A DNA stretch of 64,000 bases from Sacculina carcini (Eukaryota > Arthropoda > Thecostraca > Sacculinidae), in NCBI GenBank assembly GCA_916048095.2, contig OU696580.1, positions 6,156,608-6,220,607 on the forward strand, given 5' to 3'. The notes beneath the pieces are model-generated. The model saw only the letters and a list, made by a program, of their open reading frames with translations. It was not told the origin of the DNA and searched no databases. Below, piece by piece: positions 1-64,000 of this stretch. A program made the translations under genes and the position numbers. The first letter of the stretch is position 1. Each line of letters begins with the position of its first letter.

Positions 1-1045
1 TATACGAGTGTACTATACTGTACGAGTGATATATTTTTCAGTACACCAGTCTTTGATTATTTTTGTATCTCTATGCAGACGATACAAAAATATATAGGGT
101 GGTTGAAGATGTTTGTTGAACTGTTTGAAACTACAAGAGGATTTAGAAGAAGTGAGAAAATGGTCAGAAAAGTGGCTACTGAGCTTCCATCCTGACAAAA
201 CTAAGTATCTGAGAAGAGGTAGAACTACGGTGGAGGATAGAAACTACAGAGTGTATGAATGTATAATGAGGGCGAGAGTCGAGAAAGATATTGGCGTTAC
301 GATTGACGACGAGTTGACATTTTCAGAGCAAATAGCAAAAAATTAATAAGGCAAACAGGATAGTTGGACTAATTAGAGAGTCTTCGTGTATTTGAACCCG
401 GCCACATTCAAGTTATTGTTCACGTCTCTAGTTAGACCACAATTGGAGTACGCAAATCAGGTATGGCACCCACATTTGGTGAAGGACATAGAGGCTGTTG
501 AAAACGTCCAAAGAAGAGCCACTAAACTGTTTCCAGGAATGCAGAATTTGACATATGAAGAAAGGTTGAAAGCGATAGGTCTACCAACGCTGGCATATAG
601 AGGACAAGAGGGGATATGATAGAGACTTACAAGATCCTGAATGAGAAATATGACAAAGAATGTACTGAAGGCTTGTTCAGGATGAGAGATGATTCGAACA
701 TAAGAGGAAATTATATGAAACTTTTCAAAAATCGGGCGCGTCATTGTGTTCTGTTCTCCAGACTGTTCTCCTTCACACATAGGGTTGTCAATATTTGGAA
801 TGATCTACCAGAATGGGTAAAGGTGGCTAAAAATGTGATGCAGTTTGCACAATGCAGTGCACAATGCAGATGTGTAGGCTGGACAGGTTCTGGGATGGAC
901 AGAAGCAAAAATTCAATTATAGAGCCCCAATCACAAGAGCGTCACATTCGTCCTTGCACCAGGAAGGTGGTGTAATAAATGCACTGGAGTCACCTAATAT
1001 CTGAAAACCTCTTCCAGGGATTCGTCTATGTGAGTCTATGTGAGT
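1..1045 (+). mobile_element. CR1-like non-LTR retrotransposon, 3' remnant
   Basis: The plus strand encodes the C-terminal part of a reverse transcriptase in several broken frames. The catalytic YADD box lies at 72-83, followed by TKIY. A frameshift leads into 113-346 (motif KWLLSFHPDKTK), then 386-619 (RPQLEYANQVWHP), then 616-975 (a NIWNDLPEWV-type C-terminal block). This order matches the palm end and thumb region of CR1/Jockey-type polymerases. Stops and shifts at about 112, 345 and 618 show that it is dead. The 3' end at 1025-1044 is two tandem copies of tctatgtgag; CR1-family elements typically end in short tandem repeats. The 5' part lies outside the window. CR1 rather than Jockey is a judgement from motif style only. 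Confidence 0.8.
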
Positions 1046-1212
1046 CTTGTTATTTTGTTGCTGCACCGTTTCGTTCGTTTTCGTTCTGCGCCATTTATCG
1101 TATATTGTGTGTTCAATTCAGGTTTTGACTTACACGTCAAACTGCCTTTCACAATCAATGTTATAGCGCTATATCTGGTAGGGTGCCACTTCCGGGCCAC
1201 CCTGTTGCACCA

Positions 1213-2247
1213 ATGTCCGTTAGTGAGTGGTCTTCTCATTGTGCTCGCGTGAAACGAACAATCGTCAGTCGCAGCTACGCCGCTTTGACCGACACCGCGT
1301 GCAATTCTCCTCCACACGCCATCACCAACTGTGACGTTTGCCATATCGAGCTGAGTGAGGTGTGCATCACGCCGGCAACTGACGGACGCGTCTCGCCGTG
1401 TTCGCCGGACGTCGATGTATCGCAATGGCTGGCTGCCGGGGACGGCGTTGACGCAGAGCCGATTTCTCACCGCGTGCAAATCGACACTGCCGAAACAACC
1501 GTCGACGCACTGCTTGAACAATGTCTGTTGACAATGTCCGTTGGCGATACTGCTCAGCTAACGCTGTCGCCGCGTCTGCCGGACGACGGTGCCGTGATGA
1601 CGTGCCGGCTGGCCGTTGTGACGGCCGGCGGCGGCGTGTGCTGGACGGAGCGTTCGTCGGCCGCCATACTCGACTGGTGCCGTCAGCGTTTCGAGCGTGG
1701 CCGTCAGCTGATGTGTGCCGGACTGGTATCGGCGGCCGTGCGACAATACTGTGGCTGCGTCCGTCTACTACTCTACGCCCTCACTCGTCGCAAATGCCGT
1801 CCGTCTTCAGCGCCGTCAAAAAGCGCCACTTCACACGCGACGCATCACAACGCCGCGGCCATCGAGAGGTCCGACGACTTCAACGGCGACAATTGCAACG
1901 TTGACGCCGATGCAGCTGTGTTGCAGCAGCTGACGGAGCAACTGACGCTGTGCCAGGCCAACGTATCGGCTTGTCGCGTGCAGCAACGTCAGTGGGAGCG
2001 AGCGGCGACGTCCGCCACGCTCGTGCTGGCCACACAGCCACAGCACGTCAAGTGTGTCTTCCGTCGCGCCACCGCTCGACTTCATCTCAACCAGCTGCCC
2101 GAGGCGGCCGTTGATATCGCCGAGTTGCGGCAGCTTCAGCCGTCCGGCTCGCGGCTGGTCGAGCAGTTGACGCAGCAGCTTAATGAGCGACAATTGCGTG
2201 CCGATCATCATACGGCCAGTTTTATGCGCAAGTTCCTCAGCGGCTGA
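1213..2247 (+). CDS. FKBPL-like FKBP/TPR co-chaperone
   Basis: A 344-codon GC-rich open frame starts at ATG 1213; the frame is open slightly further 5' but without an ATG. Residues about 70-145 look like a degenerate FKBP-type fold (ALLEQCLLTMSVGD, then MTCRLAVVTAGGG). Residues about 150-190 form a TPR helix pair (RFERGRQLMCAGLVSAAVRQ). After a low-complexity insert, residues about 235-330 carry two more TPR-like pairs (VKCVFRRATARLHL). The protein ends in FMRKFLSG, similar in kind to the basic Phe-Gly end of vertebrate FKBPL. FKBPL proteins bind HSP90 through the TPRs and lack peptidyl-prolyl isomerase activity; that role is inferred from family. No introns are visible and I see no clear poly(A) signal close by. 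Retroposition or a real single-exon gene are both possible. FKBP6 or another TPR-FKBP is the alternative. Confidence 0.72.
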   Translation: MSVSEWSSHCARVKRTIVSRSYAALTDTACNSPPHAITNCDVCHIELSEVCITPATDGRVSPCSPDVDVSQWLAAGDGVDAEPISHRVQIDTAETTVDALLEQCLLTMSVGDTAQLTLSPRLPDDGAVMTCRLAVVTAGGGVCWTERSSAAILDWCRQRFERGRQLMCAGLVSAAVRQYCGCVRLLLYALTRRKCRPSSAPSKSATSHATHHNAAAIERSDDFNGDNCNVDADAAVLQQLTEQLTLCQANVSACRVQQRQWERAATSATLVLATQPQHVKCVFRRATARLHLNQLPEAAVDIAELRQLQPSGSRLVEQLTQQLNERQLRADHHTASFMRKFLSG

Positions 2248-2381
2248 GCTGTGGTCGTGTTGTTGGTCAGTCGAGAAGTATTTCCTCATTGTCATCATTA
2301 TCATCCGAGTGTGCGTGTGGATTTTGGTGATGTGTTCTGCGCTGAGGTACTGTGACGATTCTCTTCTCTATCGGAGTGTTG

Positions 2382-3032
2382 TTTCAAAGAGACAGACACT
2401 GAGTGTTTGTTATTTGTACAGATTGTATTTGCGATCAATTGTATTTTTATCCCAAATGTGCTATTTGCGGTTATAAAGTTCTGCAATACCGTATCTTGGC
2501 GTAAATCTTGCTTGCCCATTGAGCTTATGCATTGAGTTAACCAGCAATTCTTACATTCTAAAGATAAACCAGAACATAGGAAGTATCAAAATACCACGCA
2601 TATATCCCCTGTATTTTCCCATGATATGTTTCAGAAACATTATACCCTCTAAACTTCTAAACTTTTATATTTATTGTTTAGTTGTCTCCTCACATCACCA
2701 GATTGTATTATTGACCTCCTCAGTTTGCTTCTGGCTTCCCCCTGAATTTAGTGATACTCTAGCTCTGTTAGTTACGTGCATACAGTCTCGTGCATTTGTA
2801 ATAATCTACCATCTCGTTGATTAGGCAACGTCGTACATAACACCCAGAAATATTTCGTGTCACCAGTCCATTACTGACTGATTAGTGGTTTTTCGATTTT
2901 TGACTGCGTCCCAATATGTTTGTGGCATACCTGGCACATATATAACTGGCAGCTCCAGCATCCAGCACTAGTGCAAAATACTTGTGACCGCTTGAGGCAA
3001 GGACACAACGGTAATATGGCACAAGTGTATTG
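2382..3032. repeat. Left copy of the direct repeat that flanks the arrays
   Basis: This 651-bp stretch immediately follows the FKBPL-like gene and recurs in the same orientation at 56,052-56,739 with scattered substitutions and small indels. The right copy carries a long (TA)n tract where this copy has a short T-run, and lacks a few bases at about 2545-2560. No protein-coding signal is seen in either copy. A short piece of the same sequence (tttcaaagag, cagacactgag) is also embedded in the long variants of array 2. Confidence 0.85.
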
Positions 3033-3395
3033 CAGTGTGTGTGTGTATGACACAAGTGTATGCTAAAGCAGAACTCAATGTAGACCAGTTAGCATGCAGG
3101 TACATAAAACGTGTTCAGCAGACATGTAAATATTCTTAAAATAATTAAATTATAAGACACATGCACGTACATTGGTGACACCGCAAAATGCATGCATAAA
3201 CATAACAAGAACACATTCCTACATGCACATATATCTGTTACAACAGATAATAACACAAAAACGCAAGTATATATAAAAGTATACGGCTACGTGTATATAC
3301 ATGCACATACGCATGTATATACATAACAAAAACAAAGACAGGCAAACACCATTTACTAAACGTAGACTACACTAAGTACCACGAAGGACGGCGTG
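3033..3395. other. AT-rich spacer, no gene seen
   Basis: The segment has alternating purine-pyrimidine stretches (tatatacatgcacatacgca type) and no recognisable coding region. It lies just 3' of the minus-strand MULE reading frame and could be its 3' flank. Confidence 0.5.
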
Positions 3396-4880
3396 CTACC
3401 TCTTACGCTTGCGCAGACGTCGAGCCCTATTCCTGGCACGCCTGCGCTTTGTGAGGGAGGAAGACGATGGAGCCTGCTCGTGTGAATGAGCGGTGAATGG
3501 ATCGATCATATCCACGCCACTCTGCCGATTACCGGCGGCACACTGGGAGTCATCGCCGCTGGGCTCGGCTGTCCCACGACCACTGCTGACAGGGCCATCT
3601 GCACACTGAGCAGATACGCATTCTTCCACTGGAGGCAGCATGCTCACGAGCTGGACAATATCTGTCAAAGCACCAGTGGATTCTACCGACTCGGCGGGGG
3701 CACCTGGGTAGAAATAATCGTCGTACTCATCCATTGGAGGGAACACATCAGCGAGAGAAGCTGGCTCGCTCACTGGTCTGGGCTGTTCGGTCGTGTTCTG
3801 TACTTCTGCCGTATTGGCTGCTCCCGTCGTGTTCTGTCCTTCGGTCGTATTGGCTGCTCCCGTCGTGCTCTGTCCTTCGGTCGTATTACCTGCTCCCGTC
3901 TTGTTCTGTTCTTCGGTCGTATTCAGTGCTTCGGTCCTGACATCTTCAGTGTGATCACTTTCGAGCGTCACAATCGCCTCGTCAGTGACATCACTGTCGA
4001 GCGTCGCACTCGGCTCGTCAGTGATCACAGCGTCGTCCTCATCGTACCCGACGGCAGAGCTGGACACGACTGAGCTCATATGCTGGAGGTACATTATGAT
4101 CTCGTCGTTGCGCAGTCCCAATCTTTCGGCGAGCTGATAGCCGTTCATTAGATGGACTTTCACCTGGCGTCGTCTTCCGCGCTCTGCTACGACCGCGCAC
4201 TCGTCGGACCAGATGGTCTGCACCTTTTTCGTTGCTAGGTAGTTTTGGCGGCGCAGCTCATCCACGAACGCGTACACGCCGGGCTTACCGTGGAGCGCCC
4301 ACCGCAAACGGCTGTGAAAGCCCTCAACGGCGTTGTTGGTTCGGTCGACCTCGCCATAGTGGCTGAGTGTTTCAGGAGCCACCCTGTCCAGCCAGAATCT
4401 TCTGATGTATGCCAACAGCGCAGTCATGTTGGCGGCCTGATCTGTAATCCGTTCACAGATAGCCTGAAAACCACGTCGCATCAGATGTGACGGCAGCGAC
4501 GGGATGGCACACAGCAGAAGAACAGTGTGGCTTCTAGGGTAGAGTCTCAAGGACCTTACCTTGCGAAGCACAGCCTTTGTAGTGAAAGAAGCACCCTTTC
4601 ACTTCCACTTGGGGGAAAATCTGAGCCAACGATGAGTGGATGGCCGACTCGACCTGACCTTTCGCGGTGCAAACGCGGAAGATCGGGTCGATGAGCTCTC
4701 ACTCGTGATGGACACGAGTTTCCGCCACACCGCAGCATACAGGCCAGCTGTACGCCTGATCATGGGGACAAAGGCCACAGGTATATACACCCCGTTGTAC
4801 TCCATGTGAACGGAGTGTCTTTGACAGGTCGTAGGACTTAGTTCCCCACTTAGACACACAGTTTTTCCGGTCTTCGATGA
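3396..4880 (-). pseudogene. MULE (Mutator-like) transposase, broken
   Basis: Read on the minus strand, about 4850-4690 encodes a MULE N-catalytic stretch (YNGVYIPVAFVPMIRRTAG, GLYAAVWRKL). After an indel and an in-frame stop near 4690, a frame resumes with IFPQVEVKGCFF and continues through 4571-3396 for 391 codons. That part has the hallmark TNNAVEGFHSRL, with its acidic residue at codon 83, then KPGVYAFVDELRRQNYLA. The expected TDFE-type catalytic Asp block is not visible (CTAKGQVESAI instead). The C-terminal half is acidic and repetitive (an 11-residue Asn-Thr-Thr-Glu-rich unit repeated about four times) and ends in an Arg/Lys tail. MULE transposases cut and paste DNA; this copy is inactive by frame damage. 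No terminal inverted repeats were identified. Confidence 0.75.
3790..3940. repeat. 33-bp coding minisatellite in the MULE frame
   Basis: About four tandem copies of a 33-bp unit (core gttctgtccttcggtcgtat on the plus strand) encode the repeated TTEGQ(N/S)TTGA(A/G)N block of the minus-strand protein. Copies differ by a few bases. Confidence 0.75.
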
Positions 4881-4952
4881 AGTACTTGTCCTGCATTGTT
4901 TTTAACAATAATAAAACTTTTTCAATGGTTTTATTGGTTTCCATACACATTA

Positions 4953-4985
<33 letters not shown>

Positions 4986-5108
4986 TACAGGCGTGACCAT
5001 AACTGCTATGTTATAAAACACACAAATTATTATTAGAAAAACTGAATAATACCAAATAGAATATATACAACTGATTTGACGAGTTGATTTAACAAGAGAG
5101 AGAAGAGA
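4881..5108. repeat. Spacer with (CA)n microsatellite
   Basis: An uninterrupted CA-dinucleotide run lies at about 4953-4979, in AT-rich sequence between the two MULE fragments. No gene is seen. Confidence 0.85.
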
Positions 5109-5249
5109 TCATTTGCTAGACAAATTGAGTGACTGCATAAAGCAGGAATATGATGAGTAATATTTGCTTGTTGTATGATGAGAAAGCGGCACTGACATCG
5201 AGAGGCACGTGCTCAGTCGTTGCCTCATCACTCTGAACCTCGATCGGAT

Positions 5250-5400
5250 CGCTGTCATCAGACAGGTATAAGTCGATGGAAGAAATAGCATCATCCTCGG
5301 CGCCATGACGGACGTCATGTGTTGCAGAAACATGACGATATCGTCGTCGTTGTATGGTCCCAATCTTTCGACCAGGCGATATCCTTTCATCAGACTGACT
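5250..5400 (-). pseudogene. Second MULE C-terminal fragment
   Basis: On the minus strand this encodes MKGYRLVERLGPYNDDDIVM then FLQHMTSVM, clearly the same block as MNGYQLAERLGLRNDEIIMY with LQHMSSVV in the upstream MULE pseudogene at about 4148-4070. The two differ at many codons, so this is a separate, diverged copy rather than a recent duplication. Reading continues in frame to about 5109 without recognisable similarity. Confidence 0.7.
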
Positions 5401-5452
5401 TGTCTTCGTTCTGTTGTAGTTGGCGAAATGTTTGATCTTGTTTGATCTCCTT

Positions 5453-5702
5453 GCGCATTTGACGACTCGAGTAGCTCGGCTAGGGAGCTCGAGTCGGCTC
5501 CCTGCGTGGAGCCCTGGAATTCAATAAAGGGATAGCTAAAATAATAATATTTTATAGATATATTTATAAATATATTTTATAGATTTCATTGATTTCCAGG
5601 GCTCCACGCAGGGAAAATTCTGTATGCGTTTGTGTATTCGCCGAGCAATACGGCTTGTTCAGCTCGAAGGTGGAGCATGGACATTCAATGTCGAGGAGGA
5701 TG
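5453..5702. repeat. Array-1-derived scrap and foldback hairpin
   Basis: A 19-bp piece identical to the array-1 unit (gcgcatttgacgactcgag, 5453-5471) is followed by a perfect 27-bp inverted repeat with one mismatch: arms 5499-5525 (tccctgcgtggagccctgga start) and 5588-5614. The 62-nt loop is almost entirely A/T. The arrangement resembles a small foldback element or palindromic rearrangement scar. 5615-5702 leads into array 1 without a recognised feature. Confidence 0.75.
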
Positions 5703-5946
5703 GAACTGTGGGTGGTTTCGGTTCAGGCGTGCATTCTGCACCTGGGGGACGGTCAGTTCGCGACATAGAGTTGGTCTCTAGTTCAGTCAGGAAAGTCCTC
5801 TGATGTCCGGTGATTCCACTAAAGATGCTGCTTGTAGCGCATTTGACGACTCGAGAAAGGACCTGAGTACTTCTGACGCCTTTTGGTGGCCTAAGAGGCT
5901 GGTGATGTTGGTGAAAGACTCATTCATGTTGAATTCCCAGATCTAC

Positions 5947-6059
5947 ATGAGCCCTCACTCGTGATGGACACGAGTTTTCACCACACCGCAGCATACAGGC
6001 CAGCTGTACGCCTGATCATGGGGACAAAGGCCACAGGTATATATACCCCGTTGTACTCC
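5947..6059 (-). pseudogene. MULE transposase fragment inside the array-1 unit
   Basis: This 113-bp block matches 4691-4803 of the upstream MULE pseudogene with about four substitutions and no gaps. It encodes the VAFVPMIRRTAG / GLYAA portion on the minus strand. It is present in every array-1 unit at the same place (6797-6909, 7647-7759 and so on). The MULE copy keeps sequence continuing on both sides, so the array unit appears to have captured a piece of a MULE rather than the reverse. Confidence 0.85.
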
Positions 6060-6168
6060 GTTCTTAAACACGTCCTGAAATCTGACTAGCGATTTGAAAA
6101 CGAAAGATCCCTGATTATGTCACACCATTGTGTCATTCGAACGGCTATTGCTGCTCTTGCTTCTCTCT

Positions 6169-6777
6169 CTACGAGCCCCAGATGCCTGCCCAGTTGCTAC
6201 ATGCCCTGGGCTGTGAGCGACCCGGCGTCTCGCCTTGGACTGTGGTCTTAGCCGGCACAGGAAGGACATTTAGGGCAACGCCCTTTGACAGCTGGAGGTC
6301 TCTGTCGCGGTTGAGAAGCGTTGACACCTGAGCTGATAGGCGCATCATTTGAGAGTTGCCCTCAGCCACACTGCGCCCACATTCTGCGACTCTTGCAGTG
6401 ACCTCTCTCACAGACTAGAGAGTCTCTGACCTTGTGTCCTCCCTTTCGACCAGTGTCTCCATCTTCAGTTTCTTGTTTCACAAAAACCCGTGAGTATGCA
6501 TAGCGTCAACGTTGCTATTGCCCGCACCGCCGTTGTTGTCGTTGCTGTCCTGAACTGTGGGTGGTTTCGGTTCAGGCGTGCATTCTGCACCTGGGGGACG
6601 GTCAGTTCGCGACATAGAGTTGGTCTCTAGTTCAGTCAGGACAAGTCCTCTGATGTCCGGTGATTCCACTAAAGATGCTGCTTGTAGCGCATTTGACGAC
6701 TCGAGAAAGGACCTGAGTACTTCTGACGCCTTTTGGTGGCCTAAGAGGCTGGTGATGTTGGTGAAAGACTCATTCAT
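6169..6777 (-). pseudogene. Gene-like frame in the array-1 unit, two in-frame stops
   Basis: On the minus strand an ATG-initiated frame at 6777 runs 99 codons (MNESFTNITSLLGHQKASEV start; middle rich in Asn, Asp, Gly), meets TGA near 6478, continues in the same frame through KMETLVEREDTRSETL, meets TAG near 6412, then runs 80 more codons (REVTARVAECGRSVAEGN; helical, charged) to a stop at 6169. Without the two stops it would be about 203 residues. The same stops occur in all units, so they predate amplification. The segment around VERED..RSE resembles a segment encoded by the array-2 unit. No known family was recognised. Function is unknown; this is probably a fossil of a transposon-associated or host coiled-coil protein. 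Confidence 0.5.
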
Positions 6778-9700
6778 GTTGAATTCCCAGATCTACATGA
6801 GCCCTCACTCGTGATGGACACGAGTTTCCACCACACTGCAGCATACAGGCCAGCTGTACGCCTGATCATGGGGACAAAGGCCACAGGTATATATACCCCG
6901 TTGTACTCCGTTCTTAAACACGTCCTGAAATCTGACTAGCGATTTGAAAACGAAAGATCCCTGATTATGTCACACCATTGTGTCATTCGAACGGCTATTG
7001 CTGCTCTTGCTTCTCTCTCTACGAGCCCCAGATGCCTGCCCAGTTGCTACATGCCCTGGGCTGTGAGCGACCCGGCGTCTCGCCTTGGACTGTGGTCTTA
7101 GCCGGCACAGGAAGGACATTTAGGGCAACGCCCTTTGACAGCTGGAGGTCTCTGTCGCGGTTGAGAAGCGTTGACACCTGAGCTGATAGGCGCATCATTT
7201 GAGAGTTGCCCTCAGCCACACTGCGCCCACATTCTGCGACTCTTGCAGTGACCTCTCTCACAGACTAGAGAGTCTCTGACCTTGTGTCCTCCCTTTCGAC
7301 CAGTGTCTCCATCTTCAGTTTCTTGTTTCACAAAAACCCGTGAGTATGCATAGCGTCAACGTTGCTATTGCCCGCACCGCCGTTGTTGTCGTTGCTGTCC
7401 TGAACTGTGGGTGGTTTCGGTTCAGGCGTGCATTCTGCACCTGGGGGACGGTCAGTTCGCGACATAGAGTTGGTCTCTAGTTCAGTCAGGACAAGTCCTC
7501 TGATGTCCGGTGATTCCACTAAAGATGCTGCTTGTAGCGCATTTGACGACTCGAGAAAGGACCTGAGTACTTCTGACGCCTTTTGGTGGCCTAAGAGGCT
7601 GGTGATGTTGGTGAAAGACTCATTCATGTTGAATTCCCAGATCTACATGAGCCCTCACTCGTGATGGACACGAGTTTCCACCACACAGCAGCATACAGGC
7701 CAGCTGTACGCCTGATCATGGGGACAAAGGCCACAGGTATATATACCCCGTTGTACTCCGTTCTTAAACACGTCCTGAAATCTGACTAGCGATTTGAAAA
7801 CGAAAGATCCCTGATTATGTCACACCATTGTGTCATTCGAACGGCTCTTGCTGCTCTTGCTTCTCTCTCTACGAGCCCCAGATGCCTGCCCAGTTGCTAC
7901 ATGCCCTGGGCTGTGAGCGACCCGGCGTCTCGCCTTGGACTGTGGTCTTAGCCGGCACAGGAAGGACATTTAGGGCAACGCCCTTTGACAGCTGGAGGTC
8001 TCTGTCGCGGTTGAGAAGCGTTGACACCTGAGCTGATAGGCGCATCATTTGAGAGTTGCCCTCAGCCACACTGCGCCCACATTCTGCGACTCTTGCAGTG
8101 ACCTCTCTCACAGACTAGAGAGTCTCTGACCTTGTGTCCTCCCTTTCGACCAGTGTCTCCATCTTCAGTTTCTTGTTTCACAAAAACCCGTGAGTATGCA
8201 TAGCGTCAACGTTGCTATTGCCCGCACCGCCGTTGTTGTCGTTGCTGTCCTGAACTGTGGGTGGTTTCGGTTCAGGCGTGCATTCTGCACCTGGGGGACG
8301 GTCAGTTCGCGACATAGAGTTGGTCTCTAGTTCAGTCAGGACAAGTCCTCTGATGTCCGGTGATTCCACTAAAGATGCTGCTTGTAGCGCATTTGACGAC
8401 TCGAGAAAGGACCTGAGTACTTCTGACGCCTTTTGGTGGCCTAAGAGGCTGGTGATGTTGGTGAAAGACTCATTCATGTTGAATTCCCAGATCTACATGA
8501 GCCCTCACTCGTGATGGACACGAGTTTCCACCACACCGCAGCATACAGGCCAGCTGTACGCCTGATCATGGGGACAAAGGCCACAGGTATATATACCCCG
8601 TTGTACTCCGTTCTTAAACACGTCCTGAAATCTGACTAGCGATTTGAAAACGAAAGATCCCTGATTATGTCACACCATTGTGTCATTCGAACGGCTATTG
8701 CTGCTCTTGCTTCTCTCTCTACGAGCCCCAGATGCCTGCCCAGTTGCTACATGCCCTGGGCTGTGAGCGACCCGGCGTCTCGCCTTGGACTGTGGTCTTA
8801 GCCGGCACAGGAAGGACATTTAGGGCAACGCCCTTTGACAGCTGGAGGTCTCTGTCGCGGTTGAGAAGCGTTGACACCTGAGCTGATAGGCGCATCATTT
8901 GAGAGTTGCCCTCAGCCACACTGCGCCCACATTCTGCGACTCTTGCAGTGACCTCTCTCACAGACTAGAGAGTCTCTGACCTTGTGTCCTCCCTTTCGAC
9001 CAGTGTCTCCATCTTCAGTTTCTTGTTTCACAAAAACCCGTGAGTATGCATAGCGTCAACGTTGCTATTGCCCGCACCGCCGTTGTTGTCGTTGCTGTCC
9101 TGAACTGTGGGTGGTTTCGGTTCAGGCGTGCATTCTGCACCTGGGGGTCGGTCAGTTCGCGACATAGAGTTGGTCTCTAGTTCAGTCAGGACAAGTCCTC
9201 TGATGTCCGGTGATTCCACTAAAGATGCTGCTTGTAGCGCATTTGTCGACTCGAGAAAGGACCTGAGTACTTCTGACGCCTTTTGGTGGCCTAAGAGGCT
9301 GGTGATGTTGGTGAAAGACTCATTCATGTTGAATTCCCAGATCTACATGAGCCCTCACTCGTGATGGACACGAGTTTCCACCACACCGCAGCATACAGGC
9401 CAGCTGTACGCCTGATCATGGGGACAAAGGCCACAGGTATATATACCCCGTTGTACTCCGTTCTTAAACACCTCCTGAAATCTGACTAGCGATTTGAAAA
9501 CGAAAGATCCCTGATTATGTCACACCATTGTGTCATTCGAACGGCTATTGCTGCTCTTGCTTCTCTCTCTACGAGCCCCAGATGCCTGCCCAGTTGCTAC
9601 ATGCCCTGGGCTGTGAGCGACCCGGCGTCTCGCCTTGGACTGTGGTCTTAGCCGGCACAGGAAGGACATTTAGGGCAACGCCCTTTGACAGCTGGAGGTC

Positions 9701-12700
9701 TCTGTCGCGGTTGAGAAGCGTTGACACCTGAGCTGATAGGCGCATCATTTGAGAGTTGCCCTCAGCCACACTGCGCCCACATTCTGCGACTCTTGCAGTG
9801 ACCTCTCTCACAGACTAGAGAGTCTCTGACCTTGTGTCCTCCCTTTCGACCAGTGTCTCCATCTTCAGTTTCTTGTTTCACAAAAACCCGTGAGTATGCA
9901 TAGCGTCAACGTTGCTATTGCCCGCACCGCCGTTGTTGTCGTTGCTGTCCTGAACTGTGGGTGGTTTCGGTTCAGGCGTGCATTCTGCACCTGGGGGACG
10001 GTCAGTTCGCGACATAGAGTTGGTCTCTAGTTCAGTCAGGACAAGTCCTCTGATGTCCGGTGATTCCACTAAAGATGCTGCTTGTAGCGCATTTGACGAC
10101 TCGAGAAAGGACCTGAGTACTTCTGACGCCTTTTGGTGGCCTAAGAGGCTGGTGATGTTGGTGAAAGACTCATTCATGTTGAATTCCCAGATCTACATGA
10201 GCCCTCACTCGTGATGGACACGAGTTTCCACCACACCGCAGCATACAGGCCAGCTGTACGCCTGATCATGGGGACAAAGGCCACAGGTATATATACCCCG
10301 TTGTACTCCGTTCTTAAACACCTCCTGAAATCTGACTAGCGATTTGAAAACGAAAGATCCCTGATTATGTCACACCATTGTGTCATTCGAACGGCTATTG
10401 CTGCTCTTGCTTCTCTCTCTACAAGCCCCAGATGCCTGCCCAGTTGCTACATGCCCTGGGCTGTGAGCGACCCGGCGTCTCGCCTTGGACTGTGGTCTTA
10501 GCCGGCACAGGAAGGACATTTAGGGCAACGCCCTTTGACAGCTGGAGGTCTCTGTCGCGGTTGAGAAGCGTTGACACCTGAGCTGATAGGCGCATCATTT
10601 GAGAGTTGCCCTCAGCCACACTGCGCCCACATTCTGCGACTCTTGCAGTGACCTCTCTCACAGACTAGAGAGTCTCTGACCTTGTGTCCTCCCTTTCGAC
10701 CAGTGTCTCCATCTTCAGTTTCTTGTTTCACAAAAACCCGTGAGTATGCATAGCGTCAACGTTGCTATTGCCCGCACCGCCGTTGTTGTCGTTGCTGTCC
10801 TGAACTGTGGGTGGTTTCGGTTCAGGCGTGCATTCTGCACCTGGGGGACGGTCAGTTCGCGACATAGAGTTGGTCTCTAGTTCAGTCAGGACAAGTCCTC
10901 TGATGTCCGGTGATTCCACTAAAGATGCTGCTTGTAGCGCATTTGACGACTCGAGAAAGGACCTGAGTACTTCTGACGCCTTTTGGTGGCCTAAGAGGCT
11001 GGTGATGTTGGTGAAAGACTCATTCATGTTGAATTCCCAGATCTACATGAGCCCTCACTCGTGATGGACACGAGTTTCCACCACACCGCAGCATACAGGC
11101 CAGCTGTACGCCTGATCATGGGGACAAAGGCCACAGGTATATATACCCCGTTGTACTCCGTTCTTAAACACGTCCTGAAATCTGACTAGCGATTTGAAAA
11201 CGAAAGATCCCTGATTATGTCACACCATTGTGTCATTCGAACGGCTATTGCTGCTCTTGCTTCTCTCTCTACGAGCCCCAGATGCCTGCCCAGTTGCTAC
11301 ATGCCCTGGGCTGTGAGCGACCCGGCGTCTCGCCTTGGACTGTGGTCTTAGCCGGCACAGGAAGGACATTTAGGGCAACGCCCTTTGACAGCTGGAGGTC
11401 TCTGTCGCGGTTGAGAAGCGTTGACACCTGAGCTGATAGGCGCATCATTTGAGAGTTGCCCTCAGCCACACTGCGCCCACATTCTGCGACTCTTGCAGTG
11501 ACCTCTCTCACAGACTAGAGAGTCTCTGACCTTGTGTCCTCCCTTTCGACCAGTGTCTCCATCTTCAGTTTCTTGTTTCACAAAAACCCGTGAGTATGCA
11601 TAGCGTCAACGTTGCTATTGCCCGCACCGCCGTTGTTGTCGTTGCTGTCCTGAACTGTGGGTGGTTTCGGTTCAGGCGTGCATTCTGCACCTGGGGGACG
11701 GTCAGTTCGCGACATAGAGTTGGTCTCTAGTTCAGTCAGGACAAGTCCTCTGATGTCCGGTGATTCCACTAAAGATGCTGCTTGTAGCGCATTTGACGAC
11801 TCGAGAAAGGACCTGAGTACTTCTGACGTCTTTTGGTGGCCTAAGAGGCTGGTGATGTTGGTGAAAGACTCATTCATGTTGAATTCCCAGATCTACATGA
11901 GCCCTCACTCGTGATGGACACGAGTTTCCACCACACCGCAGCATACAGGCCAGCTGTACGCCTGATCATGGGGACAAAGGCCACAGGTATATATACCCCG
12001 TTGTACTCCGTTCTTAAACACGTCCTGAAATCTGACTAGCGATTTGAAAACGAAAGATCCCTGATTATGTCACACCATTGTGTCATTCGAACGGCTATTG
12101 CTGCTCTTGCTTCTCTCTCTACGAGCCCCAGATGCCTGCCCAGTTGCTACATGCCCTGGGCTGTGAGCGACCCGGCGTCTCGCCTTGGACTGTGGTCTTA
12201 GCCGGCACAGGAAGGACATTTAGGGCAACGCCCTTTGACAGCTGGAGGTCTCTGTCGCGGTTGAGAAGCGTTGACACCTGAGCTGATAGGCGCATCATTT
12301 GAGAGTTGCCCTCAGCCACACTGCGCCCACATTCTGCGACTCTTGCAGTGACCTCTCTCACAGACTAGAGAGTCTCTGACCTTGTGTCCTCCCTTTCGAC
12401 CAGTGTCTCCATCTTCAGTTTCTTGTTTCACAAAAACCCGTGAGTATGCATAGCGTCAACGTTGCTATTGCCCGCACCGCCGTTGTTGTCGTTGCTGTCC
12501 TGAACTGTGGGTGGTTTCGGTTCAGGCGTGCATTCTGCACCTGGGGGACGGTCAGTTCGCGACATAGAGTTGGTCTCTAGTTCAGTCAGGACAAGTCCTC
12601 TGATGTCCGGTGATTCCACTAAAGATGCTGCTTGTAGCGCATTTGACGACTCGAGAAAGGACCTGAGTACTTCTGACGCCTTTTGGTGGCCTAAGAGGCT

Positions 12701-14158
12701 GGTGATGTTGGTGAAAGACTCATTCATGTTGAATTCCCAGATCTACATGAGCCCTCACTCGTGATGGACACGAGTTTCCACCACACCGCAGCATACAGGC
12801 CAGCTGTACGCCTGATCATGGGGACAAAGGCCACAGGTATATATACCCCGTTGTACTCCGTTCTTAAACACGTCCTGAAATCTGACTAGCGATTTGAAAA
12901 CGAAAGATCCCTGATTATGTCACACCATTGTGTCATTCGAACGGCTATTGCTGCTCTTGCTTCTCTCTCTACGAGCCCCAGATGCCTGCCCAGTTGCTAC
13001 ATGCCCTGGGCTGTGAGCGACCCGGCGTCTCGCCTTGGACTGTGGTCTTAGCCGGCACAGGAAGGACATTTAGGGCAACGCCCTTTGACAGCTGGAGGTC
13101 TCTGTCGCGGTTGAGAAGCGTTGACACCTGAGCTGATAGGCGCATCATTTGAGAGTTGCCCTCAGCCACACTGCGCCCACATTCTGCGACTCTTGCAGTG
13201 ACCTCTCTCACAGACTAGAGAGTCTCTGACCTTGTGTCCTCCCTTTCGACCAGTGTCTCCATCTTCAGTTTCTTGTTTCACAAAAACCCGTGAGTATGCA
13301 TAGCGTCAACGTTGCTATTGCCCGCACCGCCGTTGTTGTCGTTGCTGTCCTGAACTGTGGGTGGTTTCGGTTCAGGCGTGCATTCTGCACCTGGGGGACG
13401 GTCAGTTCGCGACATAGAGTTGGTCTCTAGTTCAGTCAGGACAAGTCCTCTGATGTCCGGTGATTCCACTAAAGATGCTGCTTGTAGCGCATTTGACGAC
13501 TCGAGAAAGGACCTGAGTACTTCTGACGCCTTTTGGTGGCCTAAGAGGCTGGTGATGTTGGTGAAAGACTCATTCATGTTGAATTCCCAGATCTACATGA
13601 GCCCTCACTCGTGATGGACACGAGTTTCCACCACACCGCAGCATACAGGCCAGCTGTACGCCTGATCATGGGGACAAAGGCCACAGGTATATATACCCCG
13701 TTGTACTCCGTTCTTAAACACGTCCTGAAATCTGACTAGCGATTTGAAAACGAAAGATCCCTGATTATGTCACACCATTGTGTCATTCGAACGGCTATTG
13801 CTGCTCTTGCTTCTCTCTCTACGAGCCCCAGATGCCTGCCCAGTTGCTACATGCCCTGGGCTGTGAGCGACCCGGCGTCTCGCCTTGGACTGTGGTCTTA
13901 GCCGGCACAGGAAGGACATTTAGGGCAACGCCCTTTGACAGCTTCTTGTCTTCGCTGTCACATCCTTCAAAGTCCTGAGCGCCTCACTCCGAGAGTTTTC
14001 CCTTTCCGCCAAGGCTGAGGGTGTTGAATTTCAACCCTCAGGCTATATGTTGGAACGGTAATCAGAGTTCGTGCTCCCATCCAGCATATGGTCGACCATT
14101 TCGCAAGGGTCGACCTACTTGACACGGCATAGCCGATCAAAATCGGCCAGCCACTCAG

Positions 14159-14166
14159 TGACGTCA
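14159..14166. promoter_or_regulatory. Perfect CRE-type palindrome in each array-2 unit
   Basis: The sequence TGACGTCA, the full consensus for CREB/ATF-type factors, occurs in the array-2 unit within cactcagtgacgtcaccacc. Nearby are two more palindromic stretches, a duplicated ggtcgacc and ccgatcaaaatcgg. Whether it binds anything is unknown; an 8-mer can occur by chance and then be copied with the unit. Confidence 0.4.
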
Positions 14167-14554
14167 CCACCGAAACGCGGTAGGGCCCGCCCTATCCTAT
14201 GAAGGATCAACCCTCGGGCCTGCATTAAAATTAAAATTTAGAATTTGAATGAAAACTTTCGCTACTCTGTCAGCGGATTTGTCAGGAACAGGAAACGACT
14301 CGGGAAAACCAGAAAAGTGATCGACAATATTAATAAGAAATATATTTGCCGTTGCGTTGCCGTTTACGTGCCGTTGATTTGCGGATAGTACGCGTGTATA
14401 ACAGTGTGCTTCACCTGGAAGACTTGAAAATGCGCCTCATTTACCTGGTACAAAACTCCCTACTTTGATGTTATGATTTTCTTCAGGGTCTGATTATTGT
14501 GTTCAGTGTGTATCTGATTATGTGTGTGTGAAGCTGCCCATCTGAAGCACCTGT

Positions 14555-14803
14555 GACGGTGACGTTTTGCTGCTGGAAGAGTCGTTTGTTTTCAAACCAG
14601 ATTGCGAAGTTTTCCGCTTTCTCTTGATGCCTGAAATAGAGAAATTTAGAGAACATGTTCGTGCGAAGCTGAAGCTAAAATATAATGTTGAATGTGTTAC
14701 GTACAACATTTATCGTTTGAAATTGGTGCATTGTGCAAGAAACAAGCAAGCTTTTGCAAACAGGATGTCAACATCTGGAATGGTTTGCCGGGTTGGATGG
14801 TGA
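14555..14803 (+). pseudogene. Short gene-like frame in the array-2 unit, plus strand
   Basis: An ATG-less open frame of about 82 codons (core LLLEESFVFKPDCEVFRFLL, then KFREHVRAKLKLKYNVE) sits downstream of a pyrimidine-rich stretch ending in cttcag, which could be an old splice acceptor. It is open in all 23 copies. Changes among copies include several replacements (for example F to S at 51.8 kb, R to G at 50.5 kb, E to D at 53.1 kb) and a few silent ones, so no purifying selection is evident. No family recognised; possibly a fossil exon. Confidence 0.35.
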
Positions 14804-14869
14804 ATGTCAATACTCACAGAAGACTTCTCGGAACAGGGCCTAATTGACATGTGACTCCGGGCTGATACC

Positions 14870-15318
14870 TCAGTAGTCAGTATCATCACCGACCTGCGAC
14901 TCTGGCGCATTGCCAGTCCAGAGGGTAGCTTCAAGAGGGTAGCTTCCAAGCTTCAAGACCGAAGCTACCGAGAGGGTAGCTTCCCCGGGCTGTAATTGGC
15001 TCACCGGGGGCAGGCTTGCACCCGTCAGATCACTGAGCTGGGCCTGATTTGCTTTTGTGTCAGGGGCAGCTCCCTGGTTGTGGCGAGACATCTCTTCCCC
15101 GGGTGCGCCACATCCCGGCATCACACTCCCAGATACTCATAGCGACGGGACACCTTCCCCCGGTTCGTCGCCTCCGGGCATCACACTCTCACAGACATAC
15201 AGATAGTCATCGTAAGCATTGCTGTATGCCACAGTACATTCAGATGTCTTCGCTGTCACATCCTTCAAAGTCCTGAGCGCCTCACTCCGAGAGTTTTCCC
15301 TTTCCGCCAAGGCTGAGG
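14870..15318 (-). pseudogene. Gene-like frame in the array-2 unit, minus strand
   Basis: On the minus strand the frame reads STPSALAERENSRSEALRTL, then KDVTAKTSECTVAYSNAY, reaches a single in-frame TGA near 15,134, and continues through MMPGCGAPGEEMSRHNQGAA to a stop at 14,870. The opening block is conserved in the isolated copy at 57.9 kb and resembles the array-1 frame. The later part is Gly/Pro rich with a repeated SVMPG motif. In 1,284-bp units the tail is shifted by the 14-bp indel. No family recognised. Confidence 0.4.
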
Positions 15319-17997
15319 GTGTTGAATTTCAACCCTCAGGCTATATGTTGGAACGGTAATCAGAGTTCGTGCTCCCATCCAGCATATGGTCGACCATTTC
15401 GCAAGGGTCGACCTACTTGACACGGCATAGCCGATCAAAATCGGCCAGCCACTCAGTGACGTCACCACCGAAACGCGGTAGGGCCCGCCCTATCCTATGA
15501 AGGATCAGCCCTCGGGCCTGCATTAAAATTTAAATTTAGAATTTGAATGAAAACTTTCGCTACTCTGTCAGCGGATTTGTCAGGAACAGGAAACGACTCG
15601 GGAAAACCAGAAAAGTGATCGACAATATTAATAAGAAATATATTTGCCGTTGCGTTGCCGTTTACGTGCCGTTGATTTGCGGATAGTACGCGTGTATAAC
15701 AGTGTGCTTCACCTGGAAGACTTGAAAATGCGCCTCATTTACCTGGTACAAAACTCCCTACTTTGATGTTATGATTTTCTTCAGGGTCTGATTATTGTGT
15801 TCAGTGTGTGTCTGATTATGTGTGTGTGAAGCTGCCCATCTGAAGCACCTGTGACGGTGACGTTTTGCTGCTGGAAGAGTCGTTTGTTTTCAAACCAGAT
15901 TGCGAAGTTTTCCGCTTTCTCTTGATGCCTGAAATAGAGAAATTTAGAGAACATGTTCGTGCGAAGCTGAAGCTAAAATATAATGTTGAATGTGTTACGT
16001 ACAACATTTATCGTTTGAAATTGGTGCATTGTGCAAGAAACAAGCAAGCTTTTGCAAACAGGATGTCAACATCTGGAATGGTTTGCCGGGTTGGATGGTG
16101 AATGTCAATACTCACAGAAGACTTCTCGGAACAGGGCCTAATTGACATGTGACTCCGGGCTGATACCTAAGTAGTCAGTATCATCACCGACCTGCGACTC
16201 TGGCGCATTGCCAGTCCAGAGGGTAGCTTCCAAGCTTCAAGACCGAAGCTACCGAGAGGGTAGCTTCCCCGGGCTGTAATTGGCTCACCGGGGGCAGGCT
16301 TGCACCCGTCAGATCACTGAGCTGGGCCTGATTTGCTTTTGTGTCAGGGGCAGCTCCCTGGTTGTGGCGAGACATCTCTTCCCCGGGTGCGCCACATCCC
16401 GGCATCACACTCCCAGATACTCATAGCGACGGGACACCTTCCCCCGGTTCGTCGCCTCCGGGCATCACACTCTCACAGACATACAGATAGTCATCGTAAG
16501 CATTGCTGTATGCCACAGTACATTCAGATGTCTTCGCTGTCACATCCTTCAAAGTCCTGAGCGCCTCACTCCGAGAGTTTTCCCTTTCCGCCAAGGCTGA
16601 GGGTGTTGAATTTCAACCCTCAGGCTATATGTTGGAACGGTAATCAGAGTTCGTGCTCCCATCCAGCATATGGTCGACCATTTCGCAAGGGTCGACCTAC
16701 TTGACACGGCATAGCCGATCAAAATCGACCAGCCACTCAGTGACGTCACCACCGAAACGCGGTAGGGCCCGCCCTATCCTATGAAGGATCAGCCCTCGGG
16801 CCTGCATTAAAATTTAAATTTAGAATTTGAATGAAAACTTTCGCTACTCTGTCAGCGGATTTGTCAGGAACAGGAAACGACTCGGGAAAACCAGAAAAGT
16901 GATCGACAATATTAATAAGAAATATATTTGCCGTTGCGTTGCCGTTTACGTGCCGTTGATTTGCGGATAGTACGCGTGTATAACAGTGTGCTTCACCTGG
17001 AAGACTTGAAAATGCGCCTCATTTACCTGGTACAAAACTCCCTACTTTGATGTTATGATTTTCTTCAGGGTCTGATTATTGTGTTCAGTGTGTGTCTGAT
17101 TATGTGTGTGTGAAGCTGCCCATCTGAAGCACCTGTGACGGTGACGTTTTGCTGCTGGAAGAGTCGTTTGTTTTCAAACCAGACTGCGAAGTTTTCCGCT
17201 TTCTCTTGATGCCTGAAATAGAGAAATTTAGAGAACATGTTCGTGCGAAGCTGAAGCTAAAATATAATGTTGAATGTGTTACGTACAACATTTATCGTTT
17301 GAAATTGGTGCATTGTGCAAGAAACAAGCAAGCTTTTGCAAACAGGATGTCAACATCTGGAATGGTTTGCCGGGTTGGATGGTGAATGTCAATACTCACA
17401 GAAGACTTCTCGGAACAGGGCCTAATTGACATGTGACTCCGGGCTGATACCTCAGTAGTCAGTATCATCACCGACCTGCGACTCTGGCGCATTGCCAGTC
17501 CAGAGGGTAGCTTCAAGAGGGTAGCTTCCAAGCTTCAAGACCGAAGCTACCGAGAGGGTAGCTTCCCCGGGCTGTAATTGGCTCACCGGGGGCAGGCTTG
17601 CACCCGTCAGATCACTGAGCTGGGCCTGATTTGCTTTTGTGTCAGGGGCAGCTCCCTGGTTGTGGCGAGACATCTCTTCCCCGGGTGCGCCACATCCCGG
17701 CATCACACTCCCAGATACTCATAGCGACGGTACACCTTCCCCCGGTTCGTCGTCTCCGGACATCACACTCTCACAGACATACAGATAGTCATCGTAAGCA
17801 TTGCTGTATGCCACAGTACATTCAGATGTCTTCGCTGTCACATCCTTCAAAGTCCTGAGCGCCTCACTCCGAGAGTTTTCCCTTTCCGCCAAGACTGAGG
17901 GTGTTGAATTTCAACCCTCAGGCTATATGTTGGAACGGTAATCAGAGTTCGTGCGGAGATTAAATTTGAGTATTTGCTTTGTACCCAGCTTCTTACA

Positions 17998-18220
17998 TCA
18001 GTGATTTTCTCGAGACGTACAAGGTCCTCCTTGTCGCTCCCCCAAAATGCATGGAAAATCTGCTGACTGCAGTCCTCGTCCCAGTGCACAGCTGTTAGTC
18101 GTAGCTGTAGGCCGCCAGAACGCAGCGATATGCCGACATTTTCTTGTCGTTCACGCATAGTGTAACGTCGCACAGTGAGTCATCGTGACGCAGCCAATTC
18201 AAACCAGAGCTTTCAAAGAG
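17998..18220 (-). pseudogene. BTB/POZ domain fragment, broken
   Basis: Minus-strand reading gives SGLNWLRHDDSLCDVTLCVN, then DKKMSAYRCVLAAYSYD followed by a stop; in another frame it resumes with EDLVRLEKITD and then gtaaga, which looks like a splice donor. The order LCDVTL, (H/Y)RCVLAA and VRLEKITD matches the first half of a BTB domain of the Kelch-like type, which mediates dimerisation and cullin-3 binding. The frame break and stop make it nonfunctional. Confidence 0.65.
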
Positions 18221-18468
18221 GCAGACACTGAGTGTTTGTGAGAGGCAGACACTGAGTGGTCTCTCCCCGTGATTATGCTAGCAGTTGCATGCTTCAGTGC
18301 ACTCAGGCGTTGATCGAAAAGAGACCAGAGTACCCCAGTGGCCACGATCTGACCCCAGCTACTCTTGCTCACGTCCTTCATTTCGTTCTCTATCGAGGTC
18401 ATCAGTGACTGTGATCCAACATTGTAGGTGACACCATTGTAGAAAACTGACTGCTCCGGCTTGGCGAA
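18199..18468 (-). pseudogene. Unidentified reading frame in the long variant
   Basis: The minus-strand frame runs GKFFAKPEQSVFYNGVTYNV, then GSQSLMTSIENEMKDVSKSS and WGQIVATGVLWSLFDQRLSA, and ends after HSVSASLKALV. It is open in the two matching copies at 18.2 and 33.1 kb and largely in the one at 54.3 kb. Upstream in another frame is an Arg-rich stretch (ARRRRLTVRQLRRQ). The composition looks like real protein, but I do not recognise the family. Confidence 0.35.
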
Positions 18469-21400
18469 GAACTTACCCCTGCGGTAGGGGGGTTAGAATT
18501 CTGCCGCCGTAGCTGCCGCACTGTGAGGCGTCGCCGACGAGCATGCGCCGGTAGAACCGGCGCGCGCTCCCATCCAGCATATGGTCGACCATTTCGCAAG
18601 GGTCGACCTACTTGACACGGCATAGCCGATCAAAATCGGCCAGCCACTCAGTGACGTCACCACCGAAACGTGGTAGGGCCCGCCCTATCCTATGAAGGAT
18701 CAGCCCTCGGGCCTGCATTAAAATTTAAATTTAGAATTTGAATGAAAACTTTCGCTACTCTGTCAGCGGATTTGTCAGGAACAGGAAACGACTCGGGAAA
18801 ACCAGAAAAGTGATCGACAATATTAATAAGAAATATATTTGCCGTTGCGTTGCCGTTTACGTGCCGTTGATTTGCGGATAGTACGCGTGTATAACAGTGT
18901 GCTTCACCTGGAAGACTTGAAAATGCGCCTCATTTACCTGGTTACAAAACTCCCTACTTTGATATGTTATGATTTTCTTCAGGCTCTGATTATTGTGTTC
19001 AGCGTGTGTCTGATTATGTGTGTGTGAAGCTGCCCATCTGAAGCACCTGTGACGGTGACGTTTTGCTGCTGGAAGAGTCGTTTGTTTTCAAACCAGATTG
19101 CGAAGTTTTCCGCTTTCTCTTGATGCCTGAAATAGAGAAATTTAGAGAACATATTCGTGCGAAGCTGAAGCTAAAATATAATGTTGAATGTGTTACGTAC
19201 AACATTTATCGTTTGAAATTGGTGCATTGTGCAAGAAACAAGCAAGCTTTTGCAAACAGGATGTCACCATCTGGAATGGTTTGCCGGGTTGGATGGTGAA
19301 TGTCAATACTCACAGAAGACTTCTCGGAACAGGGCCTAATTGACATGTGACTCCGGGCTGATACCTCAGTAGTCAGTATCATCACCGACCTGCGACTCTG
19401 GCGCATTGCCAGTCCAGAGGGTAGCTTCAAGAGGGTAGCTTCCAAGCTTCAAGAGCGAAGCTACCGAGATGGTAGCTTCCCCGGGCTGTAATTGGCTCAC
19501 CGGGGGCAGGTTTGCACCCGTCAGATCACTGAGCTGGGCCTGATTGGCTTTTGTGTCAGGGGCAGCTCCCTGGTTGTGTCGAGACATCTCTTCCCCGGGT
19601 GCGCCACATCCCGGCATCACACTCCCAGATACTCATAGCGACGGGACACCTTCCCCCGGTTCGTCGCCTCCGGGCATCACACTCTCACAGACATACAGAT
19701 AGTCATCGTAAGCATTGCTGTATGCCACAGTACATTCAGATGTCTTCGCTGTCACATCCTTCAAAGTCCTGAGCGCCTCACTCCGAGAGTTTTCCCTTTC
19801 CGCCAAGGCTGAGGGTGTTGAATTTCAACCCTCAGGCTATATGTTGGAACGGTAATCAGAGTTCGTGCTCCCATCCAGCATATGGTCGACCATTTCGCAA
19901 GGGTCGACCTACTTGATACGGCATAGCCGATCAAAATCGGCCAGCCACTCAGTGACGTCACCACCGAAACGCGGTAGGGCCCGCCCTATCCTATGAAGGA
20001 TCAGCCCTCGGGCCTGCATTAAAATTTAAATTTAGAATTTGAATGAAAACTTTCGCTACTCTGTCAGCGGATTTGTCAGGAACAGGAAACGACTCGGGAA
20101 AACCAGAAAAGTGATCGACAATATTAATAAGAAATATATTTGCCGTTGCGTTGCCGTTTACGTGCCGTTGATTTGCGGATAGTACGCGTGTATAACAGTG
20201 TGCTTCACCTGGTAGACTTGAAAATGCGCCTCATTTACCTGGTACAAAACTCCCTACTTTGATGTTATGATTTTCTTCAGGGTCTGATTATTGTGTTCAG
20301 TGTGTGTCTGATTATGTGTGTGTGAAGCTGCCTATCTGAAGCACCTGTGACGGTGACGTTTTGCTGCTGGAAGAGTCGTTTGTTTTCAAACCAGATTGCG
20401 AAGTTTTCCGCTTTCTCTTGATGCCTGAAATAGAGAAATTTAGAGAACATGTTCGTGCGAAGCTGAAGCTAAAATATAATGTTGAATGTGTTACGTACAA
20501 CATTTATCGTTTGAAATTGGTGCATTGTGCAAGAAACAAGCAAGCTTTTGCAAACAGGATGTCAACATCTGGAATGGTTTGCCGGGTTGGATGGTGAATG
20601 TCAATACTCACAGAAGACTTCTCGGAACAGGGCCTAATTGACATGTGACTCCGGGCTGATACCTCAGTAGTCAGTATCATCACCGACCTGCGACTCTGGC
20701 GCATTGCCAGTCCAGAGGGTAGCTTCAAGAGGGTAGCTTCCAAGCTTCAAGACCGAAGCTACCGAGAGGGTAGCTTCCCCGGGCTGTAATTGGCTCACCG
20801 GGGGCAGGCTTGCACCCGTCAGATCACTGAGCTGGGCCTGATTTGCTTTTGTGTCAGGGGCAGCTCCCTGGTTGTGGCGAGACATCTCTTCCCCGGGTGC
20901 GCCACATCCCGGCATCACACTCCCAGATACTCATAGCGACGGGACACCTTCCCCCGGTTCGTCGCCTCCGGGCATCACACTCTCACAGACATACAGATAG
21001 TCATCGTAAGCATTGCTGTATGCCACAGTACATTCAGATGTCTTCGCTGTCACATCCTTCAAAGTCCTGAGCGCCTCACTCCGAGAGTTTTCCCTTTCCG
21101 CCAAGGCTGAGGGTGTTGAATTTCAACCCTCAGGATATATGTTGGAACGGTAATCAGAGTTCGTGCTCCCATCCAGCATATGGTCGACCATTTCGCAAGG
21201 GTCGACCTACTTGATACGGCATAGCCGATCAAAATCGGCCAGCCACTCAGTGACGTCACCACCGAAACGCGGTAGGGCCCGCCCTATCCTATGAAGGATC
21301 AGCCCTCGGGCCTGCATTAAAATTTAAATTTAGAATTTGAATGAAAACTTTCGCTACTCTGTCAGCGGATTTGTCAGGAACAGGAAACGACTCGGGAAAA

Positions 21401-22516
21401 CCAGAAAAGTGATCGACAATATTAATAAGAAATATATTTGCCGTTGCGTTGCCGTTTACGTGCCGTTGATTTGCGGATAGTACGCGTGTATAACAGTGTG
21501 CTTCACCTGGTAGACTTGAAAATGCGCCTCATTTACCTGGTACAAAACTCCCTACTTTGATGTTATGATTTTCTTCAGGGTCTGATTATTGTGTTCAGTG
21601 TGTGTCTGATTATGTGTGTGTGAAGCTGCCTATCTGAAGCACCTGTGACGGTGACGTTTTGCTGCTGGAAGAGTCGTTTGTTTTCAAACCAGATTGCGAA
21701 GTTTTCCGCTTTCTCTTGATGCCTGAAATAGAGAAATTTAGAGAACATGTTCGTGCGAAGCTGAAGCTAAAATATAATGTTGAATGTGTTACGTACAACA
21801 TTTATCGTTTGAAATTGGTGCATTGTGCAAGAAACAAGCAAGCTTTTGCAAACAGGATGTCAACATCTGGAATGGTTTGCCGGGTTGGATGGTGAATGTC
21901 AATACTCACAGAAGACTTCTCGGAACAGGGCCTAATTGACATGTGACTCCGGGCTGATACCTCAGTAGTCAGTATCATCACCGACCTGCGACTCTGGCGC
22001 ATTGCCAGTCCAGAGGGTAGCTTCAAGAGGGTAGCTTCCAAGCTTCAAGACCGAAGCTACCGAGAGGGTAGCTTCCCCGGGCTGTAATTGGCTCACCGGG
22101 GGCAGGCTTGCACCCGTCAGATCACTGAGCTGGGCCTGATTTGCTTTTGTGTCAGGGGCAGCTCCCTGGTTGTGGCGAGACATCTCTTCCCCGGGTGCGC
22201 CACATCCCGGCATCACACTCCCAGATACTCATAGCGACGGGACACCTTCCCCCGGTTCGTCGCCTCCGGGCATCACACTCTCACAGACATACAGATAGTC
22301 ATCGTAAGCATTGCTGTATGCCACAGTACATTCAGATGTCTTCGCTGTCACATCCTTCAAAGTCCTGAGCGCCTCACTCCGAGAGTTTTCCCTTTCCGCC
22401 AAGGCTGAGGGTGTTGAATTTCAACCCTCAGGCTATATGTTGGAACGGTAATCAGAGTTCGTGCTCCCATCCAGCATATGGTCGACCATTTCGCAAGGGT
22501 CGACCTACTTGACACG

Positions 22517-22524
22517 GCATAGCC
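22517..22524. repeat. hAT target-site duplication, left
   Basis: gcatagcc directly precedes the element and is repeated at 26,367-26,374. It fits the nnnTAnnn pattern of Buster-family hAT insertions, and the intact unit elsewhere in array 2 has this 8-mer once. Confidence 0.95.
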
Positions 22525-22822
22525 CAGGGGTCGGGTAACTTTTTTGGGTGTTACCCCAATGGAGTTTGTAGTAATATCAATTTACCCCCACGCTTGGAAG
22601 TACTCTGGTGGACAAACCAGTTTACTTATATAATTCATGAATAGTAATAAATAAACAAAAAATGTATATTGGAAAAAGTTTAATGGTGAATTTCATCTAT
22701 CATAGGGAAATTAAAGTCTGTTTTTGGCATGGAAACAAAACACAAGACAAATGTAGGAATCACATTTATAAACAGAAATAAAACACTCTTAGCGTTACAT
22801 GGCACACAAGCAAAACCATGTA

Positions 22823-23246
22823 CAGTCGGCCCTCCAAATAGCGGAATCGAAGGGACCGAGAAAAAGTTCCGCTATTTAGAGGTTTCCGCTATTTGGAGGT
22901 GTGCGATGTAACAATGCTAATCAACCTTTCTTACTATGAATCGTCCATTTTTCACATAAACTTCCTTTGTTGATTGTCAGTTTGAATTTTTCTATAATAA
23001 TTAACCATTTTTTATTAATTCACAACGCACATTACCCCCGTTTCCGCTATTTGGAGGTGTACTATATGAGTGGGTACCAATAAAGCAGTCCGTTATTTGG
23101 AGTTTTCCGCTATTCGGAGGTAGAAATTTCGCTATTTGGAGGTGCAATTAACACGTATTTGATAGGCTTTTAATCGGGACCGAAGAAATATTCCGCTATT
23201 TGGAGGATTCCGCTATTTAGAGGTCCGTTATTTGGAGGGTCGACTG
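22823..23246. mobile_element. pogo/Tigger-like MITE nested in the hAT
   Basis: The 424-bp element has TA on both sides (22,821-22,822 and 23,247-23,248) and inverted ends that agree over about 24 bp with two mismatches (cagtcggccctccaaatagc left; complement of right cagtcgaccctccaaataac). Internally a ccgctatttggaggt-like word is repeated about eight times in both halves. TA targets and CAGTCGACCC-type ends are typical of the pogo branch of Tc1/mariner. No coding capacity; mobilised, if at all, by a partner transposase elsewhere. Confidence 0.85.
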
Positions 23247-23846
23247 TATTTTAAATTCATACAATAACAAAATAATTTTTTTATTGAATCCACTAATATG
23301 GCATATATTACCATGCACGCACACACTACACACAACACACCACACGTTATATACAGATAAACACATAAAAATGTACAATACGCACAGCGGAAAAACAAAA
23401 ATACGCGCAGCGGAAAACACGAATGCAGGTGTATAAATCAATGATACGGTACCCGCAACAGTCAAGCACGACTAATAGGCAGGTAACAATGAAGATGACA
23501 TGCGTACACGACTGATAAACGGAAAACTGTACATGACACGACAAAAACACGAGAGAAAATAACACGCACATATACACACGCACATGCAAGCACAAATACG
23601 TCCGGTCGTGTACATTGTGACATTGAAAACAATCGCAAGTCGTGTAAAGCTATATGTGTGAATTTGTGAATTTCGCTGCATTAAATTTAAACAATTAGAA
23701 AACATTATACAGTGAAATTAATAGAAATAGCATGTGTGTCAGTGAAATATGTGTGTACGCCACAGCACAAAAGAATTAAGAGAATATTGAAAACATTAAT
23801 ATTTTGACACCAGATTGAGGTTTTAAATATACTCATATAAGCTACC

Positions 23847-25572
23847 TCAGGCTTTGGAAAAATGATACTGTTTCATCTTGGATACAACAAAGTCGATATC
23901 AGGGGTTTTTGATGTTACTGCTACTAGGATGCTGTCTTCAGGATTCAACCGGTTTCTGTATTTGTTTTTTAAATTGACCAGGGTAGAAAAACCTTGTTCG
24001 CAAAGGTAGGTTGTTGCGAAAGGTAGTAGCATTTTAGTTGCTTCCATATGCGCAATTTTATAAGCCTTTGCAGTTTTTGACATCCAAAAACTTGAGAGAT
24101 CATCCTTGTTCTCAAATTCCATTTTTGTTTCATTGCTGGAACGAAGTTCAATAATCTCTTCTGCCAATCCTTCAGGCTGTTCAGGCAAATCAGACAGCTC
24201 ACTTTTGAAGGGATTTACAACCCAGCTGACAGCATGTGAATCAAGTTCTGGAAAATAATCACAGAACCCATTTCTAAGTTTTGTCAGGTGCCTTGTGACT
24301 GTCTCCTTTATGTCACTAAAACTGCAGTCTTGACAGTCTTCCAAAAACTCTCCCAGTCTTGGAAAGGCAGCAGTCTTATTTACATTTACTTTCCTTGCAG
24401 TTCCTTGTTCAATTCATTTACATGCCCAAAAATGTCAGCTAAATATGCAAAAAGAGCTAGCCAGGCTTTTTTTCTGAACTTTTCTGCAAGTGTGTGAGTT
24501 CTGTTTCGAGTTCAGTCATTTCGAGTTCTGTTTTAAGAGCCCACACTCTATTCAGCACATTTCCACGTGAAAGCCACCTCACTTCCGTATGGTAAAGAAG
24601 GGTTGAATATTCAGCGTCTCCATCCTCACATAAATCACGAAACATCCTCGTGTTTAGTGCATGCCCTTTTACAACATTGACTATCTTAACCACATCATTT
24701 AGCACAGCTGCCACTTCTGGTTCCAAATTCTTCACAACCAATGCTTGGCGATGTATCATGCAATGGATGGCTAGAATATCTGGATTCTGTTGTTTGGCCA
24801 AAGCCACAAAACCATTGACGTGACCAAGCATGGCCGGAGCTCCATCAACTGATACTGCAATACAATCTTCCCACTTCAAACCAACACTTGGTTTTTTGAA
24901 ACATGCATCAACCATATTGAACACATCAATACCACGAGTTCTCAACTCAAGAGGAGAACACAACAACATTTCTTCTTCGAATTCATCAAAGCCCCTGTAT
25001 CGAATATATACCATCAATTGGGAGTTGCTACTTACATCTGTAGTCTCATCAAGTTGAATGGCAAACTCTTTACTTTTTTTACTGAAGAAATCACCTGTTC
25101 TCTCACATTTTCTGCCAAGATGGAAATTCTTTCTTTAATAACTCTAGCAGACAAAGGTACTGTATTCATTTGATTAGCGACTTTCTGCCCACACATTATT
25201 TCTGCCATTTTTACAGCCGCAGGCTTGATTAAGTCACCAATAGTATGTGGTTTCTTGTTTCGAGCAACCAACCATGCCACTTCAAAACTAGCCATTGCAG
25301 CTGAACGTTGGTCAAACGTTGCACTCTTGTTACTTTCCAGTCTCTGTCTTTTGACTATTTTTTCCAGATTCTCAAAGTATTCCCGTGGTTTGGAAGACAG
25401 ATGTGAATGAACCTGGTCCAAGTGTTTCTTCAGTTGATTCTTTTTGAAAGACTCGGTAGTCAGTACTTTCATACAAACGACACATTGAGGCTTCATTTGT
25501 CCTTTGTCCTCTATTTCTGTGAAGCCATAATTAAGGAACTCTGCCTGATGTCCTTTTCCTTGCTGATGCCAT
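23847..25572 (-). pseudogene. hAT transposase, ZBED5/FAM200-like, frameshifted
   Basis: Minus-strand exon begins after a splice acceptor (ttttcag at about 25,573) with EFLNYGFTEIEDKGQMKPQ, then a CxxC...HxxxxH zinc finger (CVVCMKVL ... KKHLDQVH). Catalytic-domain blocks follow: FAIQLDETTDVSS, AVSVDGAPAMLGHVNGF, HCMIHRQAL and HTEVRWLSRGNVLNRV. The C-terminal hAT dimerisation block is CEQGFSTLVNLKNKYRNRL. At least three frame breaks are visible: in an A-run near 25,070, near 24,490 and near 24,370. The copy therefore cannot make a full transposase. The 5' exon would lie between 25,573 and 26,366 and was not located. Confidence 0.88.
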
Positions 25573-26366
25573 CTGAAAATTGAAAAAAATCAATAACTTA
25601 TTTATGTATGAATCTATCACATCATCACATAACAGCAACTATTCTATAAACACAGATAATCAGGAATTAACCAAAATATTAACGCCACATAAAATGATAA
25701 ACCACACAATCCAAGCTGCCACCACCTTTCACTCCTTTTCTTCTTCCCCTTATCCAGGCCTTCCTTACCTATGAGCGTGGTCGTTCCTCCAGTAACACGT
25801 CAGGAAAAGTCAACACACGCCAGGACAACAACGCAAAAGCGGTCTCACTGAGGGTTAACAACAGTTTCAATACTGATCGACAGTAATGAACACGTTGACC
25901 GAGCTCCAATGCACTCCAAGACGCAACACGAGGCTAACTGCCAGAAATTGTACAAACGATCATATCGCCAATCAAGCACACAAACATACACACATTCATA
26001 CAACGATCATGTTGCACGAGCTTCACTGCCCGCAGCCATGTACGTTCACTCGCACACACCAACATACAGACACACTCACACGATGCTAACGCCACGCAGG
26101 GCTTGCGTACACTCATGAATCGCGCACGTGCAAACGTCATAGGCGTGCTCACACTACATACACACTGGCGGATGAAGCAGTTTCAATACTGGTATTTCTC
26201 TGTTTCCATAGTTTTAAAGATCGTGGGATCCACGATGTATTCTTTTCTCCAACTTTCATATCAGTTTCCCTCATTTAGCACATCCACATCCGTAGCACGT
26301 TCATTACCCCCAAAAATGTGTAATTTACCCCAATTGGGGTAATTTACCCCTGTTCCCCGACCACTG

Positions 26367-29300
26367 GCATAGCCGATCAAAATCGGCCAGCCACTCAGTG
26401 ACGTCACCACCGAAACGCGGTAGGGCCCGTCCTATCCTATGAAGGATCAGCCCTCGGGCCTGCATTAAAATTTAAATTTAGAATTTGAATGAAAACTTTC
26501 GCTACTCTGTCAGCGGATTTGTCAGGAACAGGAAACGACTCGGGAAAACCAGAAAAGTGATCGACAATATTAATAAGAAATATATTTGCCGTTGCGTTGC
26601 CGTTTACGTGCCGTTGATTTGCGGATAGTACGCGTGTATAACAGTGTGCTTCACCTGGAAGACTTGAAAATGCGCCTCATTTACCTGGTACAAAACTCCC
26701 TACTTTGATGTTATGATTTTCTTCAGGGTCTGATTATTGTGTTCAGTGTGTGTCTGATTATGTGTGTGTGAAGCTGCCCATCTGAAGCACCTGTGACGGT
26801 GACGTTTTGCTGCTGGAAGAGTCGTTTGTTTTCAAACCAGATTGCGAAGTTTTCCGCTTTCTCTTGATGCCTGAAATAGAGAAATTTAGAGAACATGTTC
26901 GTGCGAAGCTGAAGCTTAAATATAATGTTGAATGTGTTACGTACAACATTTATCGTTTGAAATTGGTGCATTGTGCAAGAAACAAGCAAGCTTTTGCAAA
27001 CAGGATGTCAACATCTGGAATGGTTTGCCGGGTTGGATGGTGAATGTCAATACTCACAGAAGACTTCTCGGAACAGGGCCTAATTGACATGTGACTCCGG
27101 GCTGATACCTCAGTAGTCAGTATCATCACCGACCTGCGACTCTGGCGCATTGCCAGTCCAGAGGGTAGCTTCAAGAGGGTAGCTTCCAAGCTTCAAGACC
27201 GAAGCTACCGAGAGGGTAGCTTCCCCGGGCTGTAATTGGCTCACCGGGGGCAGGCTTGCACCCGTCAGATCACTGAGCTGGGCCTGATTTGCTTTTGTGT
27301 CAGGGGCAGCTCCCTGGTTGTGGCGAGACATCTCTTCCCCGGGTGCGCCACATCCCGGCATCACACTCCCAGATACTCATAGCGACGGGACACCTTCCCC
27401 CGGTTCGTCGCCTCCGGGCATCACACTCTCACAGACATACAGATAGTCATCGTAAGCATTGCTGTATGCCACAGTACATTCAGATGTCTTCGCTGTCACA
27501 TCCTTCAAAGTCCTGAGCGCCTCACTCCGAGAGTTTTCCTTTTCCGCCAAGGCTGAGGGTGTTGAATTTCAACCCTCAGGCTATATGTTGGAACGGTAAT
27601 CAGAGTTCGTGCTCCCATCCAGCATATGGTCGACCATTTCGCAAGGGTCGACCTACTTGACACGGCATAGCCGATCAAAATCGGCCAGCCACTCAGTGAC
27701 GTCACCACCGAAACGCGGTAGGGCCCGCCCTATCCTATGAAGGATCAGCCCTCGGGCCTGCATTAAAATTTAAATTTAGAATTTGAATGAAAACTTTCGC
27801 TACTCTGTCAGCGGATTTGTCAGGAACAGGAAACGACTCGGGAAAACCAGAAAAGTGATCGACAATATTAATAAGAAATATATTTGCCGTTGCGTTGCCG
27901 TTTACGTGCCGTTGATTTGCGGATAGTACGCGTGTATAACAGTGTGCTTCACCTGGAAGACTTGAAAATGCGCCTCATTTACCTGGTACAAAACTCCCTA
28001 CTTTGATGTTATGATTTTCTTCAGGGCCTGATTATTGTGTTCAGTGTGTGTCTGATTATGTGTGTGTGAAGCTGCCCATCTGAAGCACCTGTGACGGTGA
28101 CGTTTTGCTGCTGGAAGAGTCGTTTGTTTTCAAACCAGATTGCGAAGTTTTCCGCTTTCTCTTGATGCCTGAAATAGAGAAATTTAGAGAACATGTTCGT
28201 GCGAAGCTGAAGCTAAAATATAATGTTGAATGTGTTACGTACAACATTTATCGTTTGAAATTGGTGCATTGTGCAAGAAACAAGCAAGCTTTTGCAAACA
28301 GGATGTCAACATCTGGAATGGTTTGCCGGGTTGGATGGTGAATGTCAATACTCACAGAAGACTTCTCGGAACAGGGCCTAATTGACATGTGACTCCGGGC
28401 TGATACCTCAGTAGTCAGTATCATCACCGACCTGCGACTCTGGCGCATTGCCAGTCCAGAGGGTAGCTTCCAAGTTTCAAGACCGAAGCTACCGAGAGGG
28501 TAGCTTCCCCGGGCTGTAATTGGCTCACCGGGGGCAGGCTTGCACCCGTCAGATCACTGAGCTGGGCCTGATTTGCTTTTGTGTCAGGGGCAGCTCCCTG
28601 CTTGTGGCGAGACATCTCTTCCCCGGGTGCGCCACATCCCGGCATCACACTCCCAGATACTCATAGCGACGGGACACCTTCCCCCGGTTCGTCGCCTCCG
28701 GGCATCACACTCTCACAGACATACAGATAGTCATCGTAAGCATTGCTGTATGCCACAGTACATTCAGATGTCTTCGCTGTCACATCCTTCAAAGTCCTGA
28801 GCGCCTCACTCCGAGAGTTTTCCCTTTCCGCCAAGGCTGAGGGTGTTGAATTTCAACCCTCAGGCTATATGTTGGAACGGTAATCAGAGTTCGTGCTCCC
28901 ATCCAGCATATGGTCGACCATTTCGCAAGGGTCGACCTACTTGACACGGCATAGCCGATCAAAATCGGCCAGCCACTCAGTGACGTCACCACCGAAACGC
29001 GGTAGGGCCCGCCCTATTCTATGAAGGATCAGCCCTCGGGCCTGCATTAAAATTTAAATTTAGAATTTGAATGAAAACTTTCGCTACTCTGTCAGCGGAT
29101 TTGTCAGGAACAGGAAACGACTCGGGAAAACCAGAAAAGTGATTGACAATATTAATAAGAAATATATTTGCCGTTGCGTTGCCGTTTACGTGCCGTTGAT
29201 TTGCGGATAGTACGCGTGTATAACAGTGTGCTTCACCTGGAAGACTTGAAAATGCGCCTTATTTACCTGGTACAAAACTCCCTACTTTGATGTTATGATT

Positions 29301-32300
29301 TTCTTCAGCGTCTGATTATTGTGTTCAGTGTGTGTCTGATTATGTGTGTGTGAAGCTGCCCATCTGAAGCACCTGTGACGGTGACGTTTTGCTGCTGGAA
29401 GAGTCGTTTGTTTTCAAACCAGATTGCGAAGTTTTCCGCTTTCTCTTGATGCCTGAAATAGAGAAATTTAGAGAACATGTTCGTGCGAAGCTGAAGCTAA
29501 AATATAATGTTGAATGTGTTACGTACAACATTTATCGTTTGAAATTGGTGCATTGTGCAAGAAACAAGCAAGCTTTTGCAAACAGGATGTCAACATCTGG
29601 AATGGTTTGCCGGGTTGGATGGTGAATGTCAATACTCACAGAAGACTTCTCGGAACAGGGCCTAATTGACATGTGACTCCGGGCTGATACCTCAGTAGTC
29701 AGTATCATCACCGACCTGCGACTCTGGCGCATTGCCAGTCCAGAGGGTAGCTTCCAAGCTTCAAGACCGAAGCTACCGAGAGGGTAGCTTCCCCGGGCTG
29801 TAATTGGCTCACCGGGGGCAGGCTTGCACCCGTCAGATCACTGAGCTGGGCCTGATTTGCTTTTGTGTCAGGGGCAGCTCCCTGGTTGTGGCGAGACATC
29901 TCTTCCCCGGGTGCGCCACATCCCGGCATCACACTCCCAGATACTCATAGCGACGGGACACCTTCCCCCGGTTCGTCGCCTCCGGGCATCACACTCTCAC
30001 AGACATACAGATAGTCATCGTAAGCATTGCTGTATGCCACAGTACATTCAGATGTCTTCGCTGTCACATCCTTCAAAGTCCTGAGCGCCTCACTCCGAGA
30101 GTTTTCCCTTTCCGCCAAGGCTGAGGGTGTTGAATTTCAACCCTCAGGCTATATGTTGGAACGGTAATCAGAGTTCGTGCTCCCATCCAGCATATGGTCG
30201 ACCATTTCGCAAGGGTCGACCTACTTGACACGGCATAGCCGATCAAAATCGGCCAGCCACTCAGTGACGTCACCACCGAAACGCGGTAGGGCCCGCCCTA
30301 TCCTATGAAGGATCAGCCCTCGGGCCTGCATTAAAATTTAAATTTAGAATTTGAATGAAAACTTTCGCTACTCTGTCAGCGGATTTGTCAGGAACAGGAA
30401 ACGACTCGGGAAAACCAGAAAAGTGATCGACAATATTAATAAGAAATATATTTGCCGTTGCGTTGCCGTTTACGTGCCGTTGATTTGCGGATAGTACGCG
30501 TGTATAACAGTGTGCTTCACCTGGAAGACTTGAAAATGCGCCTCATTTACCTGGTACAAAACTCCCTACTTTGATGTTATGATTTTCTTCAGGGTCTGAT
30601 TATTGTGTTCAGTGTGTGTCTGATTATGTGTGTGTGAAGCTGCCCATCTGAAGCACCTGTGACGGTGACGTTTTGCTGCTGGAAGAGTCGTTTGTTTTCA
30701 AACCAGATTGCGAAGTTTTCCGCTTTCTCTTGATGCCTGAAATAGAGAAATTTAGAGAACATGTTCGTGCGAAGCTGAAGCTAAAATATAATGTTGAATG
30801 TGTTACGTACAACATTTATCGTTTGAAATTGGTGCATTGTGCAAGAAACAAGCAAGCTTTTGCAAACAGGATGTCAACATCTGGAATGGTTTGCCGGGTT
30901 GGATGGTGAATGTCAATACTCACAGAAGACTTCTCGGAACAGGGCCTAATTGACATGTGACTCCGGGCTGATACCTCAGTAGTCAGTATCATCACCGACC
31001 TGCGACTCTGGCGCATTGCCAGTCCAGAGGGTAGCTTCCAAGCTTCAAGACCGAAGCTACCGAGAGGGTAGCTTCCCCGGGCTGTAATTGGCTCACCGGG
31101 GGCAGGCTTGCACCCGTCAGATCACTGAGCTGGGCCTGATTTGCTTTTGTGTCAGGGGCAGCTCCCTGGTTGTGGCGAGACATCTCTTCCCCGGGTGCGC
31201 CACATCCCGGCATCACACTCCCTGATACTCATAGCGACGGGACACCTTCCCCCGGTTCGTCGCCTCCGGGCATCACACTCTCACAGACATACAGATAGTC
31301 ATCGTAAGCATTGCTGTATGCCACAGTACATTCAGATGTCTTCGCTGTCACATCCTTCAAAGTCCTGAGCGCCTCACTCCGAGAGTTTTCCCTTTCCGCC
31401 AAGGCTGAGGGTGTTGAATTTCAACCCTCAGGCTATATGTTGGAACGGTAATCAGAGTTCGTGCTCCCATCCAGCATATGGTCGACCATTTCGCAAGGGT
31501 CGACCTACTTGACACGGCATAGCCGATCAAAATCGACCAGCCACTCAGTGACGTCACCACCGAAACGCGGTAGGGCCCGCCCTATCCTATGAAGGATCAG
31601 CCCTCGGGCCTGCATTAAAATTTAAATTTAGAATTTGAATGAAAACTTTCGCTACTCTGTCAGCGGATTTGTCAGGAACAGGAAACGACTCGGGAAAACC
31701 AGAAAAGTGATCGACAATATTAATAAGAAATATATTTGCCGTTGCGTTGCCGTTTACGTGCCGTTGATTTGCGGATAGTACGCGTGTATAACAGTGTGCT
31801 TCACCTGGAAGACTTGAAAATGCGCCTCATTTACCTGGTACAAAACTCCCTACTTTGATGTTATGATTTTCTTCAGGGTCTGATTATTGTGTTCAGTGTG
31901 TGTCTGATTATGTGTGTGTGAAGCTGCCCATCTGAAGCACCTGTGACGGTGACGTTTTGCTGCTGGAAGAGTCGTTTGTTTTCAAACCAGATTGCGAAGT
32001 TTTCCGCTTTCTCTTGATGCCTGAAATAGAGAAATTTAGAGAACATGTTCGTGCGAAGCTGAAGCTAAAATATAATGTTGAATGTGTTACGTACAACATT
32101 TATCGTTTGAAATTGGTGCATTGTGCAAGAAACAAGCAAGCTTTTGCAAACAGGATGTCAACATCTGGAATGGTTTGCCGGGTTGGATGGTGAATGTCAA
32201 TACTCACAGAAGACTTCTCGGAACAGGGCCTAATTGACATGTGACTCCGGGCTGATACCTCAGTAGTCAGTATCATCACCGACCTGCGACTCTGGCGCAT

Positions 32301-35300
32301 TGCCAGTCCAGAGGGTAGCTTCAAGAGGGTAGCTTCCAAGCTTCAAGACCGAAGCTACCGAGAGGGTAGCTTCCCCGGGCTGTAATTGGCTCACCGGGGG
32401 CAGGCTTGCACCCGTCAGATCACTGAGCTGGGCCTGATTTGCTTTTGTGTCAGGGGCAGCTCCCTGGTTGTGGCGAGACATCTCTTCCCCGGGTGCGCCA
32501 CATCCCGGCATCACACTCCCAGATACTCATAGCGACGGTACACCTTCCCCCGGTTCGTCGCCTCCGGACATCACACTCTCACAGACATACAGATAGTCAT
32601 CGTAAGCATTGCTGTATGCCACAGTACATTCAGATGTCTTCGCTGTCACATCCTTCAAAGTCCTGAGCGCCTCACTCCGAGAGTTTTCCCTTTCCGCCAA
32701 GACTGAGGGTGTTGAATTTCAACCCTCAGGCTATATGTTGGAACGGTAATCAGAGTTCGTGCGGAGATTAAATTTGAGTATTTGCTTTGTACCCAGCTTC
32801 TTACATCAGTGATTTTCTCGAGACGTACAAGGTCCTCCTTGTCGCTCCCCCAAAATGCATGGAAAATCTGCTGACTGCAGTCCTCGTCCCAGTGCACAGC
32901 TGTTAGTCGTAGCTGTAGGCCGCCAGAACGCAGCGATATGCCGACATTTTCTTGTCGTTCACGCATAGTGTAACGTCGCACAGTGAGTCATCGTGACGCA
33001 GCCAATTCAAACCAGAGCTTTCAAAGAGGCAGACACTGAGTGTTTGTGAGAGGCAGACACTGAGTGGTCTCTCCCCGTGATTATGCTAGCAGTTGCATGC
33101 TTCAGTGCACTCAGGCGTTGATCGAAAAGAGACCAGAGTACCCCAGTGGCCACGATCTGACCCCAGCTACTCTTGCTCACGTCCTTCATTTCGTTCTCTA
33201 TCGAGGTCATCAGTGACTGTGATCCAACATTGTAGGTGACACCATTGTAGAAAACTGACTGCTCCGGCTTGGCGAAGAACTTACCCCTGCGGTAGGGGGG
33301 TTAGAATTCTGCCGCCGTAGCTGCCGCACTGTGAGGCGTCGCCGACGAGCATGCGCCGGTAGAACCGGCGCGCGCTCCCATCCAGCATATGGTCGACCAT
33401 TTCGCAAGGGTCGACCTACTTGACACGGCATAGCCGATCAAAATCGGCCAGCCACTCAGTGACGTCACCACCGAAACGTGGTAGGGCCCGCCCTATCCTA
33501 TGAAGGATCAGCCCTCGGGCCTGCATTAAAATTTAAATTTAGAATTTGAATGAAAACTTTCGCTACTCTGTCAGCGGATTTGTCAGGAACAGGAAACGAC
33601 TCGGGAAAACCAGAAAAGTGATCGACAATATTAATAAGAAATATATTTGCCGTTGCGTTGCCGTTTACGTGCCGTTGATTTGCGGATAGTACGCGTGTAT
33701 AACAGTGTGCTTCACCTGGAAGACTTGAAAATGCGCCTCATTTACCTGGTTACAAAACTCCCTACTTTGATATGTTATGATTTTCTTCAGGCTCTGATTA
33801 TTGTGTTCAGCGTGTGTCTGATTATGTGTGTGTGAAGCTGCCCATCTGAAGCACCTGTGACGGTGACGTTTTGCTGCTGGAAGAGTCGTTTGTTTTCAAA
33901 CCAGATTGCGAAGTTTTCCGCTTTCTCTTGATGCCTGAAATAGAGAAATTTAGAGAACATGTTCGTGCGAAGCTGAAGCTAAAATATAATGTTGAATGTG
34001 TTACGTACAACATTTATCGTTTGAAATTGGTGCATTGTGCAAGAAACAAGCAAGCTTTTGCAAACAGGATGTCACCATCTGGAATGGTTTGCCGGGTTGG
34101 ATGGTGAATGTCAATACTCACAGAAGACTTCTCGGAACAGGGCCTAATTGACATGTGACTCCGGGCTGATACCTCAGTAGTCAGTATCATCACCGACCTG
34201 CGACTCTGGCGCATTGCCAGTCCAGAGGGTAGCTTCAAGAGGGTAGCTTCCAAGCTTCAAGAGCGAAGCTACCGAGATGGTAGCTTCCCCGGGCTGTAAT
34301 TGGCTCACCGGGGGCAGGTTTGCACCCGTCAGATCACTGAGCTGGGCCTGATTGGCTTTTGTGTCAGGGGCAGCTCCCTGGTTGTGTCGAGACATCTCTT
34401 CCCCGGGTGCGCCACATCCCGGCATCACACTCCCAGATACTCATAGCGACGGGACACCTTCCCCCGGTTCGTCGCCTCCGGGCATCACACTCTCACAGAC
34501 ATACAGATAGTCATCGTAAGCATTGCTGTATGCCACAGTACATTCAGATGTCTTCGCTGTCACATCCTTCAAAGTCCTGAGCGCCTCACTCCGAGAGTTT
34601 TCCCTTTCCGCCAAGGCTGAGGGTGTTGAATTTCAACCCTCAGGCTATATGTTGGAACGGTAATCAGAGTTCGTGCTCCCATCCAGCATATGGTCGACCA
34701 TTTCGCAAGGGTCGACCTACTTGATACGGCATAGCCGATCAAAATCGGCCAGCCACTCAGTGACGTCACCACCGAAACGCGGTAGGGCCCGCCCTATCCT
34801 ATGAAGGATCAGCCCTCGGGCCTGCATTAAAATTTAAATTTAGAATTTGAATGAAAACTTTCGCTACTCTGTCAGCGGATTTGTCAGGAACAGGAAACGA
34901 CTCGGGAAAACCAGAAAAGTGATCGACAATATTAATAAGAAATATATTTGCCGTTGCGTTGCCGTTTACGTGCCGTTGATTTGCGGATAGTACGCGTGTA
35001 TAACAGTGTGCTTCACCTGGTAGACTTGAAAATGCGCCTCATTTACCTGGTACAAAACTCCCTACTTTGATGTTATGATTTTCTTCAGGGTCTGATTATT
35101 GTGTTCAGTGTGTGTCTGATTATGTGTGTGTGAAGCTGCCTATCTGAAGCACCTGTGACGGTGACGTTTTGCTGCTGGAAGAGTCGTTTGTTTTCAAACC
35201 AGATTGCGAAGTTTTCCGCTTTCTCTTGATGCCTGAAATAGAGAAATTTAGAGAACATGTTCGTGCGAAGCTGAAGCTAAAATATAATGTTGAATGTGTT

Positions 35301-38300
35301 ACGTACAACATTTATCGTTTGAAATTGGTGCATTGTGCAAGAAACAAGCAAGCTTTTGCAAACAGGATGTCAACATCTGGAATGGTTTGCCGGGTTGGAT
35401 GGTGAATGTCAATACTCACAGAAGACTTCTCGGAACAGGGCCTAATTGACATGTGACTCCGGGCTGATACCTCAGTAGTCAGTATCATCACCGACCTGCG
35501 ACTCTGGCGCATTGCCAGTCCAGAGGGTAGCTTCAAGAGGGTAGCTTCCAAGCTTCAAGACCGAAGCTACCGAGAGGGTAGCTTCCCCGGGCTGTAATTG
35601 GCTCACCGGGGGCAGGCTTGCACCCGTCAGATCACTGAGCTGGGCCTGATTTGCTTTTGTGTCAGGGGCAGCTCCCTGGTTGTGGCGAGACATCTCTTCC
35701 CCGGGTGCGCCACATCCCGGCATCACACTCCCAGATACTCATAGCGACGGGACACCTTCCCCCGGTTCGTCGCCTCCGGGCATCACACTCTCACAGACAT
35801 ACAGATAGTCATCGTAAGCATTGCTGTATGCCACAGTACATTCAGATGTCTTCGCTGTCACATCCTTCAAAGTCCTGAGCGCCTCACTCCGAGAGTTTTC
35901 CCTTTCCGCCAAGGCTGAGGGTGTTGAATTTCAACCCTCAGGATATATGTTGGAACGGTAATCAGAGTTCGTGCTCCCATCCAGCATATGGTCGACCATT
36001 TCGCAAGGGTCGACCTACTTGATACGGCATAGCCGATCAAAATCGGCCAGCCACTCAGTGACGTCACCACCGAAACGCGGTAGGGCCCGCCCTATCCTAT
36101 GAAGGATCAGCCCTCGGGCCTGCATTAAAATTTAAATTTAGAATTTGAATGAAAACTTTCGCTACTCTGTCAGCGGATTTGTCAGGAACAGGAAACGACT
36201 CGGGAAAACCAGAAAAGTGATCGACAATATTAATAAGAAATATATTTGCCGTTGCGTTGCCGTTTACGTGCCGTTGATTTGCGGATAGTACGCGTGTATA
36301 ACAGTGTGCTTCACCTGGTAGACTTGAAAATGCGCCTCATTTACCTGGTACAAAACTCCCTACTTTGATGTTATGATTTTCTTCAGGGTCTGATTATTGT
36401 GTTCAGTGTGTGTCTGATTATGTGTGTGTGAAGCTGCCTATCTGAAGCACCTGTGACGGTGACGTTTTGCTGCTGGAAGAGTCGTTTGTTTTCAAACCAG
36501 ATTGCGAAGTTTTCCGCTTTCTCTTGATGCCTGAAATAGAGAAATTTAGAGAACATGTTCGTGCGAAGCTGAAGCTAAAATATAATGTTGAATGTGTTAC
36601 GTACAACATTTATCGTTTGAAATTGGTGCATTGTGCAAGAAACAAGCAAGCTTTTGCAAACAGGATGTCAACATCTGGAATGGTTTGCCGGGTTGGATGG
36701 TGAATGTCAATACTCACAGAAGACTTCTCGGAACAGGGCCTAATTGACATGTGACTCCGGGCTGATACCTCAGTAGTCAGTATCATCACCGACCTGCGAC
36801 TCTGGCGCATTGCCAGTCCAGAGGGTAGCTTCAAGAGGGTAGCTTCCAAGCTTCAAGACCGAAGCTACCGAGAGGGTAGCTTCCCCGGGCTGTAATTGGC
36901 TCACCGGGGGCAGGCTTGCACCCGTCAGATCACTGAGCTGGGCCTGATTTGCTTTTGTGTCAGGGGCAGCTCCCTGGTTGTGGCGAGACATCTCTTCCCC
37001 GGGTGCGCCACATCCCGGCATCACACTCCCAGATACTCATAGCGACGGGACACCTTCCCCCGGTTCGTCGCCTCCGGGCATCACACTCTCACAGACATAC
37101 AGATAGTCATCGTAAGCATTGCTGTATGCCACAGTACATTCAGATGTCTTCGCTGTCACATCCTTCAAAGTCCTGAGCGCCTCACTCCGAGAGTTTTCCC
37201 TTTCCGCCAAGGCTGAGGGTGTTGAATTTCAACCCTCAGGCTATATGTTGGAACGGTAATCAGAGTTCGTGCTCCCATCCAGCATATGGTCGACCATTTC
37301 GCAAGGGTCGACCTACTTGACACGGCATAGCCGATCAAAATCGGCCAGCCACTCAGTGACGTCACCACCGAAACGCGGTAGGGCCCGCCCTATCCTATGA
37401 AGGATCAGCCCTCGGGCCTGCATTAAAATTTAAATTTAGAATTTGAATGAAAACTTTCGCTACTCTGTCAGCGGATTTGTCAGGAACAGGAAACGACTCG
37501 GGAAAACCAGAAAAGTGATCGACAATATTAATAAGAAATATATTTGCCGTTGCGTTGCCGTTTACGTGCCGTTGATTTGCGGATAGTACGCGTGTATAAC
37601 AGTGTGCTTCACCTGGAAGACTTGAAAATGCGCCTCATTTACCTGGTACAAAACTCCCTACTTTGATGTTATGATTTTCTTCAGGGTCTGATTATTGTGT
37701 TCAGTGTGTGTCTGATTATGTGTGTGTGAAGCTGCCCATCTGAAGCACCTGTGACGGTGACGTTTTGCTGCTGGAAGAGTCGTTTGTTTTCAAACCAGAT
37801 TGCGAAGTTTTCCGCTTTCTCTTGATGCCTGAAATAGAGAAATTTAGAGAACATGTTCGTGCGAAGCTGAAGCTAAAATATAATGTTGAATGTGTTACGT
37901 ACAACATTTATCGTTTGAAATTGGTGCATTGTGCAAGAAACAAGCAAGCTTTTGCAAACAGGATGTCAACATCTGGAATGGTTTGCCGGGTTGGATGGTG
38001 AATGTCAATACTCACAGAAGACTTCTCGGAACAGGGCCTAATTGACATGTGACTCCGGGCTGATACCTCAGTAGTCAGTATCATCACCGACCTGCGACTC
38101 TGGCGCATTGCCAGTCCAGAGGGTAGCTTCAAGAGGGTAGCTTTCAAGCTTCAAGACCGAAGCTACCGAGAGGGTAGCTTCCCCGGGCTGTAATTGGCTC
38201 ACCGGGGGCAGGCTTGCACCCGTCAGATCACTGAGCTGGGCCTGATTTGCTTTTGTGTCAGGGGCAGCTCCCTGGTTGTGGCGAGACATCTCTTCCCCGG

Positions 38301-40309
38301 GTGCGCCACATCCCGGCATCACACTCCCAGATACTCATAGCGACGGGACACCTTCCCCCGGTTCGTCGCCTCCGGGCATCACACTCTCACAGACATACAG
38401 ATAGTCATCGTAAGCATTGCTGTATGCCACAGTACATTCAGATGTCTTCGCTGTCACATCCTTCAAAGTCCTGAGCGCCTCACTCCGAGAGTTTTCCCTT
38501 TCCGCCAAGGCTGAGGGTGTTGAATTTCAACCCTCAGGCTATATGTTGGAACGGTAATCAGAGTTCGTGCTCCCATCCAGCATATGGTCGACCATTTCGC
38601 AAGGGTCGACCTACTTGACACGGCATAGCCGATCAAAATCGGCCAGCCACTCAGTGACGTCACCACCGAAACGCGGTAGGGCCCGCCCTATTCTATGAAG
38701 GATCAGCCCTCGGGCCTGCATTAAAATTTAAATTTAGAATTTGAATGAAAACTTTCGCTACTCTGTCAGCGGATTTGTCAGGAACAGGAAACGACTCGGG
38801 AAAACCAGAAAAGTGATTGACAATATTAATAAGAAATATATTTGCCGTTGCGTTGCCGTTTACGTGCCGTTGATTTGCGGATAGTACGCGTGTATAACAG
38901 TGTGCTTCACCTGGAAGACTTGAAAATGCGCCTCATTTACCTGGTACAAAACTCCCTACTTTGATGTTATGATTTTCTTCAGCGTCTGATTATTGTGTTC
39001 AGTGTGTGTCTGATTATGTGTGTGTGAAGCTGCCCATCTGAAGCACCTGTGACGGTGACGTTTTGCTGCTGGAAGAGTCGTTTGTTTTCAAACCAGATTG
39101 CGAAGTTTTCCGCTTTCTCTTGATGCCTGAAATAGAGAAATTTAGAGAACATGTTCGTGCGAAGCTGAAGCTAAAATATAATGTTGAATGTGTTACGTAC
39201 AACATTTATCGTTTGAAATTGGTGCATTGTGCAAGAAACAAGCAAGCTTTTGCAAACAGGATGTCAACATCTGGAATGGTTTGCCGGGTTGGATGGTGAA
39301 TGTCAATACTCACAGAAGACTTCTCGGAACAGGGCCTAATTGACATGTGACTCCGGGCTGATACCTCAGTAGTCAGTATCATCACCGACCTGCGACTCTG
39401 GCGCATTGCCAGTCCAGAGGGTAGCTTCCAAGTTTCAAGACCGAAGCTACCGAGAGGGTAGCTTCCCCGGGCTGTAATTGGCTCACCGGGGGCAGGCTTG
39501 CACCCGTCAGATCACTGAGCTGGGCCTGATTTGCTTTTGTGTCAGGGGCAGCTCCCTGCTTGTGGCGAGACATCTCTTCCCCGGGTGCGCCACATCCCGG
39601 CATCACACTCCCAGATACTCATAGCGACGGGACACCTTCCCCCGGTTCGTCGCCTCCGGGCATCACACTCTCACAGACATACAGATAGTCATCGTAAGCA
39701 TTGCTGTATGCCACAGTACATTCAGATGTCTTCGCTGTCACATCCTTCAAAGTCCTGAGCGCCTCACTCCGAGAGTTTTCCCTTTCCGCCAAGGCTGAGG
39801 GTGTTGAATTTCAACCCTCAGGCTATATGTTGGAACGGTAATCAGAGTTCGTGCTCCCATCCAGCATATGGTCGACCATTTCGCAAGGGTCGACCTACTT
39901 GACACGGCATAGCCGATCAAAATCGGCCAGCCACTCAGTGACGTCACCACCGAAACGCGGTAGGGCCCGCCCTATTCTATGAAGGATCAGCCCTCGGGCC
40001 TGCATTAAAATTTAAATTTAGAATTTGAATGAAAACTTTCGCTACTCTGTCAGCGGATTTGTCAGGAACAGGAAACGACTCGGGAAAACCAGAAAAGTGA
40101 TTGACAATATTAATAAGAAATATATTTGCCGTTGCGTTGCCGTTTACGTGCCGTTGATTTGCGGATAGTACGCGTGTATAACAGTGTGCTTCACCTGGAA
40201 GACTTGAAAATGCGCCTCATTTACCTGGTACAAAACTCCCTACTTTGATGTTATGATTTTCTTCAGCGTCTGATTATTGTGTTCAGTGTGTGTCTGATTA
40301 TGTGTGTGT
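26367..40309. repeat. Tandem array 2, second block
   Basis: Ten further recognisable copies, including one long variant (extra segment 32,763-33,375 with its BTB fragment at 32,806-33,028). Unit lengths from 15.9 kb onward follow the order 1,284, 1,914, four of 1,298, two of 1,284, and the same order repeats from 30.7 kb once the two inserted elements are removed, giving a 10,958-bp higher-order repeat. The block ends at 40,309 where a retrotransposon is inserted. Confidence 0.95.
40296..40309. repeat. Retrotransposon target-site duplication, left
   Basis: gattatgtgtgtgt (14 bp) is repeated at 46,537-46,550. The pair brackets the inserted element, and removing 6,241 bp restores a 1,284-bp unit. 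Confidence 0.92.
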
Positions 40310-40946
40310 CGCATGCCGCATGGTCGGATTGTCGGCGACTAATCCGGCCCCCCACTGGCCTATGCCAGTGAGGAGGGTGGCCAGACACCCAGCAGGAAGA
40401 AAAACAAGACCTGTCAAAGGGCGGATGAGCTGGTTAGCAGCCAACGGCCATCTGGAAACCCTCCCCCGTCGGATCGGCAAACAGGATCCTGGCCGCTGAG
40501 TGTCACGTCACCCGGGGTATAGTGGTGGCGTGACGCAACACTCGTCTTTGGCCTGCGCGTCGAACCCCGACTGGGCCGCTGTTTGGCTCCTCGACAGTGG
40601 AGAGAATGGTCCGACGCCGGCACGGGTGGCCGGATAGGGCTCAAGAGGGTCAAGGGTGAGGTGCCTGGTGCTCGAGGGGGGTCCCGCCCGGTGCAGTGTC
40701 CGCCGTTTGCAGTGGGGCTGCAGTTGCTGTGTCCAGATGGACCGGTGGGGGTCACTGGTCCGGGCCCGGTGCTGTAGCTCCCGCGGACTCGTACCGGGCG
40801 GAGCTCGCAGCGAGCTCAGGGGTATTCGGTGCCCGTACAGCGCGCACCACCACTGGCGTGGCATCCCATGCTGGCTCTGCCCGTCCCCCCAGTAGGGCCC
40901 CGTGCAGAGGAGGGTGGTCGTGCGCGCAGAGACAAACAAACAATTC
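40310..40946 (+). promoter_or_regulatory. 5' untranslated region of the retrotransposon
   Basis: The GC-rich leader starts cgcatgccgcatggtcgg and lacks a conserved coding frame. Non-LTR elements usually carry an internal promoter here, so transcription would start near 40,310; no promoter motif was proven. Confidence 0.6.
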
Positions 40947-42584
40947 ATGGCTTCAAAAACTCCAACCACCCCACCTGCTGGTCGTCCATCGGGCGATCGG
41001 CCACGGCCGCCGAAAGGTGGTCGTACTCTGAGCCACTTGCACGGCGACAGTCGTGCTGCACCTGTGCCGATGGTGCTGGTTTTTACCAGCACCAATGAAC
41101 ACGTGAAATTGTCCTCGCTGAACCCATTCCGTCGTCTGGATGGTTTCAAGAACATCGGAGACGCGCCTGTCGAGGCCAGCCGACAGAGAGACGGTTCTCT
41201 GCTGGTTAAATACGGCAATGAGACGGCAGCATCCCGCGCGATGAAGGCCGACACATTCCGGTATCGCGTGGGTACGGGTGAAAACAAGCGTTGGGTGAGC
41301 ACCCCCATCTCGGTGTGTGCGCACTCGACATTGAACCACGCCAGAGGTGTTCTGTTCTGTCGTGCGCTGGAGGGTGTTGATAACGATGAAATCTGCGACG
41401 GTTTGTCATCCCAGGGTGTCATCCGTGTGGAGCGCATCGTCCGACGGCGTGAGGGTAGCGAGGTGCCAACGCACTCTTTCTTCCTCACGTTTGACGGTGC
41501 TGTTCTGCCGGATGACATCAAGATCGGTGACATCCGTCAGCGTATCCGTGTCCGCCCCTACGTACCCAACCCAATGCGATGCTACAGGTGCCAACGTTTC
41601 GGGCATACGAGCTCCCGCTGCAACCGTGCTGAGATCTGCGGACGCTGCTCATCCGAACGGCACACCGCTGCTGATTGCGACAATGAGTATTTCTGCGTCA
41701 ATTGCAGGAGCAGCGGTCATGCGTCCTCGTCGCGTGACTGCCCGGAATGGCTGAAAGAAAAAGAAATTCTGGCTATCCGCGCTGCCCAGCGCTGCAGTTT
41801 CGGCGAGGCGCGTGCTGTATATCGCAGCTCGCATCCGTCGGGCCCGTCCTTTGCCGGCGTCGTCACGAAGTCGGCTCAGCCTCCACAGTCTGTCGACTCG
41901 TTTTTGGAGAAGCTGACTGTTGGAGACTTCTTGAAGCTGGCGGGACGAATGGGCTTGAAGCTGGTCGTACCTGGGGCTGATAAACATGAGCTTGAACCAA
42001 CACCGGTTGATCGGCGGCCTGAGGAGGCTGCCGTGTCGCGGTCGCCAACGGCCGCACCCCAGCGGTCCCAGGCGTCCGCGACCCAGCGGTCCCAGACGGC
42101 CGCAACCCAGCGGCCCAAGGCGGCCGCTCCCCAGCAGCCTGAAAAGGCTGCTGAGCGGCGACCTCAGCGGGTCGCCGATCGGCCGGTCAGCCGGCCGATG
42201 GACCGCGCTGGCAAATCGGCAGCGATGCCGGTTAGTCAGGGCGGCAAAAAACCGGCCGCTCAGCAGGCTTCCAAGCCAGCAGAGCGGTCGTCTCCGAACC
42301 GGAGGAAATCCGGAGACTGGACGGTGGTACAGCACAAGAGCCGCCGTTCGGTCAAGTCAGCCTCGCCGAGGAGTGACCGGCGAGCATCTCCCGGTCACAA
42401 AGCGAGCGCGGTCCCTGCATCTCCGCGCTCGGCGGTTGCTAGCGCACCGCCTTCCGCACACGACGGAGCGACTCCCACCACTGCCATGGAGGTGGAGAGT
42501 TCCTCTAAGCGGAAGCTCTCGGCCTCTCCAAGTGGGTCCCCACCTGACTCGGAGAGAGGACGATCGGCTAAGCGATGCGATTAG
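40947..42584 (+). CDS. Retrotransposon ORF1 nucleic-acid-binding protein
   Basis: The 545-residue protein starts at the first ATG in frame (MASKTPTTPP); the frame extends upstream only with non-ATG codons. Residues about 30-200 resemble the ORF1 region before the knuckles in Jockey/I elements (VFTSTNEHVKLSSLNPF). Three zinc knuckles follow: C212-x2-C-x4-H-x4-C225, C231-x2-C-x4-H-x4-C244 and a variant C250-x2-C-x4-H-x6-C265. The C-terminal half is basic, Ala/Pro/Ser rich, with several RSQ(T/A)AATQ-like repeats between about residues 360 and 395. It should coat element RNA and help form the RNP. It ends 85 bp before ORF2, which is in another frame. Confidence 0.9.
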   Translation: MASKTPTTPPAGRPSGDRPRPPKGGRTLSHLHGDSRAAPVPMVLVFTSTNEHVKLSSLNPFRRLDGFKNIGDAPVEASRQRDGSLLVKYGNETAASRAMKADTFRYRVGTGENKRWVSTPISVCAHSTLNHARGVLFCRALEGVDNDEICDGLSSQGVIRVERIVRRREGSEVPTHSFFLTFDGAVLPDDIKIGDIRQRIRVRPYVPNPMRCYRCQRFGHTSSRCNRAEICGRCSSERHTAADCDNEYFCVNCRSSGHASSSRDCPEWLKEKEILAIRAAQRCSFGEARAVYRSSHPSGPSFAGVVTKSAQPPQSVDSFLEKLTVGDFLKLAGRMGLKLVVPGADKHELEPTPVDRRPEEAAVSRSPTAAPQRSQASATQRSQTAATQRPKAAAPQQPEKAAERRPQRVADRPVSRPMDRAGKSAAMPVSQGGKKPAAQQASKPAERSSPNRRKSGDWTVVQHKSRRSVKSASPRSDRRASPGHKASAVPASPRSAVASAPPSAHDGATPTTAMEVESSSKRKLSASPSGSPPDSERGRSAKRCD

Positions 42585-42669
42585 GTACCTGTGCTACCTG
42601 GTTGTTAGTGTATATGTGCCTTTTTAACGGGAGTATTTATATGTATTTTATTCTATTATATTTATTTTT

Positions 42670-45600
42670 ATGTCCATTTTACAATGGAATATTAGAGGTA
42701 TTAGACCGAATTTTAATGATTTACTGCATATTTTACACTCCCGACAACCATCGATTTTAGCAATACAGGAGACTAAGCTTTTAACTTCTTCGTATTTTAG
42801 TATTCAGGATTTTAATGTTTTTAGATTTGATAATCCCAGCTCGACTATAGCCCATGGCGGGGTTATGCTGGCTGTTCGCACCAGTGTACCCTGTCGCCGC
42901 CTGCATATTCAGTCAGATTTGCAGGTGGTTGCGGTTCGGTGCTGGCTCGGTGGTAGGGAGGTGAGTGTGTGCTCATTGTACCTGCCGCCTGGTCGCCCGT
43001 TCCCAAGGGCTGACGTCGAGTTTTTAATCAGTTCACTTTCACCCCCTTTTTATGTGTTAGGCGATTTTAATGCTCACAGCCCTTTTTGGGGTTGTGATGC
43101 ATATTGTAGCCGTGGTTTTATTATGGAGGATATTTTAACTGTATTAGACATAGGTATTTTAAACACAGGCACATATACGCATTGTACCATGCCATCGGGA
43201 AGCATGTCCGCTCTGGACCTCAGTCTGTGCAGTCCCAGTCTGCAGGCATCCACGAGCTGGACCGTTGAGAACAGTCTGTATGGGAGTGACCACTTCCCTA
43301 TATGGATCTGTCTCAATGAGGTACCTAGGTTGGGAACACGACCACCGAGATGGAATTTCAAACGAGCTGATTGGGTCCGCTATGATTGCTTGACACTGGA
43401 AGCCATGGGCAACCCCACACTTCGACCCAGCGTCGAAGGTTTTGCTGAGGCCATTGTCACCTGTGCCAAACAGAGCATTCCGCGTACGGCATCGCGTCCC
43501 CGGCGGCGTCCTGTTCCTTGGTGGACAGACGCGTGTGCTACGGCGTTGCGAGAGCGACGTCGTTGCTGGGGTCGCTTCCGGCGCAACAGCACGTTGGCAA
43601 ACATGCTTTGCTTCCGCCACGCTCGCGCAAAAGCTCGATGGACCTTTCGCGAGGCGAAGCGGGCCTCGTGGGTGTCCTATGTGTCCAGCATTAATCGGCA
43701 TTGTCCTATATCCACCATATGGGACCGTATAAAGCGCATCTCTGGTAAGTACCGTCCCAATCCACTGCCTTCTCTGAAGATCAGTGGCGTGGACGTGATT
43801 AATCCGGAGCATGTTGCTGACGAAATTGGCCGATATTTAGCGGAGCGCTGTCGTGCAAACGTAGACGACCCTGATTTTGCGGCGATCAAACAGCAGTGCG
43901 AGAGATCACCCGTTGATTTCTCCACCAGCTGTCAGCTGCCAATCAACAGCGATTTTTCTGCATCTGAGCTGAGAACGGCCTTGCGATCGCTTCGCGATGT
44001 GGCTGAAGGCCCTGATGAGGTGCACAACCTCATGCTGAAACGTCTGTCGCCCGCAGTGCTGTCCACCTTGCTGCAGGTCTTCAATGATCTGTGGAGTGGT
44101 GGGCAGTTTCCGGCCTCCTGGCGACGGGCAATCGTGATACCCATCATGAAACAGGGCAAATCGGGCGATCACCCGTCTGACTATCGCCCGATATCGCTTA
44201 CCTCCAGTCTCTGCAAACTGTTTGAGAAAATGGTTTGCAGACGGCTGGTATGGTTTCTGGAACGCGGTCGGCTGTTCAATGATGCTCAGTGCGGATTTCG
44301 CCAGGGTCGCTCAACGTTAGACCACTTGGTGACCATTGACTCTCGCGTACGTGAAAGTTTCACGCGAGGTCACCACGTCGGGGCGATATTCTTTGACATC
44401 GAAAAGGCATATGACACCACATGGCGACATGGTATTCTTCGCAAACTGCATCGCTGTGGTGTCAGAGGCAACATGGGGAGGTTCGTACACAAATTCCTTT
44501 TGCACCGCACATTCTGTGTGCGTGTGGGGAACTCCCTGTCTCGTTCGTTCGATCAGGCAGAAGGCGTTCCACAGGGTAGTGTGCTCAGCGTGGCCCTTTT
44601 TGCCATAATGATCAACGACATTGACGATCATTTGCCTCCCTCGATTGGACGGTCTCTATTTGTGGACGACTTCGCCATATGGTGTTCTTCCCGCAGCACT
44701 GTTGCTGTCCAGCGTCAACTGCAGCTGGCGGTGAATAAAATAGAGACTTGGGGAACGCGTAACGGCTTCCGCTTCTCGACGTCCAAAACGGTCGGTGTAC
44801 ACTTCTGCCGCCGTCGAGGTGCCTGCCCTGACATGGAAGTGGAATTGTACGGCAGTGCTGTCTCATTCCAACGCACGGTTCGGTTTTTAGGGGTCACGTT
44901 GGACTCGCGCTTGACCTACACCGACCATATTTCACAGCTGAGAACCACTTGTCTAAAGGCACTGAATGTGCTGAAGACTGTTTCCCGCATGCGGTATGGA
45001 GCAGATCGACAGTCCCTTCTCCTTCTGTACCGCTCGTTAGTCAGGTCGCGTCTCGATTACGCAAGCATCGTATATGATCTGGCTTCGGAGTCAGCAAAAG
45101 GCCGTTTGAATGTCGTACACCACGCAGGGATACGCATTGCCACCGGCGCGTTTCGCACGTCGCCAATCGTCAGCCTCCTTGTTGAGGCTGATGAGGCTCC
45201 GCTGGCGCTCCGTCGTCAAGAGCTGGTCATGCGTTATTCTTGCAAGCTGGCAAGCACCCATGAAAACCCCGCGTATGACGTGGTATTTTCCCAGCATGTG
45301 CCTGAGCAGCAGCACCTTCCAGGACCTCAGTGTTCTGTGCTGTTTTGCAGCAAAATGAGGGCACTGCTGGAGTCATGCGGGATGGGTGCTAACGACGTCC
45401 TCAGACAAGAATACACGGCGGAGTCACCCTGGGAATTGGTCACACCCGAGGTTGACGTCTCGCTAGCAGCTCTGCCGAAACACCGTACAGTGCCCAGTGT
45501 GCTTCGCTCAAACACACTGGAGCGAATTCATTCTTACGGACGGTATACTGCCGTGTACACTGATGGATCTAAGTCGGCCAGTGGTGTGGGTTGTGCGTTT

Positions 45601-46371
45601 GTAAGTGGAGGTATGTGCCGCTCGAGCACGCTGCCACCGAGCGCCTCCATTTACACGGCTGAACTTCACGCTATCCTGCTGGCCCTGGTTTTTATTCGCT
45701 CATCTTCCTTTTCATTGTTTTTAGTTTTATCTGATTCCCTTAGTGCTTTAACTTCATTATCGTCTTTCTCCTTACATCCTCTTATACAGAGGATTTTTAT
45801 CTCTCTTGACGTCATCCACCACCAGGGCAAGCGTGTAAAGTTTTGCTGGATTCCGGCCCATATTGGTATTTTGGGCAACGAGCGAGCTGACAGAGCCGCA
45901 AAAAGAGCTGCTGAACGAGACTTTTATTCATTTTATTTTAACTTTCCCATTCCGTATTCGGACTTTTATCCTATTATACATCGTTTTATCCGCTCTCGCT
46001 GGCAGCTCTCCTGGGACGAATGTGGTTCTAACAAATTAAAAGCTGTGAAGCCCGAAATCGGACATTGGATGTGCTCTTGTCGCCGGAAGAGGTCCGAGGA
46101 AGTGGCGCTCTGTCGTCTGCGTGTGGGTCACACGTACGATACGCATCGCCATCTTCTACTCGGACAACCTGAACCCACGTGCAGCGCATGTAATGTACGT
46201 CTCTCCGTGCAGCACATCCTGGTGGAATGCCCATCATTCTCAGAGGCGCGTCAACGTTTTCTTGGATCCGTTCGGACTATTCACGATGTTCTTGGACAGG
46301 AGCAATCGGCGGTCATTGAGGGCCGCATTTTTGAGTTTTTACGGCTTTTGCCTTTTAGAATTATTTATTGA
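42670..46371 (+). CDS. Retrotransposon ORF2: endonuclease, reverse transcriptase, RNase H
   Basis: The 1,233-residue protein starts at ATG 42,670 (MSILQWNIRG). Apurinic-type endonuclease: N7, E34 (QETKL), D132-N134 (GDFNAHSP), D207-H208 (GSDHFPI). Reverse transcriptase: motif A D576 (FFDIEKAYD), PQGSVLS, and FVDD with D666/D667. RNase H: D965 (YTDGSKS), E998 (TAELHAIL), D1022 (LSDSLSAL), D1074 (NERADRAAK), the full DEDD set. A C-terminal Cys-His motif (CSACNVRLSVQHILVEC) follows, as in I/R1-type proteins. No frame damage is seen. The protein nicks target DNA and primes reverse transcription there. Use of FVDD rather than YADD is common in arthropod members. Confidence 0.95.
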   Translation: MSILQWNIRGIRPNFNDLLHILHSRQPSILAIQETKLLTSSYFSIQDFNVFRFDNPSSTIAHGGVMLAVRTSVPCRRLHIQSDLQVVAVRCWLGGREVSVCSLYLPPGRPFPRADVEFLISSLSPPFYVLGDFNAHSPFWGCDAYCSRGFIMEDILTVLDIGILNTGTYTHCTMPSGSMSALDLSLCSPSLQASTSWTVENSLYGSDHFPIWICLNEVPRLGTRPPRWNFKRADWVRYDCLTLEAMGNPTLRPSVEGFAEAIVTCAKQSIPRTASRPRRRPVPWWTDACATALRERRRCWGRFRRNSTLANMLCFRHARAKARWTFREAKRASWVSYVSSINRHCPISTIWDRIKRISGKYRPNPLPSLKISGVDVINPEHVADEIGRYLAERCRANVDDPDFAAIKQQCERSPVDFSTSCQLPINSDFSASELRTALRSLRDVAEGPDEVHNLMLKRLSPAVLSTLLQVFNDLWSGGQFPASWRRAIVIPIMKQGKSGDHPSDYRPISLTSSLCKLFEKMVCRRLVWFLERGRLFNDAQCGFRQGRSTLDHLVTIDSRVRESFTRGHHVGAIFFDIEKAYDTTWRHGILRKLHRCGVRGNMGRFVHKFLLHRTFCVRVGNSLSRSFDQAEGVPQGSVLSVALFAIMINDIDDHLPPSIGRSLFVDDFAIWCSSRSTVAVQRQLQLAVNKIETWGTRNGFRFSTSKTVGVHFCRRRGACPDMEVELYGSAVSFQRTVRFLGVTLDSRLTYTDHISQLRTTCLKALNVLKTVSRMRYGADRQSLLLLYRSLVRSRLDYASIVYDLASESAKGRLNVVHHAGIRIATGAFRTSPIVSLLVEADEAPLALRRQELVMRYSCKLASTHENPAYDVVFSQHVPEQQHLPGPQCSVLFCSKMRALLESCGMGANDVLRQEYTAESPWELVTPEVDVSLAALPKHRTVPSVLRSNTLERIHSYGRYTAVYTDGSKSASGVGCAFVSGGMCRSSTLPPSASIYTAELHAILLALVFIRSSSFSLFLVLSDSLSALTSLSSFSLHPLIQRIFISLDVIHHQGKRVKFCWIPAHIGILGNERADRAAKRAAERDFYSFYFNFPIPYSDFYPIIHRFIRSRWQLSWDECGSNKLKAVKPEIGHWMCSCRRKRSEEVALCRLRVGHTYDTHRHLLLGQPEPTCSACNVRLSVQHILVECPSFSEARQRFLGSVRTIHDVLGQEQSAVIEGRIFEFLRLLPFRIIY

Positions 46372-46536
46372 GTTTTATTTCTTGACTTTCACATTCATTT
46401 TGTTCACTATCACACTTATTTATTTCATCATTCCATTCCTCATGTCCATCATTTTTGGTTGTTTAGGCTGTGAATAGACTGGGGGGTGCCGTATGGTCCC
46501 AGAGGCCGGTGCACCCCATAAACACAAATAACGAAC
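46372..46536 (+). other. 3' untranslated region of the retrotransposon
   Basis: A T-rich stretch is followed by a GC-rich block (ggggggtgccgtatgg, near 46,480) and an A-rich end. It is the expected recognition region for the element's reverse transcriptase. Confidence 0.6.
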
Positions 46537-49500
46537 GATTATGTGTGTGTGAAGCTGCCCATCTGAAGCACCTGTGACGGTGACGTTTTGCTGCTGGAAG
46601 AGTCGTTTGTTTTCAAACCAGATTGCGAAGTTTTCCGCTTTCTCTTGATGCCTGAAATAGAGAAATTTAGAGAACATGTTCGTGCGAAGCTGAAGCTAAA
46701 ATATAATGTTGAATGTGTTACGTACAACATTTATCGTTTGAAATTGGTGCATTGTGCAAGAAACAAGCAAGCTTTTGCAAACAGGATGTCAACATCTGGA
46801 ATGGTTTGCCGGGTTGGATGGTGAATGTCAATACTCACAGAAGACTTCTCGGAACAGGGCCTAATTGACATGTGACTCCGGGCTGATACCTCAGTAGTCA
46901 GTATCATCACCGACCTGCGACTCTGGCGCATTGCCAGTCCAGAGGGTAGCTTTCAAGCTTCAAGACCGAAGCTACCGAGAGGGTAGCTTCCCCGGGCTGT
47001 AATTGGCTCACCGGGGGCAGGCTTGCACCCGTCAGATCACTGAGCTGGGCCTGATTTGCTTTTGTGTCAGGGGCAGCTCCCTGGTTGTGGCGAGACATCT
47101 CTTCCCCGGGTGCGCCACATCCCGGCATCACACTCCCAGATACTCATAGCGACGGGACACCTTCCCCCGGTTCGTCGCCTCCGGGCATCACACTCTCACA
47201 GACATACAGATAGTAATCGTAAGCATTGCTGTATGCCACAGTACATTCAGATGTCTTCGCTGTCACATCCTTCAAAGTCCTGAGCGCCTCACTCCGAGAG
47301 TTTTCCCTTTCCGCCAAGGCTGAGGGTGTTGAATTTCAACCCTCAGGCTATATGTTGGAACGGTAATCAGAGTTCGTGCTCCCATCCAGCATATGGTCGA
47401 CCATTTCGCAAGGGTCGACCTACTTGACACGGCATAGCCGATCAAAATCGGCCAGCCACTCAGTGACGTCACCACCGAAACGCGGTAGGGCCCGCCCTAT
47501 CCTATGAAGGATCAGCCCTCGGGCCTGCATTAAAATTTAAATTTAGAATTTGAATGAAAACTTTCGCTACTCTGTCAGCGGATTTGTCAGGAACAGGAAA
47601 CGACTCGGGAAAACCAGAAAAGTGATCGACAATATTAATAAGAAATATATTTGCCGTTGCGTTGCCGTTTACGTGCCGTTGATTTGCGGATAGTACGCGT
47701 GTATAACAGTGTGCTTCACCTGGAAGACTTGAAAATGCGCCTCATTTACCTGGTACAAAACTCCCTACTTTGATGTTATGATTTTCTTCAGGGTCTGATT
47801 ATTGTGTTCAGTGTGTGTCTGATTATGTGTGTGTGAAGCTGCCCATCTGAAGCACCTGTGACGGTGACGTTTTGCTGCTGGAAGAGTCGTTTGTTTTCAA
47901 ACCAGATTGCGAAGTTTTCCGCTTTCTCTTGATGCCTGAAATAGAGAAATTTAGAGAACATGTTCGTGCGAAGCTGAAGCTAAAATATAATGTTGAATGT
48001 GTTACGTACAACATTTATCGTTTGAAATTGGTGCATTGTGCAAGAAACAAGCAAGCTTTTGCAAACAGGATGTCAACATCTGGAATGGTTTGCCGGGTTG
48101 GATGGTGAATGTCAATACTCACAGAAGACTTCTCGGAACAGGGCCTAATTGACATGTGACTCCGGGCTGATACCTCAGTAGTCAGTATCATCACCGACCT
48201 GCGACTCTGGCGCATTGCCAGTCCAGAGGGTAGCTTCCAAGCTTCAAGACCGAAGCTACCGAGAGGGTAGCTTCCCCGGGCTGTAATTGGCTCACCGGGG
48301 GCAGGCTTGCACCCGTCAGATCACTGAGCTGGGCCTGATTTGCTTTTGTGTCAGGGGCAGCTCCCTGGTTGTGGCGAGACATCTCTTCCCCGGGTGCGCC
48401 ACATCCCGGCATCACACTCCCAGATACTCATAGCGACGGGACACCTTCCCCCGGTTCGTCGCCTCCGGGCATCACACTCTCACAGACATACAGATAGTAA
48501 TCGTAAGCATTGCTGTATGCCACAGTACATTCAGATGTCTTCGCTGTCACATCCTTCAAAGTCCTGAGCGCCTCACTCCGAGAGTTTTCCCTTTCCGCCA
48601 AGGCTGAGGGTGTTGAATTTCAACCCTCAAGCTATATGTTGGAACGGTAATCAGAGTTCGTGCTCCCATCCAGCATATGGTCGACCATTTCGCAAGGGTC
48701 GACCTACTTGACACGGCATAGCCGATCAAAATCGGCCAGCCACTCAGTGACGTCACCACCGAAACGCGGTAGGGCCCGCCCTATCCTATGAAGGATCAGC
48801 CCTCGGGCCTGCATTAAAATTTAAATTTAGAATTTGAATGAAAACTTTCGCTACTCTGTCAGCGGATTTGTCAGGAACAGGAAACGACTCGGGAAAACCA
48901 CAAAAGTGATCGACAATATTAATAAGAAATATATTTGCCGTTGCGTTGCCGTTTACGTGCCGTTGATTTGCGGATAGTACGCGTGTATAACAGTGTGCTT
49001 CACCTGGAAGACTTGAAAATGCGCCTCATTTACCTGGTACAAAACTCCCTACTTTGATGTTATGATTTTCTTCAGGGTCTGATTATTGTGTTCAGTGTGT
49101 GTCTGATTATGTGTGTGTGAAGCTGCCCATCTGAAGCACCTGTGACGGTGACGTTTTGCTGCTGGAAGAGTCGTTTGTTTTCAAACCAGATTGCGAAGTT
49201 TTCCGCTTTCTCTTGATGCCTGAAATAGAGAAATTTAGAGAACATGTTCGTGCGAAGCTGAAGCTAAAATATAATGTTGAATGTGTTACGTACAACATTT
49301 ATCGTTTGAAATTGGTGCATTGTGCAAGAAACAAGCAAGCTTTTGCAAACAGGATGTCAACATCTGGAATGGTTTGCCGGGTTGGATGGTGAATGTCAAT
49401 ACTCACAGAAGACTTCTCGGAACAGGGCCTAATTGACATGTGACTCCGGGCTGATACCTCAGTAGTCAGTATCATCACCGACCTGCGACTCTGGCGCATT

Positions 49501-52500
49501 GCCAGTCCAGAGGGTAGCTTCCAAGCTTCAAGACCGAAGCTACCGAGAGGGTAGCTTCCCCGGGCTGTAATTGGCTCACCGGGGGCAGGCTTGCACCCGT
49601 CAGATCACTGAGCTGGGCCTGATTTGCTTTTGTGTCAGGGGCAGCTCCCTGGTTGTGGCGAGACATCTCTTCCCCGGGTGCGCCACATCCCGGCATCACA
49701 CTCCCAGATACTCATAGCGACGGGACACCTTCCCCCGGTTCGTCGCCTCCGGGCATCACACTCTCACAGACATACAGATAGTCATCGTAAGCATTGCTGT
49801 ATGCCACAGTACATTCAGATGTCTTCGCTGTCACATCCTTCAAAGTCCTGAGCGCCTCACTCCGAGAGTTTTCCCTTTCCGCCAAGGCTGAGGGTGTTGA
49901 ATTTCAACCCTCAGGCTATATGTTGGAACGGTAATCAGAGTTCGTGCTCCCATCCAGCATATGGTCGACCATTTCGCAAGGGTCGACCTACTTGACACGG
50001 CATAGCCGATCAAAATCGGCCAGCCACTCAGTGACGTCACCACCGAAACGCGGTAGGGCCCGCCCTATCCTATGAAGGATCAGCCCTCGGGCCTGCATTA
50101 AAATTTATATTTAGAATTTGAATGAAAACTTTCGCTACTCTGTCAGCGGATTTGTCAGGAACAGGAAACGACTCGGGAAAACCAGAAAAGTGATCGACAA
50201 TATTAATAAGAAATATATTTGCCGTTGCGTTGCCGTTTACGTGCCGTTGATTTGCGGATAGTACGCGTGTATAACAGTGTGCTTCACCTGGAAGACTTGA
50301 AAATGCGCCTCATTTACCTGGTACAAAACTCCCTACTTTGATGTTATGATTTTCTTCAGGGTCTGATTATTGTGTTCAGTGTGTGTCTGATTATGTGTGT
50401 GTGAAGCTGCCCATCTGAAGCACCTGTGACGGTGACGTTTTGCTGCTGGAAGAGTCGTTTGTTTTCAAACCAGATTGCGAAGTTTTCCGCTTTCTCTTGA
50501 TGCCTGAAATAGAGAAATTTGGAGAACATGTTCGTGCGAAGCTGAAGCTAAAATATAATGTTGAATGTGTTACGTACAACATTTATCGTTTGAAATTGGT
50601 GCATTGTGCAAGAAACAAGCAAGCTTTTGCAAACAGGATGTCAACATCTGGAATGGTTTGCCGGGTTGGATGGTGAATGTCAATACTCACAGAAGACTTC
50701 TCGGAAAAGGGCCTAATTGACATGTGACTCCGGGCTGATACCTCAGTAGTCAGTATCATCACCGACCTGCGACTCTGGCGCATTGCCAGTCCAGAGGGTA
50801 GCTTCAAGAGGGTAGCTTCCAAGCTTCAAGACCGAAGCTACCGAGAGGGTAGCTTCCCCGGGCTGTAATTGGCTCACCGGGGGCAGGCTTGCACCCGTCA
50901 GATCACTGAGCTGGGCCTGATTTGCTTTTGTGTCAGGGGCAGCTCCCTGGTTGTGGCGAGACATCTCTTCCCCGGGTGCGCCACATCCCGGCATCACACT
51001 CCCAGATACTCATAGCGACGGGACACCTTCCCCCGGTTCGTCGCCTCCGGGCATCACACTCTCACAGACATACAGATAGTCATCGTAAGCATTGCTGTAT
51101 GCCACAGTACATTCAGATGTCTTCGCTGTCACATCCTTCAAAGTCCTGAGCGCCTCACTCCGAGAGTTTTCCCTTTCCGCCAAGGCTGAGGGTGTTGAAT
51201 TTCAACCCTCAGGCTATATGTTGGAACGGTAATCAGAGTTCGTGCTCCCATCCAGCATATGGTCGACCATTTCGCAAGGGTCGACCTACTTGACACGGCA
51301 TAGCCGATCAAAATCGGCCAGCCACTCAGTGACGTCACCACCGAAACGCGGTAGGGCCCGCCCTATCCTATGAAGGATCAGCCCTCGGGCCTGCATTAAA
51401 ATTTAAATTTAGAATTTGAATGAAAACTTTCGCTACTCTGTCAGCGGATTTGTCAGGAACAGGAAACGACTCGGGAAAACCAGAAAAGTGATCGACAATA
51501 TTATTAAGAAATATATTTGCCGTTGCGTTGCCGTTTACGTGCCGTTGATTTGCGGATAGTACGCGTGTATAACAGTGTGCTTCACCTGGAAGACTTGAAA
51601 ATGCGCCTCATTTACCTGGTACAAAACTCCCTACTTTGATGTTATGATTTTCTTCAGGGTCTGATTATTGTGTTCAGTGTGTGTCTGATTATGTGTGTGT
51701 GAAGCTGCCCATCTGAAGCACCTGTGACGGTGACGTTTTGCTGCTGGAAGAGTCGTTTGTTTTCAAACCAGATTGCGAAGTTTTCCGCTCTCTCTTGATG
51801 CCTGAAATAGAGAAATTTAGAGAACATGTTCGTGCGAAGCTGAAGCTAAAATATAATGTTGAATGTGTTACGTACAACATTTATCGTTTGAAATTGGTGC
51901 ATTGTGCAAGAAACAAGCAAGCTTTTGCAAACAGGATGTCAACATCTGGAATGGTTTGCCGGGTTGGATGGTGAATGTCAATACTCACAGAAGACTTCTC
52001 GGAACAGGGCCTAATTGACATGTGACTCCGGGCTGATACCTCAGTAGTCAGTATCATCACCGACCTGCGACTCTGGCGCATTGCCAGTCCAGAGGGTAGC
52101 TTCAAGAGGGTAGCTTCCAAGCTTCAAGACCGAAGCTACCGAGAGGGTAGCTTCCCCGGGCTGTAATTGGCTCACCGGGGGCAGGCTTGCACCCGTCAGA
52201 TCACTGAGCTGGGCCTGATTTGCTTTTGTGTCAGGGGCAGCTCCCTGGTTGTGGCGAGACATCTCTTCCCCGGGTGCGCCACATCCCGGCATCACACTCC
52301 CAGATACTCATAGCGACGGGACACCTTCCCCCGGTTCGTCGCCTCCGGGCATCACACTCTCACAGACATACAGATAGTCATCGTAAGCATTGCTGTATGC
52401 CACAGTACATTCAGATGTCTTCGCTGTCACATCCTTCAAAGTCCTGAGCGCCTCACTCCGAGAGTTTTCCCTTTCCGCCAAGGCTGAGGGTGTTGAATTT

Positions 52501-55500
52501 CAACCCTCAGGCTATATGTTGGAACGGTAATCAGAGTTCGTGCTCCCATCCAGCATATGGTCGACCATTTCGCAAGGGTCGACCTACTTGACACGGCATA
52601 GCCGATCAAAATCGGCCAGCCACTCAGTGACGTCACCACCGAAACGCGGTAGGGCCCGCCCTATCCTATGAAGGATCAGCCCTCGGGCCTGCATTAAAAT
52701 TTAAATTTAGAATTTGAATGAAAACTTTCGCTACTCTGTCAGCGGATTTGTCAGGAACAGGAAACGACTCGGGAAAACCAGAAAAGTGATCGACAATATT
52801 AATAAGAAATATATTTGCCGTTGCGTTGCCGTTTACGTGCCGTTGATTTGCGGATAGTACGCGTGTATAACAGTGTGCTTCACCTGGAAGACTTGAAAAT
52901 GCGCCTCATTTACCTGGTACAAAACTCCCTACTTTGATGTTATGATTTTCTTCAGGGTCTGATTATTGTGTTCAGTGTGTGTCTGATTATGTGTGTGTGA
53001 ATCTGCCCATCTGAAGCACCTGTGACGGTGATGTTTTGCTGCTGGAAGAGTCGTTTGTTTTCAAACCAGATTGCGAAGTTTTCCGCTTTCTCTTGATGCC
53101 TGAAATAGAGAAATTTAGAGACCATGTTCGTGCGAAGCTGAAGCTAAAATATAATGTTGAATGTGTTACGTACAACATTTATCGTTTGAAATTGGTGCAT
53201 TGTGCTAGAAACAAGCAAGCTTTTGCAAACAGGATGTCAACATCTGGAATGGTTTGCCGGGTTGGATGGTGAATGTCAATACTCACAGAAGACTTCTCGG
53301 AACAGGGCCTAATTGACATGTGACTCCGGGCTGATACCTCAGTAGTCAGTATCATCACCGACCTGCGACTCTGGCGCATTGCCAGTCCAGAGGGTAGCTT
53401 CAAGAGGGTAGCTTCCAAGCTTCAAGACCGAAGCTACCGAGAGGGTAGCTTCCCCGGGCTGTAATTGGCTCACCGGGGGCAGGCTTGCACCCGTCAGATC
53501 ACTGAGCTGGGCCTGATTTGCTTTTGTGTCAGGGGCAGCTCCCTGGTTGTGGCGAGACATCTCTTCCCCGGGTGCGCCACATCCCGGCATCACACTCCCA
53601 GATACTCATAGCGACGGGACACCTTCCCCCGGTTCGTCGCCTCCGGGCATCACACTCTCACAGACATACAGATAGTCATCGTAAGCATTGCTGTATGCCA
53701 CAGTACATTCAGATGTCTTCGCTGTCACATCCTTCAAAGTCCTGAGCGCCTCACTCCGAGAGTTTTCCCTTTCCGCCAAGGCTGAGGGTGTTGAATTTCA
53801 ACCCTCAGGCTATATGTTGGAACGGTAATCAGAGTTCGTGCGGAGATTAAATTTGAGCATTTGCTTTGGCGGTATTTGCTAAATTTGAGTATTTGCTTTG
53901 TACCCAGCTTCTTACATCAGTGATTTTCTCGAGACGTACAAGGTCCTCCTTGTCGCTCCCCCAAAATGCATGGAAAATCTGCTGACTGCAGTCCTCGTCC
54001 CAGTGCACAGCTGTTAGTCGTAGCTGTAGGCCGCCAGAACGCAGCGATATGCCGACATTTTCTTGTCGTTCACGCATAGTGTAACGTCACACAGTGAGTC
54101 ATCGTGACGCAGCCAATTCAAACCAGAGCTTTCAAAGAGGCAGACACTGAGTGGTCTCTCCCCGTGATTATGCTAGCAGTTGCATGCTTCAGTGCACTCA
54201 GGCGTTGATCGAAAAGAGACCAGAGTACCCCAGTGGCCACGATCTGACCCCAGCTACTCTTGCTCACGTCCTTCATTTCGTTCTCTATCGAGGTCATCAG
54301 TGACTGTGATCCAACATTGTAGGTGACACCATTGTAGAAAACTGACTGCTCCGGCTTGGCGAAGAACTTACCCCTGCGGTAGGGGGGTTAGAATTCTGCC
54401 GCCGTAGCTGCCGCACTGTGAGGCGTCGCCGACGAGCATGCGCCGGTAGAACCGGCGCGCGCTCCCATCCAGCATATGGTCGACCATTTCGCAAGGGTCG
54501 ACCTACTTGACACGGCATAGCCGATCAAAATCGGCCAGCCACTCAGTGACGTCACCACCGAAACGCGGTAGGGCCCGCCCTATCCTATCAAGGATCAGCC
54601 CTCGGGCCTGCATTAAAATTAAAATTTAGAATTTGAATGAAAACTTTCGCTACTCTGTCAGCGGATTTGTCAGGAACAGGAAACGACTCGGGAAAACCAG
54701 AAAAGTGATCGACAATATTAATAAGAAATATATTTGCCGTTGCGTTGCCGTTTACGTGCCGTTGATTTGCGGATAGTACGCGTGTATAACAGTGTGCTTC
54801 ACCTGGAAGACTTGAAAATGCGCCTCATTTACCTGGTTACAAAACTCCCTACTTTGATATGTTATGATTTTCTTCAGGGTCTGATTATTGTGTTCAGTGT
54901 GTGTCTGATTATGTGTGTGTGAAGCTGCCTATCTGAAGCACCTGTGACGGTGACGTTTTGCTGCTGGAAGAGTCGTTTGTTTTCAAACCAGATTGCGAAG
55001 TTTTCCGCTTTCTCTTGATGCCTGAAATAGAAAAATTTAGAGAACATGTTCGTGCGAAGCTGAAGCTAAAATATAATGTTGAATGTGTTACGTACAACAT
55101 TTATCGTTTGAAATTGGTGCATTGTGCAAGAAACAAGCAAGCTTTTGCAAACAGGATGTCAACATCTGGAATGGTTTGCCGGGTTGGATGGTGAATGTCA
55201 ATACTCACAGAAGACTTCTCGGAACAGGGCCTAATTGACATGTGACTCCGGGCTGATACCTCAGTAGTCAGTATCATCACCGACCTGCGACTCTGGCGCA
55301 TTGCCAGTCCAGAGGGTAGCTTCAAGAGGGTAGCTTCCTAGCTTCAAGAGCGAAGCTACCGAGAGGGTAGCTTCCCCGGGCTGTAATTGGCTCACCGGGG
55401 GCAGGTTTGCACCCGTCAGATCACTGAGCTGGGCCTGATTGGCTTTTGTGTCAGGGGCAGCTCCCTGGTTGTGGCGAGACATCTCTTCCCCGGGTGCGCC

Positions 55501-55763
55501 ACATCCCGGCATCACACTCCCAGATACTCATAGCGACGGGACACCTTCCCCCGGTTCGTCGCCTCCGGGCATCACACTCTCACTGACATACAGATAGTCA
55601 TCGTAAGCATTGCTGTATGCCACAGTACATTCAGATGTCTTCGCTGTCACATCCTTCAAAGTCCTGAGCGCCTCACTCCGAGAGTTTTCCCTTTCCGCCA
55701 AGGCTGAGGGTGTTGAATTTCAACCCTCAGGCTATATGTTGGAACGGTAATCAGAGTTCGTGC
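46537..55763. repeat. Tandem array 2, third block
   Basis: Seven further copies: three intervals of 1,284, two of 1,298, and a final long variant of 1,922 bp (extra segment 53,842-54,462, BTB fragment about 53,916-54,138). In this last variant and in the array's right edge, an extra 'ggcggtattt(g/a)ctaaatttg' stretch is present that the other two variants lack. The array ends at 55,763 (gttcgtgc). Confidence 0.95.
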
Positions 55764-55837
55764 GGAGATTAAATTTGAGCATTTGCTTTGGCGGTATTTA
55801 CTAAATTTGAGTATTTGCTTTGTACCCAGCTTCTTAC

Positions 55838-56060
55838 ATCAGTGATTTTCTCGAGACGTACAAGGTCGTCCTTGTCGCTCCCCCAAAATGCATGGAAAAT
55901 CTGCTGACTGCAGTCCTCGTCCCAGTGCACAGCTGTTAGTCGTAGCTGTAGGCCGCCAGAACGCAGCGATGCGCCGACATTTTCTTGTCGTTCACGCATA
56001 GTGTAACGTCGCACAGTGAGTCATCGTGACGCAGCCAATTCAAACCAGAGCTTTCAAAGA
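55838..56060 (-). pseudogene. BTB/POZ fragment at the right edge of array 2
   Basis: Same fragment as in the long array variants but with SAHRCVLAA rather than SAYRCVLAA, the residue usual in BTB domains, so this copy looks less derived. It has the same stop after YSYD and the same frame break. It runs directly into the right flank repeat at 56,052. Confidence 0.65.
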
Positions 56061-56107
56061 GACAGACACTGAGTGTTTGTTATTTGTTCAGATTGTATTT
56101 GCGATCA

Positions 56108-56167
<60 letters not shown>

Positions 56168-56739
56168 AAATGTGCTATTTGCGGTTATAAAGTTCTGCAA
56201 GACCGTATCTTGGCGTAAATCTTGCTTGCCCATTGAGCTTATGCATTGAGTTAACCAGCACCTTCTAAAGATAAACCAGAACATAGGAAGTATAAAAATA
56301 CCGCGTGTATATCCCCTGTATTTTCCCATGATTTGTTTCAGAAATATTATACTCTCTAAACCTCTAAACTTTTATATCTATTTTGTAGTTGTCTCCTCAC
56401 ATCACCAGATTGTAGTGTTGACCTCCTCAGTTTGCTTCTGGTTTCCCCCTGAATTTAGTGATACTCTAGCTCTGTTAGTTACGTGCATACAGTCTCGTGC
56501 GTTTGTAATAATCTTCCATCTCGTCGAGTCGGCAAGGCTGTACATAACACCCAGAAATATTCCGTGTCACCAGTCCGTTACTGACTAGGTAGTGATTTTT
56601 CGATTTTTGACTGCGTCCCAATATGTTTGTGGCATACCTGGCGCATATATCACTGACAGCTCCAGCATCCAGCACTAGTGCAAAATACTTGTGACCGCTT
56701 GAGGCAAGGACACGACGGTAATATGACACAAGTGTATTG
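56052..56739. repeat. Right copy of the direct repeat that flanks the arrays
   Basis: Same orientation as 2382-3032 and similar throughout, with many single differences. It includes a long (TA)n microsatellite at 56,112-56,164 that is absent from the left copy. Confidence 0.87.
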
Positions 56740-57889
56740 ACTACGGGACGACTGGTCTAGGTTGGGGATACTACCCACTTTGCTGCCGTCACTCTTAGAG
56801 ACCGACTTCACGGGCGCTCTCAACCTCTACATAATCCGACCCGTGCCATGGGCGCGCCAAGACCATACCGGAGCTAATAATGTCCGTTTGAGACAATCCG
56901 CTAGAGGACTCTGAAACTGGCCGTTTGAGACATAAAACGAGAGCGCGGGAAATGCGGACTCACGGTATGGCTTTTTCGCAATGGAATACGAACAATAGAC
57001 AGCCACATACACAATTACTGGGAAATGCGCATTACAATTTTATATGTCTATATCAAATATTAATAATAAAACGTTCATTTGCATGTTATAACGTGTCGCT
57101 GTGATGCTCCTTTCACTAAACACGTCAATTATCGCTAAAAATACATCTCACAAAGCAAAGGAGTTTGTTAAACCTCGATAAATTCCCGTTCGGCTGTCTT
57201 ATCACTAGATTAGAAAAACGCTCCGATCAATGCACATTCAATTTTAGCACGAACGATCACTTAGCAACACGAACGATCAACGAAGGATGACATGAAGGAT
57301 GTTCGAAGGATGAAGGATGTTCAATATCAACATCGCATGAGAGATACTAATGTGCCAACCTCTGTGGATGTTGTTATGGGTTTGTGTGTCCTGGCGAGTT
57401 GTTTTCGACCACATCGTGCCGGCCTCCTTCACCCATTCTCTCTCTTCACCTCCTGCTTGCGATTTGGTGCGCCATAGAGGGTAGTGTTTGAGAGTGGCGT
57501 GTCAAAGAAGATTGGGTGTTTATGTCACAGTGCGCGCGCTCTAGCCAGGCTGTGGAAATGTCCCTTGTTTTTTCAACTAGCCTCTGGCCAGGGTGTCAGT
57601 GTGTATTTTCATTCATACTGCCGACTACTTGTGTGTGTTTCGAACGTATTGACAATTATTCTCGTTTATCAGCTGGCATCGTATATGTTGTGTTTCTTCG
57701 CTAGTAGTCACTGCGCAACACGTCTTCATATCGTGAGTAACCTAATATACTACGTTTTCCTCATTCATGCTTAAGCATTGCACTGAACTGTTGAATAACG
57801 AATGTTACCCGAAGTAATAACTTTTGGTAATAAGAATGGTAAGAAATGTTCCATTACAGAGCTTCCTGGATTTATTGATCATCTTACGG
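56740..57889. other. Intergenic, no gene seen
   Basis: No recognisable protein or RNA gene. A short imperfect repeat of gaaggatg occurs at about 57,280-57,325. Open frames here are short and of low-complexity hydrophobic composition. Confidence 0.4.
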
Positions 57890-58062
57890 TTTGCCACAGT
57901 ACATTCAGATGTCTTCGCTGTCACATCCTTCAAAGTCCTGAGCGCCTCACTCCGAGAGTTTTCCCTTTCTTCCAAGGTTGAGATAGAATAGGATTTCAAC
58001 CCTCAGGCTATATGTTGGAACGGTAATCAGAGTTCGTGCGGAGATCAAATTTGAGTATTTGC
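57890..58062. repeat. Isolated diverged copy of part of the array-2 unit
   Basis: Matches the unit from the cagtacattcagatgtcttc region through gttcgtgcggagat and on into the start of the long-variant segment (atttgctttggcgg). It differs by several substitutions and an insertion near 57,980. The minus-strand frame ISTLEERENSRSEALRTLKD stays open and continues past the unit border (ANRKMINKSRKLCNGTF), so this may be part of the original single-copy locus. Confidence 0.85.
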
Positions 58063-58101
58063 TTTGGCGGGTTCCCTACCCCTGAGAGGGAACCCGCCAA
58101 A
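58063..58101. repeat. Perfect 15-bp inverted repeat
   Basis: Arms tttggcgggttccct (58,063-58,077) and its complement (58,087-58,101) with a 9-nt loop. It begins exactly where similarity to the array-2 long variant ends. Confidence 0.85.
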
Positions 58102-59393
58102 CCCTTGATGTTACCTAAACCCTTGAGAGGTTGCAGCTCGGTTTGAACCTTCATATGTGTATGAACTATGTAAAATATCACACCAAGAAACTTTGACATA
58201 ACATACTCGATAAATAGACTACTAGAATAACTACAGAGGGATATGATTGGAATCTTGAGCTTTGTGTTTGAGCTGTGTAGAATTACCTTGTGTGTAAGAA
58301 GAGTAGCATTTAATGACTTGCTAGAACCCATTTAAACCACAGTAATTTTACACCACTCAATGCAATGTTAAATGGGCTTGCATAGATTGAGCCAAGGGAA
58401 AAGGCGTGCAATATGATTTCTCTTATTAAGTATCTCATTAATTCGTGTTGTGTATGGTTTTTGTGTTTTTATTTGTTTTGTGTTTTTTCTATTTTTCGTT
58501 GTTTGTGTTTTTATTTGTTCTTTGTTGTGTAATCGTTTATTTTTAATTATTTAGTTTGGACATACTGATGCGAATGTTCCTTGTTGACACGAAATGTGAA
58601 TGTGTGTCAATATTTAGATTGTGAATAAAGTCATTGAATATGAAAAATGTTTTTGCTATTGTACCTGTATATGGTCAGTATCGACGTATGTGTGTGCTTT
58701 ATAAATATAAAATTATACAACATTTCCTAATTGAGTGTGCGAGTAATAACGGTGTTGGACTTGGATACAAAATATAAATTATATCATACAATTATTATAT
58801 TAATGCTCGTACGGGAATTTTAATTAGATTTGTTGTTCGGGCCAGTAAAGTGTCGGTTTCGAGATGGCGTTATGAAGAATTCATCAATGTCTGCATAAAA
58901 AGTCCATGCAGGTTCTTTGGGAAGCATTTACAAGCACAACTTATACAGGGGATGGTATTGTACTCAAGTCTTTACATCTATTTGGGTATTTAGTTCTGCA
59001 GATAATACGTTTAAAGCGAATTTAGTGTGTCACACGCTTCGTTGGCAAACTCTTCATAAATCAACTATATATAACTTCTTTATAACTCCTGGTTTTATAC
59101 TGCTATCGCTTTCTTCCACGTTGGGTTATGCTCGTATTTGGGCGGTTGTAAGGTCGATATGAGGGTCCGGACCTGGTCCCGAGTCTCAGTGGATGATGTC
59201 TGGATGATTTGGACAATCATGTATCAGTATGATCAATCAATCAATAATCAAATCATCAATATAATATACATCAACAAATCAACAACATCAACAAATCAAC
59301 ACATCAACACATCAACAAATCAATATAATCAAATCAGTATAATCAATCAGTATGATCTTCAGTGTGCAATCGGCCCAGACTTTCTCCAATCAG
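58102..59393. other. 5' region of the glucan-binding protease gene, first exon not found
   Basis: AT-rich. T-rich G-containing repeats occur at about 58,450-58,530, an aataaa at 58,624, a TATA-like ctatatataa near 59,066, and an atcaacaa-type simple repeat at about 59,225-59,350 just before a splice acceptor. A signal-peptide exon is expected here or upstream, but no ATG-led candidate has the right phase. Confidence 0.35.
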
Positions 59394-60860
59394 CAGGTTC
59401 CTCGTGCAAGATTCACGTTCTCCCCGGGATTCATATCGGTGAACGTCTCCAGTAAGTTGCACTTTTCTTCGTCCAATTTATTTTTGCTGTGATTGTGTTC
59501 CCCAATGAAATGGAACATTATTCAGAATATGAAGTGGGCTAACGTAATGAGTCCGTACTGAAAGTTGAAGACTCAATAGAATGATGTATTCAATGCAAAT
59601 AATGTTTTCAATCACTAATTACAAGATGCGTTCGTAAATTTGAAATCATTTGAATTACAATATACAAATTGAGAAACGAGATGTCATGTTTTGTAGAATC
59701 AATATATATTGTTTCCGTTGCAGTTGTTAGTAGCAGGTTGCAATATGAAGTAGTGTTATTTATATAATCCTCCAGGCAAACACATATGAATGTGTAGCAT
59801 AAAGAAACAACGTATGATGATGATGAGAGTGGATGATTTAGGTTTTGACGGAGCGAAGGAATGAGAGACATTTGATCATGCGTTTCCGGAAGATGAATTC
59901 TTACTTTTTGAAGAAAGATTCATTGTTAAAGCTCAACTATTTAGTAGCAATGTAAAACGATGTCTGAAACACGAACATACATTTTTCAAAGTGAATTTTT
60001 ACGATATGAAATAATACGTTTAATTTGAGACACCAGACATGGCTATGCTAACCAGCTGCAAGGACAAAACACAAAATATGAAAGTGTCATATTTAAAACG
60101 TATGCGCTGAACTCAGCATATTTGATGAATTTTCATCGTTGTTGTTTTTGCGTTGACCACAGAAGCACATCCTCTAATGAGCCTTGCAGCCGTGCACTTT
60201 TCTCTCAATGAGCCCGTGTTGGGAACCAAGCCAGGCGATATCAACAAAGATTTGACAGAAGTGGACGGAAAATACTTCTACGATGAGTTCGCGTTAGTTG
60301 CTTTGTGATATTTCACTGTTATTACCTTACCCTGTTGTAAGTTTCACGGAGTTTCAGTCAGTAATGTTGACCTTGTCCCCATATGAATGTGTAACATTAC
60401 AAGCTACTTCTCAATGATCCAAATTCTGCAAACAAAAGTCAAGACTTCAGATTGAAAAAGAATTGTACGACATTTTGGGTGATTTTTTCGGGATGTTTCT
60501 ACTAATTTCGAAATAATACACTGTTATTCATTTCAAAAATGCTTCAAATTGGAAAGAGATGGGGAGGGATATATACTTTTGCGTTTATAATTTTTTATGT
60601 CTCAACATTTTGGGTAGCCGACCCCTGAAATAGACCTTGAAATGTTCCTGCATGCGGGGCAGTGTTGATTGGGCAGATGGGGATATTCTCTACTACTGGG
60701 TGTACGTTATCGTGGACGGTCTGGGATATCAAAGATTGTCACAACAGCTCACCATCGGCTCACCCTCCTCCGATGCCGTCCACTCGTCAACACCCTCCAC
60801 CACACCACGATCACCTCGCGTTCGTGATCTGCCGATACCGTCGCCGGAATTCACGTTTGC
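59394..60860 (+). other. First CBM39 module (exons 1-3)
   Basis: Exon 1 begins after aatcag and encodes the opening beta-strand; exon 2 the NEPVLGTKPGDINKDL core; exon 3 the GDILYYWVYV strand, the most conserved CBM39 signature. A Ser/Pro/Thr linker (VHSSTPSTTPRSPRVRD) follows in exon 3. The exon-1 end (phase 1) is matched by the equivalent end of exon 3, as expected from duplication of one module with its introns. Confidence 0.8.
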
Positions 60861-62441
60861 TCCTCACATTATCAACGTGAAAGTACCCGGTAATGCCTTG
60901 CACGCGCTTCAGTGATCATGTGGATTGTTTTGCTTTCGTGATGTGGGGTTTAAATTAATAGACTTGAGAATTTCAATTGAGCGTACGGATTAATCTGCCC
61001 TATATGAGATCAAATGGACACGTTTGACCTCTGAGGAGTGTTATGTTCAAGACGTTTCATCTACCCATATTCGACTTCACTTATACGTGCGTTCATGGTA
61101 ATGTATAAGATGCGACAACCTAAGATATGGATTGTTCTATGGGTTCCTGAGCGTGTGTTTGTGTTTAATGTGTTGAGCTCCTTCCGGGGCTTCATTGATG
61201 GCCATCCATATGAGCCTCAACAAGCCCGTGCAGGGAGTACAAGCGGGAGATTTCAACGTCGACATGACTCCGCAGGACAACGTCTTCTCCACCAGCGTCA
61301 CGACCAACTGGAAGATCGGAGACATCATCAACTACTGGATGTTGATGAAACACAGGGGATTGGTCTATAGGAAAATGGGACAACATTTCCGCATTGGCGA
61401 CGGTTGGTCTCTTGTTTGTCTCCGGTTTCTGGATTATTCTATCATTCTGAAATGTGCCGAACATTGATAACAGCCGTTCGTTCATTTGTTCCCTCGAATC
61501 ATTTGCATTTGGTTTCAAACTGACTCCTTGATTGGTCGGCTTGCTTTTCCACTGGGAATTGTTCAAATACTACGGATCTGACCGCTCAAATTGTAACCTA
61601 ACCTTTAACATGCTGTTATTGGAGCGGTTGTTCTCGATGAGGTGAACAAGATAGCTGCGCTGTTGGCGTTGCTTTGCAGAAACATCCACTTCTTCCGATC
61701 CGAACAGTCCAGCTGTGTTTCAAACGAACGACTCCAGTAGCACGGAGTGTGATGGTGCGGACACTAATGAATTCTCTCTGTCTCTGGATTGCGGTCGCAA
61801 ACACTCCAGCTTCATTGACTCGTTGTTCGGCGACACAGCACTGAGAATTCTTAATGGAACTGAGACGGCACGCGGCGAACATCCCTGGCAGGCGGGATAA
61901 CAAACACCAGTGTTTGTCCTATCTGTATTATCACCGTAATATTCCTAGATAGTTCTGCATTTCTTACTGGATATATGATATTATTAGATATTAATTCTTG
62001 ATTGATATGTTTCTAGATAATCTACTTATTCGATATAGAAGCCATTGCTGTGGATACGAAAGTTTGACTTATTATTATGATCAGCCGTAATATGCATATG
62101 TGTAATTCTTAGCTTGGAGATTATTCGACATTACAACTAGGTGTTTGTGTTCACTCAGATGGACTTAAAGTCTGAATTATCCCTTCTTTCATTGATCTTC
62201 AGTCTCTGCTAACTTCGAACGCTTTCAATTTCTTGTTTGCCCCTAACTTTCCCTAATGAGACTTCATCTTGTTCTGCGTTGGAACTTTCTTCAATAAACA
62301 AGTATTTGTGTATTTGTCTAGGGGGAGATAGAGATTGAGATGAACGGAGTGTTTGAGCATCATTGTGGCTGCGTTCTGCTCACCAGTCGTATTGTCATCA
62401 CTGCGGCGCATTGCCTCACAAAAATCAGACACAAACTACAG
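59394..62441 (+). CDS. CBM39-CBM39-serine protease, secreted, partial
   Basis: Six exons can be joined: 59,394-59,451; 60,163-60,292; 60,663-60,889; 61,178-61,402; 61,680-61,891; 62,322-62,441. Introns 1-4 are GT-AG and all phases agree. Exons 1-3 encode a first CBM39 (VPRARFTFSPGFISVNVS, VHFSLNEPVLGTKPGDIN, GDILYYWVYVIVDGLGYQ). Exons 3-4 encode a second (FTFAPHIINVKVP, IHMSLNKPVQGVQAGDFN, GDIINYWMLMKHRGLVY). Exon 5 is a Ser/Thr/Asp linker with Cys residues, then RILNGTETARGEHPWQ, a trypsin-type activation site and N-terminus. Exon 6 ends with ITAAHC, the catalytic His. CBM39 binds beta-1,3-glucan in arthropod pattern-recognition proteins, so a role in sensing fungi and starting a protease cascade is inferred. 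Signal peptide and the Asp and Ser exons are missing from view. The exon-5 donor is non-canonical (GC). Confidence 0.82.
60841..61402 (+). other. Second CBM39 module (exons 3-4)
   Basis: Starts SPEFTFAPHIINVKVP at the end of exon 3 and continues in exon 4, which carries in one piece what exons 2 and 3 carry for module 1. The intron between the two halves of module 1 is absent here. Signature strands retained: HMSLNKPVQGVQAGDF and GDIINYWMLMKHRGLVY. Confidence 0.78.
61680..62441 (+). other. Start of S1 serine protease domain (exons 5-6)
   Basis: Activation site candidate R-ILNG within LRILNGTETARGEHPWQ; an upstream Cys (LDCGRKH) could be the disulfide partner that keeps the regulatory part attached after cleavage. 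Exon 6 encodes HHCGCVLLTSRIVITAAHC; CGCVLL replaces the usual CGGxLI. The His is present; the Asp and Ser of the triad are not in the window. Confidence 0.8.
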
Positions 62442-63166
62442 GTCATTTACCTATTACCTATACCTTTTTTTTATTGTTTCGAAATTTACCTTTTATTTTT
62501 TCTATAGTTTTATCTATTGTATTTTCGTTTTTTATTAGTTTTTAGAAGAGCACACTTATACTTCAAATATGCATTCCAATTTTATGTTATTTATGAGATA
62601 CAAGCTTACCGTGCCTGATTATTAAATACCAAATTATTCTATATCTATATTTGCGATTCATAAATGAGTTAATTCTAAACTCAGCATTTAGAAACCATTT
62701 ATTTATTTTGTGATGAAATGTATTGTAAGGAGAATTAACGCACAAACAACAACAATATGGTTTCACAATACACCTGCACGCCCGTGCAGACAAGTCACTA
62801 AATACTCCCCCAAACCCACTTCACATTAAACGCAGTAACACCCACACGACACCATCTCATGCACGACACTCCCGATTCATGATCATATCGCTCCGCAATA
62901 CGCATACACACAAACATACATACACATACATATACACACACACTGCACGCGCCACTTCCTTGACCGAACAAGGCAGCTGCATTTCACATATCGGTGCACC
63001 CGTGCAACATTGACGCAGGGGGCGCAACTACTTGAAACCGCATCGCCCGCACTGCCTAGTGCACTGTCACGTGCAGGCTCGCTCAAAACTACAATACTCG
63101 CATATACACAAATAATGTACAACGAAAGATACACAAATGTTTATATATACACAACACAAAACCACA
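62442..63166. other. Protease intron and probable LTR of an inserted element
   Basis: After the donor at 62,442 the sequence is T-rich to about 62,600. Somewhere in 62,560-62,720 it enters the outer end of an LTR that reads on the minus strand; the LTR start on that strand is likely tgtggttttgtg at 63,166, just after a purine tract. An aataaa-like signal (minus strand) lies near 62,705. The LTR outer border and target duplication were not resolved. Confidence 0.45.
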
Positions 63167-63175
63167 CCCCCTCCT
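63167..63175 (-). other. Polypurine tract of the LTR element
   Basis: aggaggggg on the minus strand, lying between the integrase stop and a TG-initiated LTR start, is where plus-strand priming is expected in LTR retrotransposons. Confidence 0.6.
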
Positions 63176-63185
63176 GATCTCAAGA

Positions 63186-64000
63186 TCACTCTGCAACATG
63201 GATGTCCATCCAAATTGGAGGCCGCCGCTCTCTTCCGGATCGTCTAGGAAGTTGTTCTGTCGGTGAGTCCACTGTTGACAGTCGAACTTCATCGGAACGT
63301 TCACCCTCCTCGTCTGGTGGGACTTGCACAGGCCGAATATCCAAGATATGGCGCGGAATGCCATTCACCGAAATGTTATTGGGTGAGTGAACATCCGTAA
63401 CAACGCCTCGAGTCCACTGCGAAGTACATCGTGCATCCGCCGGCTTCACCCATACTTCTTCACCGATGCGAACGGAGCTGTCTTCACAGTGGTAAATAGC
63501 AACACCATCAACAAGTGTTGTGTTACGCCAGTCGTAGCTATACACGTTACGATGAGGCACCGAAGAATCATCAGTACCAACCCTCGGTGACATGTTGTAC
63601 CAGTATGCCGCGGTAGTTGGTGGAACACGACTTCTTTCAGCCAATGCCTTTATAAAGCGATGATGTCGCTCGACAATCCCATTACCGCTGGGGCGGTACG
63701 CGGCGCGAAAATACGGCTTCACTTTCCACCGCTCCAACAGTTCTCGCATCTCCTGCGAACGAAACGCCCGCCCGTTGTCCATCAGCAGCTCATGAGGCGG
63801 TCCTCGCTCACGAAATATTTCGTCCAGGTGCGTGCATACTTGTTGAGACGTCTCAGATCGTATTTCCCTCCAAATTGCGAACCTCCCTGGTCCACTGTCC
63901 ACAACTGTCAAATATTCCCGATGGCGGTAATGGGTGATGACAATGGCTAGTCTATGCCATACTTTGTCGACGCTAAGGTGTCCAGCAACATGAGTCGACG
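63186..64000 (-). CDS. LTR retrotransposon pol, integrase end (Gypsy-type), partial
   Basis: The minus-strand frame is open from the window edge to a stop at 63,186, about 271 codons. The integrase catalytic core shows D (VVDSGPG), D (LLMDNGRAF) and, 35 residues later, E (GNGIVERHH), the D,D-35-E triad. A C-terminal region follows with a hydrophobic DNA-binding-like block (GEEVWVKP) and a basic tail LPRRSGRERRPP, common at the end of Gypsy-type pol proteins. Integrase inserts the element's cDNA into the host genome. The frame is undamaged as far as it goes. The rest of pol and gag lie beyond 64,000. Gypsy is preferred to BEL/Pao on style of the core and tail. Confidence 0.85.
   Translation of the reverse strand, partial: STHVAGHLSVDKVWHRLAIVITHYRHREYLTVVDSGPGRFAIWREIRSETSQQVCTHLDEIFRERGPPHELLMDNGRAFRSQEMRELLERWKVKPYFRAAYRPSGNGIVERHHRFIKALAERSRVPPTTAAYWYNMSPRVGTDDSSVPHRNVYSYDWRNTTLVDGVAIYHCEDSSVRIGEEVWVKPADARCTSQWTRGVVTDVHSPNNISVNGIPRHILDIRPVQVPPDEEGERSDEVRLSTVDSPTEQLPRRSGRERRPPIWMDIHVAE

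Follow-up and report, generated by a model that had tools for sequence, protein, structure and literature searches.

Does this stretch of Sacculina carcini DNA hold one gene in which glucan-binding modules are joined to the protease zymogen that they would trigger, and is such a gene still at work? The window, meaning the whole stretch of 64,000 nucleotides analysed here, takes in bases 6156608-6220607 of contig C15, in an assembly of 264 Mb in 43 contigs. An earlier note had read six in-phase exons from 59394 to 62441 as two CBM39 modules joined to the start of an S1 protease. By the splice model, both limits are exact, and the motifs that it named (LYYWVYV, INYWMLM, RILNG, WQ and AAHC) are all present in the spliced exons. 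The gene turned out to be duplicated, and the copy in the window is called copy A (Table 1). Its six exons are joined in phases 1, 2, 1, 1 and 0, are open throughout and give a product of 324 residues in the splice model. The first CBM39 module is spread over three exons and the second over two. Introns 1, 3 and 4 are in phase 1, which is usual for introns of shuffled extracellular modules. The junction after exon 5, following HPWQ, has a GC donor instead of GT (CAG/GCGGGA), identically in both copies; introns of the GC-AG type form a known minority. The window ends within intron 6, inside an LTR retroelement.

Table 1. Features of the two copies, with exon limits and phases as given by the splice model. 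Plain numbers are window positions; those preceded by C15 are positions on the contig.
Feature	Position	Strand	Content
Copy A exon 1 as modelled	59394..59451	+	First strand of CBM39-1, QVPRARFTFSPGFISVNVS; acceptor cag, donor gtaagt; phase 1 at end
Copy A exon 2	60163..60292	+	Middle of CBM39-1, SLAAVHFSLNEPVLGTKPGDINKDLTEVDGKYFYDEFA; phase 2 at end
Copy A exon 3	60663..60889	+	End of CBM39-1 (VDWADGDILYYWVYVIVDGLGYQ), S/T/P-rich linker, first strand of CBM39-2; phase 1 at end
Copy A exon 4	61178..61402	+	CBM39-2 body (SLMAIHMSLNKPVQGVQAGDFNVDMT...GDIINYWMLM); phase-1 introns on both sides
Copy A exon 5	61680..61891	+	S/T-rich linker, two pro-region cysteines, activation site ALR/ILNG, S1 start to HPWQ
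Copy A exon 6	62322..62441	+	His exon of S1 protease (VITAAHC); phase 0 at end
LTR retroelement start in intron 6	62708..64000	-	Left LTR about 62708-63133
Integrase frame of LTR element	63186-63998	-	rve 2.4e-12
Duplicated unit, copy A	57350 to about 67576 (in window 57350..64000)	+	
Duplicated unit, copy B	C15 6341900 to about 6355227		3' exons of its own follow, up to the stop at 6357043
Copy B gene	C15:6343815-6357043	same as copy A	Ten exons
Copy B exon 7	C15 6354946-6355042		VRLGQYDRTV...NFRS
Copy B Asp exon	C15 6355801-6355965		NDIALLLL
Copy B Ser exon	C15 6356308-6356529		DSCGGDSGGP
Copy B last exon	C15 6356901-6357043		WGAECG...stop

The domains are visible in the window before any splicing. 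When five single-exon frames were scanned with Pfam, CBM39 matched at 61177-61467 (E 4.6e-9), at 60634-60915 (1.1e-5; 25.6 bits against a cut-off of 25) and at 60129-60308 (0.0036, under the cut-off by itself), and Trypsin matched at 62322-62507 (2.4e-6); the linker and zymogen frame at 61655-61900 gave no Pfam match alone. In copy A, the frame of exon 1 extends back to an ATG at 59352, and exon 1 differs from that of the second copy by one amino acid. Scanning upstream for a signal peptide gave one weak candidate common to both copies, MFLLLYLYMVSID at window position 58647 with its donor at 58686, and we presume that the protein is secreted.

The second copy, copy B, lies 128 kb downstream on the same strand and is about 97% identical. 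By the splice model, its ten exons join without a stop in phases 1, 2, 1, 1, 0, 0, 1, 1 and 1 (the joins of exons 6-10 being 0, 1, 1 and 1), for a product of 532 residues that does not include the signal-peptide exon. A Pfam scan of this protein at E<=1 returned Trypsin over positions 1-220 of 220 (E 4.3e-58, 197.2 bits), CBM39 in two stretches (E 2.4e-24) and DUF1986, the last below its cut-off; there was no match to LDLa, CCP, CLIP or GH16. With the spliced protein scoring at this level for both CBM39 and Trypsin, the domain matches are not by chance, and the domain content foreseen for the joined translation holds for copy B, with CBM39 twice and Trypsin at full length. Both CBM39 modules are whole when spliced (49.8 and 40.1 bits against the cut-off of 25, with E 3.1e-13 for the spliced module at exon 3). 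The S1A domain (PF00089) is complete, with the catalytic His in TAAHC, the Asp in NDIALL and the Ser in GDSGGP. The Asp of DSCGGDS aligns with that of DACQGDS in tPA, which we take to be pocket residue 189; specificity for Arg or Lys is therefore expected. The activation site of copy B is itself Arg-Ile.

The long matching pieces of the two copies are 96.4-98.3% identical, falling to 90% in the piece around exon 7. Exon 7 of copy A lies beyond the window, at C15 6223912-6224008, and has three differences from that of copy B, all synonymous. About 175 bases past it, in intron 7, copy A departs from copy B. We compared the copy B protein by tblastn with C15 6156608-6433000, of which 10,001 of 276,393 bases are N, none of these being between the end of copy A and the start of copy B. 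Among the best 40 matches listed, exons 8-10 were found only in copy B, and no Asp or Ser exon was found for copy A. Where the protease weakly matched other frames in this region (E 0.35 and up, again among the best 40 matches listed), we took the matches as chance. Copy A is therefore 3'-truncated as far as found, and of the S1A domain it has only exons 5-7. The Asp and Ser exons named in the earlier note's check are thus present in copy B and were not found for copy A, and its picture of the window copy as a working sensor-protease is not supported.

In PDB, the CBM39 half has six matches, five of them to N-terminal domains of betaGRP/GNBP3 proteins (2kha at 7e-12, 3ie4 at 8e-9, 3aqy at 2e-8, 2rqe and 3aqx); the sixth, a plant glutamyl-tRNA reductase at E 0.46, is irrelevant. 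The glucan contacts described for such domains include Y78, G83, G85 and R87 of the Plodia protein (PMC6678557), and Trp76 (PMC6272582) and Asp49 of the Bombyx protein (PMC7915573) are also placed in the glucan site. In our alignment, both modules retain D49, W76 and G83; Y78 and G85 occur in module 1 alone, and R87 in module 2 alone. It is plausible from these residues that the pair binds beta-1,3-glucan, and the two modules may differ in preference. Since module 2 is without Y78 and G85 and module 1 without R87, affinity may be low or specificity different.

We consider it fairly probable that this duplicated gene encodes a single-chain protease zymogen triggered by beta-glucan, in the order CBM39, S/T/P linker, CBM39, linker, pro-region and S1A domain. 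A zymogen with two CBM39 modules, an Arg activation site and Arg/Lys specificity would be suited to intermolecular autoactivation on glucan. Through its CBM39 pair, the zymogen would attach to long beta-1,3-glucan in fungal or other walls, and several zymogens would align on one glucan. Neighbours would then cut each other after the Arg in ALR/ILNG, with a pocket Asp predicted to prefer Arg or Lys. The active protease would stay at the wall and cleave a further zymogen, with a CLIP protease that leads to Spaetzle and Toll as the likeliest target, or else a clotting substrate. We propose a clustering model because several molecules of betaGRP-N or factor G are described as clustering along one glucan as the trigger (PMC7915573, PMC6272582).

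The rest of the genome bears on what the protein might serve. No credible CBM39 locus other than copies A and B was found in the 264 Mb. The CBM39 profile at E<=10 gave five matches, four of them exons of A and B; the fifth, at C6:1319314 (E 0.54), contains five stops and was dropped. Searching with the CBM39 half produced 11 matches. Ten are in A and B, and the eleventh, a weak one at C11:5878546 (E 1.45) that reads GDFNVDM in the middle of a frame LINE-endonuclease-like by eye, was dropped. The CBM39 profile matched in none of 14 control genomes. The GH16 domain of betaGRP had no genome match at E<=0.001, the same profile having matched in 6 of the 14 controls. Hemocyanin_M had no genome match at E<=0.01 (one control matched, below the cut-off), and Hemocyanin_C matched neither in the genome nor in any control; the absence of PPO is likely rather than proved because no control matched for Hemocyanin_C. 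At E<=0.1, there were 5 exon-level matches to CLIP and 23 to Spaetzle. With CLIP and Spaetzle in the genome but no hemocyanin domain detected, Toll activation or clotting is a likelier output than melanisation. The earlier note had offered melanisation beside clotting; with no Hemocyanin_M match at E<=0.01, it is unlikely.

It is a more tentative suggestion, for which we claim only a sizeable chance, that all CBM39 glucan sensing has moved into this one sensor-protease, which would start a CLIP-Spaetzle (Toll) or clotting cascade, and that phase-1 exon shuffling of insect-type modules has here given rise, independently, to a factor-G-like trigger. Two other observations concern the immune genes. 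Sixteen of the 23 Spaetzle matches at E<=0.1 are on contig C23, which suggests an expanded cytokine family. A genome without GH16 and Hemocyanin_M matches but with CLIP and Spaetzle possibly has a reduced immune set for an arthropod. This pattern had first suggested a mite, which would have run against the published loss of betaGRP in chelicerates (PMC4833078), but an arginine kinase of the genome made a crustacean likelier, and the mite origin was dropped. Among single-domain PDB chains, the C-terminal half of this kinase scored highest with 5zhq, 4bg4, 8yx0 and 4bhl (515-525 bits), followed among others by 4am1 (502), 9fho (480), 6ky2 (464), 5u8e (452) and 1m15 (452); two double-domain chains ranked above them by adding up two stretches. 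Of these chains, 5zhq, 4bg4 and 8yx0 come from decapods, 6ky2 from Daphnia, 1m15 from Limulus and 5u8e from a spider. COX1 had no match at E<=0.001.

The alternative that survives best, although we regard it as unlikely, is that the protein is a digestive or developmental enzyme, tethered by CBM39 to dietary glucan such as algal laminarin, and senses no microbe. CBMs commonly direct enzymes to polysaccharide, no GH16 match was found in the genome, and there are arrays of trypsins at C9:10299665-10374835 (at least 22 matches) and C37:4625994-4774970 (at least 18). However, the array trypsins are single frames mostly of about 290-300 aa, some with stops, whereas the present protein is built as a modular zymogen whose N-terminal part is long. 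In PDB it is nearest to tPA, prostasin, coagulation factors XI and XII and plasma kallikrein, with PPAF-I within the best 60. For the 21 genome matches to the protease half at E<=1e-20, identity outside A and B reaches at most 44%, over half of the domain, and is 32-40% where the match runs full length.

Whether the zymogen gene is still maintained can be judged from how A and B have diverged. This comparison takes in exons 1-7, exons 8-10 existing in B alone. The seven shared exons differ at 12 of 1069 bases (5 amino-acid changes and 7 silent), against 87 of 2071 aligned bases in five introns (5.1, 2.4, 2.1, 4.7 and 5.4% in order); exon divergence is about a quarter of that in introns (Fisher p 7e-7). 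For the shared exons, dN is.0061 and dS.029, a ratio of about 0.2, and the probability of 5 or fewer amino-acid changes among 12 under neutrality is.008. Were copy A alone neutral, about 22 exon changes would be expected against the 12 seen in both lineages together (p.012). Because of the exon-intron contrast, the few amino-acid changes and the shortfall from about 22 to 12, protein-level constraint has probably acted on both copies during much of the period after the duplication.

The last of these figures would also fit copy A having a role of its own: a CBM39 protein that stops after exon 7, is dead as a protease and regulates B or competes with it, or exons 1-7 of A spliced to the 3' exons of B. 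Either would be compatible with a glucan-triggered zymogen made by copy B. We rate this as distinctly unlikely, as the truncation may simply be recent, and 132 kb separate A from exon 8 of B.

That the fusion gene was real but has decayed, with the LTR insertion and GC donor having ended its function and both copies being relics, we find quite improbable. The LTR element does sit in intron 6 of both copies, both have the GC donor, and copy A is without its 3' exons. Against this, all modelled exons are open in both copies, copy B keeps its catalytic residues and a complete C terminus, and the low dN/dS, the exon-intron contrast and the wholly synonymous changes in exon 7 all speak for maintenance.

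Last, it is very improbable indeed that two neighbouring genes, for a CBM39-only protein and an S1 protease, have been wrongly joined: the model is a genomic splice prediction with a GC donor within its protease part, and a CBM39-only protein, TcGNBP2, is described in Tribolium (PMC12645860), but intron 4, which separates the last CBM39 exon from the zymogen exon, is only 277 bp, neither it nor exon 5 has an AATAAA or ATTAAA in either copy, phases match at every join, and A and B share one exon order. Intron 4 and exon 5 contain six ATGs per copy, none of which reads in frame into RILNG, the two in the exon-5 frame stopping early, although a spliced first exon elsewhere would still fit. With the whole catalytic domain in copy B, the proposal of one gene for two CBM39 modules and one S1 protease stands.

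The single-chain zymogen is most readily compared with factor G of horseshoe crabs, in which two tandem glucan-binding modules are likewise coupled to an S1 protease zymogen and activation is likewise thought to require several molecules on one glucan chain (PMC7915573, PMC6272582). Factor G differs in being a heterodimer of alpha and beta subunits with glucanase-, xylanase A- and xylanase Z-like modules, whereas the splice model here gives one chain with CBM39; neither separate subunits nor xylanase-type modules are found. The betaGRP/GNBP3 proteins have CBM39 of the same type, with Trp76 and Asp49 kept. Unlike them, the present protein has no GH16-like C-terminal domain and carries a protease instead. 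ModSP, MSP and HP14 are also modular S1 zymogens and are proposed to act at the top of a cascade. ModSP, however, has LDLa and CCP modules, as described in PMC10732536, and depends on a separate sensor such as GNBP3, whereas here the sensor modules are built in. There is also no CLIP domain before S1, as there would be in a CLIP-domain protease.

Every module is known, and the combination differs from those of factor G, GNBP3 and ModSP; relatives with the same architecture may be present in databases. No description of a CBM39-protease fusion appeared in the titles and abstract openings of the literature searched, which covered few subscription journals. Palmer and Jiggins identify betaGRPs by GH16, and report betaGRP as lost in chelicerates (PMC4833078); a survey by GH16 only would therefore pass over a CBM39 sensor of the present kind. 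Sensing and initiation are divided in insects between two kinds of protein, the glucan sensor (betaGRP/GNBP3) and the initiating protease (ModSP, HP14), and in horseshoe crabs between two subunits, while here one protein could both sense the microbe and start the defence cascade. How glucan binding starts a cascade is described as not fully understood (PMC7915573). With a sensor-protease that is naturally a single chain, the activation of a zymogen by glucan could be tested on one recombinant protein, and the chain could serve as a one-component reagent for assaying beta-glucan.

Several other elements lie in and near the window. The two copies have the LTR element at corresponding places in intron 6, yet the likeness between its two LTRs is 99.1% in A and 96.5% in B, while the A and B introns differ by 4.2% on average. 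Gene conversion between the LTRs in A could explain this. From the spacing of matches, two tandem arrays, at about 5680-13581 and about 13947-22464 of the window, are judged to have units of about 850 bp and about 1.3 kb; TRF with periods up to 500 reported no tandem repeat for them, and pieces of both recur near copy B among the matches listed. Window 40896-46371 holds a LINE, with a zinc-knuckle frame (by eye) followed by an uninterrupted frame of 1247 aa with endonuclease, reverse transcriptase and RNase H. A short minus-strand frame at 55936-56079, immediately upstream of the duplicated unit, matches BTB/POZ (1.1e-7).
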